In this document: positions 1 through 64,000 of the stretch, piece by piece
How the letters are laid out: every line of letters starts with the position of its first letter
Position numbering within the stretch: position 1 is the stretch's first letter
Source: Loktanella sp. SALINAS62
Lineage (GTDB): Bacteria > Pseudomonadota > Alphaproteobacteria > Rhodobacterales > Rhodobacteraceae
NCBI RefSeq assembly: GCF_018263905.1
Contig: NZ_JAAFZU010000030.1
Location: 34,580 to 98,579 of the forward strand
DNA length: 64,000 bases
Reading direction: 5' to 3'
Program-made: the position numbers and the translations under genes
The notes under the pieces: model-generated
Told to the model about the DNA's origin: nothing
The model's input: only the letters and a program-made list of their open reading frames with translations
Database searches by the model: none

Positions 1-94
1 CGCCCAGTGCCAACAGAACACCGTTGGTCAGTTGACCCTGTCGCACAGGCGTCAGTTCAGACCCCAAGCCGGTAATCAGATCATCCGTATTCAT
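1..94 (-). CDS. NrsF/DUF1109-family anti-sigma factor, N-terminal fragment
   Basis: Only the first 31 codons are in the window; the gene runs off the left edge. The start reads MNTDDLITGL followed by a PVR segment and the beginning of a hydrophobic stretch, the usual opening of DUF1109/NrsF membrane anti-sigma factors. Its ATG overlaps the TGA of the ECF sigma gene (ATGA), so the two are translationally coupled. Known for the family: a six-helix inner-membrane protein that holds its cognate ECF sigma factor inactive until metal or oxidative stress. The family call rests on a short fragment plus the very characteristic gene order. Confidence 0.75.
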   Translation of the reverse strand, partial: MNTDDLITGLGSELTPVRQGQLTNGVLLALG

Positions 95-681
95 TTTCTG
101 GCCTTCTTCTTGTTCTGGGTCTTGTTTTGGGTCGATTGTTGCCTGTCATGCGTCACCAGTGCGGTCAGCCGTCCCAGCGCACGATGCAACGCCACGCGGA
201 TGGCACCGGGGGTCATCCCCACTTGATCGCCAACCTCTTCGGCGGTTGACCCATGCAGCTTGATCTGGCGGACGATCGTGGCCGATGTGGTGTCCAGTTG
301 ATCCAGCAGGCGTTCCAGATCGCCCACGACGGTTGGATCATGCACTGTGTCGTCCGGGTATTCAGTTTCCGCACCATCAAAAGCCACCAGACGGCTGCGC
401 CCGGTCTTGCGCAGCGCATCGACGGTTTTGTACCGCGCAATCGCATAAACCCACGCCGTTGCCGGTTCCGTGTCGCGCCACGTGTGCCGTTTTTCATGGA
501 TGGCAATCAGGACGTTTTGCAAGATGTCTTCGCATTCGCTGTTCTGGCCGCCACTGCGCGCGACAATGACGCCACGCAGGACAGGCGCGATTTCTTTCAA
601 AAAGACGACATAGGCTTTGCGGTCGCCACCATTGGCTTTGCGCAGCAGCTCCGACCACCGGATGTCTTTTGTCGATCTCAT
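91..681 (-). CDS. ECF RNA polymerase sigma factor (SigF/NrsF type)
   Basis: A 196-residue ECF sigma factor. Region 2 carries the ECEDILQNVLIAIHEKR and WVYAIARYKTVDALRK segments that bind core polymerase and the -10 element; region 4 carries the helix-turn-helix AEEVGDQVGMTPGAIRVALHRAL. An upstream in-frame TTG at 690 is unlikely as start because it lies inside the gene's own -10 element; ATG at 681 fits and would leave almost no 5' leader. The next gene is the NrsF-type anti-sigma, overlapping by ATGA. A divergent bufferin operon carries the same promoter, so the sigma factor probably activates both itself and that operon. In Caulobacter the related SigF/NrsF pair controls DUF692 operons under metal/oxidative stress (family knowledge). 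Confidence 0.9.
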   Translation of the reverse strand: MRSTKDIRWSELLRKANGGDRKAYVVFLKEIAPVLRGVIVARSGGQNSECEDILQNVLIAIHEKRHTWRDTEPATAWVYAIARYKTVDALRKTGRSRLVAFDGAETEYPDDTVHDPTVVGDLERLLDQLDTTSATIVRQIKLHGSTAEEVGDQVGMTPGAIRVALHRALGRLTALVTHDRQQSTQNKTQNKKKARK

Positions 682-687
682 GTTGTC

Positions 688-717
688 CAATTCGCCACGC
701 CCACCGCTTTCGTTACA
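688..717 (-). promoter_or_regulatory. ECF-type autoregulatory promoter of the sigma/anti-sigma operon
   Basis: On the minus strand TGTAACG (717-711) and CGAATTG (694-688) are separated so that GTAAC and CGAA are exactly 17 bp apart. The same two boxes at the same spacing occur on the plus strand at 804-833 before the bufferin operon. The -10 box sits only 7 bp upstream of the chosen sigma ATG, implying a leaderless or nearly leaderless message. Confidence 0.75.
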
Positions 718-803
718 CCGCCCCCGAAAGAAAAATCATGCAAAGCGGACAGGGACGAAAACAAAATCAGTTTTATGTCAGGACTTCACGAAAACGCGAG
801 CCT

Positions 804-833
804 TGTAACGGAACCGCAGGCCACGGCGAATTG
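804..833 (+). promoter_or_regulatory. ECF-type promoter of the bufferin operon
   Basis: TGTAACG (804-810) and CGAATTG (827-833), with GTAAC and CGAA 17 bp apart, lie about 50 bp before the bufA1 ATG. Boxes and spacing are identical to the divergent sigma-gene promoter, and resemble the GTAAC/CGAA promoters reported for Caulobacter SigF targets. Confidence 0.75.
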
Positions 834-883
834 CCTAGCATCGGACGCCAACACGGTGCCGACTGCCAACAGGAGAATTTGAA

Positions 884-1177
884 ATGACAAGCAAGACAAC
901 CACCCTCGCCCTTGCCATCTTTGGCGCATGTGCCGCCGTGACCAGCGCCAGCGCGCAGGACATGGAAAAATGTTTCGGCGTGGCACTTGCAGGCGAAAAC
1001 GGGTGTGCCGCTGGCCCCGGCACGACCTGCGCCGGCACGTCGACCATCGATTATCAGGGCAACGCATGGTCGCTGGTCCCCGCAGGCACCTGTGAAGATA
1101 TGGCTGTTCCCGCCGCTGCTGACGGCACCGAGCGTATGGGTTCGCTGGAAGAGCTGGACCGCGACATCCCGGCCTGA
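884..1177 (+). CDS. bufA1: Bufferin precursor BufA1 (DUF2282), copper-binding modified peptide
   Basis: A 97-residue protein with a Sec signal peptide (about residues 1-24, ending ASA-Q) and four cysteines in the mature part (C30, C41, C49, C70) in the DUF2282 pattern EKC...GC...TCAG...GTCE. Family knowledge: bufferins are periplasmic RiPPs in which MNIO enzymes convert core cysteines to thiooxazole groups that chelate Cu. The start has an AGGAG box. First gene of an operon with bufB, bufC and a DoxX gene, behind an ECF promoter. The acidic C-terminal tail after C70 is unremarkable. Copper chelation here is inferred from family and from the copper genes nearby (copA/cueR at 13-16 kb). Confidence 0.88.
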
Positions 1178-1242
1178 TCCACGTCCGCACCGCGTGGCCC
1201 TGTCCGCGCGGTGCATCCCATACCGCAAAAAGGAGCCATCCC

Positions 1243-2088
1243 ATGACACAGCTTCCGGATACTGTCGGAATCGGTTTCAAGCGCAGTCATTACGATGCGT
1301 TGCGGACGACCCCGAACAGGTTGGGTTTTATCGAAGTTCATGCCGAAAATTACATGGGCGACGGCGGCCCGCCGCATGCCCAATTGGACGCATTGCGCCG
1401 TGACTATGCGCTATCGGTCCACGGTGTCGGCCTGTCCATTGGTGGCGCAGGCCCGCTTGATACCGACCATCTGGCCCGCCTGAAGCGTGTGTGTGACCGC
1501 TATGACCCCGAAAGCTTTTCCGAGCATCTGGCATGGTCCAGCCATAACGATGCGTTCCTGAACGATCTGTTGCCGTTACCCTATGACGATCAGACACTTG
1601 CGACGGTCTGCGACCATATCGACAGGTTACAGGACGTCATCGGTCGCCGGATGCTGCTGGAAAACCCGTCGACCTATGTGACATTCGAAAGCTCGACCCT
1701 TGCGGAAACCGATTTCCTGCACGCCATCGTGGGCCGGACCGGCTGCGGTCTGCTGCTGGACGTGAACAATGTCTTTGTCAGTTGCACCAATCACCGGGCC
1801 GATCCACGCGCCTATCTGGCAGACTTCCCACTCGCGGCGGTCGGTGAAATCCATCTGGGCGGTCACGATGCCGAAGATTTGCCATCCGGCCCGCTGCTGA
1901 TCGATTCCCATGGCGCTGCGGTGGCAGATCCTGTCTGGACGCTTTACGCCGAAACGGTCGCCATGACAGGCCCGCGCCCGACGTTGATCGAATGGGACAA
2001 TGATGTGCCGGACCTGCCCGTTCTGCTGGCAGAGGCTGACCGCGCCGCGACCATTCTGGACGGGGTGCGCCATGCCCGGGCATCTTGA
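1243..2088 (+). CDS. bufB: MNIO-family (DUF692) bufferin maturase BufB
   Basis: A 281-residue TIM-barrel enzyme of the multinuclear non-heme iron oxidase (DUF692) family. Conserved metal-site segments are visible: EVHAENYM (31-38), [11 protein letters not shown] (about 58-68, His60), SEHLAW (93-98), LLENPSTYV (Glu140), [11 protein letters not shown] (Asp173) and EIHLGGH (His204/His208), then LIDSHG and EWDND. Acts in the cytosol on the BufA1 precursor, oxidising cysteines with iron and O2. GGAG box 7 bases upstream of the ATG. The 3' end overlaps bufC by 17 bp. Confidence 0.92.
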
Positions 2089-2812
2089 AACACAGACCGC
2101 TTTCCGTGCGGCACTCAATAGCCGGGATTTGCCACCCGGCATCACCGCAGTCGGTGATCTGGACCGCCGGTTTTCCGTTTATCGCAACACGGTTGCGCAT
2201 ACTTTGTCAGACGCATTGGCCCAGCGGTTTCCGGCCGTTCAGCGCATCGTGGGCAAGGCATTTTTTCGCCAGACCGCGCGGATCTTCGTGGCGGACAACC
2301 CACCGCGTTCGCCGGTTTTGCAAGATTACGGCACAGAATTTCCGGCGTTTCTGGCAGATTTCCCGCCTGCCGCATCGCTGCCCTATCTGGCGGATGTCGC
2401 CTTGATCGAAATGGCTCGCGGTCAGGCATATCACGCCGCCGATGCCGAGCCGCTTTCCCCGGCCGCGGTCATGTCCCGCATCGGTGCCGCGCCCGACACG
2501 GCGCAAGTGACGCTCCATCCGTCGGTGCGGATGGTCAGTTCACCACATGCGGCTGTGTCGATCTGGCGGATGAACCAACCGGGTGCCGCGGCGACACCGC
2601 CACCACCGGGTCCGGAAACCGCACTGATCTTTCGGCGAGACGATGCATCCGTCGTCCTGCCCATCCCGCCGGATATCGCGCGCACCGTCACGCAGATGCA
2701 ATCCGGCACGCCGCTGGGTGCCCTTGGTCATGTTGCTGATGCCGACACTGTCGGAACCGCGTTTTCAACGCTTTTGCAAAACCGGCTGATCGTCGGCCTT
2801 TGCCACATCTAG
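2072..2812 (+). CDS. bufC: BufC (DUF2063), partner protein of the MNIO maturase
   Basis: A 246-residue protein with the DUF2063 N-terminal domain (segments [45 protein letters not shown]). The start chosen is the ATG at 2072 (MPGHLETQ), 17 bp inside the end of bufB, rather than an in-frame ATG 72 bp earlier that would lie deep in bufB; the overlap suggests translational coupling. Family knowledge: BufC-type proteins supply the precursor-recognition function and form a complex with BufB. No catalytic residues are evident and none are expected. Confidence 0.87.
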
Positions 2813-2825
2813 GAAAGAGAACCCC

Positions 2826-3302
2826 ATGTCACAGACCATCGCCCATTCCCGTGCCGATTCACGCCTTGCCGGGTTGCGCCGCATGGTCCGTATGGTGAAC
2901 GACATGTTCGGACGCCTGCCTTGGGCTGTGCCTGCCCTGATGGCGCGACTGATCCCGGCATGGGTCTTTTGGGCGTCCGCCCGCACAAAGGTTGACGGGT
3001 TCGCCATCGCGGACAGCACGTGGTGGCTGTTTGAAAATGAATACGCACTGCCGATCATTCCCGCCGCCGCTGCCGCCGTTCTGGCCACAGTGGCAGAGCA
3101 TGTCTTTGCCGTTACGCTGGCACTTGGGTTTTTTACACGCCTGCCAGCGGCAGCTTTGTTGGGCATGACAATCGTCATTCAGGTGTTCGTCTACCCAACC
3201 GCATGGGTGACGCATGGGCTGTGGGCGGCCTGTTTTCTTGTGATCGTCGCGCGTGGACCCGGATGGCTTTCGCTGGATCGCCTGCTGCGGCTGGATCGCT
3301 GA
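2826..3302 (+). CDS. DoxX-family membrane protein of the bufferin operon
   Basis: A 158-residue inner-membrane protein with about four transmembrane helices ([56 protein letters not shown]) and the DoxX RLIPA...F start. Lies 13 bp after bufC with an AGGAAAGAG box, so it is the fourth gene of the operon. DoxX genes commonly accompany DUF692/DUF2063 cassettes; their exact role (possibly handling electrons or redox equivalents for maturation) is not established. Confidence 0.85.
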
Positions 3303-3329
3303 CAAACCTGTCACGGGATGCGACCTGCG

Positions 3330-3366
3330 GTCACGGTGGCCGCCCGTTATTGCAGGCCGCGGTGAC
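3330..3366 (+). terminator. Imperfect stem-loop after the bufferin operon (possible weak terminator)
   Basis: Arms 3330-3341 and 3355-3366 pair at 10 of 12 positions (GTCACGGTGGCC against GGCCGCGGTGAC) around a 13-nt loop. No T-run follows, so it may only stabilise the 3' end of the operon message. Confidence 0.3.
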
Positions 3367-3419
3367 TGGCCAATATGCGTCATATCCCCGCCAGCAGTGG
3401 AATAATCGGTGCCGAGGAC

Positions 3420-3445
3420 GGAACCCGCATTTTTCAGGGCGCGTT
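3420..3445 (+). promoter_or_regulatory. EcfG-type (general stress) promoter of the exoD-like gene
   Basis: GGAAC (3420-3424), 17 bp, CGTT (3442-3445), matching the alphaproteobacterial EcfG consensus GGAAC-N16/17-CGTT. Transcription would begin near 3452, just ahead of the ATG at 3469; this rules out the earlier in-frame ATG at 3409. The same motif at the same spacing occurs at 4156 and 53669. Confidence 0.6.
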
Positions 3446-3468
3446 TGTCGCCATTGAAAGGTGTTGTG

Positions 3469-4068
3469 ATGAAAAAAGAAAACGGCGCACTGACGGACGT
3501 CATCGACGAGCTGAAAAAGGCGTCGCAAGGCGCGGATCATGTCCAGGTCGGGCACCTGATCGACGCGCTGGATTATCGCGGCTACGGTCCGGCATTGGCA
3601 GCCCTGCCGTTGATGGAACTGACGCCCATCGGGGGCATTCCCGGTTTTCCAACACTGCTGGCGCTGACGCTTGCCATTTTGGTGATCCGGCTTTTGCTGG
3701 GGTATGAACATTTCTGGGCGCCAGACTGGCTGCGGCGACGCACGCTTGATTCCGGCAGGGTCATAAAGTCCGTTGAATGGCTAAAACCGATCTCGCAGCG
3801 GATCGATGCAAAGCTGCACAAACGCTTTTCAGTCTTCGCGGGCGCGGCTGGCCGCCGGGCGGCCTGCTTCGTGATCTTGGGGCTTCTTCTGACCGTGCCA
3901 CCGCTTGAGGTCGTGCCGTTTGCGACATCTGGCCCGATGATCGTGATCGCCACCTTCGGTCTTGGACTGCTTTATTGCGACGGCTTGCTGATGTTGCTGG
4001 GCTTTATCGGTGCGGGCGTCGCACTTGCCGGTGGTATGTGGGGTTTGCTTGCGTCAGGTGGATCATAA
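3469..4068 (+). CDS. ExoD-family membrane protein (exopolysaccharide synthesis, ExoD)
   Basis: A 199-residue protein of the ExoD family: N-terminal amphipathic segment (LTDVIDELKKAS), the typical GHLIDALDYRGYGPALAALPLMELTPIGGIPG motif region, then hydrophobic helices (LLALTLAILVIRLLL; FVILGLLLTVPPLEVVPF; MIVIATFGLGLLYCDGLLMLLG). The ATG at 3469 has a GAAAGG box and sits just downstream of an EcfG-type promoter. ExoD in Sinorhizobium is needed for exopolysaccharide production and alkali tolerance; biochemical role unknown. Not obviously part of the bufferin operon, given its own promoter. Confidence 0.85.
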   Translation: MKKENGALTDVIDELKKASQGADHVQVGHLIDALDYRGYGPALAALPLMELTPIGGIPGFPTLLALTLAILVIRLLLGYEHFWAPDWLRRRTLDSGRVIKSVEWLKPISQRIDAKLHKRFSVFAGAAGRRAACFVILGLLLTVPPLEVVPFATSGPMIVIATFGLGLLYCDGLLMLLGFIGAGVALAGGMWGLLASGGS

Positions 4069-4155
4069 CATCCATGGCGCTGCCTGCTTGCGAATACCAA
4101 TGGCGGAGTCGGTTTCCAATTACTTTAAACTGACGCAAGAATACAAAAACTCGCT

Positions 4156-4181
4156 GGAACAAATATTGAATCAGTCCCGTT
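4156..4181 (+). promoter_or_regulatory. EcfG-type promoter of the PRC-barrel gene
   Basis: GGAAC (4156-4160), 17 bp, CGTT (4178-4181), with the gene's ATG at 4214. Same consensus and spacing as the sites at 3420 and 53669. Confidence 0.6.
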
Positions 4182-4213
4182 TCTTTTCCAACCGAAGCAA
4201 CAGGAGAAACAAC

Positions 4214-4696
4214 ATGACACGACTGACAACTTCAACGCTCGCCCTCGCACTTGCTGCCAGTTCTGCAGGGATCGCACATGCCGAAACGCACATGATGTCG
4301 GAACCCGGCACATATAGCGGTGTCGTCGACAACGAATTGAGCAATCAGTTCATCCGCGCCGAAAGCATCATTGGCGCAGATATCCATACACAGTATATGG
4401 AATACGACGAAACCGCCTGGGCCGAAACCAGCTATTACAATGAAATAGATTCCGATTGGGAAGAAATTGGCGAAGTGTCCGATATCGTCATTTCCCGCGA
4501 CGGCCAGATTGTCGGCGTCATTGCCGAAGTCGGCGGCTGGCTTGATATCGGTGATGCTGACGTCGTGATCGACATCGCTGATTTGAAAACGGTTGGTGGC
4601 ACCGTCGACAACAACTTTGGCGACCTGTCTTTCGTCACACCACTGTCGGAAGAACAGCTTGAATCCCGTCAAGAAGTCGACAGCGGCTGGTGGTAA
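4214..4696 (+). CDS. Exported PRC-barrel domain protein
   Basis: A 160-residue protein with a Sec signal peptide (about residues 1-23, ending AHA-E) and a PRC-barrel-like domain: AESIIGADI, then after an acidic stretch EEIGEVSDIVISRDGQIVGV, VGGWLDIGDADVVID and a C-terminal SEEQLES helix. Very acidic. The ATG at 4214 has an AGGAG box; an upstream in-frame ATG at 4010 overlaps exoD and lies upstream of the promoter. Such periplasmic PRC proteins are frequent general-stress-regulon members in alphaproteobacteria, consistent with the EcfG-type promoter. Molecular function unknown. Confidence 0.82.
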   Translation: MTRLTTSTLALALAASSAGIAHAETHMMSEPGTYSGVVDNELSNQFIRAESIIGADIHTQYMEYDETAWAETSYYNEIDSDWEEIGEVSDIVISRDGQIVGVIAEVGGWLDIGDADVVIDIADLKTVGGTVDNNFGDLSFVTPLSEEQLESRQEVDSGWW

Positions 4697-4705
4697 ACCC
4701 GGCAC

Positions 4706-4735
4706 ACGGCGGCCTGCGCTTGCGCAGGCCGCCGT
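4706..4735. terminator. Bidirectional intrinsic terminator between PRC gene and cydB
   Basis: A perfect 14-bp stem (4706-4719 with 4722-4735, ACGGCGGCCTGCGC and its complement) sits 9 bp after the PRC stop and 19 bp after the convergent cydB stop. On the plus strand TTTC follows. It probably ends both transcripts. Confidence 0.75.
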
Positions 4736-4754
4736 TTCAGCAGCGTCGCTGGCA

Positions 4755-5771
4755 TCAATCGTAACGCAGTTCCGTCGCCTTACCGCGAAAAATGTAATAC
4801 GACAGGACTGTATAACCAAGGATCGCAGGCAGCACGAACAGCGTGCCGACAAGGATGATCAACAGGCTTTCCGGTGCGGATGCGGCTTCGTAGATCGTGA
4901 TCTGTTCGGGCACGACATAGGGGTAGAACGAATAGGCCATACCCCCAAAGGCCAGCACGAAAAGGGCTGTCGCGGACACGAACGGCGACCAGGCCCAGCG
5001 GTCGTTTTCACGTGGCAGACGCCGTAATTTCCACCACAGAAAACCGATCAATGTCGCTGACAGCACGGGAAATGGCAGCAGATACAACATCTGCGGCATG
5101 CCGAACCACTTGTCGAAAATCCGTGCACTGACAAACGGTGTTGCAAGCGAAATTGCACCGATCCCCATGATCAGGCCCCAGATACCGCCTTTTGCCCACC
5201 GGATCGCATGGGATTGCAATGCGCCATCGGTCTTCAGTATCAGCCACGTCGCCCCGATAAAGCTGTAGCCAACGGTCAGAAACACGGCCGTCAGCATGGC
5301 AAACGCCACATTGGACCGCGTCCATTCCAATCCCATGACATACATGCCCAGCATAAACCCCTGCGACAGGGCCGCCAACAGCGACCCGGCAAAGAATGAC
5401 GCGTTCCACATGTTCTTTTGGCGCGGCGGCGCCTTGGCCCGCAATTCGAACGACACACCCCGCAGGATCAGACCGATCAGCATAAAAAACACCGGCAGAT
5501 ACAGGGATGTCAGAATGAGCCCATGTGCGGGCGGAAAGGCCACCAAAAGTATCCCGATCGCCAGCACGAGCCATGTTTCGTTTGCATCCCAGAACGGCCC
5601 GATCGAGGCGACCAGCATGTCTTTTTCACGGGCATCGGCCAGCGGCATCAGCAGACCGACGCCCAGATCGAAACCGTCCAGCACGACATAAATCAGGATC
5701 GACAGGCCCATCAGCGCCGCGAATGTCCACGGCAGCCAGACGGCAGGGTCCGAAAAAAGCGACATGGTCAT
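4755..5771 (-). CDS. cydB: Cytochrome bd-type ubiquinol oxidase subunit II
   Basis: A 338-residue inner-membrane subunit with about eight to nine helices. It has the CydB N-terminus (PWTFAALMGLSILIYVVLDGFDLGVGLLMP), the ANETWLVLAIGILLVAFP segment and the SFYPYVVPEQITIYEAA region. Together with CydA it oxidises quinol and reduces O2 to water. The ATG overlaps the TGA of cydA (ATGA). 338 residues is the normal length. No cydX-like small ORF is evident downstream, where a terminator lies. Confidence 0.95.
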   Translation of the reverse strand: MTMSLFSDPAVWLPWTFAALMGLSILIYVVLDGFDLGVGLLMPLADAREKDMLVASIGPFWDANETWLVLAIGILLVAFPPAHGLILTSLYLPVFFMLIGLILRGVSFELRAKAPPRQKNMWNASFFAGSLLAALSQGFMLGMYVMGLEWTRSNVAFAMLTAVFLTVGYSFIGATWLILKTDGALQSHAIRWAKGGIWGLIMGIGAISLATPFVSARIFDKWFGMPQMLYLLPFPVLSATLIGFLWWKLRRLPRENDRWAWSPFVSATALFVLAFGGMAYSFYPYVVPEQITIYEAASAPESLLIILVGTLFVLPAILGYTVLSYYIFRGKATELRYD

Positions 5772-7156
5772 TCTCCCGGCTGCAACATGGCAGGTGCGGC
5801 GGCGCCGGCTGTCGGGTAATCGCGCGTTGGCAGCCGATCACCATGCGTCGCCTTGCGTGCAAGATAGGTGATGACCCCGATATAGGCGATGATCAGTGCG
5901 GCATAGATCACGAGGTAGCCCACCAGCGTCGTCCAGACCATGCCAGAGGACACGTCGCTGACGGCGTCTTTTGTCGCCAGCACGCCCTGCACCAGCCACG
6001 GCTGGCGACCGATTTCGGTCGTGTACCACCCGGCGAGTGTTGCGATCCAACCGCTGAAACTCATCCCGGCAAAGACGTACAATGCCAGTTTCGGCATGTT
6101 GCCCGCCCCATAGCGCCGCAGCAGAACAAGCCCGCCCCAAGACAGCGCCAGCATGGCCATGCCGGTGCCCACCATCACGCGAAATCCATAAAAGACGGGT
6201 GCGACACGCGGATGCATGATCTCTCCGTCTTCGCTGACGAAATCGTTCAGGCCGGGCACGACGCCGTCCGCCGAATGTTTCAGGATCAACGACGCACCGT
6301 TGGGGATCGCGACCTCGAAATCATTGCTGCGCGTTTGCTGGTTCGGGACGGCAAACAGCACCAGCGGGACGTTCGGTCCGGTTTCCCAGTTGCCTTCCAT
6401 CGCGGCGACCTTGGCGGGTTGGTATTCCAGCGTATTCAGACCGTGCATGTCACCGGCAAGGATTTGCAGCGGGATCAGGCCAGCGCCGGCAATGATACCG
6501 ACCCGCAGCGTTGATTTCACCGCCTCACTGCGGTCTCCCCACAGCAGACGCAAGGCCGAGACACCTGCGATCAGAAAAGCCACGGTCAGGCCAGATGCCA
6601 GCATCATGTGGACAAAGCGGTAGGGCATCGACGGGTTAAAGATGATCTGCAACCAATCGGTCGCATGCACCACACCGTCGCGCAATTCAAAGCCCTGCGG
6701 CGTGTGCATCCATGAATTGAGCACGATAATCCAGAACGTCGACATGGTCGTGCCAAAGGCCACCAGAAACGTCGCCATCGTATGCACCCAGGGTTTCACC
6801 CGCGATGCACCGAACAGCATGATCCCCAGAAACACCGCTTCAAGAAAAAAGGCGGTCATGATCTCATACGCCAAAAGCGGCCCTGCGACGTTTCCGACCG
6901 TTTCCATGAACCCCGGCCAGTTGGTGCCGAACTGAAACGACATCGTGATCCCCGACACGACACCCATGGCAAAGCTCAGGGCAAATATCTTTACCCAGAA
7001 CATATAGGCGTCCATCCATTTTCGGTCCCCGGTCGCGTTGAACCGCAGCTTGAAAAACAGCAGCATCCAGCCCAGCGCAATCGTCATTGTGGGGAAAAGG
7101 ATATGGAACGAAATGTTCGCGCCAAACTGAATACGGGAGAGAAGAAGGGTGTCCAC
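5768..7156 (-). CDS. cydA: Cytochrome bd-type oxidase subunit I (short Q-loop, CIO-like)
   Basis: A 462-residue haem-binding subunit: LLSRIQFGANISFHILFP near the N-terminus (haem b595 ligand His), SGITMSFQFGTNWPGFM, the quinol-site segment EYQPAKVAAMEGNW and the hallmark GRQPW near residue 370. The short Q-loop and length resemble the cyanide-insensitive CioA branch. The start is taken as GTG at 7156 (VDTLLLSRIQF) with CGGAG 8 bases upstream; the frame stays open to 7312 but the extra 52 residues look unlike any CydA. First gene of cydAB; 221 bp separate it from the divergent photolyase-like gene. I saw no convincing FNR box there. Confidence 0.93.
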   Translation of the reverse strand: MDTLLLSRIQFGANISFHILFPTMTIALGWMLLFFKLRFNATGDRKWMDAYMFWVKIFALSFAMGVVSGITMSFQFGTNWPGFMETVGNVAGPLLAYEIMTAFFLEAVFLGIMLFGASRVKPWVHTMATFLVAFGTTMSTFWIIVLNSWMHTPQGFELRDGVVHATDWLQIIFNPSMPYRFVHMMLASGLTVAFLIAGVSALRLLWGDRSEAVKSTLRVGIIAGAGLIPLQILAGDMHGLNTLEYQPAKVAAMEGNWETGPNVPLVLFAVPNQQTRSNDFEVAIPNGASLILKHSADGVVPGLNDFVSEDGEIMHPRVAPVFYGFRVMVGTGMAMLALSWGGLVLLRRYGAGNMPKLALYVFAGMSFSGWIATLAGWYTTEIGRQPWLVQGVLATKDAVSDVSSGMVWTTLVGYLVIYAALIIAYIGVITYLARKATHGDRLPTRDYPTAGAAAPAMLQPGE

Positions 7157-7377
7157 CGAAGGCTCCGAAATTAAACCAGTATATGAAGTCTGTGCACCGG
7201 ATATATGACTGGCACCAGATAACTGCATCGTGATGCGACAATTCGCGCTGGACCCTGATGCACAGGGTGGAACTGGACCTGCGTGGCGTTGCACCCAAGG
7301 GGCGCATGTCATCGTGCCACATTGAAAAACCTGATTTTTCCATCAATTTCGCACCACATCAAACCAAGGCGGAATAG

Positions 7378-8595
7378 ATGACAGACTGGACCCCGACCCG
7401 CGCCGAGGGCGAAAAACGTCTTGCAGCCTTTACCCCCCGCATGGGGCGACGCTATGCCAATGGGCGCAACACAGATCACGGATCCGGTGCCCACAAGGCG
7501 GTGTCGGTGCTGTCACCGTATATCCGGCGCAGGCTGGTGTTGGAATCCGATGTGGTGGCCGCCGCATTGGCCGCACACGGACCAGAGGCGGCCGAAAAGT
7601 TCGTGCAGGAAGTCATCTGGCGCGGCTATTTCAAGGGTTGGCTGGAACGCCGCCCGCACGTCTGGGACAGCTATGTCACCGGGCTGGACGCCGATCTGGC
7701 CACCCTTGACCGCGACCGTCGCCTGCGCCGCGACGTCGTCCGCGCCATGGCGGGCCAAACGGGTCTGGCGTGCTTCGATGCCTGGGCCAGTGAGCTTGTG
7801 GACACCGGATATTTACACAACCACGCACGGATGTGGTTCGCGTCGATCTGGATTTTCACGCTGCAACTGCCGTGGCGGTTGGGGGCCGATTTCTTTTACC
7901 GTCATCTGCTCGATGGCGATGCGGCGTCGAACACGCTGGGCTGGCGCTGGGTTGCGGGGCTACACACGCGCGGCAAACCCTATCCAGCCGACGCGCTAAA
8001 CATCACCACTTTTACGGCCGGTCGGTTCACCCCGCGCCGCAGCGATCTGGCAGAGGTGACCGAAGGGCTGGAGGCATCAGAGCCTGACGGCCTGCCGTCT
8101 GTTCTGCCGCTTCGGGTGTTCACGCCACCGCAACCCGGCAGGCCAACCGCCTTGCTGATCACGGATGAGGACTGCCGGGTCGAGGATTTCAACCTCCAGA
8201 CGCTGGATATCCGCACCGCGGCGACGCTGGCCACCAGCCACCTGCGATCCCCCCTTCCTGTTTCCGATCTGGTTTCAGGGTTCGAGGCTGGCGCGCTTGC
8301 CGATACCGCCATGCGGTCGGGTGTTGCATCCGTGGCGTTGCGCGCGGACGACCCGGACAGCCTTGCCGCATGGGCCGCAGACGCGGGTGCCACCCAGATC
8401 GTGACGCCATATGTCACACGCGGCCCGTTGTACGATTGGCTGGGTCAGGCTGCACCATCCCTCGCCAAGCACGGGATGACATTGTGCGAATGGCGGCGCG
8501 ATTGGGACGCTGCGATCTGGCCGCACAGCACGGCCGGGTTTTTCAAGGTTAAAAAGAACATTCCCCATATCCTTGATCAGGTCGTGCCCGGATGA
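7378..8595 (+). CDS. Photolyase/cryptochrome-like FAD-binding domain protein with reversed domain order
   Basis: A 405-residue protein. Residues about 40-235 match the photolyase FAD-binding helical domain: VSVLSPYIRRRL, FVQEVIWRGYFKGWL, VDTGYLHNHARMWFAS, the aromatic/asparagine segment NTLGWRWVAGL and an NITTFT loop. In photolyases this domain is C-terminal, after a Rossmann-like antenna domain; here it comes first and an alpha/beta domain (about 255-395, TALLITDEDC to ITPY...LYDWLG, ending GFFKVKKNIP) follows. Repair or light-sensing activity is inferred only. The gene overlaps the following methyltransferase gene by ATGA and starts a three-gene operon. RBS GGCGGAA. Confidence 0.8.
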   Translation: MTDWTPTRAEGEKRLAAFTPRMGRRYANGRNTDHGSGAHKAVSVLSPYIRRRLVLESDVVAAALAAHGPEAAEKFVQEVIWRGYFKGWLERRPHVWDSYVTGLDADLATLDRDRRLRRDVVRAMAGQTGLACFDAWASELVDTGYLHNHARMWFASIWIFTLQLPWRLGADFFYRHLLDGDAASNTLGWRWVAGLHTRGKPYPADALNITTFTAGRFTPRRSDLAEVTEGLEASEPDGLPSVLPLRVFTPPQPGRPTALLITDEDCRVEDFNLQTLDIRTAATLATSHLRSPLPVSDLVSGFEAGALADTAMRSGVASVALRADDPDSLAAWAADAGATQIVTPYVTRGPLYDWLGQAAPSLAKHGMTLCEWRRDWDAAIWPHSTAGFFKVKKNIPHILDQVVPG

Positions 8596-9416
8596 CGCTG
8601 GATGACCCCCGCATCGCCCGACTGCTGACGTTGATCCGCGCGGCATTACGCCCGCCCGCAGGTGCGGGGCGGATTGCACTGGCCCTGACGCTTGGAACGC
8701 TGTGCCATGCAGTTTTCGCGCTGGGGGTTCTGGCCATGATCGTGGCGATGTTCTTTGGCCTGAGCGAAAGTCTGGGCCACGTGCCGTGGCCGTGGGCATT
8801 GCTGGCCAATGCCGCATTGATCGTCCAGTTTCCACTGACCCATTCGGCACTGCTGACCGGGCCCGGTGGGCGGTTTCTGGCCCGGTTGATCCCCGGACCG
8901 CATGCCCAAACGCTGGCCACGACGACCTATGCGACCATCGCGTCAGTGCAACTTTTGGCGCTGTTCACGCTCTGGACGCCGACGGGCATCGTCTGGTGGC
9001 GGGCAGAGGGGGCGATGTTCTGGGCGATCTCGGCAGCCTATGCCGCAAGCTGGCTGATCCTGCTGAAGGCCAGTTTCGACGCGGGCGCAGAGGTGCAATC
9101 CGGTGCGCTTGGCTGGATGTCGCTTTTGGCGCGCAAACGGCCAGTGTTCCCCGACATGCCGACACAGGGGCTGTTTCGCCTGATCCGCCAGCCGATCTAT
9201 GTGGCCTTTGCGCTTACGCTATGGACGCCGCCGGTCTGGACGCCGGATCAACTGGCGCTGGCGATCAGCTTTACCGCCTATTGCCTGCTGGCCCCGCGCC
9301 TGAAAGAACGCCGCTTTGCCACCCGCTATGGCCCCCGTTTCAGCCAGTATCGCAGAACGGTGCCCTATGCCGTGCCCCGTCTGACCCATCCCAAGGACCA
9401 GCCAGATGCGCAATGA
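8592..9416 (+). CDS. ICMT/PEMT-family membrane methyltransferase
   Basis: A 274-residue multi-span membrane protein (about six hydrophobic segments). The C-terminal third carries the features of isoprenylcysteine/phospholipid methyltransferases: GLFRLIRQPIYVAFALTLWTPP (SAM-binding RxPxY-like RQPIY), then LLAPRLKERRFATRYGPRFSQYRRTVP, the ERR...YG...Y.....P signature. Substrate unknown; the family includes NnrU-like and lipid-modifying enzymes. Overlaps the upstream photolyase-like gene (ATGA) and the downstream SAM methyltransferase gene by 11 bp, so the three are translated as a unit. Confidence 0.78.
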   Translation: MTLDDPRIARLLTLIRAALRPPAGAGRIALALTLGTLCHAVFALGVLAMIVAMFFGLSESLGHVPWPWALLANAALIVQFPLTHSALLTGPGGRFLARLIPGPHAQTLATTTYATIASVQLLALFTLWTPTGIVWWRAEGAMFWAISAAYAASWLILLKASFDAGAEVQSGALGWMSLLARKRPVFPDMPTQGLFRLIRQPIYVAFALTLWTPPVWTPDQLALAISFTAYCLLAPRLKERRFATRYGPRFSQYRRTVPYAVPRLTHPKDQPDAQ

Positions 9417-10107
9417 CCTGACGATTTACGACACCGTGGCGGACCATTGGTGGTCCGACGATATCCGCTGGGTGCGCACGCTGAAGAACCTTGTGCCCGG
9501 ACGGCTGGCCTGGTTTGACCGACAGATCGACTGGCAGGGCAAAACGGTGATGGATCTGGGCTGCGCCGGGGGGTTCATGGCCGAAGCGTTGGCACAGCGC
9601 GGGGCCACTGTGACCGGCATCGACCCCGCCACCGAAGCGATCAACGCCGCCCGTGCCCACGCCCGCGAAACTGGTTTGCACATCGGATACGATGTCGGCG
9701 TCGGAGAGGCGCTGCCGTATGACGATGCCAGCTTTGATGCCGTCGTCTGCGTCGATGTGCTGGAACACGTGGCGGACCTGCCCAAGGTTCTGGCCGAGGT
9801 CACCCGCACGCTACGCCCCGGCGGCATGTTCCTGTTCGACACCATCAACCGCAACCCTGTGGCCCGGCTGGCCACGATCACGATCGCCGAAGACGTGCTG
9901 CGCCTGCTGCCGCGCGGCACGCATGATCCGGCAATGTTCATCAAGCCCGCAGAATTGCGCGCAGTGATGCAGGGCGTTGGATTGGTGCCGGGTGCGACCA
10001 CCGGTCTGGGGCCACGCGGCGTCAACCGGCGGTTGGACCTGATTTTTGGCCCGCTGCCCTTTACCACGATCCTGTACATGGGGAGCGCGCGAAAACCATC
10101 CGCCTGA
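9406..10107 (+). CDS. Class I SAM-dependent methyltransferase (UbiG-like)
   Basis: A 233-residue soluble methyltransferase with motif I VMDLGCAGGFMAEALAQRG, GIDPATEAI, motif II FDAVVCVDVLEHV and motif III LRPGGMFLFDTINR. The layout matches UbiG-type O-methyltransferases (MKNLVPGRLAWFDR-like N-terminus), but some helper-pathway paralogues of UbiG sit in gene clusters of other functions, so ubiquinone synthesis is not assured. Start supported by AAGGA. Last gene of the overlapping operon; convergent with the GH15 gene 38 bp away. A short CCTGC/GCAGG hairpin (10129-10144) and CCCCG/CGGGG repeats at 10147-10176 lie in the convergent gap and could help end transcription. Confidence 0.82.
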   Translation: MRNDLTIYDTVADHWWSDDIRWVRTLKNLVPGRLAWFDRQIDWQGKTVMDLGCAGGFMAEALAQRGATVTGIDPATEAINAARAHARETGLHIGYDVGVGEALPYDDASFDAVVCVDVLEHVADLPKVLAEVTRTLRPGGMFLFDTINRNPVARLATITIAEDVLRLLPRGTHDPAMFIKPAELRAVMQGVGLVPGATTGLGPRGVNRRLDLIFGPLPFTTILYMGSARKPSA

Positions 10108-10145
10108 CGCGTCGCCTGATGGACCTGCCCTGCGAAATTGCAGGC

Positions 10146-12095
10146 CTACCCCGTTCCCCGGCTGTCCGTCGGGGTAAGAGACAGAACTGATTTCCGAGAT
10201 GACTTGAGACGGATTTTACGATTCCGGATCAGGGAAAACACCAGCGCTTTGAAACCTTCGGTCGCGCCGACGATGCGCGTTGCCCGATCGGCATTGGTTC
10301 CCTTTAACGCCCCTGCCCCCTTGTTGTGATAGAGTTGCAGCAGCGACGCGCTGGAAATCAGCGACAAATGCGTAAAGGCCTGTGGAAAGTTGCCAAGGAA
10401 GGCCCCGGTTTTACGGTCCACTTCTTCCGCGTATAGACCCACGTCGTTTGCCCGCGACAGAAGCTGCTCGAACAGATCACTGGCCTCTTCTGCCCGACCG
10501 ACCAACAGTAACGCCTCGACAAGCCAAAAACTGGTAATGAAAAAAGCGCCCTCGTCACCATCAAGGCCGTCGGTTCCGCGGTAACGGTCAACAAGGTCGT
10601 CAGCGCGCAATTCCCGCTCGACCTCTTTCACCGTTCTTTCAAGCAGTTCGGGTGAGAGTGGCAGACCCAGAAGCGGGATCTGAAGAAGTGCTGCGTCCAT
10701 TGTTTTGGCCCCGTAGGATTGAACCAGATGCGGAGGATTCCCGGTGCAGCCCTTGTCGATCATCTCTTGCAGGATCAGGTCACGGTTTTCGCGCCAGTGC
10801 GGTTTGTCACCAAAAAGACGGATGGCCCTGTCAAGCGTCACCCACGCCATCGCCTTGCCTTGGGTAAAGTGCCGCGGCTCGGTGCGCATTTCCCAGATGC
10901 CATGATCCGGAATCTGCCATGTCTTGCAGACATGATCCGCAACCGCGCACATCAGTGCCCGATCGTCCGCGTTCAGCCGCGACCCAAGGGCGGCGCGCAG
11001 ATCGGCCCAATCGAGCAGTTCGCCAAAGATGTCGAGCTGGCGCTGATCGGCGGCTTCATTCCCGACGCGGACCGGTCGGCTGTCGCGGTATCCCGAAAGA
11101 TGCGAGAGGCATTTTTCATCGAGGAACGGTTTACCGTCGATCCCATACATGATCCGAAGTGTGGACCCTTCACGCAGGCAAAACCGCGACAGAAAATCCG
11201 AAAACCGGGACGCTTCGGCGCTGTAGCCGAGGACCGAGAGCGAAAATAACGCAAAGGTTGCATCCCTGACCCAGCAAAAGCGGTAGTCCCAGTTTCGTTG
11301 CCCCCCTATTTTCTCTGGCAAGGACGTCGTGGGCGCAGCCACGATCGCACCCGTTGGCGCGTAGGTAAGCAGTTTCAACGCCAGTGCGCTACGCAAGACC
11401 ACGTCATGATAAGGACCTATGTAACGCGAATATTCACACCACTCTGTCCAATAGGCGTGCGTGACATCATAAAGCAGGTCGGACTGATCCCTTGGGTCCA
11501 TGAGCGGCGGGACGCTTGTCATCACACTTGTCTGAATTTCACCGTTCTGAAGAACGACCCGAACCGAAGCGCCGTCTTGCTCAAGCTGCGCCTCTCCGTC
11601 GCACCACAGCGTGGTCCCGTTCGCGCAGTCGATCCGGCCATCTTTCAATTCCAGATCCAGCGGCTCTGTCGAAAATGCCGATCCTCGGGGGCAGAAGCGG
11701 ACTGTCAAATCGACATGGCCGGACGTGCAGCGCATCCGGCGCACGACCCAGCCAGGCGCGTTGAGCGTGACGTAGTCGTGAACCTTTGCCGTGCGCGTGC
11801 GACCGACCGGCATGAAATCAATCAGTTCAAGGGTGCCTGTCTCGGTTTCGAACTGGGTGCGCAGGATGTTCGTCCGTTTGATGTAGCCCCGTGATATCCG
11901 TATCACGCCTTTCGGCTCCACGCTCCAGCGTCCACCGCTGTCAGCATCAAGCAAGCCAAAAAAGATCGGGTCCGCGTCAAAGCGAAGTGGCGTGCACCAG
12001 TCGATGCTGCCTGCGCTCGAAACCAGAGCGGCTCCGTGGCAATCACCGATTAACGCATAGTCCTCGATCGGTCGTTGCCGCTCTTGTTCAGTCAA
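10146..12095 (-). CDS. Glycoside hydrolase family 15 protein (trehalase/glucoamylase-like)
   Basis: A 649-residue cytosolic protein: N-terminal beta-sandwich beginning IEDYALIGDCHGAALVSSAGSIDW (about 10-35), then an (alpha/alpha)6 barrel with the GH15 hallmark NWDYRFCWVRDATF (about 270-283), GIWEMR (general-acid Glu) and GLYAEEVD (general-base Glu near 575). Actinobacterial and proteobacterial members of this subgroup hydrolyse trehalose or alpha-glucans. The start is a TTG with AAAAGGA 9 bases upstream; no ATG is compatible with the conserved N-terminus. Stands alone; the 153-bp gap before it shows no recognised operator. Confidence 0.9.
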   Translation of the reverse strand: MTEQERQRPIEDYALIGDCHGAALVSSAGSIDWCTPLRFDADPIFFGLLDADSGGRWSVEPKGVIRISRGYIKRTNILRTQFETETGTLELIDFMPVGRTRTAKVHDYVTLNAPGWVVRRMRCTSGHVDLTVRFCPRGSAFSTEPLDLELKDGRIDCANGTTLWCDGEAQLEQDGASVRVVLQNGEIQTSVMTSVPPLMDPRDQSDLLYDVTHAYWTEWCEYSRYIGPYHDVVLRSALALKLLTYAPTGAIVAAPTTSLPEKIGGQRNWDYRFCWVRDATFALFSLSVLGYSAEASRFSDFLSRFCLREGSTLRIMYGIDGKPFLDEKCLSHLSGYRDSRPVRVGNEAADQRQLDIFGELLDWADLRAALGSRLNADDRALMCAVADHVCKTWQIPDHGIWEMRTEPRHFTQGKAMAWVTLDRAIRLFGDKPHWRENRDLILQEMIDKGCTGNPPHLVQSYGAKTMDAALLQIPLLGLPLSPELLERTVKEVERELRADDLVDRYRGTDGLDGDEGAFFITSFWLVEALLLVGRAEEASDLFEQLLSRANDVGLYAEEVDRKTGAFLGNFPQAFTHLSLISSASLLQLYHNKGAGALKGTNADRATRIVGATEGFKALVFSLIRNRKIRLKSSRKSVLSLTPTDSRGTG

Positions 12096-12248
12096 GCAGT
12101 GATCCTTTTCGTCATTTAATGAAGAGAATACACATATAGACGGGAATGAAATCAGGGCGACATTTATGCGTCAAAAATTCGTTATGACGCCCAGACATTC
12201 ATGATCGACGCCGCAGCCCCCAGATCGGCAAAGGCCACCCTGTCGCGG

Positions 12249-12740
12249 TCATGACCCGTCACCGTTGGCCTTTACCGCGGCCTGAAACCCACGTTCGCGT
12301 TCGGGCCATGTGCTTTTAATAAAGGCCAGCACGGCGGCAATTTCGCCGTCGCTCAGGATGCCTTCGAACGCGGGCATGTCGCTTTCATAGCCCGGAACGA
12401 TGGCACTGACGCCCAGCTTCGTGATCGTGAACAACTGCCGGTCGGCATGGTGCCACGTGTGACCGCTGGCATCATGCGGCGGCGCGGGCATGCGACCGTT
12501 TTCGTTCCGGCTGCGCCAGTCCGGCTGACCTTCAAGGTTGGCCCCATGACAGGACGCGCAATTGGCGGCGTATAGATCCTGGCCAAGCGCGATCTGTTCA
12601 CCCGTCACCGGCGCACCCATAAAGGTCAGCCCCTCTGGGGTGTCCGCTGGCTCAGCCGGCACGGCCCAGGCCACCACGCCTGCGACCAGTACGATAGCGC
12701 CCCCAACGATCCCCAGTGTGATGGCAAGGTGCCTTTTCAT
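12249..12740 (-). CDS. Membrane-anchored c-type cytochrome
   Basis: A 163-residue protein with an N-terminal membrane anchor (about 5-27, ITLGIVGGAIVLVAGVVAWAV) and a periplasmic cytochrome c domain: LYAANCASCHG (haem attachment CxxCH) and a distal Met in YESDMPAF, followed by the usual LSDGEIAAVLAFIKSTWP. Start chosen at the ATG at 12740 with GAAAGGA 7 bases upstream, 10 codons inside the open frame. Downstream of copA-cueR on the same strand with a 219-bp gap, an arrangement suggesting a copper or respiratory link, but partner unknown. Confidence 0.85.
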   Translation of the reverse strand: MKRHLAITLGIVGGAIVLVAGVVAWAVPAEPADTPEGLTFMGAPVTGEQIALGQDLYAANCASCHGANLEGQPDWRSRNENGRMPAPPHDASGHTWHHADRQLFTITKLGVSAIVPGYESDMPAFEGILSDGEIAAVLAFIKSTWPERERGFQAAVKANGDGS

Positions 12741-12959
12741 GATTGATGTTCCTTTCTCATAAATCCGCAACAGGCGCGACCGGACCCGCTCATCCGTCCG
12801 AGCCGTCTGTCGTCAAGCACCCGGATCATATGGCGGTCCACGCGGGGCGCAGGGACATTGCAACGCCATCCGCAGCGCTACGGGCCGGAAAGCCGCGACG
12901 CGACAGCCCCGCCACCTGTCGCGCGGCAACGATCCGGCCTGTGGGACATACGGCTTGCA

Positions 12960-13364
12960 TCAGCCACTCTTTGTTTGTGACGACACAGACAGGCCTTCGA
13001 GGATCGGACAATCTGGCCGGTGATCGCCCGCGCAACTCTCGCTCAGGTGACCGAGCGCGGTGCGCATCGCCTTCAGTTCGGCGATTTTCACGTCGATCAG
13101 CGCCAGATGATGCTGCGCGATCTGTTTTACATCCGCGCTGGCGCGGTCCTTGTCTTCGTACAAAGCCAGAAGAGCACGGCAATCTTCAATGGTGAAGCCA
13201 AGCGATCTGGCGCGTCCGATAAACCCCAGCTTGTGCACGTCGCTATCGTTGAAACGGCGATACGCGTTGTCATCGCGTGCCGGATTTACCAGACCGATAT
13301 CTTCGTAATAGCGTATCGTCTTGGCGGGCAGTTTCGTGATCCGCGCGATATCCCCGATATTCAT
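12960..13364 (-). CDS. CueR/HmrR-type Cu(I)-responsive MerR-family regulator
   Basis: A 134-residue MerR-family activator: N-terminal winged helix (MNIGDIARITKLPAKTIRYYEDIGL), RRFNDSDVHKLGFIGRARSLGF, long dimerisation helix, and the metal loop CAGDHRPDC (Cys-X7-Cys) followed by CPILEGL, the hallmark of Cu(I)/Ag(I)/Au(I) sensors of the CueR/HmrR type. RBS GGAGA. Lies 10 bp after copA on the same strand, so the regulator is made from the operon it controls. The operator/promoter with the diagnostic 19-bp spacer is found before copA (15922-15952). Confidence 0.93.
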   Translation of the reverse strand: MNIGDIARITKLPAKTIRYYEDIGLVNPARDDNAYRRFNDSDVHKLGFIGRARSLGFTIEDCRALLALYEDKDRASADVKQIAQHHLALIDVKIAELKAMRTALGHLSESCAGDHRPDCPILEGLSVSSQTKSG

Positions 13365-13374
13365 GGCGAGTCTC

Positions 13375-15888
13375 CTATTCTGCCGGGGCGGGTTGCGCTG
13401 TGCGCGTATTCCTTGATGCGCTGGCGCGTTTGCCTTCGTCCATCGCAGGGCGCAACCGGCGCAGACGCAGCGCGTTCGTCAGCACAAAGACAGAGCTGAG
13501 CGCCATCGCCCCTGCCGCCAGAACTGGCGACAGGAGCAGCCCGAAGGCCGGGTAAAGCACACCCGCCGCCACCGGGATAAGCGCGGTATTGTAGCCAAAG
13601 GCCCAGAACAGGTTCTGCCGGATGTTGCGCATCGTATGGCGGGACACCTGAACCGCGTTCACAACGCCGCGCAGGTCGCCCGACATCAGCACAACGTCGG
13701 CGGATTCGATGGCCACGTCAGTCCCGGTGCCGATGGCAATGCCCACATCCGCATGGGCCAGTGCAGGCGCATCATTGATGCCGTCACCGACAAAAGCCAC
13801 ACGCGCCCCACCCTCGCGCAACATGTCAAGCGCGGCCACCTTGCCATCCGGCAGCACACCCGCGATCACCGTATCGATCCCGACCTCATGCGCGATGGCT
13901 GCGGCTGTTTCGCGCTTGTCGCCGGTAATCATCGCCACGCGCAGGCCCATGCTGCGCAGGGCGCGGATCGCTTGGGCGCTGGTGGATTTGACCGGATCGG
14001 CCACGGCAATGACGGCGGCAACCCGCCCGTCAATCGCGGCATAAAGCGCGGTGCGGCCCCTTGCAGCAAGGTCAGCCTCCGCCTTGGTCAGGCCGCCGGG
14101 GTCCAGCCCCTCGCGCGCCATCAAACGGTCCGCCCCGACCAACACGTCATGTCCCGATACACGGGCCCGCACACCGTAGCCAGTGATCGATTCGAATTGG
14201 TCCGCTTCAGCGCGCCCGACCCCTTCGGACTGTGCTGCACGAACAATCGCCTCGGCAACGGGATGCTCGGACTGGCTCTCGACCGCGGCGATCAACGACA
14301 GTACTTCGTTGCGCGCAAACCCGTCGGCCAGCACCAGATCGGTCATTTCAGGGCGTCCCTCTGTCACCGTGCCCGTCTTGTCGAGCGCGACAACATCGAC
14401 AGAGGCCAGCGCCTGCAGCGCGTCGCCCTTGCGAAACAGCACACCCATTTCCGCAGCGCGCCCGGTGCCCACCATGATCGAGGTTGGCGTCGCAAGCCCC
14501 ATGGCGCAGGGACAGGCGATGATCAGCACCGACACCCCGGCCACAAGCGCCATCGTCACGGCGGGGTCAGGCCCGACCGTCAGCCATATCGCCACGGTGA
14601 TCGCGGCCACGGTCATGACGACCGGCACGAACCACAAGGTGATCCTGTCAACCAACCCCTGTATCGGCAATTTGGCGCCCTGCGCCTCTTCGACCATGCG
14701 GATAATCTGCGCCAGCGTCGTATCCGCGCCCACCCGCGTCGCGCGGATGTGCAGGCTGCCCGATCCGTTGACCGTGCCGCCTGTCACCGCATCGCCCGCG
14801 GCCTTGGCCACTGGCACGGGTTCACCGGTGATCATGCTCTCGTCAACATAGGCTTCGCCGCTCAGAACCTCGCCGTCCAGCGCAATGCGTTCGCCGGGGC
14901 GCACCAGCAGGGTGTCGCCAACAACAACGTCGTCAATATCGACATCCGCTGCCGCGCCATCGCGGATCACCCGCGCGGTGCGGGCCTGCATCCCCAGCAG
15001 CCGTGCAATCGCCGCGCCGGTCCGGCCCTTGGCGCGGGCTTCGAGCCAGCGACCCAGAAGGATCAGCACGACGATCACCGCAGCCGCCTCGAAATAGACG
15101 GCGCGCACGGTCTGTGGCAAAAGCCCCGGTAGAAAGGTCGCCACCACCGAATAGCTCCAGGCCGCGCCCGTGCCGACCGCGACCAGACTGTTCATGTCCG
15201 GTGCCCCGCGCAGCAGCGCGGGAATGCCCTTGGCAAAGAACACCCGCCCCGGCCCCGCAAGGATGATCGTCGTCAGTACGAATTGGATATACCAGCTTGC
15301 CTGATGTCCGATCGTCCCTGCGATCAGGTCATGCACGCCGGGGATCAGATGACTGCCCATTTCGATCACAAAGACCGGCAGCGCAAGCAGCGCCGCGATC
15401 AGGGTCTTGCGGGCAATCAGGCGGGCGTCTTCTTCCTTGCGGGCCACCGCCGACAGGCCCTCGTCCGTCTCCGCAAGCTTTGCTGGATAGCCAGCCGTGC
15501 GTGTCACGGCCAAAATACTCTGCGGGGTCACAGCTCCGTCGGCAATCGTCACCACCGCGCTTTCAGAGGCGAGGTTCACGTTGACGTCCAGAACGCCGGG
15601 CAGCGCGCCAATCGCGCGATCCACCCGGCCGACACAGGATGCACAGGACATCGACGTCAGGATCAGCTTTACGGTCCGTCTGCGCAGGGGATAGCCAAGG
15701 TCCGCAAGCGCCGTGGCGATCTGACTGAAATCGGCATCTTTCGTGATATCGAATTGCGCGGATTCGCTGGCAAGGTTGACCGAAACGTTTTTAACCCCGT
15801 TCACATCCGTCAGCGTTCTTTCGACCCGACCCACACAAGACGCGCAGGTCATGCCCTCAATAGCGATCTTTATGTGCTGCGTGTCCAT
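13375..15888 (-). CDS. copA: Cu(I)-exporting P1B-type ATPase
   Basis: An 837-residue inner-membrane copper pump. Two N-terminal heavy-metal domains (GMTCASC near residue 12 and SMSCASC near residue 80), eight helices, the actuator loop MITGEP, transmembrane CPC (IACPCAMGL), phosphorylation site [17 protein letters not shown] nucleotide-site HP, and [20 protein letters not shown]; helices 7-8 carry YN and MxLSS typical of P1B-1. Start taken at ATG 15888 with GGAAGG 8 bases upstream; 12 further codons are open but lack an RBS. Transcribed from a CueR-type promoter and followed by the cueR-like gene. Exports cytosolic Cu(I) to the periplasm, where the bufferin system may buffer it. Confidence 0.96.
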
Positions 15889-15921
15889 GATTCCGACCTT
15901 CCATGTTGCGAGGTTCTCTCT

Positions 15922-15952
15922 CACATAGGGGTTCCTGTAACTGGAAGGTCAA
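15922..15952 (-). promoter_or_regulatory. CueR/HmrR-type promoter of copA
   Basis: Minus-strand -35 TTGACC (15952-15947) and -10 TATGTG (15927-15922) are separated by 19 bp, the lengthened spacer typical of MerR-activated promoters. The spacer holds the inverted repeat TTCC-N7-GGAA (15932-15946), as in known CueR sites (CTTGACCTTCC...). The rest of the 344-bp gap 15889-16232 contains no gene; I see only short weak hairpins and no clear terminator for the giant gene that ends at 16233. Confidence 0.85.
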
Positions 15953-16232
15953 GACGGCACGGAAAATACTTTGGCGCGCGGACCAGATAGGCTTCGACCT
16001 TCTCTTGGTGTCTATGCGGGCGCCGCAATCGCATCGGTGGCGGAACTGGCCAATCCACGCCTCTGCCACACATGACATGCGATGCGCGATGATCCTGCCG
16101 CACCGCATGGGGTCGAAAGTCCCCGAAAGCAGCAAACTTATTGAACCAGAAACTCTTTGGTAAGCCCGTGGCGGTTCACAAAGAGCAGTGGCGCCAACAG
16201 CGATCACACGTTCAAAACCGGCCTTGCTCTGT

Positions 16233-19200
16233 TCAAGCGATCCGAAGCCAACCCTTTAGCTTGCTTCCAAGGCTTTGCGGCGGGGACTGCGGGTCTCCTT
16301 GCTTTGCAGCGACCACGTTCTGGTTTGCGCGGCCTTTTTGTGCCGCAACGGCGGCGACGCTTCCAAAGGCCGCGATTTGAATGATCTTGGCCGTCTCGCT
16401 CGGTGCTGCCATTTCATAGCGCGCAAAGAGCAATTCAGCCTCGTCTGCCGGAACCAGGGACCCGGTCATTGGATCAAAGACCAACCCGTCGCTGAGTGCC
16501 GCATTGCGGTTGCCCTTTCCGCCGCCTTTGGTCGGGGTTTTGTCATCAACAGGCTCTGAAACCGGCGTCGATGGTTCTTCAACCGTATCAGTGGGCGCGG
16601 GTTCCACGATCGCAATGCGTTCGCCAGCGTCGATTTCACCGGACATGATCGTAAGCTCGTTATGCTCGAATCCCAGCAGGTGACCGATTTCGTGACGCAG
16701 CACCGACAAAAGATCGACGCCTTGCACCGTCCCTTCGAATTCGTCGTCGGTTTCGGGATCGGGATCAAGATACCAACCCACTCCCGCTGCATCGACATCG
16801 ATCTGGATGACGCCGTCCTGCGTGGCGCTGGCCAGCGTATTACCGGTGAGGTCCACCACCGCGAAGCTAGCCGAGATCGCGGCCAGCTCGGCTTCGGTGA
16901 CAAGACCGCTTTCGGCCCAGTCAGCCAGTGCCGCGTCAAAGATCGCAGCGACATCATCCGTGGTCAGGCTGCGCGTCGTCGTCACTTGGCTGTCAGAAAC
17001 AGTGGCATCAGTTGACCCTGTCTGGTCGCTTGTGGCCAAGGACGTCTCGGACTGGTCCACGGACACGGCTTCTGCGTCGTCGTAGGGCGCCGATGTCTGC
17101 AAGGTCGCGCCACCAAGACGCATGGTGTCGGCGAATGCATCATCGTTGGTCGCGACCCGCAAATTGTCAAACGCCACCATGCCGTCCAGAACGATGACAC
17201 CGAACTGACCGTCTACTGTGACGGCGTTAAAGGCGTAATCACCCAGCTTCACACCGTCCACGCGGATTTCCATGCCTGCGCCTTTGAAGGTCACTTGCAG
17301 GTTGTGCCCCGTCTTGCCGGTCAGAACGACGTTCTGGCTGTGATCGATGACGATGCCGTCGTCGGACGTGGCATGACCGACAATGATACGACCAAAGGCC
17401 GCATCCAGGGCCACGAATTTATAGTTTTCAGCATCGTAGCTGTCGAAAATCAGCCCGCCTTGGCCCGATCCGTCGATATCGACGGCAAGTTCAAGATAGC
17501 TGTTGGCGGCAATCTGGCTGCCAAGATCAATCAGGTTGATCGCAGGCTGCAAGCCCTGTGCGATGCCGGCCAGCGTGCCACCCTGCTGGGCCCAGTCGCC
17601 GGATTGAACCGTCTGGGTCAGCTCGTCGACCACGCCTTCGAAATCGTCCGTTTCATCCAGCGTCCATTCGGGCGGTAGAATCTGCACCTTGAAGTTGTCA
17701 AAGGTGCCGCGACTGCCATCCATCGCAATACCCACCATTCCGGCATTCATCGGAATGATCTCGCCCGCAATATCGTAGCGTGGATCGTAATCGTGGGTGA
17801 ACCAGTTCACCCCTTCGACCACCAAGGTGACGTTGTTGTCGTTGACCGCGACCAGCACATCGTAATTTGCACCCGGCTTGATCCGAACCGGCTTTTTCGA
17901 CTGTACGGTATAGTGCCAGCCAGCGGCGTCGACATAACCCATTTCGATCTTGTTGGTGGACACGTTGATGCCCGCAAACTTGAAATCCTGATCGGAATAA
18001 TAGTCGAAAATGATGTAACCGTTGGCTTTCCATCCGCCTGTCGGCTTGTCGAGATTAAAGGTCGTCTGCACCTCGTAGTAGCGCGGCAGGTAGCGGTCCA
18101 CGATCATCACTGCGGTTGCGGTGGATGCGCCATCGTCGGCGGTTACGGCCATGCGGCCCCCGGTGGGCGTGAAGGCCCCGGTATCGGTGGCAAATCCGTT
18201 GCCCTTGCGATCGTTGAAATCTGCCGTGCGCAACACGTCCCGCGCGCCGCCGGGGATGTTGCCCGCCTGCGGATCGCTTGGCGCACCTGTCTGGTCCTGC
18301 CACAGCCCCTTGTCACGCTGAGTCACCAGACCCAGTTCACCGTCTGGGTCGCCCATAAAGCCCGCTACGTTGGAATAGCGCGAGCGCGAGTTGCTTTGCC
18401 CGGTATCCGCCGTGCGCGTCATGTCGACGCCGTCGCTGGCCGCCTGCGCCCAGAGGAAGTCGAACAGTGCGGGCGGAACCTGACGGCTGACCGTCGCGAT
18501 CCCAAACGGGGCGAACGGCACGATGTATGAATTGAATTCGCCCACCCAGTCAATCAGGCGGTCGCCACCGGTGTTGCCGATCAGGATATCCAGCCCGGCG
18601 CCACCATAGATGCGGTCCTCGTACGACACATGCGTATCGGTGCTGTCGTTGCGACCGCTGTAGGCGTCATAGTTGGCACCGTTCGGATTGGCGCCGCCCA
18701 TCACGTCGTCACCGTTCATCAGGTCGTTGCCGAAGCCACCGTAGATGTGGTCGCGCCCGGTGCCACCGACCAGCCAGTCGTTACCAACGTCGCCAAAGAT
18801 GCGATCGTCACCGTCGCTTTCACGGGCCACCATCTCGCCGATCGGCGTGCCGTTGTTTTCAAAATCGATATAGCCCAGTTCTGTGCGGCCTTCGTTGTCA
18901 GCGAGGTTAAGGAAGAACTGCTTATAGTCCAATGGGTTGTCATCGCCCTTCCAGACTGTGCCATCGTCTGCGAACAGGATCACCCGGCGTGGATCATATT
19001 CGTCATACAGCAGGAATTCACCAAGCCGCGTGCGGATGTTCTGGGGGTCGTTCCACGGATCGGTGTCCGCGCCAAAGTTCAGAATATTGCCCCGTTCGGG
19101 GTTCCAAGGACGCGAGAAGTCAGTTCGCACCAAGCCGTCGGGGATGGCGTCGCCGTCGTCCAGATAAAGCTGAACATAGCTTTCCGTCAAAGCCTCTCCG

Positions 19201-22200
19201 CCAGCGATGGCGTCGTCGCCAGATCCACCGTGGATAAAGTCGTCGCCCAGACCGCCAAAGATCACATCATCCGCAAACATCGGGTTATGCGCATTCGGAT
19301 CAGCCTGAAGGGCGCTGTCGGGATCGACGTTATACGGCGTCAAATCGACGGATTTCAGCAGCTCGCCCGCGACGTTGATTGTCTCGGTCTGCACCCGTCC
19401 CGGCGAATAGATGAATTCGTTGATGACGTTGCCCTGGCTTGTGCGGCTGTCAGGATCGGTCGCCAGCAGCTTGAACACGCCATAAAGGCTTTCGGCAAAA
19501 GCACTGCCGTAGTCCTGCCCGCGCTCCAGTGCGGTGTTGCGGCTGGTCATGATCCGACCGTCGTCGCCGACGATCCCGTCGATACCGGTGCCGCCGGAAA
19601 TCCAGTCGCTGCCCCAGTTGCCGTAGATGTCGTCGTTGTCCGCATCACCAAAGCCGATATCCGCACCGCCGCCAAGGTAGATCACGTCGTCGCCGGTCTC
19701 GCCGTGGACCTCGTCGTTGCCGAACACGTCGTTGTTCCAGCCATCAAGTTGCAGGTCGGGCCCAGCGGGGGTGTAGTCTAGCAGGCTGACGCCGCGCACG
19801 ATGATCTTTTCATCTGCGTTATAGGCGTCAGTGTCGTAAGCAAAGTGCAGGTAATCCTGCGCCCCTCCCGTCAAACTCTGGACGTCCGTGCCGTTCACAC
19901 CGACAAGGCGGACGATGTTGCCATTGTCAGCCACGATGACATCCGCATCGTGCGCGTGTCGGTTGTGTTGTGCTGCCGGATCGCCGGGCAGGTCGTCGTC
20001 GTTGCGGTCGATTTGCACACCGGTACCGCCAAAGATCATGTCTTTGCCATCTGGCCGCATATTTCTGTCGGTCAGGCTGAAAAAGCTGGACGATCCGCCG
20101 ATCAGGTCATCCTGTCCCAGCCCACCGAATATGACGTCACAGCCGCCGCCGCCTTCGATATAGTCTTCTCCGTCCTGCGTTAGATCGGTCGCGACGATAT
20201 CCACGGCAATCACCGTCAGCGGGCCAATCGGATCGTGATCGCCCTGTGGGTCGCGGGCCGCGCCGACGCGGCGGGTGTCCACGTCCACACCGTCGATCAG
20301 CGCCTGAATTTCGGCAGCGTCCAGGATCGTGCCCTGAACAGTACCGTCACCCTGGATGACATCGTTGCCCAACTGACCAAATATCTGATCGTTACCTTGG
20401 CCACCGGCGATGTAGTCATTTCCAAAGCTGCCCGCCCCAACGCGACCCGCTGCCATTTCCATCGTATGCTGCAACGCGTAGTCGATGGTATATTCGTTCC
20501 ACCAGCTTGGCCCGTTCGGATCGCGGTAGTCGCGCGCAATCGGTTTGTCTTTCTCGTTTAGCGAAACCATAAGCACGCCGCTTGTGTCCTCGCCAGCGAC
20601 CTCTTCACCGTAACCGGCAGAGGTGGCGCGGTCACTGCGCGAATACATCAGTGTTCCCGCAAGTGTCTGATACCGCAGGCTGGCAATATCGTCCGTCAGG
20701 TTCGTGTCACCGGCAGGACCCATCCGCGTCAGCGTCACGTTGTCGCCAAAGATCAGGTCATCGCCCGCACCGCCGTCGATGATGTCATGTCCGGCGCCAC
20801 CGATCAGGATGTCTTCCATGCCACCCGCGATCAGGATATCGTCACCACCATTCTGCAGCTCGACCGCCTCGATCACCAAAACGGACTCTAGCAGGGTCGT
20901 CTGGATCTTTTGTAGAATCTGGACACCAGCAGGTGCACCCACGTCGGGCAGGTTCGGGTCCTGCACGTTTTGCGTGACGACCCCATGATCGCCAAAGATG
21001 ATATCGGGCGTCATGTCGAACCCGGTCGCACCGCTGCCGTCGCCGATGATCGTATCCCGACCGGCAGTCAGATGATCCAGCACCTTCGACGCAACCGGCG
21101 AGAAGGTCGATTCAGTCCGCGGAAAGTTCTTGATCGCCGTGGGTTCGGGACTGTTGTCCGACGTGGCGATATCCAGCGCGCGGGTGAAGATGTTCACATT
21201 CACGCCGCTGTCGCCATAAATGTGGTCCACGCCCCGCTGACCGATGATCGTATCATCGCCAGAGCCACCTGCCAGATGGTCACCGACCTGGCTGCCGATC
21301 AACAGATCGTTGCCCGGACCGCCGTAGGCCACCAACCCGACGGTCACCACCTTGCCATCCGCATCGCGCGGCAGCCCGTCAGCGCCATAGGTCACATCGG
21401 CGAAAAGACCGCTGGCATCGATGACATCGTTGCCAAAGTTCTTGAACCAGTTTGCGACCGGAAAAATCCACTCGTCGTCCTCGTTTTCGGCATCGGGAAG
21501 CTCTGGGAACGGGTCGAACGGCTTTTCACCCAATTCGATACCCAGCGGATTGCTCGGCTCGCCGCTGTACCACATGCCGTCCTGGCTGGTGTCACCATAG
21601 ATGACCAACGGGCTGTCGGGCCCGGCCCCGCCTGTGACGACAAAATGGTCGCCGCCGATGCTGGCGCCGGTCGAGGTGGTGATATCGGTGCGCGTCAGCG
21701 TCACCGTCACCGGGCCATCGTCACAGGGATCAAGTGCGGCATTGCCGACAGTCAGAACATTGCCATTGATGGCAGTGATTTCGAACTGTCCCGGCTGCCC
21801 GGCGATTTCGATAAAGTCACCGGCGACAAATCCGGTCCAATCGGTTCCATCGGTCCGAACCAGACGATCCACGCGAATGTCCACGTTTTCGACCAGTGTT
21901 GTCGTAACGGTCGCCGTCGCCAAGCTTAGATCGGCATCAACGGCACCGCCGGTGCCCCAATCAATCGCCCCGCCTGCCAGCGGATCGGACAGGACAAGCT
22001 GCGCATCCCTGCCCCAGCTCGTAAAGCCGTCTGCGATGCCGTAATCCGACGCTGTCGCATCGCGTATTTCCAGAATTTGGCGTGTATGGCTTTCGCCCGC
22101 CAGCTGGACCAGCTGGCCAACCGCGAACCGATTATCGGCAAAGCTGCGCCCGTCCAAACGGGTCGCGATGTTTTCACCGTCGACCGTCCGCAAATCAAAG

Positions 22201-25200
22201 CTGCCGCTGGTATCGACAACCAGATTGCCACCGCCGTGCAGAACGGTCAGCCCCCCGTGTGCGCCCTGAACCCAGAAGAAATCAGTCAGGGTGGCAGGCA
22301 GGTCGTTCAGATCGTCACCCTTGACGGTCAAGATCAGCCCGTCGTCGGAAATATCGACGATCCGCAGTTCGGACCTGTTGTCGCCAATACCGATTTGCAG
22401 CAGATGACCGGCAAGAAATCCGGACTCCGCCCAGTTGCCCGCGGATCGCGTGATCAGCCCACCGCTGATGCTGACTGTCACCTCTTCAAGAACCGGTTTA
22501 TCTGTCGCGACCAGTTTGGCCTCGCCCGTTATCGCGGGGAAGTCGTTGCCCGACAGGATCAGCAGCGAATTGTCGCTGGGGTCGCGGTAGGGTTCGTCGG
22601 TTTCGGGGTTGATGATTGGCGTCGTGCCGTCAGCTTCGAAGTATTCGATCGCGTCTTCGATGCCGATGATGGTCCAGCTTTGGCCCGCCACGCCTTCGAT
22701 GGTCACGGTCTGCCCGACAAGAAAGCCTTCGGCTTTCCAGTTGAAACCCTCTCGGCTGATCACCTGGGCGTTCTTGAATTCGGGATTCTGGGTGTAGAGG
22801 AAATTGTAGTTGCCGTCGCTCCACCCGTTGATAAAGGTAAATTCGTTTTGCGCTGACACGAATTCAGCCGGGTTCAGCGTACCGAGTACGTCAAGATAGT
22901 CGTTGCCTTCGCCCATCATGAAATTGAACACTTCGATGGTGCTGTCCGCGCCATCCGTGCCCACGCCAGATACGCCAAAATTGACCTTTCCAAAGCTTAG
23001 ACCGCCTGCATAGACCAAATCCTGCGGGACAGCGCCCTCGGTGCCTTCGCCAAAGATCGGGCCGCTCACGTCCGGAAAGACAAGGTCATCGGCCATGCCG
23101 AAACCACGCAGCGTCGTGTCGTCCAGAACGCCGGTGCCATCAGCCAGACTGCTGTCGTTAAAGATATTCAGCACATCGATCTGCTGGCTTTCCGGCGCCT
23201 GCGCCGCAATCGCGATCAGAAAGTCGTCGCGCTCACCCGCCAGCTTGATGCCGTTGGTCAACGACCTGTCGGCACCGGCAGGGCCACCTTCGACGGCCAG
23301 TGGGCCCTGTAGGTCAGACAGGCGATGCGCCTTGACCGCAAAGATTTTAACACCGTCACGGGTGCTCGGGACCTCGTAGTAGATGTCAGCCTTTAGCGTG
23401 ATCTTCTGTTCGTCGTAAAAGTTTGCGTCGGTAAAGGTCGCAACGACCGCGATGCGGTTGACCTCGACCATGGTGGCCGATCCATTCGACAGCCATCCCG
23501 CATCCGAGAAAGCGTCATCGGACATTGGGTCGAGTGTGAACTGTAACTTGTCGTCCTGCGTGTCGTTGTCGCCGCGGATGATTGCGATCTTGGCATCGAC
23601 AAAATCGTCGGTGCCGACATTCGTGATCCGCACGCGCTGTCCTTCAAGGAACCCCTCGCGGAGCCACCCCTGAACAGCCGCATCCAATTGGTTGCCAGTG
23701 GCATCGGTGCGGATCAGACGGGTGGATTGATCACCGGTCAGCGGATCGGTTTCGGTCGCAAGCTTTGCATAGCCGGTCCAGACGTCGCGTTCGTTCAAAA
23801 GCGACAGGATCACGGTATCGACCTGGGTGGCCGTGGGCGACGCATCGGCATCGGTCGTGGTCAGCGTGATCGTCTGCGTCGTGACGCTTTCGATGGCGTA
23901 ATCACCGTTCACGTCCGCGCCACTGACATCCGTGCCAGCAATGCGGATCAGGTCACCCGTGATCCAGCCGTCGGCCACAAAATCGCCAAAGTCAGCGCCG
24001 GGGCCACGGGTCAGGGTCAGCTTGCCACCGATCTCTTCAAAGACGATGGCGCCCGCAAATTTCTGCGTGGCGCGCACACCGCCGATGGTCTCATAGGTGG
24101 CCATTTTATCGCCGATTGCGACGACATCGGCAAGACCGTCGGTCAGAACCGCGACATTGACGTCCGACGTCGGCTGCTTGGTCAGACGCAACGTGTAGTC
24201 TTTGGTGTCGCTACCATCGGGGATCAGGACGGTCGATCCACCGGACTGCTGCACCAGTGATCCAGCTGTTTCATTGTCCAGCACCGTGACAGGCAACAGA
24301 CCGCTGCCCGACCGCAGGTTCGGAAAGACAAAGTCGGGGTCCGTGGTGTCGATCCCACGGGCAAAGCCGATGGTCGCGGTCTGCGGGTCTTCGCGCACCG
24401 CATCATCGCGGGCTTCCAGCCCGATATTGATCGGGGTGTCCCACGTCAGATCGGTAAAGGTTGCCGTGCCGACGACAAGGTCGCCATCCCCATTGATATA
24501 GCGCTCCGCCGTCAGAAGGATTTTCAGGTCTGGGTTGCTGTCGATATTGACCAGACGCAACGCCCGGTCGGACAGATCGTTCAGCGTCAGCTCGACAACA
24601 ACAGTTCCAGCGGGTTTTTTCGCCAGATCGATCTGGATGATGTCAGTCAGCCCCGTGGTTTCGTCGCCTTCGATCAATATGGTGCGACCATCCTCGACCA
24701 AGGTACTGTCGACCTGACGGATGTTGATGCCCGGCGTATCATTGTCTTTGACCTGTACTTCGACGTTGGCCACGTCGATGGCGTCATAGGCGGCACTGTT
24801 CGAAATGACCGAATGCTGCATGACGACCACGCGGTCGCCTTCGGCGCGGGTGTCATCCACCGCGTAAAGCGAGACGGTCTGCGCCTGATCGTAGTTGGTG
24901 TGATCGAACCGCAGCACAACGGCGCGGTTCTCGATCACGTCATGCAGATCGACGACGCCATCGCCGTTGATATCGAACCCGGCATTGCGGGTAAAGTCAC
25001 TGGGCACAGCGGCACCTGCCACCGTGGACAGCCAGAACGTATCGCCCGGTCCGTTGGGCAACGGCGCGGGATTGATCAGCGTGTCGTTCCGCTCTTCCTC
25101 GGGCGAACGCGCCGCCGACACGGTCACATAGACAACCTCGCCCTCCGCCAGCGCCTGCGCCAGCCGCACCGTATAGCTGTCGACCGCATCCGGCCCGCCT

Positions 25201-28200
25201 TCTCGAACGGCGGTAAAGCCGTCGGGGCCTTCGTCGATGACGACCAGACCCTCGCCTTCTGTGGCGACGTTGTAGTTGAACCCATCGATCAGCAGACCGT
25301 CATAAAGGGTGTCATCAGATGTCACCAGATGATCGACGGCACCAGATACGCCCTCCAGCTCACGGGTCACGATATCCTCTGTCACGTCGCCTGCGACATT
25401 GATTGTATCCGACCCCAGACCGCCGATCACGCGGTAGGCCACGCCAAACGCGGTGGAGCGGATAAAGAACTCATCATCGCCTTCAAGGCCATCGACCTCG
25501 ACCACTTCCATCGTGGAATAGCGGACATTCAGACCGGCACCAAAGATACCCTGCGCTGTGATCACGATGTCATCGGCAAATTCGGTGCCAAGGATCACCA
25601 GCTTGTCAAAGCCCGTGCCGCCATCGACCGAAACCGGCGCGTTGACGTTGTAGCGCACTTCGTCCTGACCGCCACCCGCGCGGATATCAGGTGCTTGACC
25701 GATCGAGAATCCGAGCCCGATTTGCGGCACGGCCACACCTTTGTCGTCCAGCACGATCTCGTCGTCGGTCACATCATCAGGCGTCAGCAACAGGTCGGTA
25801 AAGTTGATGTTGCCGTCACCATTGGTGTCAAAGAGGTAATCCGTCCCGCCAGATGTCACGGTGCGCAGAGAAGCGCGCAACGCGGCGCGATAATCATCGT
25901 CCGGTCCGGCCAAACCAAAGACCGAGGTCGCCATCAGCGCGTTGATGGCGGCGTCGGCAGTCAGGCCACCCGTCTGCAGGTCCCGAAGTTCCGACAGAAC
26001 CACGACACCGGCATCCAGATCGTCCTGTGTGTAGGCACCGTCATGGTTCCAGTCAAAGTCGATGGTCGCGGCCAGTGCAAACGCGCGGATGATGAACAGA
26101 TCATTGTCGTCATCGCCTTCAAGCCGCAACTCGGACTGATTGGAATAGACCCGGAATTCATCGTTGCCTGTGCCACCCTGCGCCAGCAGCGGCGAAGATG
26201 ACCCCGCGCTCAACCAGCCCCGTGACGTGGCAACCAGTTCGGGGAAAACGTCCTGCGCCAAAAGATTGCCTTCGGACACGTTGCGCTTTTCGCCAAAGAT
26301 CTGGCCGATCTGGAACGTGTCGTCATCGGCCCCGCCGTCCAGCGTGGTGATGACTGTGGTGTCATCGGTAAAGAACGCGTCGTTGCCGCCACGACCTTCG
26401 ACGACCAGACGACCGTTGATGCCGGTATCGTAGGCAATCCGCTGGACCTTGGTGCTTTCCTCGTTGTTGTAGATCACGTCCTGATAGCCGTCGATCTGAC
26501 CGTGCAGGATCGCCACGTATCCCGGACGGTCCGCTGTCTCTCCCGGCAGGAAATTGGCGGCCCGCAGTAGAAAGATATCGTCCGTCTTGCCGTCGTTGGT
26601 GCCGTCATTGCCAAAGATCGACAGTTGATCGGCGCCGTCATCTTCTGCGCCGGTATCCAGCACGTTGATGATATAATTGCGCTCATCGCCTTGGCTGCCC
26701 AGCGAATAAACGCTGTAGAAATCAAGGTCCGACTGACCGTCGAGTGTCAGCGTATGCTCGGCGACGACCTCGTGACCCGGCGCGAGATTGCCCTTCGCAT
26801 CCACAGCGTTCGGTCCGGTCTGCGGCGATGTCTGTGTCGCCGTATCCTGTAGGTAATAGACCGCAAACCGGTCTTCACCGTCGTCAACGTCATTGGCCAC
26901 ATCGGGTGTCGCCCCGCCATGGACGCGCGTCTTTGATCCCAGCTTGATATAGCCGTCCATCCCACGCACCGTGGTCCCGGCCACGCCGCTGGTGTCGCCA
27001 AACTGGAAGAAATCGACATCGGAACCGCCGAAAACCTGCGTCAACCGTGCTTCAAAGTCATCGTCCGTACGCAACGGCGCCCGCGTCAGGTTCGGCGAAG
27101 AGGTGCCAATCGGGGTCCCGCCGTTACGTTGACCTGCAACGTCCAGAATTGCCCCCGCCATGATGACACCGCGCAGAACCATCGTAGTCCCGATATTTAC
27201 ATCCCTATCGCCATAATCACCGCGAATGATGATCCCTTCGCCCGCGATGATCCCGGCATTGTCGTCAAGGGTCACGTCGTCGCCGACACGCAGTTCGACC
27301 GCGCCCAGTTCCGCGTAGACCAGTCCTTCGGCAATGATCCGGTCGGCATCCGCATGGTTGCCCGGTGCAATGCTGTTGCCTTCGGCAAACCGGGCCGATC
27401 CGCTTTCGATCAGTTCGAAATTCTCGCTGGTCGAGGTCGAACCGGTGGCCTCGCGAACGGTCAGCCGGATATCTCCGACATAGCTGTGTGCCAGTACCAG
27501 ACGCAGTTCTTCGGCGACCTCTGTCAACCAGATGCTACCGTCCGCTTCGAGCGCCACATCGTCGGAATCAACCTCTAGGCCAACCGGGGTCAGGCCGTTG
27601 CGGCTGTCGATTTCAAGATCGTCACCGACCTCACCAATGGTGGAACCGACGCCGTTGGCATCAAGATCGATGCTCAACCCGATGATATTGGCCGCATCGT
27701 CATTGCGTGCATCGACAATGGAACCGCCCGTCGTCCGCAGGGATACGTCCGAAATCGAATGAACGGTGTGGATGTGCAGATCGCCAATCACCTCGTCGAT
27801 GAAAATGCCATCGCTGGTCGTCGCGGTGTTATCAAACGCCCGCAGCACGCCCGTCCCAGCCAGAGTCACGCTGCTGCGATCAACGTCGATTTCAAGGAAA
27901 TTGGACGCATAGCCGATCCCGCCGCCGAAACCGCTGGCACCGATGGTCGGCGTTTCGACCTCTCCGTCGGTACCCTGAATGTCGTCCGCGTCGGGATTCA
28001 CGAAACCCGATGCCGCAATCAGGGTGATGTTGAAACCGGCGATGTCGGCATCCGCCTGATTGTTGACACCCTGCGCATCCACAAAGCTTCGCGGCGCATA
28101 CAGCAGCACATCGTCGTCGGTGGATGTGATCGTGCCGACCCGGAAATCCCCGGTCAGCTCTGTCATCGCGATCCAACCGTTCGTCAGCGCAGAAACATGG

Positions 28201-31200
28201 CCCGCGCCCGTGGCATTGCCGGTGGTATCGGTTTCCGTCAGTGCGAGGATGTTGATCCGCACATCGCCTGGGGCAGAATTTGCCGCCGCGACCACGATGT
28301 TGCCCGTGCCAGACACAGCGCCCGCCTGCAAACCGGCAAGGGTCCGCAGTTGTGTGACGGGGTCGATACCACGGAAATCAAATGTCGTTTCGGGTGTCGA
28401 TGAAATGCCTTCGGCAAACGCACCGCGATCCGTCTTGTTGGCTTTCTGATCGATGTCATCGAAAAACACCTCATAGGTGTTGTCCGCAGGCGCCGTATTG
28501 TTCTGGGGGTGCTTGACGATCACGCCGCCACCGCCGCCCAGTCCGTCCTGCAGCCATGTTGCCTGCAACAGCACGTCGGCGGTGTTGCCCGCCGCCACGC
28601 GATCAATGTTGACCAGATAGGCACCGTCCGCCTTTTCGACATTCGCAAGGTCCTGCCGCAGCAGCGCGCGCACGTCGAGATAGGCATCGTTGCCGGCATC
28701 CACGGTGATCACTTCGACGGCTGTCAGCGTGTGACCGTCAGTCAATGTGCCGCCTCCGGTCAGGTCGACCGCAGTTCCGCCTTCGACCAGCGACAGGGTT
28801 GCTGCGTTTCCGTCAGCACTCAGACGGATGTAATAAAGATCGCCATCGGTCAGACCGCCCAACGCTGCCGAACCAGAGTCCGTATCATAGCGCACAAGTT
28901 GGCCGTCAAAGAACTTGTTGCCCAGCCCCAGGAATATCTGGTTCGACAGGGCACCGACTTGCGCCGTGGTAAAGCTGAACGCTTCAGGTGTGCCCACGGA
29001 ATCGACCAGGTCGATGACGATACGCTGACCATACCGGCCCGCATCCTGTGCCGCATCGACGTTGATGATCTGGCTGCGCACGACCGACGTGTCACGCGAC
29101 TGCGTGCCCAAGATAGAGCCTTGGGTGTTTTCGATCGTGGTCACACCGATCGGATTGTTGATATCACCGTTCAATTCGATATCGCTGTTACCGGTGTTCC
29201 GAATCGACACCAGTGTCGGTGCGACATCGGTCACGATGTTAAATGTGAGCGTCCGATTGCCTGCGGCCTGGTTCGTCGGCGCCAATACGACAACGGGCGG
29301 CTTTTCCCCGAAGACATTGATATCATTGATCTGAATGGTCTTGTCGGACTCGTTCAGGATCGTGATCCGTTGCAGCGAATTGCGGAACGTCCACGTGCCG
29401 CCCGATCCCGCGATGCTGTCAGAATCGAAAACGACATCGCCCGGTCCGGGGTTCTGGATGTCGTTGACGTAGATCTTGTCGCCCTCGATGCTGCCGGACT
29501 GTATCGCTTTAAAGCTGTCGCCCTGCGCCGCGCTGTCGTCGATCGTGATGACTTCGGCGTTGGTGATGATTGCGTTGCTGTCGACCGTGACCTGCTTTTC
29601 GACCAGCAGATCGGGCGACCGACCGGACAGGATCGTGACGTCACTGTCAAAGACAATAGGCTTGGTGGTGGTGATACTGGGGTCATTGCCGGACGCCCCG
29701 CCCGAAGCCAGCGACCGTTTGGAGACGACCGCAGTTTCCGTGATATTGGTGCCAAGGTTGTTCTCTGCCACCACAAGGAAGGCCAGACGCTGCGCGTCTG
29801 AAGCCGGTTCCTGTGCGTAGTTGTAGAATGCCAGGTTGCCATTCGCCTCGTCGCGCGGGCCGGCCGTGATATTCGCCAGCGCCGCGCCCGTCACGATCGC
29901 GTCGACCGTGACAGTGGTTGCGGAATCCGAATCCACCTTGCCGAACAGACCGCTGGAGCGGGAGTAGCTGTAGGATTTTGCAATGACCCCGCTATTTTCG
30001 ATCAGGATGTCGACGCCTTCCCAGCCAGTCAGCCGGGCAGAGCCACCGATTGTCACGCTGCTGTCGGCGTCAAAGGCGGTCGTCGCCTCACCATCGCCTT
30101 CGCTGTAGAAACCGCCGCCGCGCCCGCTGGCGTCGGTGCGCAGATCGACATCGTTCAGATAGGCCTCAAGGCTCAACTCGCTCGCCTCGATCAATGCGCT
30201 GCCTGCAATCGTCGTGAATGCGCCGGACCCGTCGTTGGCCCTGGATCCGGCATCGGCCGATCCGTCACCGCCAAAACCGACACCTTTTGCGTTCGCCGTC
30301 GCCTTGCCGGTCGTGCTGCCCTCGGCCACGAACTGTGCAAAACCGCCGACAAAGATGACGGCGTTGCTGCCGACGCTGACGTCAGACGTGAAATCGGTGT
30401 TCGAATAGGCCTTTGCGTTTGCGACACCGACAAATCCGCCGGTTGTCGCCTTGGAACTGATGCTGGACTCGTTGTCGGCCAGCGATTTGACCGACAGGTT
30501 TCCACCTGCGATCAACTGCGTGTTGTCGCCGATGCTCGCCGTCGATGTCAGATCACCGTTACCGGAATTATGATTGACCGTCGCCTTGCCCACAGCAACG
30601 AAACCGCCGCTGCCGTTGCTGGCGTAGGCCGTTGTCTTGGTAAATGCGTCGGACTCGATGGTCAGATCGCCACCGGCGCTGACCAGTGTCGCCAGAACGT
30701 TGGCAGACACCGTAGGCGTGCTGGTCATATCGGCGGTATTTACGGTGCCAGAAACGATCCCGCCGCCGGACCCTTTTGACGTAGACGATGACTGACCGTC
30801 ACCGGTCTGGGGGGCCACCACCGCCAGTGACAAGCCACCGGGCGCATTGATGACATCGTCCGTCTGGCCCGTGTTCGCTGTCACGTCGATGCGCAGGTCG
30901 TAGAAATTGTTCGACCCGGTCTGGTCGAGGTCGATGGCTTGGGACCCGATGTAGTGATCCTGTCCCGCCACGTTGAACGAATTCAGCGTTATGACGCCGC
31001 CACCCGGGGCTGCGGCCAGCCGAATACGGTTTGCGTCGCCCGCATCTTTGGAATGAACATAATACGTCTGCCCATCGGTCAGGCCGCTGATCGGTGCATC
31101 CTCCAGCAGCGCCAGCGAATGGATGCGGTCGTCGGACTTGTCTGCGTCCAGCGCCACGATCGGCGTGTCGATCGTATCGGTCTCGGCCGAGGTCCGTTCG

Positions 31201-34200
31201 ACCACGGCATCGGCGTAGGTGCCCGCACCGCTGACGTAGACGGTGTCTAGACGTAGAGTCGTGCCACTGTTCAGAACGACGGAACCGGTATAGACCAGAC
31301 CGCCCGCTTTAAACCGCACAGTGCCGCTGGTGATCCCCGCATCGGCCCAGGTGCCGCTTGACAGGGTGACAGTCACCCGCAGATCGGGGTCGCCTGCGGT
31401 GGCGACGTTGGCCGACCCGATGGTCATCTGCTGATCGACCCGCGTGATCTGGCTCAGCGTCTGGTTCAGGACCAGCGTGTCTCCATTGACCGCTGCGATT
31501 GTGTAGGACGAACCGTTGTTGCCGTTGCTGCCCGCAATTGTCAGCGTGTCGCCCACCTGGAACCCGTTGTCGGCCCAGTCCGCCCCGTCTGTGCGCAGAA
31601 TGCTGTCGCCGCCCGATGGCGTGCGGACGTAGTAGACGTCCGTACTGACGGTGTCCGACGTCTTCAGTTGCAGCGAACTGCCGGCATCGTCCACATTGGC
31701 CACGCGGTAGATTCGGCCGCTTTCAAGACCGCCGATAGGGTCTTGGGTGACTGTCGTTTCGATGATCTTGGCCGCTGGCGAAGCATCCGGATCCGGATCG
31801 TCGATCAGTTTGGTCGTCGTGGTCGCGACCGCCGTATAGACGACCAGATCGCTGTTGCTGAAGCCGTGCGCAATCAGGTCGCCTTCGTCGTCCGAATTGG
31901 GATCGAGATCGACAAAGAAGATGCGGTTGTTGTTGGTCGTCTGTTCCCGGGTATCGGTATCGTCGGCCAGTTGTGCGGCGGTCACATCCACCTGAACAGT
32001 CAGGAAATTCGACTTTGGCGGCGCGACATAGGTCACGGCCTGCCCGACTGTGAAACCATTGCTGCCGACGTTGATGTAGTTGTCCGACACGTCGGTCGAG
32101 TCGAAATCGTTGAAATTGTTCTCGACATAGCTTGCAGAGGTCTTGGCCGCGCTGTCCACCAGCTTGATGGTGAAGTCATCGACCACAAGAACGTAAAGCG
32201 TCGTGCTGTTCAGGATATCGGGCTGCGCGGTATCTTCGCCCGCGCTGTTCACTTCATGCAACACGACCTTGTCGCCGCTAAGATAGTTGTGTGGATTGCT
32301 GAACGTGATTTGTTCGGTCAGCGGATCAATCTGGCTACCGTCGAACCGGTTACCAAATGCAATCACATCCGTGCTGAAACGAATGACATTGTAGCTGCGG
32401 TCGCGCAGACCAAGACCATCGTCCAGATCGACCTGACCCGACAGGCCCGGAACCGTGCTGCCCGTCGCAGCATATTCGATCAGGTCGCCGGTCTCCAGCC
32501 CGTGCCGATCCACGACCAACGTGTTCTTTGTCCCATCGGCACTGTCGATCCGATACGACGGCACATCCGACGACTGGCGGTCGGCCTTGGCCTTGACCGA
32601 CACGTTCCCCGTGGTTTCAAGAACGACGCCTGCGCGGATTTCAGCAGAAACCGTTGGATTGACGGTGGTTTTGGACTTGGACAGCGCCACGTTGATCGCG
32701 CCGCCGCTGGTGCCCTTTGTATAGGCGTCCGCCTCTGGTGTGCCCAGCGCGTCGATGGTGATGTTGCCGCTGGCCAGTAGACTGATTTCACTGCCGATCC
32801 AGGCCTTGACGGTCGAATTAGCCTCAGCCTCGGAATCGTTAGTGGTGACTGAAATCACACCGCCCCCCGCCGCATTGCTGCGGGCCGAAGCCGTGTCCTG
32901 CGTCACCGCATCCATGTCGAGACTGCCAAAGGTGAAATCGACGTTGCCCGTGGCTGTCGTGCGATCCGCGAAATACGCCTTGGCGGTGCCGTTGGCGTAG
33001 GCAAAGCTGTCGGTAATCCCGACTGCGCCCAAAATGCCGACGTTCAGACCGTCGGTCAAAGCCTCGGCCTGATTCCGGCCATTGGCCTCGATCTTGACCG
33101 CGGCGTTCGGTGCGTTGAATACCGCCTGATTGCCGACCCAAGATTGCAGGTTGGCGTTGGCATAGGCCTCGGATTTATTGATCTGAACACCAATGCCTGA
33201 CACGCCCGCCGCCTCGGCCACGGCCCGCGCTTTGCTGGTGTTGCCGTCTTGCGCGTTATGCGTCGTCAGGATCGAGATACTGCTACCGCTGATCGTGCCG
33301 CTTTGGATCACGGCATCGATATCTGGCGAAACGGTCGCCGTCGATTCCACGAATCCGACGCCGCCTATTCCCCCGGACTTGCTGTCTGAATTGGCAAAGG
33401 CATCGCCATCAGACGTGGCCTTGACGATCACAGCGCCGCCGACAGTGACGTTGCCAGCGATCTTGGCTTCCAGCACCGGCATTACAGTCGCGCGCGAAAT
33501 CGGCGCAGTGCCAGCCACAAGTCCGAGCGACGCCGCATTGGCCATCGTATCGGCGCGGTTGCGCCCGTTGGCGCTGACGGTCAGCGACGCGCCACCGGTC
33601 AGGACACCGTCCATCAGCGACTTGGCGCTGCCGCTGGCCTCTGCAATGGCGACACTGGCACCCAGACCCAGCGCACCCAGCGCAAAGGTCTGCGCATCCG
33701 CCGTTGCGGCATTGCGCACATCGGCACTGACGGTGACAAGCCCGGTGCCTGCATTGAAACCGCCGCCATTCATGATGGTGGCGGCCACTCTGGCATTGGC
33801 CTTGGCCAAAGGCACAGCACCCTGTCCACCGACCAGCCCACCGCCTGCCGCCAATGCGATGGCATGGGCGCCGCGATCCGGGTCCATCACCAGTACGGTC
33901 GGCACGTTGTGCATGGCCTCGACGCTTAGACCGTTCGAACTGCCGGTAAATCCTGTACCGATCTGCGCCGTCGTGTCGGGTGACGTTTCGACAATGGAAA
34001 TACTGACGCCCACACCCGCCAAGGTGCCCGCAGTGATACCGAACATGTTCGCAGTACCATCGTGACTGCTGATGGCCGTGACGCCCACATTGCCAGTCGC
34101 ATTGATTGCCACGTTGTTGCCGATTTCGGCAACCACATCGGGCGTGATCTTCAGATCGGCGACATTCACGCCGACCGCGGCCAAACCACCACCCGCCCCG

Positions 34201-37200
34201 GCGTAGGTCACGACATTCGCGTCGATTTCTGAAGTCGCAAGAACGGCGACAGAGCCAACCGAAGTGGTCTGACCGATCTGCGCACCGTCACCGATCCGCG
34301 CCATCGTATCAGCCTGGTTCGTGCCATCGAAGCTGTCGGTGTTGTTCAGCTTGACGATACTGAAGTTGAAACCGGCAGCCACAGAGCCACCCAACGTGAC
34401 CGAATAGCTGGTGATATCCAGGTCCTGATCGTTCGCTGCCGTGACGTTCAGCTGGCTTGCGCCATCGACTTTGCCGCCATCGCTGACTTCGGCCAATTGC
34501 TTTGAGTTGTCGGTGACGACATTCACACCGGCACCAATGGCAACTCCGCCTGCCTGCACCCCGACAGAGGTGGCGCCGATGTCGCGTGTTCCGCTACCCC
34601 CCACCGTGACGATTCCGCCCGCGACGGTTTCGCCGCCCAGACGACCGCGCACGTTGCTGTTGATGTTCAGCACCGTAATGGCCGCGCCGACGGCAGCCCC
34701 GCCGACCTGTGCGCTGGTGGTGATGAACTTTGTCTCGATCACCTCTTCTGCCATGACGGCGACATCACCGGCCGTCTTGATCTTGGCGTTGCCCTGCACG
34801 ATGGCCGACACGCCCGGTTCGTCCTGCGCCGCAAGCAGCAGGTTGGCATTTAGCGTCGCCGTGCTCAGCGACCGCGACGTGATGTCGACGCCAGACAATC
34901 CACTGGCCGCGCGACCGTCCGCGCTGTTGGCATCCGCACCCGCAGCTCCGCCTGACACGGCACCCAACTGGCCGTCGACCTCACCCGCGGAATTGTCGGC
35001 GGTCTTGCCGCTTTCGTCCTGTGCGTTGCCGCCGCCGGTATCCAGCGCGCTGCCGGTGTCGTTGCTGCCGCCATTGTCGGCGGCTTCGTTATTGTTTTCG
35101 TAGGTATCCGAAAATGCCTCTCCCACAGCAAAGACAGAGATAGCGCCGCCCAAAGCCAAAGCCCCGCCCGCGCCCGAAACGGTGAAACCCCGGATCAGTT
35201 TGTCAGACACGGCGCCGACCACGACGATGTCCTGCGCGTTGACATCGGCCCCGGCAAATATCTTGGCGCTGACGTCATTGGTAATCATGCCGTAGTTGAC
35301 GACACCCGAGATGCCCACAAGCCCGCCAGCCACGCCAACCGTCGCTGCGGTCAGCGATGTCCGGTTCGCCGCCCCGACCCAGACGCCCTGATTGGGGCCG
35401 GCATCATTGCCGACGGTCAGATAGTTCGCGCTGAACTGATTGATCTGCGCATCGCGCCCGATCCAGGCCGCAGTGTCGCTGTCGACGATTGTCGCCCCGA
35501 CCGCGCCAGCCACACCGGCATAGCCCCCCGCAGCACCGGCGGCCTGAACTGTCAGGAACGTCTCGCTGCTTGTCGCCTGAACGATCACACCATGCGCTTC
35601 GCCCGTGAAGAACGCGCCGGTGTCGTCGTTCATGTCTCCCGTCAGGATGTCCGCATATCCAGTCCCGTTGCCGCCCGCATCGACCTGCGCGCGATCGCCG
35701 ATTGACGCGATGGTGCTTTTGTTGACCACGAAGATCCCGACGCTCGCCCCAACACCCGCACCGCCGATGCCCACCCCCGCACCACCGGCGATCATGGTCA
35801 TGTCGCTGTCGTCGTTGGCCGATACCAGAACATCACCACCCGCATCTATCACCGTATCGTTGCCGACCGACGCTGTTGTGGTGTTGTCGATGGATACCAC
35901 CCCGACACCGCCGCCGATGGCAAAGGTTCCGCTTGCGGCAACCCCGGCAGCCACGATCAGGAATTTGGCTTCGGCATTCGCACGCACGATCACATCGTCT
36001 GCCGCAGCGACGCGGACGGTCCGGCGGTCGTTTGCATCGGCGACGGATTCGCCCAGCAGCGCCTGCGTGTCCTGATTGATCACCGACACGTTGACGCCCG
36101 GCGCACCAGCCCCTGCGCCACTTAGCGCAAGGCCGACGCCGACGCCCGTGTGATTGAAATCGCTTGCAGCCGCGACCAGAACGGACTGTTCCGTGTCTGC
36201 TGCGGTCGCATTTCCATCGGGGGCAAAGCTGTTGATGCTGCCGCCGTCCTTGACCTGCGCCGTTGTCGTCACATCCACGATATTGACGGCGGCCCCAATA
36301 CCCACCGCGCCCGAGCCGGACGCCGCAAAGCCAAAGGCCAGCGATTCCACATCGTCCTTTGAACTGGCCGAAACTGCGACGCCGCGCACGATCTCGGTGC
36401 CGGCCAGCGCAACACGCTCGCGCGCCAGACCGGGATCGCCTTCCAGATCATCGCCATCGGCGGACTGGTTGCTCTTGTCCGGGGTATCGGCAATGTCCTT
36501 GTCCAGATCGCTACCAGCGGGCGTTCCGATCTCGAACGCTTCGCGGTCGGGCGTCTGGCTATCGAGCTTGATCGCGTCCTCGTCGATGCCGGACTTTGTG
36601 CTGCCTGTGTCGTAGTCCACCGTAAAAGTACCATCGCGCGCGATCACGGTGTCCAGCCCCAGACCGGTCACATCCGCGCCCGTGTCGATGGTGGCAGTCG
36701 TGGTTTTATTGATGACGGCGACACCCGCGCCGCCACCGACACCAGCGCTGCCGCCGACGGCAGCCCCGCCGACCAGCAAATCAGCCTCTGTTTCGTCCAC
36801 AGCCTGCACCAGAACCGACCCGCGTGCGAAAACGTCGCTTTGGGCGCCGATGCTTGCGGTCGTGGTCAATGTCAGGACATAGACGTCCGCAGCCACACCG
36901 ACACCGACACTGGCGCCGCCCGCTGCCGCGACCGAGAACGTCTTGATATCCTCGGTGGACTGCGCATTCACGATGATGTTGCCATCGGCAATGATTTCGG
37001 ACGATCCGCCTATCTTGGCCTCGGTCGTCTTGGTGACCGTGTGAACGTTGACACCGGCACCAACGGCAGACGAACTGGACAATGCAATCGCACCGGAAAC
37101 GGCCAGTATTTCAGTCGTGCTGTCCGCGTCGACGATGACGCCGGGGTTGTTCGCGGCCGCGGTCGCATCGACCAAGACATGATCGCCGATCAAGGCCTTT

Positions 37201-40200
37201 GTGTCTTCGGTCAGAACCGACACCAGAACTGACCCGCCGATCCCCACCGAACTGCCCGACACACCCGCAGCCGCCACGATATTCAGAATGTCATCGGTCG
37301 AGACCGCCCTGACCGACAGCCCGATCGGACCACCCGTCACAATACTGGTGTAGTCGCGAACATCCGCTTCGACATCGTCGTCATGGACAAGCACGCTGCT
37401 TGCGATTCCGACGCCTGCCCCGCCGACACCAAAGGCCACACCGCCGGAAATCAGTTTCAGATCGAAATCGCCGTCTGCCTTGACCGTCACATCGGTCCCG
37501 GCGGACAGACTCGTCGTGTTGTCATCATCGGTGCCCGCCAGAACCAACGCCCGCGTATCGGTGATCGCCACCATCACGGCCACCGACAACGCCACGGCGT
37601 TGCCGCCACTGGACGCGCCAAAGGTCGCAGCAAAACTGGTAAAATCATCGTCCGCCGTCGCGTTGACCGAAACCGCACCGCCGCTACTGTTTAGGGCCGC
37701 GCCCGAACCGACCTGCGCAAGTGTGTCGCGCGTGATGACATTGACGTCGATGCCGACGCCGACGCCGGATCCACCCGCCGACAGGCCGATTCCGCCCGCA
37801 CCGGTGAACAGCGTCGTCATGTCCGTCGCATTGACCGTGATGTCACCGCCCGCATCGACGGTCGTGTTGCTGCCGACCGACGCTTCGGTGTTGATCAGCA
37901 TGACGTTTACGCTGGACGACCCACCGACAGCAGTGCCACCGTTGGATGCCGCGACACCAGCCGCAAAGTTGGTGAAAGCCACATCGACAGAGACTTCGTT
38001 CACCTGAATCTCAGTGACGTCACCCACGTCGACTTCTTGACGCTCGATCAGGACAAGCGTTTCTTCCAGGGGTTTGATGGTGCTGTTGGCCGTCACATCC
38101 ACAGTGCCCACAGCATCCAGATCGGCGTTGTTGCCGACGATAGCTTTGGTATCCATCGTGTTGAATATGTTCACAGAAATCGCGATGCCGACGCCCGTGC
38201 CACCCTTCGTGCTCAGCGCGGCCCCGCCCGAAATGTTCTGCAGGATCGTGTGGCTTTCGGCCTTTACCGTGACGTTGCCGGTCGTGGCGTTTAGAACGGT
38301 CTCGTCCCACGGATCAACAGTATCTCCCGTGGCGCGGGCGCCTGCGACCTCGGCCTTCATCGTGCTGTCGACGTAGTTCACGGCGATTGATCCGCCGATC
38401 CCGGTTCCGCCGGACACGGCACCGGACAGTGCCCGGACTTGATAAGTGTTCGCATCATCGTCTGTTGGATGCACCGCCAGCACGGACACGTCCGAACCGG
38501 TCAGGCTGGCGCCTTGCCCGACACGCGCGGTGGTATCCAGCAGTGAAATGTTCAATGCGACCGCCGCAGCGACGCCGGTATTGGCGCTGATGTCGGTGGC
38601 CGTGGCAATCCCGATGGCACGTGCCGTCACCTTTGACTCAGCCTTGACCGTCACGGCGCCGCTGCCCACAAGTGTCACATCATCACCGACGCGCGCGTCG
38701 ATTTCCGCGTTTAGGTAATTCACAGCAACGGTGGCCGCGACTTTGGTGCCGCCGGATTTGACCGATGCCTGATCCTCGACCCCCTTGCCGCCCTCGTCCT
38801 GCGCCTTTGTATCGGCCTCACCGACTGTAGAGGCACCTGTTTCCGTCGGTGCCTTGTCGGCCTTGGCACCGCCCTTTTCCTGCGCGAATGTCGTGTTTTC
38901 GGCCGCTTCCTCGTCCGAGGTATTCGAATCCTCGGCGCTCTCGCTGCCATCGCTGTTGGTCTTTTTCTTCTTCTGGCCCGTCGCACTCGCCTTTGACGTC
39001 GCACTCGATTCGATCACACCCTTGCCGTGGACATCGATCGTGCTGGCCCCAGTGAGCGACCGGTCAATAAAGGCATCCGTTTCGTCGTCACCGATGTTCA
39101 ACGCGACCGATGCACCGACGCCGACGTTGCCGCCCGCGGCCTCACCGTCGGCTGTGGTCGTGATCGTCGCCGTGTGATCCGCTGCGATCAAAAGCGCGCC
39201 ACCGGTCAGGACCAGCGTTCCGCCGCCCGACCCCAGAACGGCTTCTGTAACGTTTTCGACATAGGCAACAGCCACGCTGCCGCCGATGGCGGTGTTACCG
39301 GCGGCACCCGCCTCGGAATTGGTGGTCAACGTGTCGCTCGACTGGGCCCGCAGGGTAAGCGCACTGACGGCCCCGTTCAGCGTGGTGCCCTCATCCACGG
39401 TTGTCCGCGTCTCGTTGAATCCGACGGTCAGCGCGATACCCGCACCGACACCCGTGCCCTGACGGGCCTTGCCGATGGCGGCCGATGTGGCCTGCACGGT
39501 CGTTGTCTCGTCGCTCACAGCCTCCAAAACGACAGCCCCGCCGGTCAGCGTGATCGTGCTGTCAGCTCCGGCGGAATCGCCGATGATGGCTTCGGTCGTG
39601 GCATTGGCCACAGACAGTGCGAAAGACCCCGCAATCCCGATCTTGCCGCCGCTCGCGCCCGATGTCGCCTCGGCCTTGAAGTTATGTTGCGGGTCGCCGC
39701 CCACATCCTTCATCGTCGACTGCAGGGTCAGACCCGTCGCCGTTATTGTCGATCCTGCGCCGATCCGGGCACGGTTGGTCATGTCGGCCACGTTGATCGC
39801 AACACCGACACCCACAGAGGTGCCCGTGCCGGTCGTCGCGGAATCGCCTTCGCCCCGTGCCGTTGCGTCCATGTTGTTACTGGTGATCAGTGACAGGCCC
39901 GCGCCGCCGCTGCTGACTGTCAGCCCGTCGGCCAAAACGGCCTCGGCGGTGCTGGACGACACGTTGACCGCGAGTGCCGCCGCGATGCTGACACCCTTGC
40001 CGTTCTTGCTGGCCGAAGTGCTGGTGCCCTTGCCGGTGTCAGAGGCATTGTTCGCCATCGCGGTGTTCTGAGTTTTCTGGGTGTCTGCCGTCTCGCCGGT
40101 GCTGGCGTCGTTGTCACCATCAGTGTTCTTGTCCTTGGCCCCCTTGGCCGACGCTTTGGATATCGTCTCGGACGCCCCATCGACCCGCGCGCTTAGACTG

Positions 40201-43200
40201 ATACCGCCGGTCGCAGTCAGATCACGCTCCAGCGTTGCGCGACCGGTGTCATCGACCAGACCGATCGCAATCGCAGCACCGATGGCGGTCGACGCCTCGG
40301 CCGTACCGTCCGCCGTTGTCGTGGCCCTGCCGTGATGCACCACGTCGGCGGACAGATCGCCGCTGATCGCCAGTGCAGACGGGGATATGCCGATCCGCGC
40401 CGTTGTCATGTTATCCACGACCGCGACGGCCACGCCGCCACCGACCCCGGTTTCGGACTGTTTGCCAGCACCGCCGCCCGACGCAAAGGTCGTGTTTTCG
40501 TAGCTGCCATTGGCGACCAGCGCCAGATTGGCGACACCGGTCAGAATCGCACCGTCGGCGATCTCGGCTTCGGTCACCGCATTGTTGACGTTGATCGCGA
40601 TGGACACACCCACGCCTGTCTTGCCAGAGGTCGCGCTGGCCGTCGCAGAAACTGTATTTTCGGACACGGACGCAGCGGACAGGCTCACGTCTTCGTCGGT
40701 CGCGCTGATCCGTCCGTCTCCGTCGATGCTGGCGCGGGTATCGGAATCGATGATCCCAAGGGCAAAAGAGCCCGCCGCCCCGACATCGCCGCCGCTTGCG
40801 CCCGACACCGCCGTCGCGCCAAAGTCGTGCTGGCTGTTACCGTCCTTGTCGGTCATCGTCGCGCTGGCCGTCAGGCCACCCGTGACCGACGATGTGCCCT
40901 GCAGGCCCGCGACATTGCGCATGTTCGCCACATTGATCGCGACCGCGACACCGACGGATGTCGTCTGCGCACCCTCGCTGGCGATACCAGATGCATCCGC
41001 CTTGGCGTCCATATTGTTCGACGTGGTCAGCGTGACGTCACCCGTCACCGCGCGGTCGATCAGCGTGGCGGATGCTTCGGCCTTTGACACGTTCAGGGCT
41101 AGTGCCGCAGCGACGCCCACCGAATTATTAGAGCCGTCCTTGGCAGAGGTGTCGTTGTTGCCCTCATCGGGGTTTACGTCGGCACCCTTGTTCTTCTGGT
41201 TCGCAAGCGCGACCTTGTCGTTTTTCTGCTTGTCGGCATTCGCATCGGTTCCGTCTTCGGCGTCCGCCTCGCTGCTGGCCCCTGCCGCCGACGCCTTGGA
41301 CGTCACGATGGACGCGCCATCCGCGATGGCTGTCATCGTCAGTGCCGCGACGCTTGCATCACGTTCTAATTCCGCGCTTGCCTTGTCGGTCACGAATCCC
41401 AGCGCGATTGAGGCGCCGATGGCCGCATCCGCGCCCGTCGCGTCGCTGCCGGCCTTGGTCGTGGAACTGCCGGAATGGGTCGCGCTCAACGTCAGAACGC
41501 CAGCCGCATCCAGATCATCATCGCCTGTGCCGATCCGCGCTTGCGTCAGGCGGTTGTCCACCGCAACGGCAACCGCACCACCGACCGTGGTCCCGCTGGA
41601 TTCAGCGCCCGATTCAGCCGTCGTGGTCGCCACATGGGTGCCGCTGGCCGTCAGTGAAATATCGTTTCCGTTCGTCAGATCAGAGCCGTTTGCGACCGTG
41701 GCGGTCGTGTCGTGATCTGTCACGCCGATGGCGATCCCGGCCCCGACGCCCAAGGTTCCGCCATCATCCTGATTGGCGCTGGCGGTCGTGGTATCCACAC
41801 TGTCAGAGGTCGCGGTCATCGCGGCATTGGCGCCACCCAGATCGACCGACGACGCGCCGTCCATGCTGGCGGCCGTATCGGAATCGACGATCAAAAGCGC
41901 GAAAGAGCCCGCAACCCCCGTGTCACCGCCCGACGCACCTGCCGTGGCTGCAGCGCCAAAGCTGTGCTGGCTGTCGTCGGCGTCGTTCATGGTGGCGGAC
42001 AGGACCAGATCGCCGCTGCCGGTCTGCGTGACACTGGCACCGTCTGTGATCTGGGCCACGTTGCGCATTTCCGCGACGGTGATGCCGACCGCGATGCCAA
42101 CACTTGTGCCAGACCCGGCGGCGGCAGAACCATCGGCATCCGACGTGGCATTCATATCGGCTGTTGTCGTCAGCGACACATCTGCCGCACGCAGCGTCAC
42201 GCCATCAATCTGTGCCACGGCCATGCTGCTGGAAATATTCAGCGCCAGCGCGCCCGCCACGCTGACGTTGCCACCACCGCTTGCGCCGCCGTCACCCGAT
42301 GAATTGGCCGATGCTTGCTCATCGGCGGATACGTCGGTGGTTTTGCCCCCGGCATCGCCCCGGGTGTTGGCATAGTCGATCTGCTTGTCGCGTTGTCCGT
42401 CCGCGCCACCATCGGCAGCGTCGGGCGCGGCCTCTTTCTCTGCCCCGGCAGCGGATGCTTTCGCTTCCGCCTTCGATTCGGCTTTGGTCAGCGCCGACAT
42501 CTCGAAGCTGCCTGTGGTCGTCAGATCGCGGCGCAGGGTCGAACTGCCGTTGTTGTTGACAAAGGCGAGACCGATGGCCGCGCCGACGGCTGTCGTGCCG
42601 CCCGCGGCTGTGCCGTCCGCCAGCGTGGCACTGGTGCCGGTGTGGGTCGTGGCCGCCGCCACATCGCCGTCCAAATCCAGTGCGCTGCCCGGATCACCAA
42701 AGTCGGTCACCGTATCGTTGTTCACAACGCTGATCGCGACCGCCCCGCCGACCGTGGTGCCGGTGCCTGCCGCGCCGGCCTGCGCCGTGGTTGTATCGCT
42801 GTGTTTTCCAGTCGCGATCAGGGTCAGATCGCCCGTCGCACCGGTGAAATTTGCATTGCCCAACAGGGCCGCCGTGCTCAGATGGCTGCCGACGTAAAGC
42901 GCCACACCAGCCCCCACCCCGACAGAACTGGTGGCAACAGTGCCTTCGCCCTTCAGCGCAGCGGTGTCCGTCTTGGTGGCAGAGCTTGCCGACGCCAAAA
43001 CATCCGCGCCATTCAAGTTCAAATTGGCGCCGTTTTCGATGATCGCCTGCACGTCGGTGCTGACGATGCTGATCGCCAAGGAACCCTGAAAACCCGACTC
43101 CGCCGATCCGCCACCACCCGAGGTCGCGGTCAGCGTATAGCTGCTGTCAGCATTCAGCGTCGACAGAACCGACACCTTGTCTGTGTCCGTAAAAATGACG

Positions 43201-45356
43201 GTTCCGCCGATCGCGGCGGTCACTTTGGTATCGACAATGCCCATCGCCACCGCCACGCCGACGCCTGTGCCGCCATCGGTGGTCACCGTTCCGTCCGCCG
43301 TCGCGGTAATGCTTTCCGTCGCGGTGGCGTCAAGGATCACGTCACCCACAGATGCGATGGTACCGCTGCCCGACACGCTGACGACGGTATCGGACCGATA
43401 GTCCGACACCACGACCGCCCCTGCAAAGCTGACGGAATTGCCCTCTGGCGTGGTCGCCCCGTCGTTCTGCGTGCTCGCATCCTTGTCGGAATCCGCCAAA
43501 CGCTGTTCGGATTCATTTTTCTCGTCGCCGGTGCTTTCAACTGCGCCGCCTGCCGTCGACGTGGATTTTGTGGTGATGTCGCTGTCCAGCGTGGCAGTCA
43601 GATCGACACTGTCGGGCGTATCGACATTGCCCAAGATCGACGCGCTGTCGCTCATTGACACACGTGTCGTGGCCTGCACTGAACTGACCGCAACCGTTGC
43701 ACCGGCGCTGCCCGCCGTGCCGTCCGCATTGCTGACCACCAGCAGGTTGGTGGCAGCGTTCAATGCGACCGCGCCATCGGCGCTGATGATTGAAGCACCC
43801 AACATGTCAATGGTCGATGTTGCCAGAATCACGGTGACCGAAACGGCTGCATCCGATGTTTCGTCGTCGTCCGTGCCATCGGCCTTGTCCGTCGCGTCGA
43901 TGTCCAGCGTTACGGTCGTCCGCGCCGTCACATCGCCCGTCGCCGTCACCGTTCCACCATCCAGTCCGATCGTGGCCGACGGCAATGCCACCACCAGCGC
44001 CCCACCCAGCGGACCGATGATCAACGGATCGGGCGTGAACGTCGCGGACGCCGACGCTGTCAGCGTCACGGCGCCACCAGTTGCGACGACGCTGCCAGCG
44101 ATGTCGATATCGGCGACAGGCGCCGCCACGTAAACGCCGGGAATCAGGTTAGTCGGGTCGATGGCATAGCTGTCTTCGGTCGCCACCGCGTTGAACGTTA
44201 CGCTGCTGCCCGTCACAGATGCGCCCGACGCGACCGCGATGCTTTCGGCATTCACCGTGATCGCGCCTGCGGTCACGGTCCCGGTAAACAGGACGGAATC
44301 GCTGCCACTTTCGCCGTTGATGGTCAGACTGGCAGGACCCAGATCCAGGTTTCCGACGGACAAAAGATCGCCCTGCGCCTGCGCAATACCATCGGCAGAG
44401 GGCAGACCCAGATCATCGCCCATGTTGATGGTCAGGCTGGCCGTTGGTGTCGACAGCGCCAAGCTTTCGAACGTGGGGATCGCATCGTTCGAGGTCACGA
44501 CCACAGTGCCCCCCGATTGCGACAGTGTGGCGTCGTCCGACACTTCGACACCCATCAAACCCATGTCGAACGTGTAATTCTCCACCGTCATGTCGGTGGC
44601 GTCGATTGGTTCCAGACCGTCAAACTGCAGCACGACGCCATCGCGGTCGATAGTGCCCGACGTGCCGCCGGTGGCCGCGTAATGCACGCTGTCAAACGTG
44701 CCACCGTCCAACACCATAGAGTCGTAGCCGCCGTCGCCACCATCGATCGTGCCGCTCAGCACGCCGGTCGCACTGACGATGAAAGTATCCTCGTTGTCGG
44801 CGGCGCCCTTTGCGGTTTCGACGTTGACGAAACGCACGCCTGCGACGGTTCCGGTATCGCGCCCGTCGATGGTCCATGTCGTGTCACTTGACGGACCGGC
44901 TATCGTGTCATCACCCCCTGCACCGTCGAAACGCACGCTCACGTCCTGCATCGCAGCCGTCACGCTTAGGGTCAGGCGGTCGTTGTGCGCGGTGCCGGTG
45001 ATGATAATTTCTGTTGTCTCGGCGGCTGCACGCTCGCCCACGATTTCGCCGGTTTCATCGTCGTAGACACGGTAAGCTGTGGCCGTTTCGTCGTATTCAA
45101 GGGTGTAGCTGGCCCCACCGTCCCCAGCCATATCGACCGACAGCGGCATCAGATCGGCAGACAGCAAAAAGCGTGGTTCCATCGCCTCGAGCTTGACAGC
45201 CGAGACCATGACCGGGGTCGTCACCTTCGGCGAAGGCGCGACATTTGCGAATGTTCGGTGGCGCGTACGACCGCCAAACCATGACAACGGAGACGTTCGA
45301 CCGCGTGGCTTGCGATTCTCTAGTCCAAACGCCTTGGCGCCAAATGGAAAAGCCAT
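16233..45356 (-). CDS. Giant LEPR-XLL-type repeat protein with RTX repeats and C-terminal zincin motif (9,707 aa)
   Basis: One uninterrupted 29.1-kb frame. Order: basic N-terminus, no classical signal peptide, LEAMEPRFLLSAD (56-68); Gly/Ala/Thr-rich solenoid-like repeats (about 300-4250) with Lys/Asp-rich linkers; an insert with HGL...GD motifs (about 4255-4820); more repeats; dockerin/EF-hand-like loops DWNHDGAYTQDD, DTNGDGNINFTD, DINGDGVVDLHD (about 6430-6800); Calx-beta-like stretch (about 6735-7335); RTX nonapeptides such as GGSGDDTI and GGAGDDLI (about 8010-8930); two LamG-like folds (about 9040-9400); Ser/Thr linker; matrixin-like HEIGHLLGFEH (9555-9565) with Met-turn IMSG; Pro-rich 140-residue tail. 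ATG preceded by AAGGGGGG. A secreted or surface calcium-dependent adhesin/matrix protein is inferred. It follows, on the same strand, the operon for SecA-like, HlyD, M50 and SapC proteins that I infer exports it. Confidence 0.9.
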   Translation of the reverse strand: MAFPFGAKAFGLENRKPRGRTSPLSWFGGRTRHRTFANVAPSPKVTTPVMVSAVKLEAMEPRFLLSADLMPLSVDMAGDGGASYTLEYDETATAYRVYDDETGEIVGERAAAETTEIIITGTAHNDRLTLSVTAAMQDVSVRFDGAGGDDTIAGPSSDTTWTIDGRDTGTVAGVRFVNVETAKGAADNEDTFIVSATGVLSGTIDGGDGGYDSMVLDGGTFDSVHYAATGGTSGTIDRDGVVLQFDGLEPIDATDMTVENYTFDMGLMGVEVSDDATLSQSGGTVVVTSNDAIPTFESLALSTPTASLTINMGDDLGLPSADGIAQAQGDLLSVGNLDLGPASLTINGESGSDSVLFTGTVTAGAITVNAESIAVASGASVTGSSVTFNAVATEDSYAIDPTNLIPGVYVAAPVADIDIAGSVVATGGAVTLTASASATFTPDPLIIGPLGGALVVALPSATIGLDGGTVTATGDVTARTTVTLDIDATDKADGTDDDETSDAAVSVTVILATSTIDMLGASIISADGAVALNAATNLLVVSNADGTAGSAGATVAVSSVQATTRVSMSDSASILGNVDTPDSVDLTATLDSDITTKSTSTAGGAVESTGDEKNESEQRLADSDKDASTQNDGATTPEGNSVSFAGAVVVSDYRSDTVVSVSGSGTIASVGDVILDATATESITATADGTVTTDGGTGVGVAVAMGIVDTKVTAAIGGTVIFTDTDKVSVLSTLNADSSYTLTATSGGGGSAESGFQGSLAISIVSTDVQAIIENGANLNLNGADVLASASSATKTDTAALKGEGTVATSSVGVGAGVALYVGSHLSTAALLGNANFTGATGDLTLIATGKHSDTTTAQAGAAGTGTTVGGAVAISVVNNDTVTDFGDPGSALDLDGDVAAATTHTGTSATLADGTAAGGTTAVGAAIGLAFVNNNGSSTLRRDLTTTGSFEMSALTKAESKAEAKASAAGAEKEAAPDAADGGADGQRDKQIDYANTRGDAGGKTTDVSADEQASANSSGDGGASGGGNVSVAGALALNISSSMAVAQIDGVTLRAADVSLTTTADMNATSDADGSAAAGSGTSVGIAVGITVAEMRNVAQITDGASVTQTGSGDLVLSATMNDADDSQHSFGAAATAGASGGDTGVAGSFALLIVDSDTAASMDGASSVDLGGANAAMTATSDSVDTTTASANQDDGGTLGVGAGIAIGVTDHDTTATVANGSDLTNGNDISLTASGTHVATTTAESGAESSGTTVGGAVAVAVDNRLTQARIGTGDDDLDAAGVLTLSATHSGSSTTKAGSDATGADAAIGASIALGFVTDKASAELERDASVAALTMTAIADGASIVTSKASAAGASSEADAEDGTDANADKQKNDKVALANQKNKGADVNPDEGNNDTSAKDGSNNSVGVAAALALNVSKAEASATLIDRAVTGDVTLTTSNNMDAKADASGIASEGAQTTSVGVAVAINVANMRNVAGLQGTSSVTGGLTASATMTDKDGNSQHDFGATAVSGASGGDVGAAGSFALGIIDSDTRASIDGDGRISATDEDVSLSAASVSENTVSATASATSGKTGVGVSIAINVNNAVTEAEIADGAILTGVANLALVANGSYENTTFASGGGAGKQSETGVGGGVAVAVVDNMTTARIGISPSALAISGDLSADVVHHGRATTTADGTAEASTAIGAAIAIGLVDDTGRATLERDLTATGGISLSARVDGASETISKASAKGAKDKNTDGDNDASTGETADTQKTQNTAMANNASDTGKGTSTSASKNGKGVSIAAALAVNVSSSTAEAVLADGLTVSSGGAGLSLITSNNMDATARGEGDSATTGTGTSVGVGVAINVADMTNRARIGAGSTITATGLTLQSTMKDVGGDPQHNFKAEATSGASGGKIGIAGSFALSVANATTEAIIGDSAGADSTITLTGGAVVLEAVSDETTTVQATSAAIGKARQGTGVGAGIALTVGFNETRTTVDEGTTLNGAVSALTLRAQSSDTLTTNSEAGAAGNTAIGGSVAVAYVENVTEAVLGSGGGTLVLTGGALLIAADHTATITTTADGEAAGGNVGVGASVALNIGDDETDAFIDRSLTGASTIDVHGKGVIESSATSKASATGQKKKKTNSDGSESAEDSNTSDEEAAENTTFAQEKGGAKADKAPTETGASTVGEADTKAQDEGGKGVEDQASVKSGGTKVAATVAVNYLNAEIDARVGDDVTLVGSGAVTVKAESKVTARAIGIATATDISANTGVAAAVALNISLLDTTARVGQGASLTGSDVSVLAVHPTDDDANTYQVRALSGAVSGGTGIGGSIAVNYVDSTMKAEVAGARATGDTVDPWDETVLNATTGNVTVKAESHTILQNISGGAALSTKGGTGVGIAISVNIFNTMDTKAIVGNNADLDAVGTVDVTANSTIKPLEETLVLIERQEVDVGDVTEIQVNEVSVDVAFTNFAAGVAASNGGTAVGGSSSVNVMLINTEASVGSNTTVDAGGDITVNATDMTTLFTGAGGIGLSAGGSGVGVGIDVNVITRDTLAQVGSGAALNSSGGAVSVNATADDDFTSFAATFGASSGGNAVALSVAVMVAITDTRALVLAGTDDDNTTSLSAGTDVTVKADGDFDLKLISGGVAFGVGGAGVGIASSVLVHDDDVEADVRDYTSIVTGGPIGLSVRAVSTDDILNIVAAAGVSGSSVGIGGSVLVSVLTEDTKALIGDHVLVDATAAANNPGVIVDADSTTEILAVSGAIALSSSSAVGAGVNVHTVTKTTEAKIGGSSEIIADGNIIVNAQSTEDIKTFSVAAAGGASVGVGVAADVYVLTLTTTASIGAQSDVFARGSVLVQAVDETEADLLVGGAAVGGSAGVGGGAGVAVINKTTTATIDTGADVTGLGLDTVIARDGTFTVDYDTGSTKSGIDEDAIKLDSQTPDREAFEIGTPAGSDLDKDIADTPDKSNQSADGDDLEGDPGLARERVALAGTEIVRGVAVSASSKDDVESLAFGFAASGSGAVGIGAAVNIVDVTTTAQVKDGGSINSFAPDGNATAADTEQSVLVAAASDFNHTGVGVGLALSGAGAGAPGVNVSVINQDTQALLGESVADANDRRTVRVAAADDVIVRANAEAKFLIVAAGVAASGTFAIGGGVGVVSIDNTTTASVGNDTVIDAGGDVLVSANDDSDMTMIAGGAGVGIGGAGVGASVGIFVVNKSTIASIGDRAQVDAGGNGTGYADILTGDMNDDTGAFFTGEAHGVIVQATSSETFLTVQAAGAAGGYAGVAGAVGATIVDSDTAAWIGRDAQINQFSANYLTVGNDAGPNQGVWVGAANRTSLTAATVGVAGGLVGISGVVNYGMITNDVSAKIFAGADVNAQDIVVVGAVSDKLIRGFTVSGAGGALALGGAISVFAVGEAFSDTYENNNEAADNGGSNDTGSALDTGGGNAQDESGKTADNSAGEVDGQLGAVSGGAAGADANSADGRAASGLSGVDITSRSLSTATLNANLLLAAQDEPGVSAIVQGNAKIKTAGDVAVMAEEVIETKFITTSAQVGGAAVGAAITVLNINSNVRGRLGGETVAGGIVTVGGSGTRDIGATSVGVQAGGVAIGAGVNVVTDNSKQLAEVSDGGKVDGASQLNVTAANDQDLDITSYSVTLGGSVAAGFNFSIVKLNNTDSFDGTNQADTMARIGDGAQIGQTTSVGSVAVLATSEIDANVVTYAGAGGGLAAVGVNVADLKITPDVVAEIGNNVAINATGNVGVTAISSHDGTANMFGITAGTLAGVGVSISIVETSPDTTAQIGTGFTGSSNGLSVEAMHNVPTVLVMDPDRGAHAIALAAGGGLVGGQGAVPLAKANARVAATIMNGGGFNAGTGLVTVSADVRNAATADAQTFALGALGLGASVAIAEASGSAKSLMDGVLTGGASLTVSANGRNRADTMANAASLGLVAGTAPISRATVMPVLEAKIAGNVTVGGAVIVKATSDGDAFANSDSKSGGIGGVGFVESTATVSPDIDAVIQSGTISGSSISILTTHNAQDGNTSKARAVAEAAGVSGIGVQINKSEAYANANLQSWVGNQAVFNAPNAAVKIEANGRNQAEALTDGLNVGILGAVGITDSFAYANGTAKAYFADRTTATGNVDFTFGSLDMDAVTQDTASARSNAAGGGVISVTTNDSEAEANSTVKAWIGSEISLLASGNITIDALGTPEADAYTKGTSGGAINVALSKSKTTVNPTVSAEIRAGVVLETTGNVSVKAKADRQSSDVPSYRIDSADGTKNTLVVDRHGLETGDLIEYAATGSTVPGLSGQVDLDDGLGLRDRSYNVIRFSTDVIAFGNRFDGSQIDPLTEQITFSNPHNYLSGDKVVLHEVNSAGEDTAQPDILNSTTLYVLVVDDFTIKLVDSAAKTSASYVENNFNDFDSTDVSDNYINVGSNGFTVGQAVTYVAPPKSNFLTVQVDVTAAQLADDTDTREQTTNNNRIFFVDLDPNSDDEGDLIAHGFSNSDLVVYTAVATTTTKLIDDPDPDASPAAKIIETTVTQDPIGGLESGRIYRVANVDDAGSSLQLKTSDTVSTDVYYVRTPSGGDSILRTDGADWADNGFQVGDTLTIAGSNGNNGSSYTIAAVNGDTLVLNQTLSQITRVDQQMTIGSANVATAGDPDLRVTVTLSSGTWADAGITSGTVRFKAGGLVYTGSVVLNSGTTLRLDTVYVSGAGTYADAVVERTSAETDTIDTPIVALDADKSDDRIHSLALLEDAPISGLTDGQTYYVHSKDAGDANRIRLAAAPGGGVITLNSFNVAGQDHYIGSQAIDLDQTGSNNFYDLRIDVTANTGQTDDVINAPGGLSLAVVAPQTGDGQSSSTSKGSGGGIVSGTVNTADMTSTPTVSANVLATLVSAGGDLTIESDAFTKTTAYASNGSGGFVAVGKATVNHNSGNGDLTSTASIGDNTQLIAGGNLSVKSLADNESSISSKATTGGFVGVANAKAYSNTDFTSDVSVGSNAVIFVGGFAQFVAEGSTTGKATANAKGVGFGGDGSADAGSRANDGSGAFTTIAGSALIEASELSLEAYLNDVDLRTDASGRGGGFYSEGDGEATTAFDADSSVTIGGSARLTGWEGVDILIENSGVIAKSYSYSRSSGLFGKVDSDSATTVTVDAIVTGAALANITAGPRDEANGNLAFYNYAQEPASDAQRLAFLVVAENNLGTNITETAVVSKRSLASGGASGNDPSITTTKPIVFDSDVTILSGRSPDLLVEKQVTVDSNAIITNAEVITIDDSAAQGDSFKAIQSGSIEGDKIYVNDIQNPGPGDVVFDSDSIAGSGGTWTFRNSLQRITILNESDKTIQINDINVFGEKPPVVVLAPTNQAAGNRTLTFNIVTDVAPTLVSIRNTGNSDIELNGDINNPIGVTTIENTQGSILGTQSRDTSVVRSQIINVDAAQDAGRYGQRIVIDLVDSVGTPEAFSFTTAQVGALSNQIFLGLGNKFFDGQLVRYDTDSGSAALGGLTDGDLYYIRLSADGNAATLSLVEGGTAVDLTGGGTLTDGHTLTAVEVITVDAGNDAYLDVRALLRQDLANVEKADGAYLVNIDRVAAGNTADVLLQATWLQDGLGGGGGVIVKHPQNNTAPADNTYEVFFDDIDQKANKTDRGAFAEGISSTPETTFDFRGIDPVTQLRTLAGLQAGAVSGTGNIVVAAANSAPGDVRINILALTETDTTGNATGAGHVSALTNGWIAMTELTGDFRVGTITSTDDDVLLYAPRSFVDAQGVNNQADADIAGFNITLIAASGFVNPDADDIQGTDGEVETPTIGASGFGGGIGYASNFLEIDVDRSSVTLAGTGVLRAFDNTATTSDGIFIDEVIGDLHIHTVHSISDVSLRTTGGSIVDARNDDAANIIGLSIDLDANGVGSTIGEVGDDLEIDSRNGLTPVGLEVDSDDVALEADGSIWLTEVAEELRLVLAHSYVGDIRLTVREATGSTSTSENFELIESGSARFAEGNSIAPGNHADADRIIAEGLVYAELGAVELRVGDDVTLDDNAGIIAGEGIIIRGDYGDRDVNIGTTMVLRGVIMAGAILDVAGQRNGGTPIGTSSPNLTRAPLRTDDDFEARLTQVFGGSDVDFFQFGDTSGVAGTTVRGMDGYIKLGSKTRVHGGATPDVANDVDDGEDRFAVYYLQDTATQTSPQTGPNAVDAKGNLAPGHEVVAEHTLTLDGQSDLDFYSVYSLGSQGDERNYIINVLDTGAEDDGADQLSIFGNDGTNDGKTDDIFLLRAANFLPGETADRPGYVAILHGQIDGYQDVIYNNEESTKVQRIAYDTGINGRLVVEGRGGNDAFFTDDTTVITTLDGGADDDTFQIGQIFGEKRNVSEGNLLAQDVFPELVATSRGWLSAGSSSPLLAQGGTGNDEFRVYSNQSELRLEGDDDNDLFIIRAFALAATIDFDWNHDGAYTQDDLDAGVVVLSELRDLQTGGLTADAAINALMATSVFGLAGPDDDYRAALRASLRTVTSGGTDYLFDTNGDGNINFTDLLLTPDDVTDDEIVLDDKGVAVPQIGLGFSIGQAPDIRAGGGQDEVRYNVNAPVSVDGGTGFDKLVILGTEFADDIVITAQGIFGAGLNVRYSTMEVVEVDGLEGDDEFFIRSTAFGVAYRVIGGLGSDTINVAGDVTEDIVTRELEGVSGAVDHLVTSDDTLYDGLLIDGFNYNVATEGEGLVVIDEGPDGFTAVREGGPDAVDSYTVRLAQALAEGEVVYVTVSAARSPEEERNDTLINPAPLPNGPGDTFWLSTVAGAAVPSDFTRNAGFDINGDGVVDLHDVIENRAVVLRFDHTNYDQAQTVSLYAVDDTRAEGDRVVVMQHSVISNSAAYDAIDVANVEVQVKDNDTPGINIRQVDSTLVEDGRTILIEGDETTGLTDIIQIDLAKKPAGTVVVELTLNDLSDRALRLVNIDSNPDLKILLTAERYINGDGDLVVGTATFTDLTWDTPINIGLEARDDAVREDPQTATIGFARGIDTTDPDFVFPNLRSGSGLLPVTVLDNETAGSLVQQSGGSTVLIPDGSDTKDYTLRLTKQPTSDVNVAVLTDGLADVVAIGDKMATYETIGGVRATQKFAGAIVFEEIGGKLTLTRGPGADFGDFVADGWITGDLIRIAGTDVSGADVNGDYAIESVTTQTITLTTTDADASPTATQVDTVILSLLNERDVWTGYAKLATETDPLTGDQSTRLIRTDATGNQLDAAVQGWLREGFLEGQRVRITNVGTDDFVDAKIAIIRGDNDTQDDKLQFTLDPMSDDAFSDAGWLSNGSATMVEVNRIAVVATFTDANFYDEQKITLKADIYYEVPSTRDGVKIFAVKAHRLSDLQGPLAVEGGPAGADRSLTNGIKLAGERDDFLIAIAAQAPESQQIDVLNIFNDSSLADGTGVLDDTTLRGFGMADDLVFPDVSGPIFGEGTEGAVPQDLVYAGGLSFGKVNFGVSGVGTDGADSTIEVFNFMMGEGNDYLDVLGTLNPAEFVSAQNEFTFINGWSDGNYNFLYTQNPEFKNAQVISREGFNWKAEGFLVGQTVTIEGVAGQSWTIIGIEDAIEYFEADGTTPIINPETDEPYRDPSDNSLLILSGNDFPAITGEAKLVATDKPVLEEVTVSISGGLITRSAGNWAESGFLAGHLLQIGIGDNRSELRIVDISDDGLILTVKGDDLNDLPATLTDFFWVQGAHGGLTVLHGGGNLVVDTSGSFDLRTVDGENIATRLDGRSFADNRFAVGQLVQLAGESHTRQILEIRDATASDYGIADGFTSWGRDAQLVLSDPLAGGAIDWGTGGAVDADLSLATATVTTTLVENVDIRVDRLVRTDGTDWTGFVAGDFIEIAGQPGQFEITAINGNVLTVGNAALDPCDDGPVTVTLTRTDITTSTGASIGGDHFVVTGGAGPDSPLVIYGDTSQDGMWYSGEPSNPLGIELGEKPFDPFPELPDAENEDDEWIFPVANWFKNFGNDVIDASGLFADVTYGADGLPRDADGKVVTVGLVAYGGPGNDLLIGSQVGDHLAGGSGDDTIIGQRGVDHIYGDSGVNVNIFTRALDIATSDNSPEPTAIKNFPRTESTFSPVASKVLDHLTAGRDTIIGDGSGATGFDMTPDIIFGDHGVVTQNVQDPNLPDVGAPAGVQILQKIQTTLLESVLVIEAVELQNGGDDILIAGGMEDILIGGAGHDIIDGGAGDDLIFGDNVTLTRMGPAGDTNLTDDIASLRYQTLAGTLMYSRSDRATSAGYGEEVAGEDTSGVLMVSLNEKDKPIARDYRDPNGPSWWNEYTIDYALQHTMEMAAGRVGAGSFGNDYIAGGQGNDQIFGQLGNDVIQGDGTVQGTILDAAEIQALIDGVDVDTRRVGAARDPQGDHDPIGPLTVIAVDIVATDLTQDGEDYIEGGGGCDVIFGGLGQDDLIGGSSSFFSLTDRNMRPDGKDMIFGGTGVQIDRNDDDLPGDPAAQHNRHAHDADVIVADNGNIVRLVGVNGTDVQSLTGGAQDYLHFAYDTDAYNADEKIIVRGVSLLDYTPAGPDLQLDGWNNDVFGNDEVHGETGDDVIYLGGGADIGFGDADNDDIYGNWGSDWISGGTGIDGIVGDDGRIMTSRNTALERGQDYGSAFAESLYGVFKLLATDPDSRTSQGNVINEFIYSPGRVQTETINVAGELLKSVDLTPYNVDPDSALQADPNAHNPMFADDVIFGGLGDDFIHGGSGDDAIAGGEALTESYVQLYLDDGDAIPDGLVRTDFSRPWNPERGNILNFGADTDPWNDPQNIRTRLGEFLLYDEYDPRRVILFADDGTVWKGDDNPLDYKQFFLNLADNEGRTELGYIDFENNGTPIGEMVARESDGDDRIFGDVGNDWLVGGTGRDHIYGGFGNDLMNGDDVMGGANPNGANYDAYSGRNDSTDTHVSYEDRIYGGAGLDILIGNTGGDRLIDWVGEFNSYIVPFAPFGIATVSRQVPPALFDFLWAQAASDGVDMTRTADTGQSNSRSRYSNVAGFMGDPDGELGLVTQRDKGLWQDQTGAPSDPQAGNIPGGARDVLRTADFNDRKGNGFATDTGAFTPTGGRMAVTADDGASTATAVMIVDRYLPRYYEVQTTFNLDKPTGGWKANGYIIFDYYSDQDFKFAGINVSTNKIEMGYVDAAGWHYTVQSKKPVRIKPGANYDVLVAVNDNNVTLVVEGVNWFTHDYDPRYDIAGEIIPMNAGMVGIAMDGSRGTFDNFKVQILPPEWTLDETDDFEGVVDELTQTVQSGDWAQQGGTLAGIAQGLQPAINLIDLGSQIAANSYLELAVDIDGSGQGGLIFDSYDAENYKFVALDAAFGRIIVGHATSDDGIVIDHSQNVVLTGKTGHNLQVTFKGAGMEIRVDGVKLGDYAFNAVTVDGQFGVIVLDGMVAFDNLRVATNDDAFADTMRLGGATLQTSAPYDDAEAVSVDQSETSLATSDQTGSTDATVSDSQVTTTRSLTTDDVAAIFDAALADWAESGLVTEAELAAISASFAVVDLTGNTLASATQDGVIQIDVDAAGVGWYLDPDPETDDEFEGTVQGVDLLSVLRHEIGHLLGFEHNELTIMSGEIDAGERIAIVEPAPTDTVEEPSTPVSEPVDDKTPTKGGGKGNRNAALSDGLVFDPMTGSLVPADEAELLFARYEMAAPSETAKIIQIAAFGSVAAVAAQKGRANQNVVAAKQGDPQSPPQSLGSKLKGWLRIA
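16600..16960 (-). other. Matrixin-like zincin module at the C-terminus of the giant protein
   Basis: Encodes residues about 9465-9585: helix TTDDVAAIFDAALADW, strands with IQIDVDAAGVGWY, then VLRHEIGHLLGFEH (zinc ligands His9555, His9559, His9565; catalytic Glu9556) and the Met-turn ELTIMSGE. These are HExxHxxGxxH metzincin features, but the domain is short compared with serralysins. Whether it cleaves the giant protein itself, neighbours or nothing is unknown. Confidence 0.7.
18560..21330 (-). repeat. RTX calcium-binding nonapeptide blocks
   Basis: Encodes at least eight clusters of GGxGxDxhx repeats, for example GGPGNDLLIG, GGSGDDTIIG, GGAGHDIIDGGAGDDLIFG, GGQGNDQIFG, GGLGDDFIHGGSGDDAIAG and GGFGNDLMNG, separated by long inserts. 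Family knowledge: such repeats fold into beta-rolls on binding Ca2+ outside the cell and are typical of exported proteins. Confidence 0.85.
30900..32590 (-). other. Insert domain with repeated HGL/GD motifs within the giant protein
   Basis: About 560 residues interrupt the solenoid-like repeats. Repeated short motifs appear: DRHGLETGDLIEY, PHNYLSGDKVVL, SNGFTVGQAVTYV, AHGFSNSDLVVY, and TDGADWADNGFQVGDTLTI. The last type (W...GF..GD.I.I.G) recurs far downstream at 21800-24000, for example GNWAESGFLAGHLLQI and TDWTGFVAGDFIEI. Function unknown. Confidence 0.6.
33000..38750 (-). repeat. Tandem short repeats (about 55-60 aa) of the giant protein
   Basis: Divergent tandem units of about 165-180 bp encode the pattern VxAxSxxxxxxxxGGxAxGxxxGVGxxxxVxxxxxxTxAxIGxxxxVxAxG, seen for instance as GVGIGGSVLVSVLTEDTKALIG and GVGVAADVYVLTLTTTASIG. 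The regular alternation of Gly/Ala cores and Thr/Asp turns suggests a beta-solenoid stalk. Confidence 0.75.
38750..43550 (-). repeat. Four higher-order repeats of about 1.15 kb with charged linkers
   Basis: Lys/Asp/Glu-rich linkers at about 43440-43550, 42300-42490, 41127-41320, 39990-40180 and 38750-39020 recur every 1.1-1.17 kb (about 385 aa). Between them the same sub-modules recur in order, for example SNNMDAKA/SNNMDATA, NVANMRN/NVADMTN, a QHDFGA/QHNFKA segment, SGASGG and GSFALxxxxxxT. This is a super-repeat above the short repeat. Confidence 0.75.
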
Positions 45357-45510
45357 CTTGTCCCCCCTTAAGAGAAGCAGTTTAACTGGCTTTTGTCCAA
45401 AAATGTGCAGCTAGAAGGATCGACGAAGCCAGGCCGGCAGTGGTCAAAACGCGCTTAATCTTTAAGTTGAGTCGAGGGTAGGTTACTGCAAGTGAGGCGA
45501 CTTTTGGAAA

Positions 45511-45529
45511 AAAAGTTAAATTAACTTTT
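45511..45529. promoter_or_regulatory. Perfect 9-bp-arm palindrome between adaptor gene and giant gene
   Basis: AAAAGTTAA-A-TTAACTTTT in a 199-bp AT-rich gap. On the minus strand it begins 27 nt after the stop of the HlyD-type adaptor gene and runs into TTTTTTT, so it could act as a weak intrinsic terminator; being AT-only apart from one GC pair per arm, an operator is equally possible. A second smaller palindrome CTTAA-TCT-TTAAG lies at 45454-45466. No clear -35/-10 pair was found. Confidence 0.5.
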
Positions 45530-45555
45530 GATACGCCCCAGTAATGCCCTCATCC

Positions 45556-46341
45556 CTATTCGAATGTCAGGGTGCAGCGGTGTCCACCGGGTAGCGCGCC
45601 GTCTGGATTGGGCAGTTCCAGTTGCACAACAAAAGTGCCACTGGCCGCGTCGAACACTTGATCGACGGACGTGACCGCGGCGCTGTATGCGCCGCCAACA
45701 GGCGCGGCAGGCAGAATGGTCGCGTCTTGGCCCAGCGTAATTTGTCCAAACAGCGATATCGGCACAAAGGCTTCGATCCGCAACGGGTCCATCTGAACGA
45801 TCCGAACAAGGTAATCGCCCTGCCCGATGAATTCACCCGCGGACAGATTGCGTTCTGTCACCACTCCCGACAGCGGGCTGACGATCTTGCGCTGGCCCAA
45901 CGCCGCTTCGGCGCGGGCCAACTCCTTGATCGCCAGATCCCGGTTCAATTCCGCCTGCGCCAAAAGACTTTGTGACGCGATCAGCTCTGCCTCTACCTGA
46001 TCCAGTTGCTCCTCTGTCGCCACCCCGCGTTCGCGCAATGCCTTGATCCGTGCGTAGCGCCGGTCGACCATTTCAAGCTGCCGGGTCTGGGATTCGATCA
46101 CGGAGGTATTCGTCGCCCGCAGCCGCAGCAGATCCACCGTGCCTGCTTCGATCTTGTCGTTCAGTCGCGCCAGTGTCTGCCCCGCGATCACGTCGTCGCC
46201 ACGTTCGACCGGGACGCTTTCCAGCAGGCCCGCGACCGGGCTTCCGACCTCGACGACGGCGGCAGGGTCCATCAGGCAATCCACGTCCGCCGCCGCGACG
46301 GCAGAGGGCCAAAGCATCGCCAAAGCTAAAACCGTTCTCAT
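45556..46341 (-). CDS. Periplasmic HlyD/MFP-type adaptor protein
   Basis: A 261-residue membrane-fusion-protein family member with a signal peptide (MRTVLALAMLWPSAVAAA-D). It has a lipoyl-like half (VGSPVAGLLESVPVERGDDVIAGQTLARLND), a helical hairpin (about 75-150, coiled-coil heptads LRLRATNTSVIESQTRQLEMV...), the second lipoyl half (KIVSPLSGVVTERNLSAGEFI) and a beta-barrel domain. Start taken at ATG 46341, which overlaps the SecA-like gene's TGA (ATGA) and has GGGAGG 7 bases upstream. Last gene before the giant gene. In the proposed export machine it would bridge the periplasm. Confidence 0.85.
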   Translation of the reverse strand: MRTVLALAMLWPSAVAAADVDCLMDPAAVVEVGSPVAGLLESVPVERGDDVIAGQTLARLNDKIEAGTVDLLRLRATNTSVIESQTRQLEMVDRRYARIKALRERGVATEEQLDQVEAELIASQSLLAQAELNRDLAIKELARAEAALGQRKIVSPLSGVVTERNLSAGEFIGQGDYLVRIVQMDPLRIEAFVPISLFGQITLGQDATILPAAPVGGAYSAAVTSVDQVFDAASGTFVVQLELPNPDGALPGGHRCTLTFE

Positions 46342-48314
46342 CCCAAACCTCCCGTGAATGACAGCATCTTGTGTAGTCGTTTGTCCTGACGCACCAGATC
46401 CTTGCGCGCCCGCGCATGGGCGCGCTCTGCCGTGCGCTGGGCCCGGTCGAACAGTTTCAACCGCACACCCTGCGAAATCAGCGGAAGCTGGCAAAAGCTC
46501 TTGGACAGCGGCGCCCGGATCACGTTCAGCAAATCGTCCTCCATCGACAGATAAGTCGACACGCTGCCCGGCTCGCCCCGGCGACCGGCGCGCCCGGCCA
46601 GTTGCCGGTCGATCCGTCCGGCATCGTGCCGTTCGGTCAGGATCACATGTAACCCGCCTGCCGCGACGACTTGTGGCGACAGGCCGATATCCACACCGCG
46701 GCCCGCCATGTTTGTGGCCACCGTGACGCGACCGGCCTGTCCGGCTTCGGCGATGATTTCAGCTTCTTCGCTGTCGTTCGTGGCATTCAGCACGCGGTGC
46801 GCGATCCCCGCCGCCGTCAGCGCAGCACTGACCTGTTCTGACGCGCCCACCGACCGCGTGCCGATCAGTACTGGCCGTCCGCGCAGTGTTTCGGCACGCA
46901 CACTTGCCACCACGCGCGCCCACTTTGCCACCGACGTGCGCAGCACAACGGGCCTGCGAAACCGCAACCGCGACCGTTGGTTGGGCGGGATGCGCTGCAC
47001 GTCCAGCCGGAACACCGACCACAACTCTCGCCGGGCCTCACGCGCGGTTCCGGTCATCCCCGAAAGCCGGCGATAACGACGAAACAGGCGCTGGTAGGTC
47101 ATGCGCGCCATCGACAGGTTTTGCGGCGTGACTTCGACCCCTTCTTTGGCTTCGACCAACTGATGCAGCCCGTCCGACCAGCTTCGGTCGGGTTGCACCC
47201 GCCCGGTGTATTCATCGACGATCTGCACCTTGCCGTCGGTCACAAGATACTGGTCGCCACGGGTAAAGAAATTCAGCGCCGACATGGCCTGCCGCAAGGC
47301 TTCTTCACGCTTGATCGCGGAACGCCACGACGGCCCCAGCCGTCCCGCCCGCGCAGCAATAAAAGCCCGCCCGGCGTCCTTTAATTCGACACGGCGTTCA
47401 TCGGGATAAAGCTTATAATGGCTGCCCCGCGTCATTTCCCTGGCCAGCCGCAAGGCCGTTTCGGCCCATACTTTTTCGTCCTCGGGATCGCTCTGACGAG
47501 AGATGATAAGCGGGGTGCGCGCCTCGTCGACCAGCACAGAATCCGCCTCGTCCACGATGGCGAAATGCAGGCCCCGCATCACCAGCTTGCTTTCAAGCGC
47601 TGCATCGCCCGTCAATCGGCGCAGCCTGCGTCGCAGATCGCTCTTGTCGTCGCCAAAAGCCATCTGGTCGCGCAGGTAATCGAATGCGATTTCGGTGTTG
47701 GACGCATAGACGATATTGCACGAATAGGCGTCCTGCCGTTCATGCGGCTTCATATCTTCGGTCAGCAACGCATGGGTCAGGCCCAAGCGGTCATAGATCG
47801 GTGCAAGTGTCTGCAAATCCCGCGCGGCCAAGTAGCCATTGACAGTGATCACATGGACCGGCAGCCCCGACATCGCGGCAGTGGCCGCTGCAAGGGCGGC
47901 GGTAATCGTCTTGCCCTCGCCTGTGTCCATCTCGGCCAGCGCACCGCGCAGCATCGCCAGCCCACCGCGCAACTGCACGGGATGGTGCCGCAAACCCAGT
48001 TCGCGGCCACACACCTCGCGGACCAACGCCAGCGCGCGCGTGATTGACCGCCGCGTCAATCCATTGCGGCGCAGCACATTGCGCACCTGCGCGATTTCAA
48101 CGCTCAGCGCCTCTTCAGACAGGCGTTCCAGTCTGCCAGCCTTGCGCAGGATCGCGGACAGCGCCCACCGATCCCGCACCGGCCGCGCCAGATGGCGCAG
48201 CCAAAGTCCGCTGCCCGCAACAATCGTTTCGGCACGGGCGATCCAGTCGTCACCCGGATCTTCCCTCTCGGGGTAGAAATCCAGCCGGACGTCGCGCGGG
48301 GCAGCGGCGGTCAT
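46338..48314 (-). CDS. SecA-like translocation ATPase, short form
   Basis: A 658-residue SecA homologue. Visible: GLRHHPVQLRGG then Walker A AEMDTGEGKT (127-136), VHVITVNGYLAARD, Walker B/DEAD IVDEADSVLVDEARTPLIIS (253-272), VDEYTGR (366-372), LSGMTGTA (417-424), TNMAGRGVDI (534-543) and GRAGRRGEPG (574-583), then SMEDDL. Housekeeping SecA is about 900 residues; here only about 68 residues follow SMED, ending inside the long scaffold helix. The helical wing, the two-helix finger and the C-terminal zinc tail are absent. The nucleotide-binding motor and preprotein cross-linking region are intact. Overlaps the adaptor gene (ATGA) and lies 9 bp after the SapC gene. I infer a dedicated ATPase for the giant protein. 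Confidence 0.9.
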   Translation of the reverse strand: MTAAAPRDVRLDFYPEREDPGDDWIARAETIVAGSGLWLRHLARPVRDRWALSAILRKAGRLERLSEEALSVEIAQVRNVLRRNGLTRRSITRALALVREVCGRELGLRHHPVQLRGGLAMLRGALAEMDTGEGKTITAALAAATAAMSGLPVHVITVNGYLAARDLQTLAPIYDRLGLTHALLTEDMKPHERQDAYSCNIVYASNTEIAFDYLRDQMAFGDDKSDLRRRLRRLTGDAALESKLVMRGLHFAIVDEADSVLVDEARTPLIISRQSDPEDEKVWAETALRLAREMTRGSHYKLYPDERRVELKDAGRAFIAARAGRLGPSWRSAIKREEALRQAMSALNFFTRGDQYLVTDGKVQIVDEYTGRVQPDRSWSDGLHQLVEAKEGVEVTPQNLSMARMTYQRLFRRYRRLSGMTGTAREARRELWSVFRLDVQRIPPNQRSRLRFRRPVVLRTSVAKWARVVASVRAETLRGRPVLIGTRSVGASEQVSAALTAAGIAHRVLNATNDSEEAEIIAEAGQAGRVTVATNMAGRGVDIGLSPQVVAAGGLHVILTERHDAGRIDRQLAGRAGRRGEPGSVSTYLSMEDDLLNVIRAPLSKSFCQLPLISQGVRLKLFDRAQRTAERAHARARKDLVRQDKRLHKMLSFTGGLG

Positions 48315-48323
48315 TGCTCAGAC

Positions 48324-49109
48324 CTAAATCTTGGCCTTTGCATCCTTCTGCTCCTTTGCGGGCGGCGCCGTGTCTGCATCGCCCATGTCGGGCACGGCCA
48401 TCCGGCCCACCATGCTATTGAAATGGCGAAGCGAATGCAGGTGCAGGTAGGCGCATTCCAATTCGTCGGTATTGAACATCTGGGCCAATGTGTCGGCGTC
48501 GATCTTCTTGAACCGCTCACGGTCAATGACTTGAAAGCCCGACAGCGAACGTGCCTCGCCCCCGACCAGATTGAATCGCGCCTGCATCGGCTGCAACAGG
48601 TCCAGCGACTTGAGCCGTTTGCAAAAGGCCTGCGTGCGCCGGAAATGCGCCTGATATTCCTGCAGGAAGCTCAGCACGTTTTTAAGGTACTGGGTCTGCT
48701 CTCCGTCGCTGTCGAACAACCGTTCGCCGCGACCATCCGTATTCACACCTTCGAAACCTTCGTCGATGTTCAGGATGAATTGCTTGCCGGTGCTGTCGGT
48801 CGAAAACACAAAGGGATAACGCCGCACAAAGGCCGGGATATAGCCGCCGGTCCAGTGGCCGTCATCGTCCACGAACAGGTTCTCGTCTTCACGGCTGCCC
48901 AGAATGGCCGAAGGCATCACGACGTCTTCGTTACCGGCAAAAACAATCGGGTAATGCGCCGCCGCTGCCGAAAACTCGACCGCGGTCAGCGGGACCGAAT
49001 TGACGTTTTTGGCATAGGAATAGGTCTCACCCGCCTTTAGCGAGGTATTCGCGTGCTTTTCCTGACTAACGGGTGTCGCCTTGGTGTAGAACAAGAGTTG
49101 CGTAGCCAT
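48324..49109 (-). CDS. SapC-family protein
   Basis: A 261-residue protein matching the SapC family: VPLTAVEFSAAAAHYPIVFAG, PSAILGSREDENLFVDDDGHW, GYIPAFVRRYPFVF, and near the C-terminus a FQVIDRERFKKID segment. No signal peptide or membrane helix, so probably cytosolic. SapC was first linked to S-layer protein secretion in Campylobacter fetus; its mechanism is unknown. Start chosen at ATG 49109 (MATQLLFYTK) with AAAGGA 8 bases upstream rather than an in-frame TTG that overlaps the preceding gene. The C-terminal tail is Lys/Ala-rich (PPAKEQKDAKAKI). The SecA-like gene starts 9 bp downstream. Confidence 0.88.
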   Translation of the reverse strand: MATQLLFYTKATPVSQEKHANTSLKAGETYSYAKNVNSVPLTAVEFSAAAAHYPIVFAGNEDVVMPSAILGSREDENLFVDDDGHWTGGYIPAFVRRYPFVFSTDSTGKQFILNIDEGFEGVNTDGRGERLFDSDGEQTQYLKNVLSFLQEYQAHFRRTQAFCKRLKSLDLLQPMQARFNLVGGEARSLSGFQVIDRERFKKIDADTLAQMFNTDELECAYLHLHSLRHFNSMVGRMAVPDMGDADTAPPAKEQKDAKAKI

Positions 49110-49144
49110 CTTAAAGTTCCTTTCGGTTTCGAAGTTGGTTGTTG

Positions 49145-51305
49145 TCAAACGATGGGGGCAAAGACGCGCAGAAAGACCTGTGCTGCGCTGCGGTAAAGGC
49201 GGGCGGCCAAGGGCGAGGTGTCATGCGAAAAACGGACATGCACTCTGTCGCCATAAGCGGTGACGGTCTGCGGTTCGGTCAGCCTGAGTTCCATCTGATA
49301 GACCCCTTCAAGTGCGCGCCGTCCCTGTGGCGGGCTGGCCGGGTCCAAAAGGATCGGACCGCCACCTTCCTCTGACAGTGCAAGGCTTGGCAATTCGCGC
49401 GACAGCGATGCCGCGGCGCGCGAAACGGTCGCGGGATAAACATGTTCGGTGTCCTGTGCGAAACGGACCGACAGGCCTCTGGTTTCGCGGCGGACCAGTT
49501 CGGCGCGGGCTTCGGGGACGGCGATCCGGATCAGCGGGTCATTGAAATCCGCGACCACCGCAATCAACTGCCCGGCCTCGACGTAGCGACCTATCAGATC
49601 GGCCTCGTTGGTCAGAACCACGCGGCCGGGCGTGTCTGCGCGCAGGATCAAGGCGTCGACCCGTTGGTCCATCAAAGCGATTTCCGCGATGCCGGCGTCG
49701 CGTTCCTCTTTGATGATCTTGCTGGCGACCGGGTCGATGGACCGCTGCGCATCCAGCCTGCGGTCCAGTTCTGACAGCCGCGCTTCCAGCACCCGACGTT
49801 GCGAAGCGAGCAGCGGATCGTCGATTTCGACGAGGGGCGTGCCAGCGGCAACCGTATCGCCGGATTTGACCAGAACCGCGCGGATCACACCCGATGATGC
49901 GGCATTTACAAATGCCTCCGGGCGGGGAAACACCACGCCCTGCGCAAGCGTGTTATGCGGCACCGGCACAAACAGCAGCACCCCGGCAATCCCGCCAATG
50001 GTGGCGACTGTCAGCCCCAGCGCCCGGCCCCGTTTGCGCCGCAGCACCGGGCTGCTGAGAAGGAACCAGCCCATCTTGAGCACCGGCAGCAACAGCATCA
50101 AAAACACGGCCCAGATCGCCAACACGATCCCGATGATAAAGAACCGCGTCGCCACCAATGATACGATCGCAAAGGTGATGAACAGGCGGTAGAAATATGC
50201 AGCGATGGCATAGACCACGAACCAGCCCCGCTCGCCCCGCGCGGTCACAGGGCTTTCGGCCCATTTGATGCCGAACGCATAGCGCTGCACCAGATAGCCC
50301 AGATATTTGTTGGCGCGCTGGCCCAGGTTCGGGATCTCGATCAGGTCGCACAACACATAATAGCCGTCGAACCGCAGCAGGGGATTGCCGTTGAATAGCA
50401 GGGTCGAAACGCCGCCGATCAGCATGATGTTGAGCGCAAAGGCCCGCACCAGACCTTCTTCGGCATTGGCCCATACGATCATCGCAATTGCAGCCAGTGC
50501 GATTTCGACCAGGATGCCCGCTGCCCCGACAAAGGCCCGCTTCCACTTGCTTTCGCAATGCGATGCTGTCCGACGCGTCGACATAGGGCACCGGCATGAA
50601 GACAAGGAACATGATCCCGATCTCGTGGACGGCCCCACCCCACCGCTTGATTGCATAGGCATGGCCCAACTCATGCAGTGCCTTGATCAACGGATAGGAC
50701 ACGAGCAGCAAAAGCAGGTTTTCAGCCGACAGGACCCTGTCGATCGCGTTTTCGGTCAGCGGACCCGCATTGATCGCGAACAAGATGCCGCCGTAGATCA
50801 CCAATGCCAACCACAGCAACGCACCAAAGACCGACAGCAAGGGCCGGACCAGCGGCACGGTCGCGGTCAGGAAATCGTCGGGATCAAACACCGGGATGCG
50901 CAGTGCAAGCGGGTTCAGCATCGACTTGATCAGCTTCTGCCGCTCCATCTTGCGGCCACGGTCCGACATCTCGACGATATCCGGCGGCACGTCGCCGCGC
51001 AGGACATCCGCTGTGTGCAACCGCCCGACCAGCGACACCAGTTCGTCCTGTGTCACTGCATCCACATCAAACTGGTCAGACGCCAGCGTCCAGATCTGGT
51101 CCAGTGTCCGCGCCCCGTCCATCATCGCGATCAAACGGTAGGCTTCGGGTGTGAACCGGTGAAACCGGCCCGAACTGCGGTCCTGCAAGACGTACCAGAT
51201 GTCACCGCGAAAACTGTGGCGGTAGATACTGGCGTGGGTCCGCAGACGTGGCCGGTAGTTGGCGACGCGATACCACGCATTGCTGGACCACCGGCGCTGG
51301 CTCAT
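49145..51305 (-). pseudogene. PqqD-like / M50 site-2 protease / HlyD fusion protein, frameshifted
   Basis: Two adjoining frames together encode one protein of about 719 residues. N-terminal frame (51305 to about 50550): PqqD-like winged helix (about 30-105, FRGDIWYVLQDRSSGRFHRF...), membrane helices and the zinc-protease motif HELGH (211-215), ending PYVDASDSIALR. C-terminal frame (about 50550 to 49145): SKWKRAFVGAAGILVE, second M50 motif NGNPLLRFDGYYVL, more helices, then a HlyD-type periplasmic arm (VFPRPEAFVNAASSGVIRAVLVKSGDTV; coiled coil; RADTPGRVVL). Removing one A from the AAA at 50553-50551 (minus strand) gives ALRSKWKR and joins them. Could be real inactivation, a sequencing error or recoding. 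The ATG at 51305 overlaps the upstream gene's TGA. Confidence 0.85.
50551..50553 (-). other. Single-base frameshift site in the M50/HlyD gene
   Basis: Minus strand reads GCA TTG CGA AAG CAA GTG; family-like SKW(K/R)R needs CGA AGC AAG TGG, i.e. one A fewer in the AAA run. Both flanking frames show strong family similarity right up to this point, so the shift is local and probably recent or technical. Confidence 0.75.
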
Positions 51306-53173
51306 GGTGCCCACCGCCATGCGAACAGGCGCGCCCAGTCGACCAGCCGGTCAGTCAGCGAAGTAATGAGCAGCCGCTCGTCAATGTCAGTGCGCGCAAC
51401 ACCCTGCATGCCCGGTCGCAGATCGGCGGCCTCTGTCAGCAGGGTCGCCTCCACGCGGAACCAGTTCCTTCCGTCGCTTTGCTGCGCCAGCGGCGTGATT
51501 GTCTCGACGCGGTAATCCAACGGCGTCTCAGGCATGGCCGAAACCCGCAGGCTCCCTTTTTGTCCCACCACGATATCGTCCAGATCGCGCTCATCCACCT
51601 CTAGGATCACGCGAAATGCCCCCAGCGGCGAAATTCTGAAAAGCGTCTCACCGCGTTCAACAGAGCCCCCGATGGACTGCCGCAGGTCGCCTTCGACCAC
51701 GTAGCCATCGAATGGCGCGCGGATTTTTGTCCGGGCCAGTTGCTCTTCGCTTAGGGCCAGTTGTGCGTCGGACTGAGCCATCTGCGCGCGAATGATGTTG
51801 ACCTGCGCCATATCGCGTTCCGCCAGTGCTTGATCCAGCTCGCTTTGGCGTTGCTGCCGAGAGGTGACCAGCCGCAATTGATCCAGCGTCAGGTCCTTGT
51901 CGTCCAGCGTCGCCAAAAGCTCGGCTTCGGCCACCAGATCGCCCGCGCTGGCGTATTGGGCGGCCAGATAGCCGGTGAAAGGGGCGACAATCGTGCGCTG
52001 CACCTCGCCGGTGATCTGTGCGGGCGACTTGACCACATGGTCGGTCTTGGCGAAGGCAAAAAAGGCCACCACGGCCGCCAGCACCAGCGTCGCCAGTTTC
52101 GTGCCGAAATAGGACGGCCCAAGTGTCGCCTTCGTGAAACCGACGACGCTGTGCCAAACCTTTGTGGTCAGCCACCGGTCATTTGCCCGCCGGTCAGTCA
52201 AAACCGGCCCGATGACGCTGGCCACCGCGTCGCAGGACTCGATTTCGGACGATGTGAACCCCGCACCGGCGGGGCGTTCGAACAGCAATGCGCCGATGAT
52301 CTCGCCTTCGGCTTGCAATGGCACGGTCAGAACCGCACCGGCGCTATAAGTTTCGCCCAGATCCTTATGCGCGCGGACGACGCGAAAATCCCAATCGTCG
52401 GGCGCGGGCCACAGAATGACGGTCCGCTGATCGGCGGCTTCGTCCATGGCGATTGCGATGTCCCGCACAAGGTTCGCACGCTTGCTAAAGCCCGAGGTAT
52501 GCGACATGGCCGCAATCCGGTGTCGCTTGCGTTTGACAAAGCCGATGGAAACACGTTCGCAATCCAGTCGCCGCGCCAGATCGGTAACCAAAGCGTTACA
52601 GGCGGTCGCAAAGCGGGGTTGTTCCAGCACTGTGGCCAGCATGTCAAAGGCGACCGATACCCGCTCGCGCAGTTCACCGTCCTTGACCTCCTGCTCGCGC
52701 CGCAGGACCGCCTCGATCCAGCCGGTTCCCCATTGCAGTTGCCGGAAGAGTTGCGCCGTTGCGACGCCATCAAAAGCGCCAGACACGACGATGGCCCCGA
52801 AAAGCTGGCCGAACACGACAAGCGGCTGGGCCATGGTGCGTACAGGCTCGCCCTCGCCCAAAACGACCGCACTTCGGGTGTTCAGCGCCTGATCGGCGGC
52901 CTTTTGCATTGATGCCGTCCGCCGTTGTCCTGCAGGCCACGCCGCCACAGGTTGAAACGGACCGCTGTCGGGCACCTCTCCGATCACCAAAAGTCCCTGC
53001 GCATCCTTGCCCAACTGACGGCATTGCAGGGCGAGCCACGTTTGCAAGAACTGTTCGGCATCGGCCGCAGATTGAAACTGCGCCCAAAGTGTCTGGTCGA
53101 GCATCGCGTAGCTGACAGGGGCGCCCAAAGACGCCGGGTCGAGCGCTGAAAGAGTGCGTGCCTCTTCCGTCAC
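51302..53173 (-). CDS. GAF-domain/HlyD-type membrane adaptor protein
   Basis: A 623-residue protein. The N-terminal cytosolic half (about 1-340) contains a GAF-like sensor region (about 170-335: RFATACNALVTDLARRLDCERVSIGFV ... GAVLTVPLQAEGEIIGALLFERP). One membrane helix (about 367-385, ATLVLAAVVAFFAFA) follows, then a periplasmic HlyD arm: VVKSPAQITGEVQRTIVAPFTGYL, a coiled coil (about 425-475), RTKIRAPFDGYVVEGDLRQSIG and a beta-barrel. The start is GTG at 53173 with GAGGA 8 bases upstream. First gene of the export operon, overlapping the M50 gene (ATGA). A cytosolic GAF on an MFP-type adaptor suggests export gated by a small ligand or redox state; that is inference. Confidence 0.85.
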   Translation of the reverse strand: MTEEARTLSALDPASLGAPVSYAMLDQTLWAQFQSAADAEQFLQTWLALQCRQLGKDAQGLLVIGEVPDSGPFQPVAAWPAGQRRTASMQKAADQALNTRSAVVLGEGEPVRTMAQPLVVFGQLFGAIVVSGAFDGVATAQLFRQLQWGTGWIEAVLRREQEVKDGELRERVSVAFDMLATVLEQPRFATACNALVTDLARRLDCERVSIGFVKRKRHRIAAMSHTSGFSKRANLVRDIAIAMDEAADQRTVILWPAPDDWDFRVVRAHKDLGETYSAGAVLTVPLQAEGEIIGALLFERPAGAGFTSSEIESCDAVASVIGPVLTDRRANDRWLTTKVWHSVVGFTKATLGPSYFGTKLATLVLAAVVAFFAFAKTDHVVKSPAQITGEVQRTIVAPFTGYLAAQYASAGDLVAEAELLATLDDKDLTLDQLRLVTSRQQRQSELDQALAERDMAQVNIIRAQMAQSDAQLALSEEQLARTKIRAPFDGYVVEGDLRQSIGGSVERGETLFRISPLGAFRVILEVDERDLDDIVVGQKGSLRVSAMPETPLDYRVETITPLAQQSDGRNWFRVEATLLTEAADLRPGMQGVARTDIDERLLITSLTDRLVDWARLFAWRWAP

Positions 53174-53230
53174 TGTTAAGTCCTCAAGCGGTGGCTAACG
53201 AATTGAAAAAAAGGAGAATGGCATAGAGAC

Positions 53231-53365
53231 ATGCCGCAAAATTCACTCAAACCCTATCAGTATTCTGCCATACCGCAACTTTTTAATGGTCTCGTGGGCA
53301 ACCTGCTGGGTGGCGTAGGCTTGGTGACCATGTCGCACGCCGTCCAGGCGAAAGGCGCCAGTTAG
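53231..53365 (+). CDS. Possible 44-residue Gly-rich hydrophobic small ORF
   Basis: Reads MPQNSLKPYQYS then LFNGLVGNLLGGVGLVTM and a short polar tail, stop at 53365. A GGAG lies 14 bases upstream, farther than ideal. The hydrophobic Gly-rich segment could span a membrane, but codon choice is unlike the neighbours and the ORF may be chance. It lies opposite the promoter region of the export operon. Confidence 0.25.
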   Translation: MPQNSLKPYQYSAIPQLFNGLVGNLLGGVGLVTMSHAVQAKGAS

Positions 53366-53594
53366 CAACAGTTGGCGCGCACCTCTTCGGGCGGCGGCAA
53401 CTCCTCCTCCGTCTGCGCGGCAATCTGATCATGGGTCTGCAGCACCGCTTCATCGGTCACGCTGGCCTCGATCTCGCGCATCAGGAAATTTAGCCCGTAG
53501 CGTCTTCGCGGGCCACGTCAGTGGCTTGTTCGACGATCAACTGATGTGCGGAAAACAACAAGATTTGAGCTGCTGACACGGTCAAAAAAACCAT
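53362..53594 (-). pseudogene. Small hypothetical protein split by a frameshift, C-terminal CysCys
   Basis: Two short frames adjoin. The first (53594-53490) encodes MVFLTVSAAQILLFSAHQL, then IVEQATDVARED and soon a stop. The second, in another frame and covering 53481-53362 from its own ATG, reads MREIEASVTDEAVLQTHDQ, then an acidic EEELPPPEEVRANCC end. A one-base shift near 53500 would join them through YGLNFLMREIE into about 77 residues. Alternatively the second alone is a 39-residue peptide. It lies 189 bp before the export operon on the same strand, the position of an operon-leading small gene. Not recognised. The 548-bp stretch 53174-53721 holds this, the small plus-strand ORF and the EcfG-type promoter at 53669. 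Confidence 0.4.
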
Positions 53595-53668
53595 TTCAAT
53601 TCATAGAACTATTTTTCAAACGTCCTATTTTGCACACTCCTGCAACAGACCCCTTGATGGTCCAACGT

Positions 53669-53694
53669 GGAACCTCGCCAAAATCTTGCGCGTT
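53669..53694 (+). promoter_or_regulatory. EcfG-type promoter of the EF-hand gene
   Basis: GGAAC (53669-53673), 17 bp, CGTT (53691-53694), 27 bp before the ATG at 53722. Identical boxes and spacing to the sites at 3420 and 4156. Confidence 0.6.
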
Positions 53695-53721
53695 TAGGTC
53701 CATGCAAAGAGGAGGTTTCCG

Positions 53722-54465
53722 ATGACCAGATTGATGACATGCACCGCACTCGCCGCAGTGTTCGCGGTCCCGGCTTTTGCACAGGACGACGCGCCTGAGG
53801 TATCTTATTGCGAACAGGCGTTCGCCCCTGCAGATGCGAACAGCGATAACATGATCGACAGCGAAGAGGCTATCGCCGCCCGCGAACGTCAGTTCGCAGA
53901 CATCGACGTGAATGCTAACGGTGCAATCACGCGCGATGAATGGACGACCTGCACACAGAGCGCCACCGACGGGCGTACCCTGACCGCCGCCCCAGAAGAT
54001 CTGTTTCCCCAACTGGATACTGACAGCAGCGACGACATTTCACCGTCAGAACTATTTAATAACACCCGAAATGCCTACGAGGATGTCTGGGTCAAAAACC
54101 ACACGCGCGACGAATGGGACGATCCGATGATCGCGATGCCCTCTGGCATCACGAATGAGCAAATGCGCGAGTGGACGTCCGAAGAATATTTCGCGCAAGT
54201 CGGCAACACTTACGCCATGACAGATACGGATGACGACGGTTCCGTCAGCCGCGATGAATTCATGGACCGCGCCCAAACCCACATGATGGACATCTCCAAG
54301 GTCAACTCCCGCTTCGACGAGATGGACGCCGATGCAGATGGCAGCGTGACAAATGAAGAATTCAACAACGCAGCGCAGGCGCGCGTGGATGATGCGATGC
54401 GCGACATGGACATCTCTGGCGAAGACGGGGTTCCGGTCGTGATCTGGTTTGCGACGTCGATGTAA
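53722..54465 (+). CDS. Periplasmic EF-hand calcium-binding protein
   Basis: A 247-residue protein with signal peptide (MTRLMTCTALAAVFAVPAFA-Q) and at least five EF-hand-like loops: DANSDNMIDSEE, DVNANGAITRDE, DTDSSDDISPSE, DTDDDGSVSRDE and DADADGSVTNEE. Two cysteines (C30 and C77) could form a disulfide. GAGGAGG box upstream of the ATG. Divergent from the export operon of the giant protein, which itself carries many Ca2+ motifs; a role in periplasmic Ca2+ handling is inferred. Preceded by an EcfG-type stress promoter. Confidence 0.85.
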   Translation: MTRLMTCTALAAVFAVPAFAQDDAPEVSYCEQAFAPADANSDNMIDSEEAIAARERQFADIDVNANGAITRDEWTTCTQSATDGRTLTAAPEDLFPQLDTDSSDDISPSELFNNTRNAYEDVWVKNHTRDEWDDPMIAMPSGITNEQMREWTSEEYFAQVGNTYAMTDTDDDGSVSRDEFMDRAQTHMMDISKVNSRFDEMDADADGSVTNEEFNNAAQARVDDAMRDMDISGEDGVPVVIWFATSM

Positions 54466-54479
54466 CCTGCCTGACTAGT

Positions 54480-54854
54480 CAACCGTCCGTCAATTGACCC
54501 GACGTACTCATCCGCATCGATGCAGTTTGTCATCAAAACAACGACGACCCCGATCAGGGCAAATGTCAGGATCGGGGCCACGTTCAACGCGGCCAGCGCT
54601 ACGACACCAATCATCATTCCGACCTCAATTGGTGCCTTCGTGCGCCGATATGGTCGTGTCTCGAACGGCGATAGAACAATCAGTTGTTCCTGCTCGACAT
54701 GGCTGACGATGTCTTCGGGCGCTCCCTCCAGAAGTAAAGTATCGCCAACCGCCAGTTTCGCCGTCGACCGTGGATCAATCCTGGCCATAGATAACTGACC
54801 TGAACCCCAAATTCCCTCCTTTGGGCAAATGAGTCCGGCGATTTCCGTGGTCAA
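54480..54854 (-). pseudogene. Remnant of an SLC13-family transporter with TrkA_C-like domain
   Basis: About 125 codons resemble the middle of an SLC13-type permease: the end of a TrkA_C domain (KLAVGDTLLLEGAPEDIVSH...EQLIVLSP), the linker YRRTKAPIEVGMMIGVVALAALNVAPILTFALIGVVVVLM and DADEYVGSIDGRL (normally DEAYRxIDWRLL). Both halves of the membrane domain are missing; the frame then runs antisense into the EF-hand gene, where similarity stops. A deletion-derived fossil. Confidence 0.65.
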
Positions 54855-54881
54855 AATATCCTTTTCGTTCCGTCCTGATGA

Positions 54882-55712
54882 CTAGGTGTTTTTCTGCCAG
54901 AATCCTACGTCATCGACGCGGGTCAGGCGCAGCATGGTATCATAAGTGTGTGGGTTGCCGCCCGCGACCGGCGCGGGCGATGTGATGTCGTCACCCAACG
55001 GAAATGGCAGGACCTTGCCGCCCGCCTGTTCGATCAGGCAATAGGCTGCCATGCAGTCCCACGCGCTCATCCTTGGTTCCAGGTAGCCGACCAAACGCCC
55101 CGCCGCGACCCATGCCAGCATCAGCGCACCAGAGCCATATCGCGTCCAGCTCGCACCCGCCGCCATCAGGTCAGCCAGCATCACGCCGACCTTGTCCGCA
55201 GAGACACGATCGTTTGCGCCGACGCCCAGCAGCCCTGTCGTGAGGTCTAGGTTCTCGGATACTCGGATCGGTTCCCCATTCAGACGCGCGGGAATGCCGC
55301 GTGCGGCGGTATAAGTTTCACCCAGCATGGGCGCGACGATCACACCGATCACCGGGCCGTCAGCATCGCAGGCACCGATCGACACGCACCAGCCTGGCAG
55401 TCCGGCCAAATAGGGTGCCGTGCCATCGATTGGATCGATTACCCATGTCAGGCCGGATGTGCCGGGGGTCACGCCATGTTCCTCACCCAGCAGTGCATCG
55501 TCGGGAAACGCCGCAGCGAGCGCGTCGCGGATCAGCGTTTCGACCTCGCGGTCCGCTTCAGAGACCATGTCCTGCAAGGTCCGTTTCGCTTCGATATGAA
55601 GCGTATCGCGGTCGTGAAAATAACGCAGTGCAAGCGTGCCCGCGCGCGCTGCGATGTCTTTGGCTGCATCCAGGCGACGCGCCAGTTCAGTGGTATCCAT
55701 GATGACTTTCAT
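54882..55712 (-). CDS. Inositol-monophosphatase-family phosphatase
   Basis: A 276-residue Mg2+-dependent phosphatase with the family's metal sites: LLGEEHGV (Glu), WVIDPIDGTAPYL (DPIDGT) and SAWDCMAAYCLIEQAGGKVL (WD). It could act on inositol-1-phosphate, histidinol phosphate, a sugar phosphate or PAP; sequence alone does not decide. The ATG overlaps the TGA of the transport ATPase gene (ATGA), making it the last gene of the uptake operon, which suggests it dephosphorylates the imported compound. Confidence 0.88.
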   Translation of the reverse strand: MKVIMDTTELARRLDAAKDIAARAGTLALRYFHDRDTLHIEAKRTLQDMVSEADREVETLIRDALAAAFPDDALLGEEHGVTPGTSGLTWVIDPIDGTAPYLAGLPGWCVSIGACDADGPVIGVIVAPMLGETYTAARGIPARLNGEPIRVSENLDLTTGLLGVGANDRVSADKVGVMLADLMAAGASWTRYGSGALMLAWVAAGRLVGYLEPRMSAWDCMAAYCLIEQAGGKVLPFPLGDDITSPAPVAGGNPHTYDTMLRLTRVDDVGFWQKNT

Positions 55713-56764
55713 TCGATAAGGGCAAGTCCGCGAGACCGAAAGCCGAGCGTGACAGATGTTCCGGGTGAGAGGGGTATGTCGCCTTCCGCATCGACGGCGA
55801 ACAGAGAGCCGACAGACGTGTCGATCTCGTATTCAAGATGGTCCCCCAGATAGGCTGAAGACGCGATGCGGCCCGCAAATGGACCTTGTCCTTCTTGGAC
55901 CGTAATGGCGTTGGCGCGCACGGACAGCTGTGCCGGCCCGACGGTGGCGCTGCGAGCGGGGACCTGCTGGGTCAAGTTTCCGACGCGCACCTGAGCGATG
56001 CCATCCATGACCTTTTCGACTGTGCAGGAAATGACGTTCGATTCTCCAATGAAATCGGCAATAAATGCTGATGCCGGTTGTTCGTATAATGCACGCGGCG
56101 CGCCTTGCTGGGCGATACGTCCGTCCTTCATCACGACGATCCTGTCTGATACCGCCAGCGCTTCCTCCTGATCGTGGGTGACATAAACTGCGGTAAATCC
56201 AAGTCGTTGTTGCAACTGTCGGATTTCAGTCCTGACGCGCCTGCGTAGTCGCGCATCTAGGTTCGACAGCGGCTCATCCAGCAGCAGCACCTGCGGTTCC
56301 AGAACCAGCGCGCGAGCGACGGCGACACGCTGCTGTTGTCCACCGGACAGCTCTGACGGTAACCGTTCCCCCATGCCATCCAGCCCGACCAGATCCAGTC
56401 CCTTCTCAGCTGCATCACGGGCAGGACCGGATTTCATGCCGCCCGATTCCAGCCCATAGGCGACGTTTTGTGCAACGGTCATGTGAGGAAACAGCGCGTA
56501 GGACTGAAACACCATCGATACATCGCGCCGGTTGGCTGGCAGGTTCGTCACATCCTCACCCCCGATCAAGATGCGCCCCGCGGTTGGGCTTTCCAGTCCC
56601 GCCAGCATCCGCAGGGTTGTGGTCTTACCGCAGCCGGACGGGCCAAGCAGCGTTACAAGTTCGCCCGGTTCGATCTGCAAGGTCAGGTCAGGAATGGCCG
56701 TGAAAGCGCCGAACTTCTTTTGCACGTTCTGAAAGGCAACGGCGCCGCGTCTTTGGGTCGTCAT
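55709..56764 (-). CDS. ABC transporter ATP-binding protein (FbpC/AfuC/PotA type)
   Basis: A 351-residue ATPase with Walker A GPSGCGKTT, Q-loop VFQSYALFP, signature LSGGQQQRVAVARAL, Walker B VLLLDEPLSNLD, switch His (VTHDQEEAL) and a C-terminal TOBE-like domain (about 240-350). Drives import together with the fused permease upstream, whose stop it overlaps (ATGA). Confidence 0.93.
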   Translation of the reverse strand: MTTQRRGAVAFQNVQKKFGAFTAIPDLTLQIEPGELVTLLGPSGCGKTTTLRMLAGLESPTAGRILIGGEDVTNLPANRRDVSMVFQSYALFPHMTVAQNVAYGLESGGMKSGPARDAAEKGLDLVGLDGMGERLPSELSGGQQQRVAVARALVLEPQVLLLDEPLSNLDARLRRRVRTEIRQLQQRLGFTAVYVTHDQEEALAVSDRIVVMKDGRIAQQGAPRALYEQPASAFIADFIGESNVISCTVEKVMDGIAQVRVGNLTQQVPARSATVGPAQLSVRANAITVQEGQGPFAGRIASSAYLGDHLEYEIDTSVGSLFAVDAEGDIPLSPGTSVTLGFRSRGLALIE

Positions 56765-58971
56765 GTCGGGACCTCTCGGGGCTTGATCTTGGGGATAGGT
56801 TCGATACGGCGGCGCAGGCGACGTTCACCGACCAGCAGCTGAAAGGTGCCGATGACCGTGATCATCACGACGATCAGGACGGACGAATAGGCAATCGCGA
56901 TCCCGTATTCGCCGTTTTCGACCAGTCCCACGATATAGGCAGTGGCCAAGTTGTATTTTGCCGACACCAGAAAAATCACTGCCGAAATGGACGTGATCGC
57001 CCGCACGAAGGAATAAACCAGAGCAGCGAGGATCGCAGGCCGTAACAGTGGCAGTATCACCTTGCGCAGCGTTCTGGGCGATGATGCACCAAGCGTGAGC
57101 GATGCCTCGTCCAGTGACCCATCCAACTGCGCCATCGCTGCGATGCCGCCCCGCACACCCACGGGCATGTTCCGGAACACAAAGCAGAAGATAAGGATCA
57201 GCGCGGTTCCCGTCATTTGAATCGGCGGCAGGTTGAATGCCATGATGTAGCTGATCCCGATCACCGTGCCGGGGATTGCAAAGCTCATCATCAAGGCAAA
57301 TTCAAAGATGCCGCGTCCGGGGAACCGCTGGCGCACGATCAACCATGCGGTCAGCAGACCGACGGCGGCCGTAAGCGGTGCCGCGATCAGAGCGATTTCC
57401 ATCGTCGTCCAGAAACTGTTCCAGGCAACGCCAGTCCACGCAATGCCAGTCCACGCAATGCCGCCATCAAATGTAACCGAGAATGCGCGCGCGTAGTGTT
57501 CCAGTGTCAGTGTATGGTCCAGCCCCCAGGTTTTCACAAAGCCGCCGAACAGGATCATGCCATAGACGAACACGGTAAAGGCCGCCCAAAGCACCACGAT
57601 CGCGGTCATCGGCCAGGCCAAACGGCGGGGCAAAGCGGCATGATTGCCGCCATCCCCCTTGCCCGATACGGTGGCAAAGTTGCGCCGCCCCAACCACAGC
57701 CGCTGTGCGAGAAACGCCGACAGGGTGAAACCCAGCAACACCGTCGCCAGCACCGCCGCGCGTGACGGATCGTGCTGCGCGCCGACCACGGCAAAGAAAA
57801 TCTCTGTCGACAGCACGCCGCCATTGCCGCCCAATACCAGCGGGTTGCCGAAATCAGCCATCGATTCAATGAAACTGATCAAAAAGGCGTTTGCGATCCC
57901 CGGTGCCATCAGCGGCAGAGAGACACGGCGGAACGTGCGCCAGCGCGTCGCGCGCATGGTCTGGCTTGCTTCTTCCATGGCGGGGCTGACGCCTTCCACG
58001 ACGCCGATCAGGATCAAAAAGGCGATGGGCGTGAACGATAGCATCTGTGCGACCCAGATTCCGGTCAGGCCGTAGATCCAGCGGCCCAGTTCCCACCCGG
58101 TCGTATCTTCGATGAATTCGGTGACAAACCCCGCGCGGCCCAGCATCAACGTCAGTGCCAGACCAATTACGAACGGCGGCGTGATAATCGGCAGGACGGT
58201 CAGCAGCCGGATGCTTTTCTTGAACGGAAGTCGCATGCGCGTGGCGACAAGCGCGAATGCCAGTCCCAGAAACGTGGTGCCAGTCGCCGTGCAGATCGCC
58301 AGAAAGAACGTGCGCCATGCGACCCCGCATCCACCGGTTCCCGTCACGCACCCCAGGCTCCAGATGTTTGGATCACCGATGTTGCGGGCCACACCGGCGG
58401 CTGTAAAAGAGCCGTCGTAGTCCTGAAACGCGCCGGTGAACATTGACAGCAGCGGATAGAATACGAACAGCGTGACCAGCAGGATCAATAGGGTGATCGA
58501 CCCGATGACAAAGGCGTCGCCCTTTAGCGCGCCGCGTTCCGCAAGGCCAAAGGCGATCATGGCGGCAAAGCACAAAAGTATGCCGACAGCACCGGCGCCA
58601 AAAGCCTGTTGCCCAGCCACGTCGCCCAGCATTTCCAGCGCGCCCCAGTTCCAGCCGCGCAGTCCGACCGATAGCCCCTGGATCACCATCCAAGTGATCC
58701 CAGCCGCACCGGTCAACGCCAGCCATCCGCCCCGCTGGCCCGCAGGACGCGTGAACCTCAAAATGGCGGCAATGGCGATCAGCAGCGGCACCGGCCACAG
58801 CCACCACTGGTCCAACTGCGTCAGTCCAGGCCATGTGCGATCGTCGCTCAGGTAGCTTCCCACCCAGTCGAGCGTGAAAAAACCGCCGCGCAGGCGATAC
58901 CATGGCAACACGGCAAAGCAGATCAGCGCGGCGATGAACAAGACGTCCAGCCGTCGATTGTCACGATTCAT
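56761..58971 (-). CDS. Fused ABC transporter permease (FbpB/AfuB type)
   Basis: A 736-residue inner-membrane protein with both permease halves in one chain. Each half has an EAA loop (EEASQTMRATRWRTFRRVSLPLMAPGI near 335-360 and DEASLTLGASSPRTLRKVILPLLRPAI near 630-655). It is longer than typical FbpB because of an extra N-terminal block of helices (about 1-170). Followed directly by the ATPase gene and preceded by the binding-protein gene with a stable hairpin between. Confidence 0.92.
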   Translation of the reverse strand: MNRDNRRLDVLFIAALICFAVLPWYRLRGGFFTLDWVGSYLSDDRTWPGLTQLDQWWLWPVPLLIAIAAILRFTRPAGQRGGWLALTGAAGITWMVIQGLSVGLRGWNWGALEMLGDVAGQQAFGAGAVGILLCFAAMIAFGLAERGALKGDAFVIGSITLLILLVTLFVFYPLLSMFTGAFQDYDGSFTAAGVARNIGDPNIWSLGCVTGTGGCGVAWRTFFLAICTATGTTFLGLAFALVATRMRLPFKKSIRLLTVLPIITPPFVIGLALTLMLGRAGFVTEFIEDTTGWELGRWIYGLTGIWVAQMLSFTPIAFLILIGVVEGVSPAMEEASQTMRATRWRTFRRVSLPLMAPGIANAFLISFIESMADFGNPLVLGGNGGVLSTEIFFAVVGAQHDPSRAAVLATVLLGFTLSAFLAQRLWLGRRNFATVSGKGDGGNHAALPRRLAWPMTAIVVLWAAFTVFVYGMILFGGFVKTWGLDHTLTLEHYARAFSVTFDGGIAWTGIAWTGVAWNSFWTTMEIALIAAPLTAAVGLLTAWLIVRQRFPGRGIFEFALMMSFAIPGTVIGISYIMAFNLPPIQMTGTALILIFCFVFRNMPVGVRGGIAAMAQLDGSLDEASLTLGASSPRTLRKVILPLLRPAILAALVYSFVRAITSISAVIFLVSAKYNLATAYIVGLVENGEYGIAIAYSSVLIVVMITVIGTFQLLVGERRLRRRIEPIPKIKPREVPT

Positions 58972-58996
58972 GTCGTCAGCCTCCGGACGAAGGTGC

Positions 58997-59018
58997 GAGA
59001 GGGCGCAGCCGCCCTCTC
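58997..59018. other. Intercistronic stem-loop between binding-protein and permease genes
   Basis: Perfect 8-bp stem (58997-59004 with 59011-59018, GAGAGGGC/GCCCTCTC) around a 6-nt loop, 7 bp after the binding-protein stop. No T-run follows in the direction of transcription, so it likely protects the upstream message and raises binding-protein levels over membrane subunits. Confidence 0.65.
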
Positions 59019-59024
59019 TTTCGA

Positions 59025-60047
59025 TTATTCGGCTGCGACTCCGCCGACCTCGTCGACCCAGCGGGACAGCAGGGCTGTGCGACGGTCGGCACTGCCGTAT
59101 TCCGCGAAATCATAGTCGATCAGATTGATCGTCGAGATGTCGGGGGCTGCCTCGGGGGCTTCAGCGTTGATGTTCGACGGGATCTGGAACGATCCTGCTT
59201 CCGGCATGATGGACTGCACCTCAGCGGTCAGAACCCAATCGTAAAATGCTTTTGCCTCGTCCGGGTTCTGCGCGCCTTCGATCATCGACATCGAACCAAT
59301 CTCGTAGCCGGTCCCCTCGCACGGGGCGACCACCGCGATAGGGAAACCCTCTTCGGCCTGGGCGACCGCATCGTGCATGAACACAATCCCAAGCCCGGCC
59401 TCGCCGCGCGCGGCGGCCTTTACCGGCGCAGAGCCCGATTTGGTATATTGCGATACGTTGGCATCCAGCTCGCGCATGAACGCAAAAGCCTCGTCTTCGC
59501 CCATAAGCTGCACCAGTGTCGCCAGCGCGGTATAGGCGGTGCCGGACGAATTCGGGTCGGCCAACTGGATTTCGCCTGCCAGTTCTTCGTTCAACAGGTC
59601 GGCCCAGCATGCAGGCGGGGTCAGGCCGCGCTCTTCAAAGATTTCGGTGTTGTAGCCCCAGCCCAAAGCACCCGAATAGACGCCGACCGTGCGGTAGCCC
59701 GACGTTTCCGCCTGACTGATCGCCCACGGCTGTAACTGCTCCATCATCGGCGATTGATATTCGGCGGTCAGTCCATCGGATGCAGCCTGCAGATGCGGGT
59801 CGCCGGTGCCACCCCACCACAGGTCGGTCTGTGGGTTACGGCCTTCGGCGCGAATTTTGGCATATGCTTCTCCGGACGACAGGCGCACCATGTTGACGTC
59901 GATGTCGTGGTCCGCTTCGAATTCCGACACCAGTCGTTCGCAGATCACCACGTCGGCCGAACAGATCAGATTCAAATCCTGTGCGGCCGCGGCAGTGCCT
60001 GCGGTTGCGGCAACAGTTCCCAAAAGGGCAAGTTTAGCTTTGGTCAT
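59025..60047 (-). CDS. Periplasmic substrate-binding protein (FbpA/AfuA-like)
   Basis: A 340-residue binding protein with signal peptide (about 1-22, ending AAA-QD). Features of the AfuA-like branch: ICSADVVICERLVSEFEADHDIDVNMVRLSSGEAYAKIRAE, DLWWGGTGDPHLQAASDGL and SGALGWGYNTEIF. Start taken at ATG 60047 with GGGAG 7 bases upstream. The family is often annotated ferric iron, but AfuA itself binds hexose phosphates; with a phosphatase and a LacI regulator in the same locus, a phosphorylated sugar or polyol is the better guess. First gene of the operon. Confidence 0.85.
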   Translation of the reverse strand: MTKAKLALLGTVAATAGTAAAAQDLNLICSADVVICERLVSEFEADHDIDVNMVRLSSGEAYAKIRAEGRNPQTDLWWGGTGDPHLQAASDGLTAEYQSPMMEQLQPWAISQAETSGYRTVGVYSGALGWGYNTEIFEERGLTPPACWADLLNEELAGEIQLADPNSSGTAYTALATLVQLMGEDEAFAFMRELDANVSQYTKSGSAPVKAAARGEAGLGIVFMHDAVAQAEEGFPIAVVAPCEGTGYEIGSMSMIEGAQNPDEAKAFYDWVLTAEVQSIMPEAGSFQIPSNINAEAPEAAPDISTINLIDYDFAEYGSADRRTALLSRWVDEVGGVAAE

Positions 60048-60091
60048 GTTGGGTCTCCCTTCCCTGAACCTGTGCGCCTCCTCCCGAGGAT

Positions 60092-60105
60092 TGCACAGCT
60101 GTGCA
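60092..60105. promoter_or_regulatory. Palindromic LacI-family operator, proximal to the uptake operon
   Basis: TGCACAGCTGTGCA, a perfect 14-bp palindrome with central CpG-free core, 45 bp upstream of the binding-protein ATG. A near-identical site lies at 60191. Confidence 0.7.
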
Positions 60106-60190
60106 TCAGGCTGGTCCCGACTCGGGTCACTTGTCAAATAAAAAGTTTCGGCGTGACTATTTTACTTTAATCCGGCAGATTTCTTCTTGC

Positions 60191-60204
60191 TGCACTGCTG
60201 TGCA
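60191..60204. promoter_or_regulatory. Second LacI-family operator, proximal to the regulator gene
   Basis: TGCACTGCTGTGCA differs at one position from the palindrome at 60092. Centres are 99 bp apart, allowing a repressor loop that covers both divergent promoters. Lies 38 bp before the regulator's ATG. Confidence 0.68.
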
Positions 60205-60242
60205 GTCATGTTACAATAAGACGACGAAAGCAGGAGCTTTGG

Positions 60243-61274
60243 ATGCGATCGAATGGTGCCGTCAGCGCGCGAGATGTAGCAGAGGCCGCAGGCGTTTCAC
60301 GCACCGCGGTCAGTCGCACATTTACGCCCGGCGCCAGCGTGGCGCCAGCAACGCGTGCCAAGGTCATGGCCGCTGCAGAGCTGCTAGGCTATCAGGTTAA
60401 CAACCTTGCCAGAGGCCTGACGCGTGCCGAAAGCGGTCTGGTCGCGCTGATCGTGGCCGAACTTGAAACGCCTTATCGTGCGTTGCTGGTCAGTGCGTTG
60501 ACGTCCAAGCTTCAGGCCGCAGGCAAGGTCGCGATGATCATCAACACCGACCGATCCGATGCCAGCGTCGATGCCGCACTGCGTCAGGCGATCGGCTATC
60601 GCACGGATGCTGCGATCGTTCTGTCCGGCATGCCCGATCGCGCATTGGCAGAGCTGTGTCAGCGTAACGGTCTGCGGCTTGTGTTGATTAACCGTGACGA
60701 AGAGCTGCCGGGCGCCGTCCGCATCCGGCTGGACGACGAGCAGGCCGGGGCGACCGCCGCCAGAACCCTGCTGCGGGTCGGCTGCAAGCGTCCCGCACTG
60801 GTCATGTCTGCGTCAGCGACGGTCAGCCTGGCCGCGCGCGCACGCGGATTTCTGGATGCACTGTCGGGCGAAGGTATCGACCCGATGGTGGCAATCGATG
60901 GGCCGACGCACTACAAAACTGGGCTGGCGTTAGGGACCGACATCCTGTCCCGCGCTGACAGGCCGGATGGCGTTTTCTGCGTCACCGACCTGATCGCCTT
61001 TGGCGTGATTGACGCCGCGCGGCAGCGGTTCGGCCTGCGCGTTCCAGAGGATTTGTCCGTGATCGGTTTCGACGACGTGCCGCAGGCCAGTTGGGAAGCC
61101 TATAATCTGACCACATTCCGGCAGCCAATCCCGGGCATCGTGGATGCGTGCGTCGACTGGTTGTCGCGACCTCTTGACGAAACATCGGCGAAAACCGTCT
61201 ATCTGTCCGCCGACATCACGTGGCGCACGTCTGTTCTTTCATTGTCGCAGCGTGCGACTTCAACAACGGCCTGA
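60243..61274 (+). CDS. LacI-family transcriptional regulator
   Basis: A 343-residue regulator: N-terminal helix-turn-helix VSARDVAEAAGVSRTAVSRTF, hinge helix (VNNLARGL) and a periplasmic-binding-protein-like ligand domain (SGLVALIVAELETPY ... GVFCVTDLIAFGVIDAARQRFGLRVPEDLSVIGFDDVP). GGAG box before the ATG. Divergent from the uptake operon; two matching palindromes sit between them, so it probably represses the operon and itself until the imported sugar or sugar phosphate binds. Confidence 0.92.
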   Translation: MRSNGAVSARDVAEAAGVSRTAVSRTFTPGASVAPATRAKVMAAAELLGYQVNNLARGLTRAESGLVALIVAELETPYRALLVSALTSKLQAAGKVAMIINTDRSDASVDAALRQAIGYRTDAAIVLSGMPDRALAELCQRNGLRLVLINRDEELPGAVRIRLDDEQAGATAARTLLRVGCKRPALVMSASATVSLAARARGFLDALSGEGIDPMVAIDGPTHYKTGLALGTDILSRADRPDGVFCVTDLIAFGVIDAARQRFGLRVPEDLSVIGFDDVPQASWEAYNLTTFRQPIPGIVDACVDWLSRPLDETSAKTVYLSADITWRTSVLSLSQRATSTTA

Positions 61275-61388
61275 CCTTGGGCTACGGTTGCGTGAAAGCC
61301 ATTCCCTCAACCGAAACAGCACACCGAAGCTTTGTCAGGTGACGCTTCATTGAACTGCCGCGTATTTTGATAATCGACTTTTCCTTGA

Positions 61389-61592
61389 AACGGATACTGC
61401 GGAAGCTTCAATGCAAGGTTCCAAGACGCGCTTTTAGCCGGTGAGGTCTTATCCGCGCGACGCGAGGTCCAGATCCTGATCGAGAAGTGGCGCCGCCACG
61501 ACAACACTGTCAGACCGCACAGCGCTTTGGGATACTGTCCACCGGCACGCGAAATCATCGTACCGATAGACCAAAGACCGACCATGCACTAA
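61389..61592 (+). mobile_element. IS3-family transposase C-terminal remnant
   Basis: Reads NGYCGSFNARFQDALLAGEV, then a LIEKWRRHDNTVRPHSALGY stretch and PPAREI to a stop at 61592, the end of the DDE integrase-core domain of IS3-type transposases (YCESFNxxLRDELLNGE ... WRxxYNxxRPHSxLGY). The frame is closed just upstream (TGA at 61386), so only this tail remains. The surrounding gap 61275-61745 shows nothing else recognisable. Confidence 0.8.
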
Positions 61593-61745
61593 CGTTCAAA
61601 CCGGACCACTCAATGGGGGCAGACCACGCTGCTCTTGCGTGGACGTCTGCCGCATCGCCAAGCCGCCTCACGTCCAGATCACCCGGGAACACGGGCACGC
61701 GTGCCTCTATCCGCTGAAGCGGACCATGCAGCCGACGGAGAAGAC

Positions 61746-63170
61746 ATGAGCTACGGCATCTATATCGGGCGCAACCATACCTCGGACGGCCACGCCTGGC
61801 TGGCTGGTTACGGTGACGAGCCGTCGAGCCACTGGCTCGAAATCGCGGAGCGCGCCGATCACGCGCCGGGTGCCACGATCACCGTTGGCGTCGGACCCGA
61901 AGCTGACCTGCCGGGACAGCGGAGCGATATCCCGCAGGCCCCCCACACCGCGCGGCATCTGCGCGTAAGCTACAGCTACTATCTTGGCGTGCCCGCGCCC
62001 ATTACGAATGGCGGCCTGAACGAACATGGTGTCGCGGTCCGGGACATCTGGTCGGCCTCTCGGCCAGAGCTGATCGCGATGACACCTGCCGACCAGACCG
62101 GCCCGAACTACTCTGACCTCGCCCGTATTGTGCTGGAACGCGCCCGCACCGCACGAGAGGGCGTCGATCTGATAGCGGCGCTGATCGCCGCGCATGGATA
62201 CTCTGATTACGGTGGCAATTCGCACATCATCGCCGACCCGCACGAGGCATGGGTCGTCATCCAGTTTTCCGGCGGTAAGGGGCTTTGGGTCGCCGAACGG
62301 CTTGGCCCTGACGAGATCCGCGCATCGCGTCCCGGCTTTGTTGGCATTGTCCCAACTGAGCCGGATGAACGGATACTTTATCCGGAACATTTCATCACGA
62401 CGGCCGTGGATCTGGGCTGGTTCGATCCAAGTAGCGGTCCATTTGACGTCAACGCCATTTATGGCGACGGCAAAGGGCCGTGGCAGGGTGCAATCTGGGT
62501 CGAGACCGAGATGCGCAAGCGCGCCGCGAGCGAGGCGAAGATCACACGCGAAGACGTATTCTGGTCGATTTCGAATTCCGTTCTGACCGGCGACACCGCA
62601 GGATACGGTCAGGTTGTGCCACTGGTCCATCCGCCATTCGCCGAGTTGCGCATGATGTGGCACGCCGCGATTGGGCCGGTCGCAGCGCCGCTCATACCGG
62701 TCTTTATGGGTCAGACGAACATCCCCGACGAATATGCCTGCCATCGCTATTTGACGACTGGCGAATCGTCGCGGTTTCTCGATTGTCGCATGCAGGCGGT
62801 GGCTCCCGAAACGGTCTCGCAGGTTGCGCAGGGCGTGGAGGTGTCAGACTCCGCCGTGTACCAGTTCAAACGCCTGATGCATCTCGCCTTTCAGGACAAA
62901 GCGATCCTGCAACAAACATGGGATCACTGGCGCCGCATGGAGCAAGGCCTCGCGCAAGAGGTGCCCGAGGTTTTGAAAAGCGCCGAAATTCTACTGCAAG
63001 CGGATCAGGCCCATTTAGCGCGCCGCCTTTTGACCCGCGAAAGTCAGGCATGGCTGCAAGGTGCGTTAGGCGACTGCAAGCTTCTTGTTGATGCCGGGCT
63101 CACTGTTCTGCGCATGTCCAAGCGTCTTAATCGCGGCGGCCCACCAATATCACCGAAACAGCTATGGTAA
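61746..63170 (+). CDS. Peptidase C69-like Ntn-hydrolase, N-terminal Cys absent
   Basis: A 474-residue protein beginning MSYGIYIGRNHTSDGHAWLAGYGDEPSSHW, with ITNGGLNEHGVAVRDIWSASR, GGNSHIIADPHEAWVVIQF and YPEHFITTAVDLGWF, the sequence landmarks of the C69/U34 dipeptidase family. C69 enzymes normally expose a catalytic Cys at or near the N-terminus (C-T-S/T start); here position 2 is Ser and no Cys lies nearby. Start at ATG 61746 is supported by GGAGAAG; 37 upstream codons look non-coding. No signal peptide, so probably cytosolic. Either a Ser-nucleophile variant or an inactive paralogue. Flanked by insertion-sequence remnants on both sides. Confidence 0.7.
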   Translation: MSYGIYIGRNHTSDGHAWLAGYGDEPSSHWLEIAERADHAPGATITVGVGPEADLPGQRSDIPQAPHTARHLRVSYSYYLGVPAPITNGGLNEHGVAVRDIWSASRPELIAMTPADQTGPNYSDLARIVLERARTAREGVDLIAALIAAHGYSDYGGNSHIIADPHEAWVVIQFSGGKGLWVAERLGPDEIRASRPGFVGIVPTEPDERILYPEHFITTAVDLGWFDPSSGPFDVNAIYGDGKGPWQGAIWVETEMRKRAASEAKITREDVFWSISNSVLTGDTAGYGQVVPLVHPPFAELRMMWHAAIGPVAAPLIPVFMGQTNIPDEYACHRYLTTGESSRFLDCRMQAVAPETVSQVAQGVEVSDSAVYQFKRLMHLAFQDKAILQQTWDHWRRMEQGLAQEVPEVLKSAEILLQADQAHLARRLLTRESQAWLQGALGDCKLLVDAGLTVLRMSKRLNRGGPPISPKQLW

Positions 63171-63283
63171 TCGTGATCCATGTGGTTTTTCAATGCAGGC
63201 CGGGCGGCCGTGGGATTGCAACGCAGGTCAAGCAAGCCGTAGCAGATGTCCGGTCCGGTAACGTCGCACCGCAGCGTTTGTGA

Positions 63284-63655
63284 TCAATGGCCGGTATGGG
63301 CCGGCAAGGCATCCAAACTCACCGAACGACGCGCCCATTTGGGCAGGATGTTCGAGGTAAACCGGATCTTCTCGGCAGGATCGAGTGCATCCATCCGATC
63401 GCGCACTTTGGGCCGCTGGACATCCAGCGCACCAATCCCCGTCTGGATCTTCCGCTCTGGGCCAAACCCATGCCGCACAATCCGTTGGCGACCATCCTCC
63501 AGCTGCTCATCGGCAAAGCTTGCTACAAACGCGTCGGCTTCAGCTTTCAGCGCTTCTGACAGCATCCGTCGCGCGCCTTCACGCGCAAGCTCCGTCAAAG
63601 GGTCCGCTATCGATTCAGATTGGCGAAAGGGTAGGATCGTTGTATCGGTCTTCAT
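63284..63655 (-). mobile_element. IS256-family transposase, N-terminal fragment
   Basis: About 123 codons match the start of an IS256/Mutator-type transposase: DPLTELAREGARRMLSEAL, ADAFVASF, DGRQRIVRHGFGPERKIQTG, LDVQRPKVRDR and IRFTSNILPKWARRSVSLDAL, after which the catalytic two-thirds is missing and a few unrelated codons lead to a stop. The DNA beyond its start (to about 63760, with AATTTGGGTGATGG on the minus strand) may include the terminal inverted repeat. An inactive remnant. Confidence 0.85.
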
Positions 63656-63939
63656 AGGCGTATCGCTCCTCGTGAGGTTCTGGTTGGCTTTGACACCACC
63701 ACGATACGCCGCCTTTCAAATCACGCCATCACCCAAATTCCCGCATAGCTCTCGGGAAGCTCCTGCCCTCCCCTTCTGATTGGCCGACATGGCGCGCGGG
63801 CTCAGCGGTCAGGCAGCCGTCCCATCTGTGGCACATCTCTGCCACGCGTCGGAACAGTTTTGCGGGATCACTATTCAAACCGTCGTTGCACACCTACCTC
63901 CGCAGCAGCAGCGGCAGTGTCGGCAAGTGGGGAAGCGTC
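63656..63939. other. Non-coding stretch, probable insertion-sequence end and promoter region
   Basis: Between the truncated transposase and the last gene I see no supported gene. The first hundred bases are likely the untranslated end of the IS256-type element; the remainder has no recognised operator. Confidence 0.4.
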
Positions 63940-64000
63940 TTGGATTACATCTACATCGTGGCCGGGTTGATCGGCCTCTTCTTCGGCGGCGAAGCGCTGG
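63940..64000 (+). CDS. Probable Ca2+/Na+ antiporter, first 20 codons
   Basis: Reads (L)DYIYIVAGLIGLFFGGEAL and runs off the right edge. The pattern of a short acidic start, a first helix and GLxGLFxGGxxLV is the typical N-terminus of YrbG-type calcium/sodium antiporters. The start would be TTG at 63940, with GGGGAAG 4-6 bases upstream. Too short for certainty. Confidence 0.5.
   Translation, partial: MDYIYIVAGLIGLFFGGEAL

Follow-up and report, generated by a model that had tools for sequence, protein, structure and literature searches.

We propose with moderate confidence that an operon in the window, i.e., the 64,000-nucleotide stretch of Loktanella sp. SALINAS62 DNA analyzed here, encodes a dedicated exporter of the giant LEPR-XLL protein encoded beside it. 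From sequence and structure prediction, we infer that the M50-HlyD protein would bind the N-terminal leader of the giant by its PqqD/RRE domain, that the M50 protease would cut this leader, and that the M50-HlyD protein would act as a channel or gate across the inner membrane. The HlyD proteins, with a TolC encoded elsewhere as the putative outer partner, would form a conduit, through which the SecA-like ATPase, presumably added for giants, would drive the long chain out in an ATP-dependent manner.

Organization of the operon

The gene set, the gene order and the strand were found as in the original prediction of a five-gene, same-strand operon upstream of the giant gene, except that the M50 gene is split in two frames (Table 1). 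The genes had also been described as joined by ATGA overlaps or short gaps. The overlap at the SecA-like/HlyD junction is indeed an ATGA, while that between the GAF-HlyD and M50 genes is so only if translation of M50 begins at the second ATG of the gene. The operon encodes three HlyD-type adaptors. The GAF-HlyD protein consists of a GAF domain, a single membrane segment (assigned by eye) and an HlyD adaptor half. For the small HlyD gene, the ATG at 46341 is a more likely start than the TTG that would yield a 312-aa protein, and the signal-peptide-like character of the 261-aa version was read by eye. The giant gene starts 199 bases beyond the small HlyD gene. Divergently from the operon, an EF-hand protein of 247 aa is encoded at 53722-54465 on the plus strand of the window, which is a possible calcium link.

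Table 1. Positions in the window of the operon genes, the giant gene and two predicted functional regions.
Feature	Position	Strand	Remarks
GAF-HlyD	51302..53173	-	623 aa; matches GAF and HlyD_D23/HlyD_3
PqqD(RRE)-M50-HlyD gene	49145..51320	-	two overlapping ORFs; matches PqqD, daptide-protease-like and HlyD
RRE-like domain at the N-terminus of the M50 protein, predicted to read the leader	50973..51302	-	structure model and fold matches
SapC	48324..49148	-	accessory; PF07277, 246.5 bits
SecA-like ATPase (P0002)	46338..48314	-	658 aa; matches SecA_DEAD, SecA_PP_bind and P-loop_SecA
Small HlyD adaptor	45556..46341	-	261 aa; signal-peptide-like start
Giant LEPR-XLL protein, predicted substrate	16233..45356	-	9,707 aa
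Leader of the giant	45153..45356	-	predicted export and cleavage signal; ends in KLEAMEPRFLLSAD

The two pieces of the M50 gene, an N-terminal part at 51320-49953 (P0006) and a C-terminal part at 50674-49145 (P0004), overlap in different frames, and both align with single-frame relatives. Unlike the split gene in the window, 115 of the 119 other M50-HlyD relatives listed exceed 600 aa. The split gene may be an inactive copy or the product of an assembly error.

Co-occurrence of the module and giant proteins

The module and the giants co-occur far beyond chance. Using an alignment of 15 M50-HlyD proteins as the query and taking no account of giants, we retrieved 47 module loci from genome contigs. 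The GAF-HlyD partner was found in 44 of them, the exceptions being L050 and L055, which have none, and L049, in which it is fragmented; SapC was present in 35, in 30 of which it directly follows the M50 gene. Eight loci were truncated by a contig end within or next to the module, including L049 and L055, in which no giant was found in the 9-10 kb visible on one side. All of the remaining 39 loci possessed a very long ORF beside the module. Thirty-five of these were recognized by a script that called any same-strand ORF of 1,500 aa or more next to the module, its length being taken up to the locus edge, and four were counted by hand, namely L022, whose LEPR frame is short, L047 and L048, whose long ORF lies on the opposite strand, and L052, with a gap of 2.2 kb. 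Matches to the LEPR-XLL model (NF012209) above the cut-off were found in 39 of the 45 genomes behind the module loci.

The same association was seen in genome counts, which, like the substrate lengths below, were taken without correction for shared ancestry. In the family to which the window belongs, 345 genomes from 344 genera were compared. With an M50 match of at least 354 bits regarded as the module, 29 possessed both the module and LEPR-XLL, three the module only, six LEPR-XLL only and 307 neither (Fisher 5.7e-33). Of the three module-only genomes, two break off at contig edges (and look the same as L053 and L054), and the third (G658) has a divergent module adjoining a very long ORF. Among the LEPR-only genomes, the frames of G457, G475, G545 and G546 measure 532-1,195 aa, with the motif at residue 307 in G545, and weaker M50 matches are present in G512 and G770. 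A genome belonging to the genus of the window (G437) has neither. The LEPR frames of the family set lay within 4 kb of the M50 gene in 29 of 44 cases and on the same contig in 35. In a second order, that of a Marinobacterium genome, the corresponding numbers among 235 genomes were 17, 4, 9 and 205 (5e-16); the four module-only genomes comprise one with a contig end, two with a variant leader on the adjacent frame and one with a masked stretch. A class-wide set of 387 genomes is little informative due to the rarity of the module (M50 matches at E of 1e-20 or below in 26 genomes and at 1e-100 or below in two, both with LEPR-XLL; LEPR-XLL in three). The genome search proposed along with the original prediction thus places the module with giants, and the locus adjacency and genome counts do not depict a module that is common with no giant nearby.

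The leader and its predicted reader

The giant matched the LEPR-XLL model with 32.3 bits against a curated cut-off of 17 bits and is the only protein of the genome above this cut-off. The family model is the name of a motif, and a role in transport is what we propose here. The leader of the giant comprises a basic stretch with LEPR-XLL at its end, and 72 distinct leaders yielded the consensus phi-[ED]-x-[LM]-E-P-R-x-L-L-S-A-D. The longest open frame with such a leader in this analysis, 17,824 aa, adjoins a module in another genome (G495, contig C4 near 103 kb). Near the C-terminus of the giant in the window (around 16400-17000), a metallopeptidase-like zinc motif, HEIGHLLGFEH, was noticed by eye.

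The leader peptide would be read by a domain at the N-terminus of the M50 protein. The structure model of this domain (pLDDT 86) has the RRE architecture, three strands followed by three helices, and RRE and PqqD structures were among the best fold matches. As 8hkr and GdmN, proteins with like domains, scored similarly, the RRE match is one of fold only. A PqqD domain was found in 11 of the 15 aligned M50-HlyD relatives.

Site-2 proteases fused to an RRE, among them the daptide leader protease MpaP, offer a parallel, as an RRE likewise stands N-terminal to M50 in them (PMC10036551). The match to the daptide protease model (NF041824) spans both PqqD and M50 of the module protein. An intact relative (P0130) scored 162.9 bits and the two pieces in the window 89.8 and 54.7 bits, all below the curated cut-off of 300 bits. 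The leaders of daptides (PMC10036551) and giants share a hydrophobic-[ED]-x-[LM]-E register. On the other hand, the M50 protein of the window type is fused to an HlyD half, and the daptide system handles small peptides (PMC10036551), whereas the substrates here are of thousands of residues.

The SecA-like ATPase and the length of the substrate

The SecA-like protein retains the DEAD, preprotein-binding and second nucleotide-binding domains, while the wing/scaffold domain SecA_SW, present in canonical SecA, was not matched in the domain scan. The sole SecA_SW match in the genome is the canonical SecA gene on another contig. The SecA-like protein aligned to residues 31-600 of a 778-residue SecA and thus lacks the C-terminal part. 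Walker A, DEAD box and AGRG motifs were recognized by eye, and among P0002 and its relatives listed, Walker A and the DEAD box were retained in 120 of 120 and TNMAGRG in 116 of 120. Accessory SecA2 proteins (of the SecA2/SecY2 and SecA2-only types) are comparable in being a second SecA-type ATPase, presumably for few substrates. Nevertheless, SecA_SW was not matched in the protein of the window, its scores fall short of the SecA2 cut-offs, and its gene stands next to HlyD and M50 genes.

Weaker M50 matches led us to sister modules composed of OEP, small HlyD, GAF-like HlyD and M50-HlyD, which adjoin long ORFs, some of them coding for proteins with an LEPRxLLD leader. No SecA-like hit was found in the stretch fetched around these modules, and no ABC protein was found by a Pfam scan among ten sister-module neighbors. 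Loci of this class (L241, L242, L244, L245, L246, L248, L250, L258 and L259) lie mostly beside long ORFs, and several have LEPRxLLD leaders. In L246, the four exporter genes were found with no long ORF listed in its 20 kb, and L247 has M50 and HlyD genes with no long ORF, both of which argue against a strict module-giant rule for the wider family. Modules devoid of SecA were also found with LLSAD-type leaders, namely L270-L274, and L277 as judged from its LEPR frame.

A motif-bearing SecA-like protein is linked to long substrates. The adjacent substrates were 6,441-17,824 aa in modules with SecA (n=23) and 1,331-5,369 aa in those without (n=10; p 7e-6), where "without" means that blastp with P0002 gave no hit at 1e-5 in the region fetched. 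This comparison was restricted to modules whose neighborhood and adjacent substrate were both readable, and genomes with weak M50 matches were fetched only in a minority. Off-contig or distant LEPR frames (e.g., G438, G817, G874, G896, G605 and G758) and the open-ended G813 did not enter the comparison at all. Of the SecA-type rows, we dropped G909 and G804, which lie over 10 kb from M50, and G439, G505, G553 and G666, whose frames are over 4 kb away; we also dropped the SecA-less G770, G793 and G970 (touching a contig end or possibly frame-broken) and G931 and G661 (SecA relics). With all of these dropped rows restored, the groups numbered 31 and 13 with medians of 9,602 and 2,927 aa (p 7e-6), and the ranges overlap. 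In two modules with substrates of 4,603 and 5,359 aa, the SecA-like protein matched only SecA_DEAD, and weakly, and carried none of the three ATPase motifs. The SecA_DEAD-derived frames at L275:10238-12487 and L289:10681-12483, beside mid-length substrates and devoid of Walker A, DEAD box and AGRG, are apparent motor relics.

The idea that the SecA-like motor replaces an ABC ATPase was part of the original prediction and had already been put forward (PMC4452313), but it does not hold as a universal rule, as related modules show no SecA-like gene in the stretch fetched. A role of the SecA-like protein as a general ABC substitute is weakened by the related modules that lack it and have leadered substrates of 1,331-5,369 aa. 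Separately, SapC was found directly before a leadered long frame at L256:8999-12840, where the 12.8 kb covered contain no exporter gene; we speculate from this that SapC might participate in substrate handling.

Relation to a previously described locus

The view that no described system has such a composition proved incorrect, and a reading of the operon as an undescribed system is ruled out. Kamneva, Poudel and Ward (2015; PMC4452313) described a locus of GAF/HlyD, M50/HlyD, a secondary SecA_DEAD protein and HlyD, proposed SecA in the place of the ABC ATPase with M50 as the pore, argued for spread by horizontal transfer and called the broader biological role completely unknown. The operon in the window contains the same set, including HlyD/biotin_lipoyl, in the order given there for META1p2402-2399 of Methylobacterium (M.) extorquens AM1, in which the locus is META1p2399-2402. 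Both features of that module are seen here, that is, SecA_DEAD without SecA_SW, and co-encoded M50/HlyD (frame-broken), GAF/HlyD and HlyD/biotin_lipoyl. The accessible part of that text mentions no substrate, LEPR-XLL, leader, RRE or SapC, and the SecA-less modules and the link between SecA and length are added here.

The same M. extorquens genome encodes META1_2412, a protein of 15,831 residues with RTX and haemagglutinin domains (PMC2680597), which stands ten locus numbers from the META1p2399-2402 locus. No text in the open-licence literature was found to join META1_2412 to this locus, or LEPR-XLL or giants to the module. The substrate, the leader-reading RRE and the motor-length link were likewise not found in the open-licence literature, whereas the composition of the exporter was already known.

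Alternative routes of export

It is possible, albeit unlikely, that the giant crosses the inner membrane via SecYEG, with the SecA-like protein as an accessory motor of the SecA2 type and the M50/HlyD proteins processing the giant and carrying it across the periplasm in a second step. The motor is a relative of SecA, and the SecA-less sister modules could use the housekeeping SecA. Yet a clear hydrophobic core of the Sec type is absent from the leader (its best mean over 12 residues is 1.38 against 1.98 for the HlyD start, a rough measure), and the SecA-like protein lacks the domain with which SecA contacts SecY. HlyD/TolC systems, moreover, are usually one-step.

We consider it rather improbable that the giant leaves by a conventional type I system of the ABC kind, encoded at another locus of the genome, and that the module has another task. 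RTX giants are usually exported by ABC systems, and the genome possesses an ABC/OEP pair on contig C3 as well as a PrtD-type ABC exporter that exceeds the cut-off of its family with 605 bits; against this stand the module-giant adjacency and the co-occurrence across genera. The module shares with ABC/HlyD/TolC type I systems the HlyD adaptors, OEP/TolC (in the sister loci) and RTX-type substrates (the giants of the window and of M. extorquens), but it contains M50 and SecA-like proteins instead of an ABC exporter gene. Type I substrates usually carry a C-terminal signal, while those of the window type have an N-terminal leader. The claim that no ABC exporter ATPase, TolC or TpsB is encoded holds for the window ORFs scanned (six operon frames and ten further stretches), in which no ABC exporter and no TpsB was found and the ABC genes at 55709-60137 resemble 2-aminoethylphosphonate importers. 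It does not extend to the genome, which has, besides the PrtD-type exporter, nine OEP/TolC matches and a marginal ShlB-like match; the sister modules carry the OEP gene within the cluster.

Still less probable is that the module serves another task, such as peptide maturation with efflux, and shares a mobile island with the giants. The M50 part does resemble RiPP proteases, and horizontal transfer of the locus has been argued (PMC4452313). Nevertheless, the giant adjoins the module whether it lies upstream, downstream or on the opposite strand, the SecA-like protein tracks the substrate length, and the leader is retained on proteins of very different lengths. Two-partner secretion, with the giant as TpsA exported by a TpsB porin, we regard as the least probable: although the annotation of the giant in M. 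extorquens includes a haemagglutinin repeat family (PMC2680597), no TpsB was found beside the giant among the window ORFs scanned, and the sole ShlB-like match in the genome (PF03865) is barely at the cut-off with 22 bits and lies on another contig (C78).

Implications

Returning to the dedicated exporter, we tentatively extend it, at a confidence lower than that for the exporter itself, to a separate pathway. Proteins of 1,300-17,800 residues would carry a RiPP-like LEPRxLL leader, which an RRE-M50-HlyD gate in the inner membrane would read and cut, and would leave through a one-step HlyD/TolC route with no ABC protein; a SecA-derived motor would join above approximately 6,000 residues and decay as substrates shorten.

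The export of single chains of 6,000-18,000 residues is poorly understood. The module had been described with no substrate in the accessible part of PMC4452313, and LEPR-XLL was the name of a motif with no role in open-licence texts. Joining the two gives a testable signal (the leader), reader (the RRE), protease (M50) and reason for the motor (length). If true, this would extend the leader recognition of small-peptide natural products to the secretion of proteins that are among the largest in bacteria.
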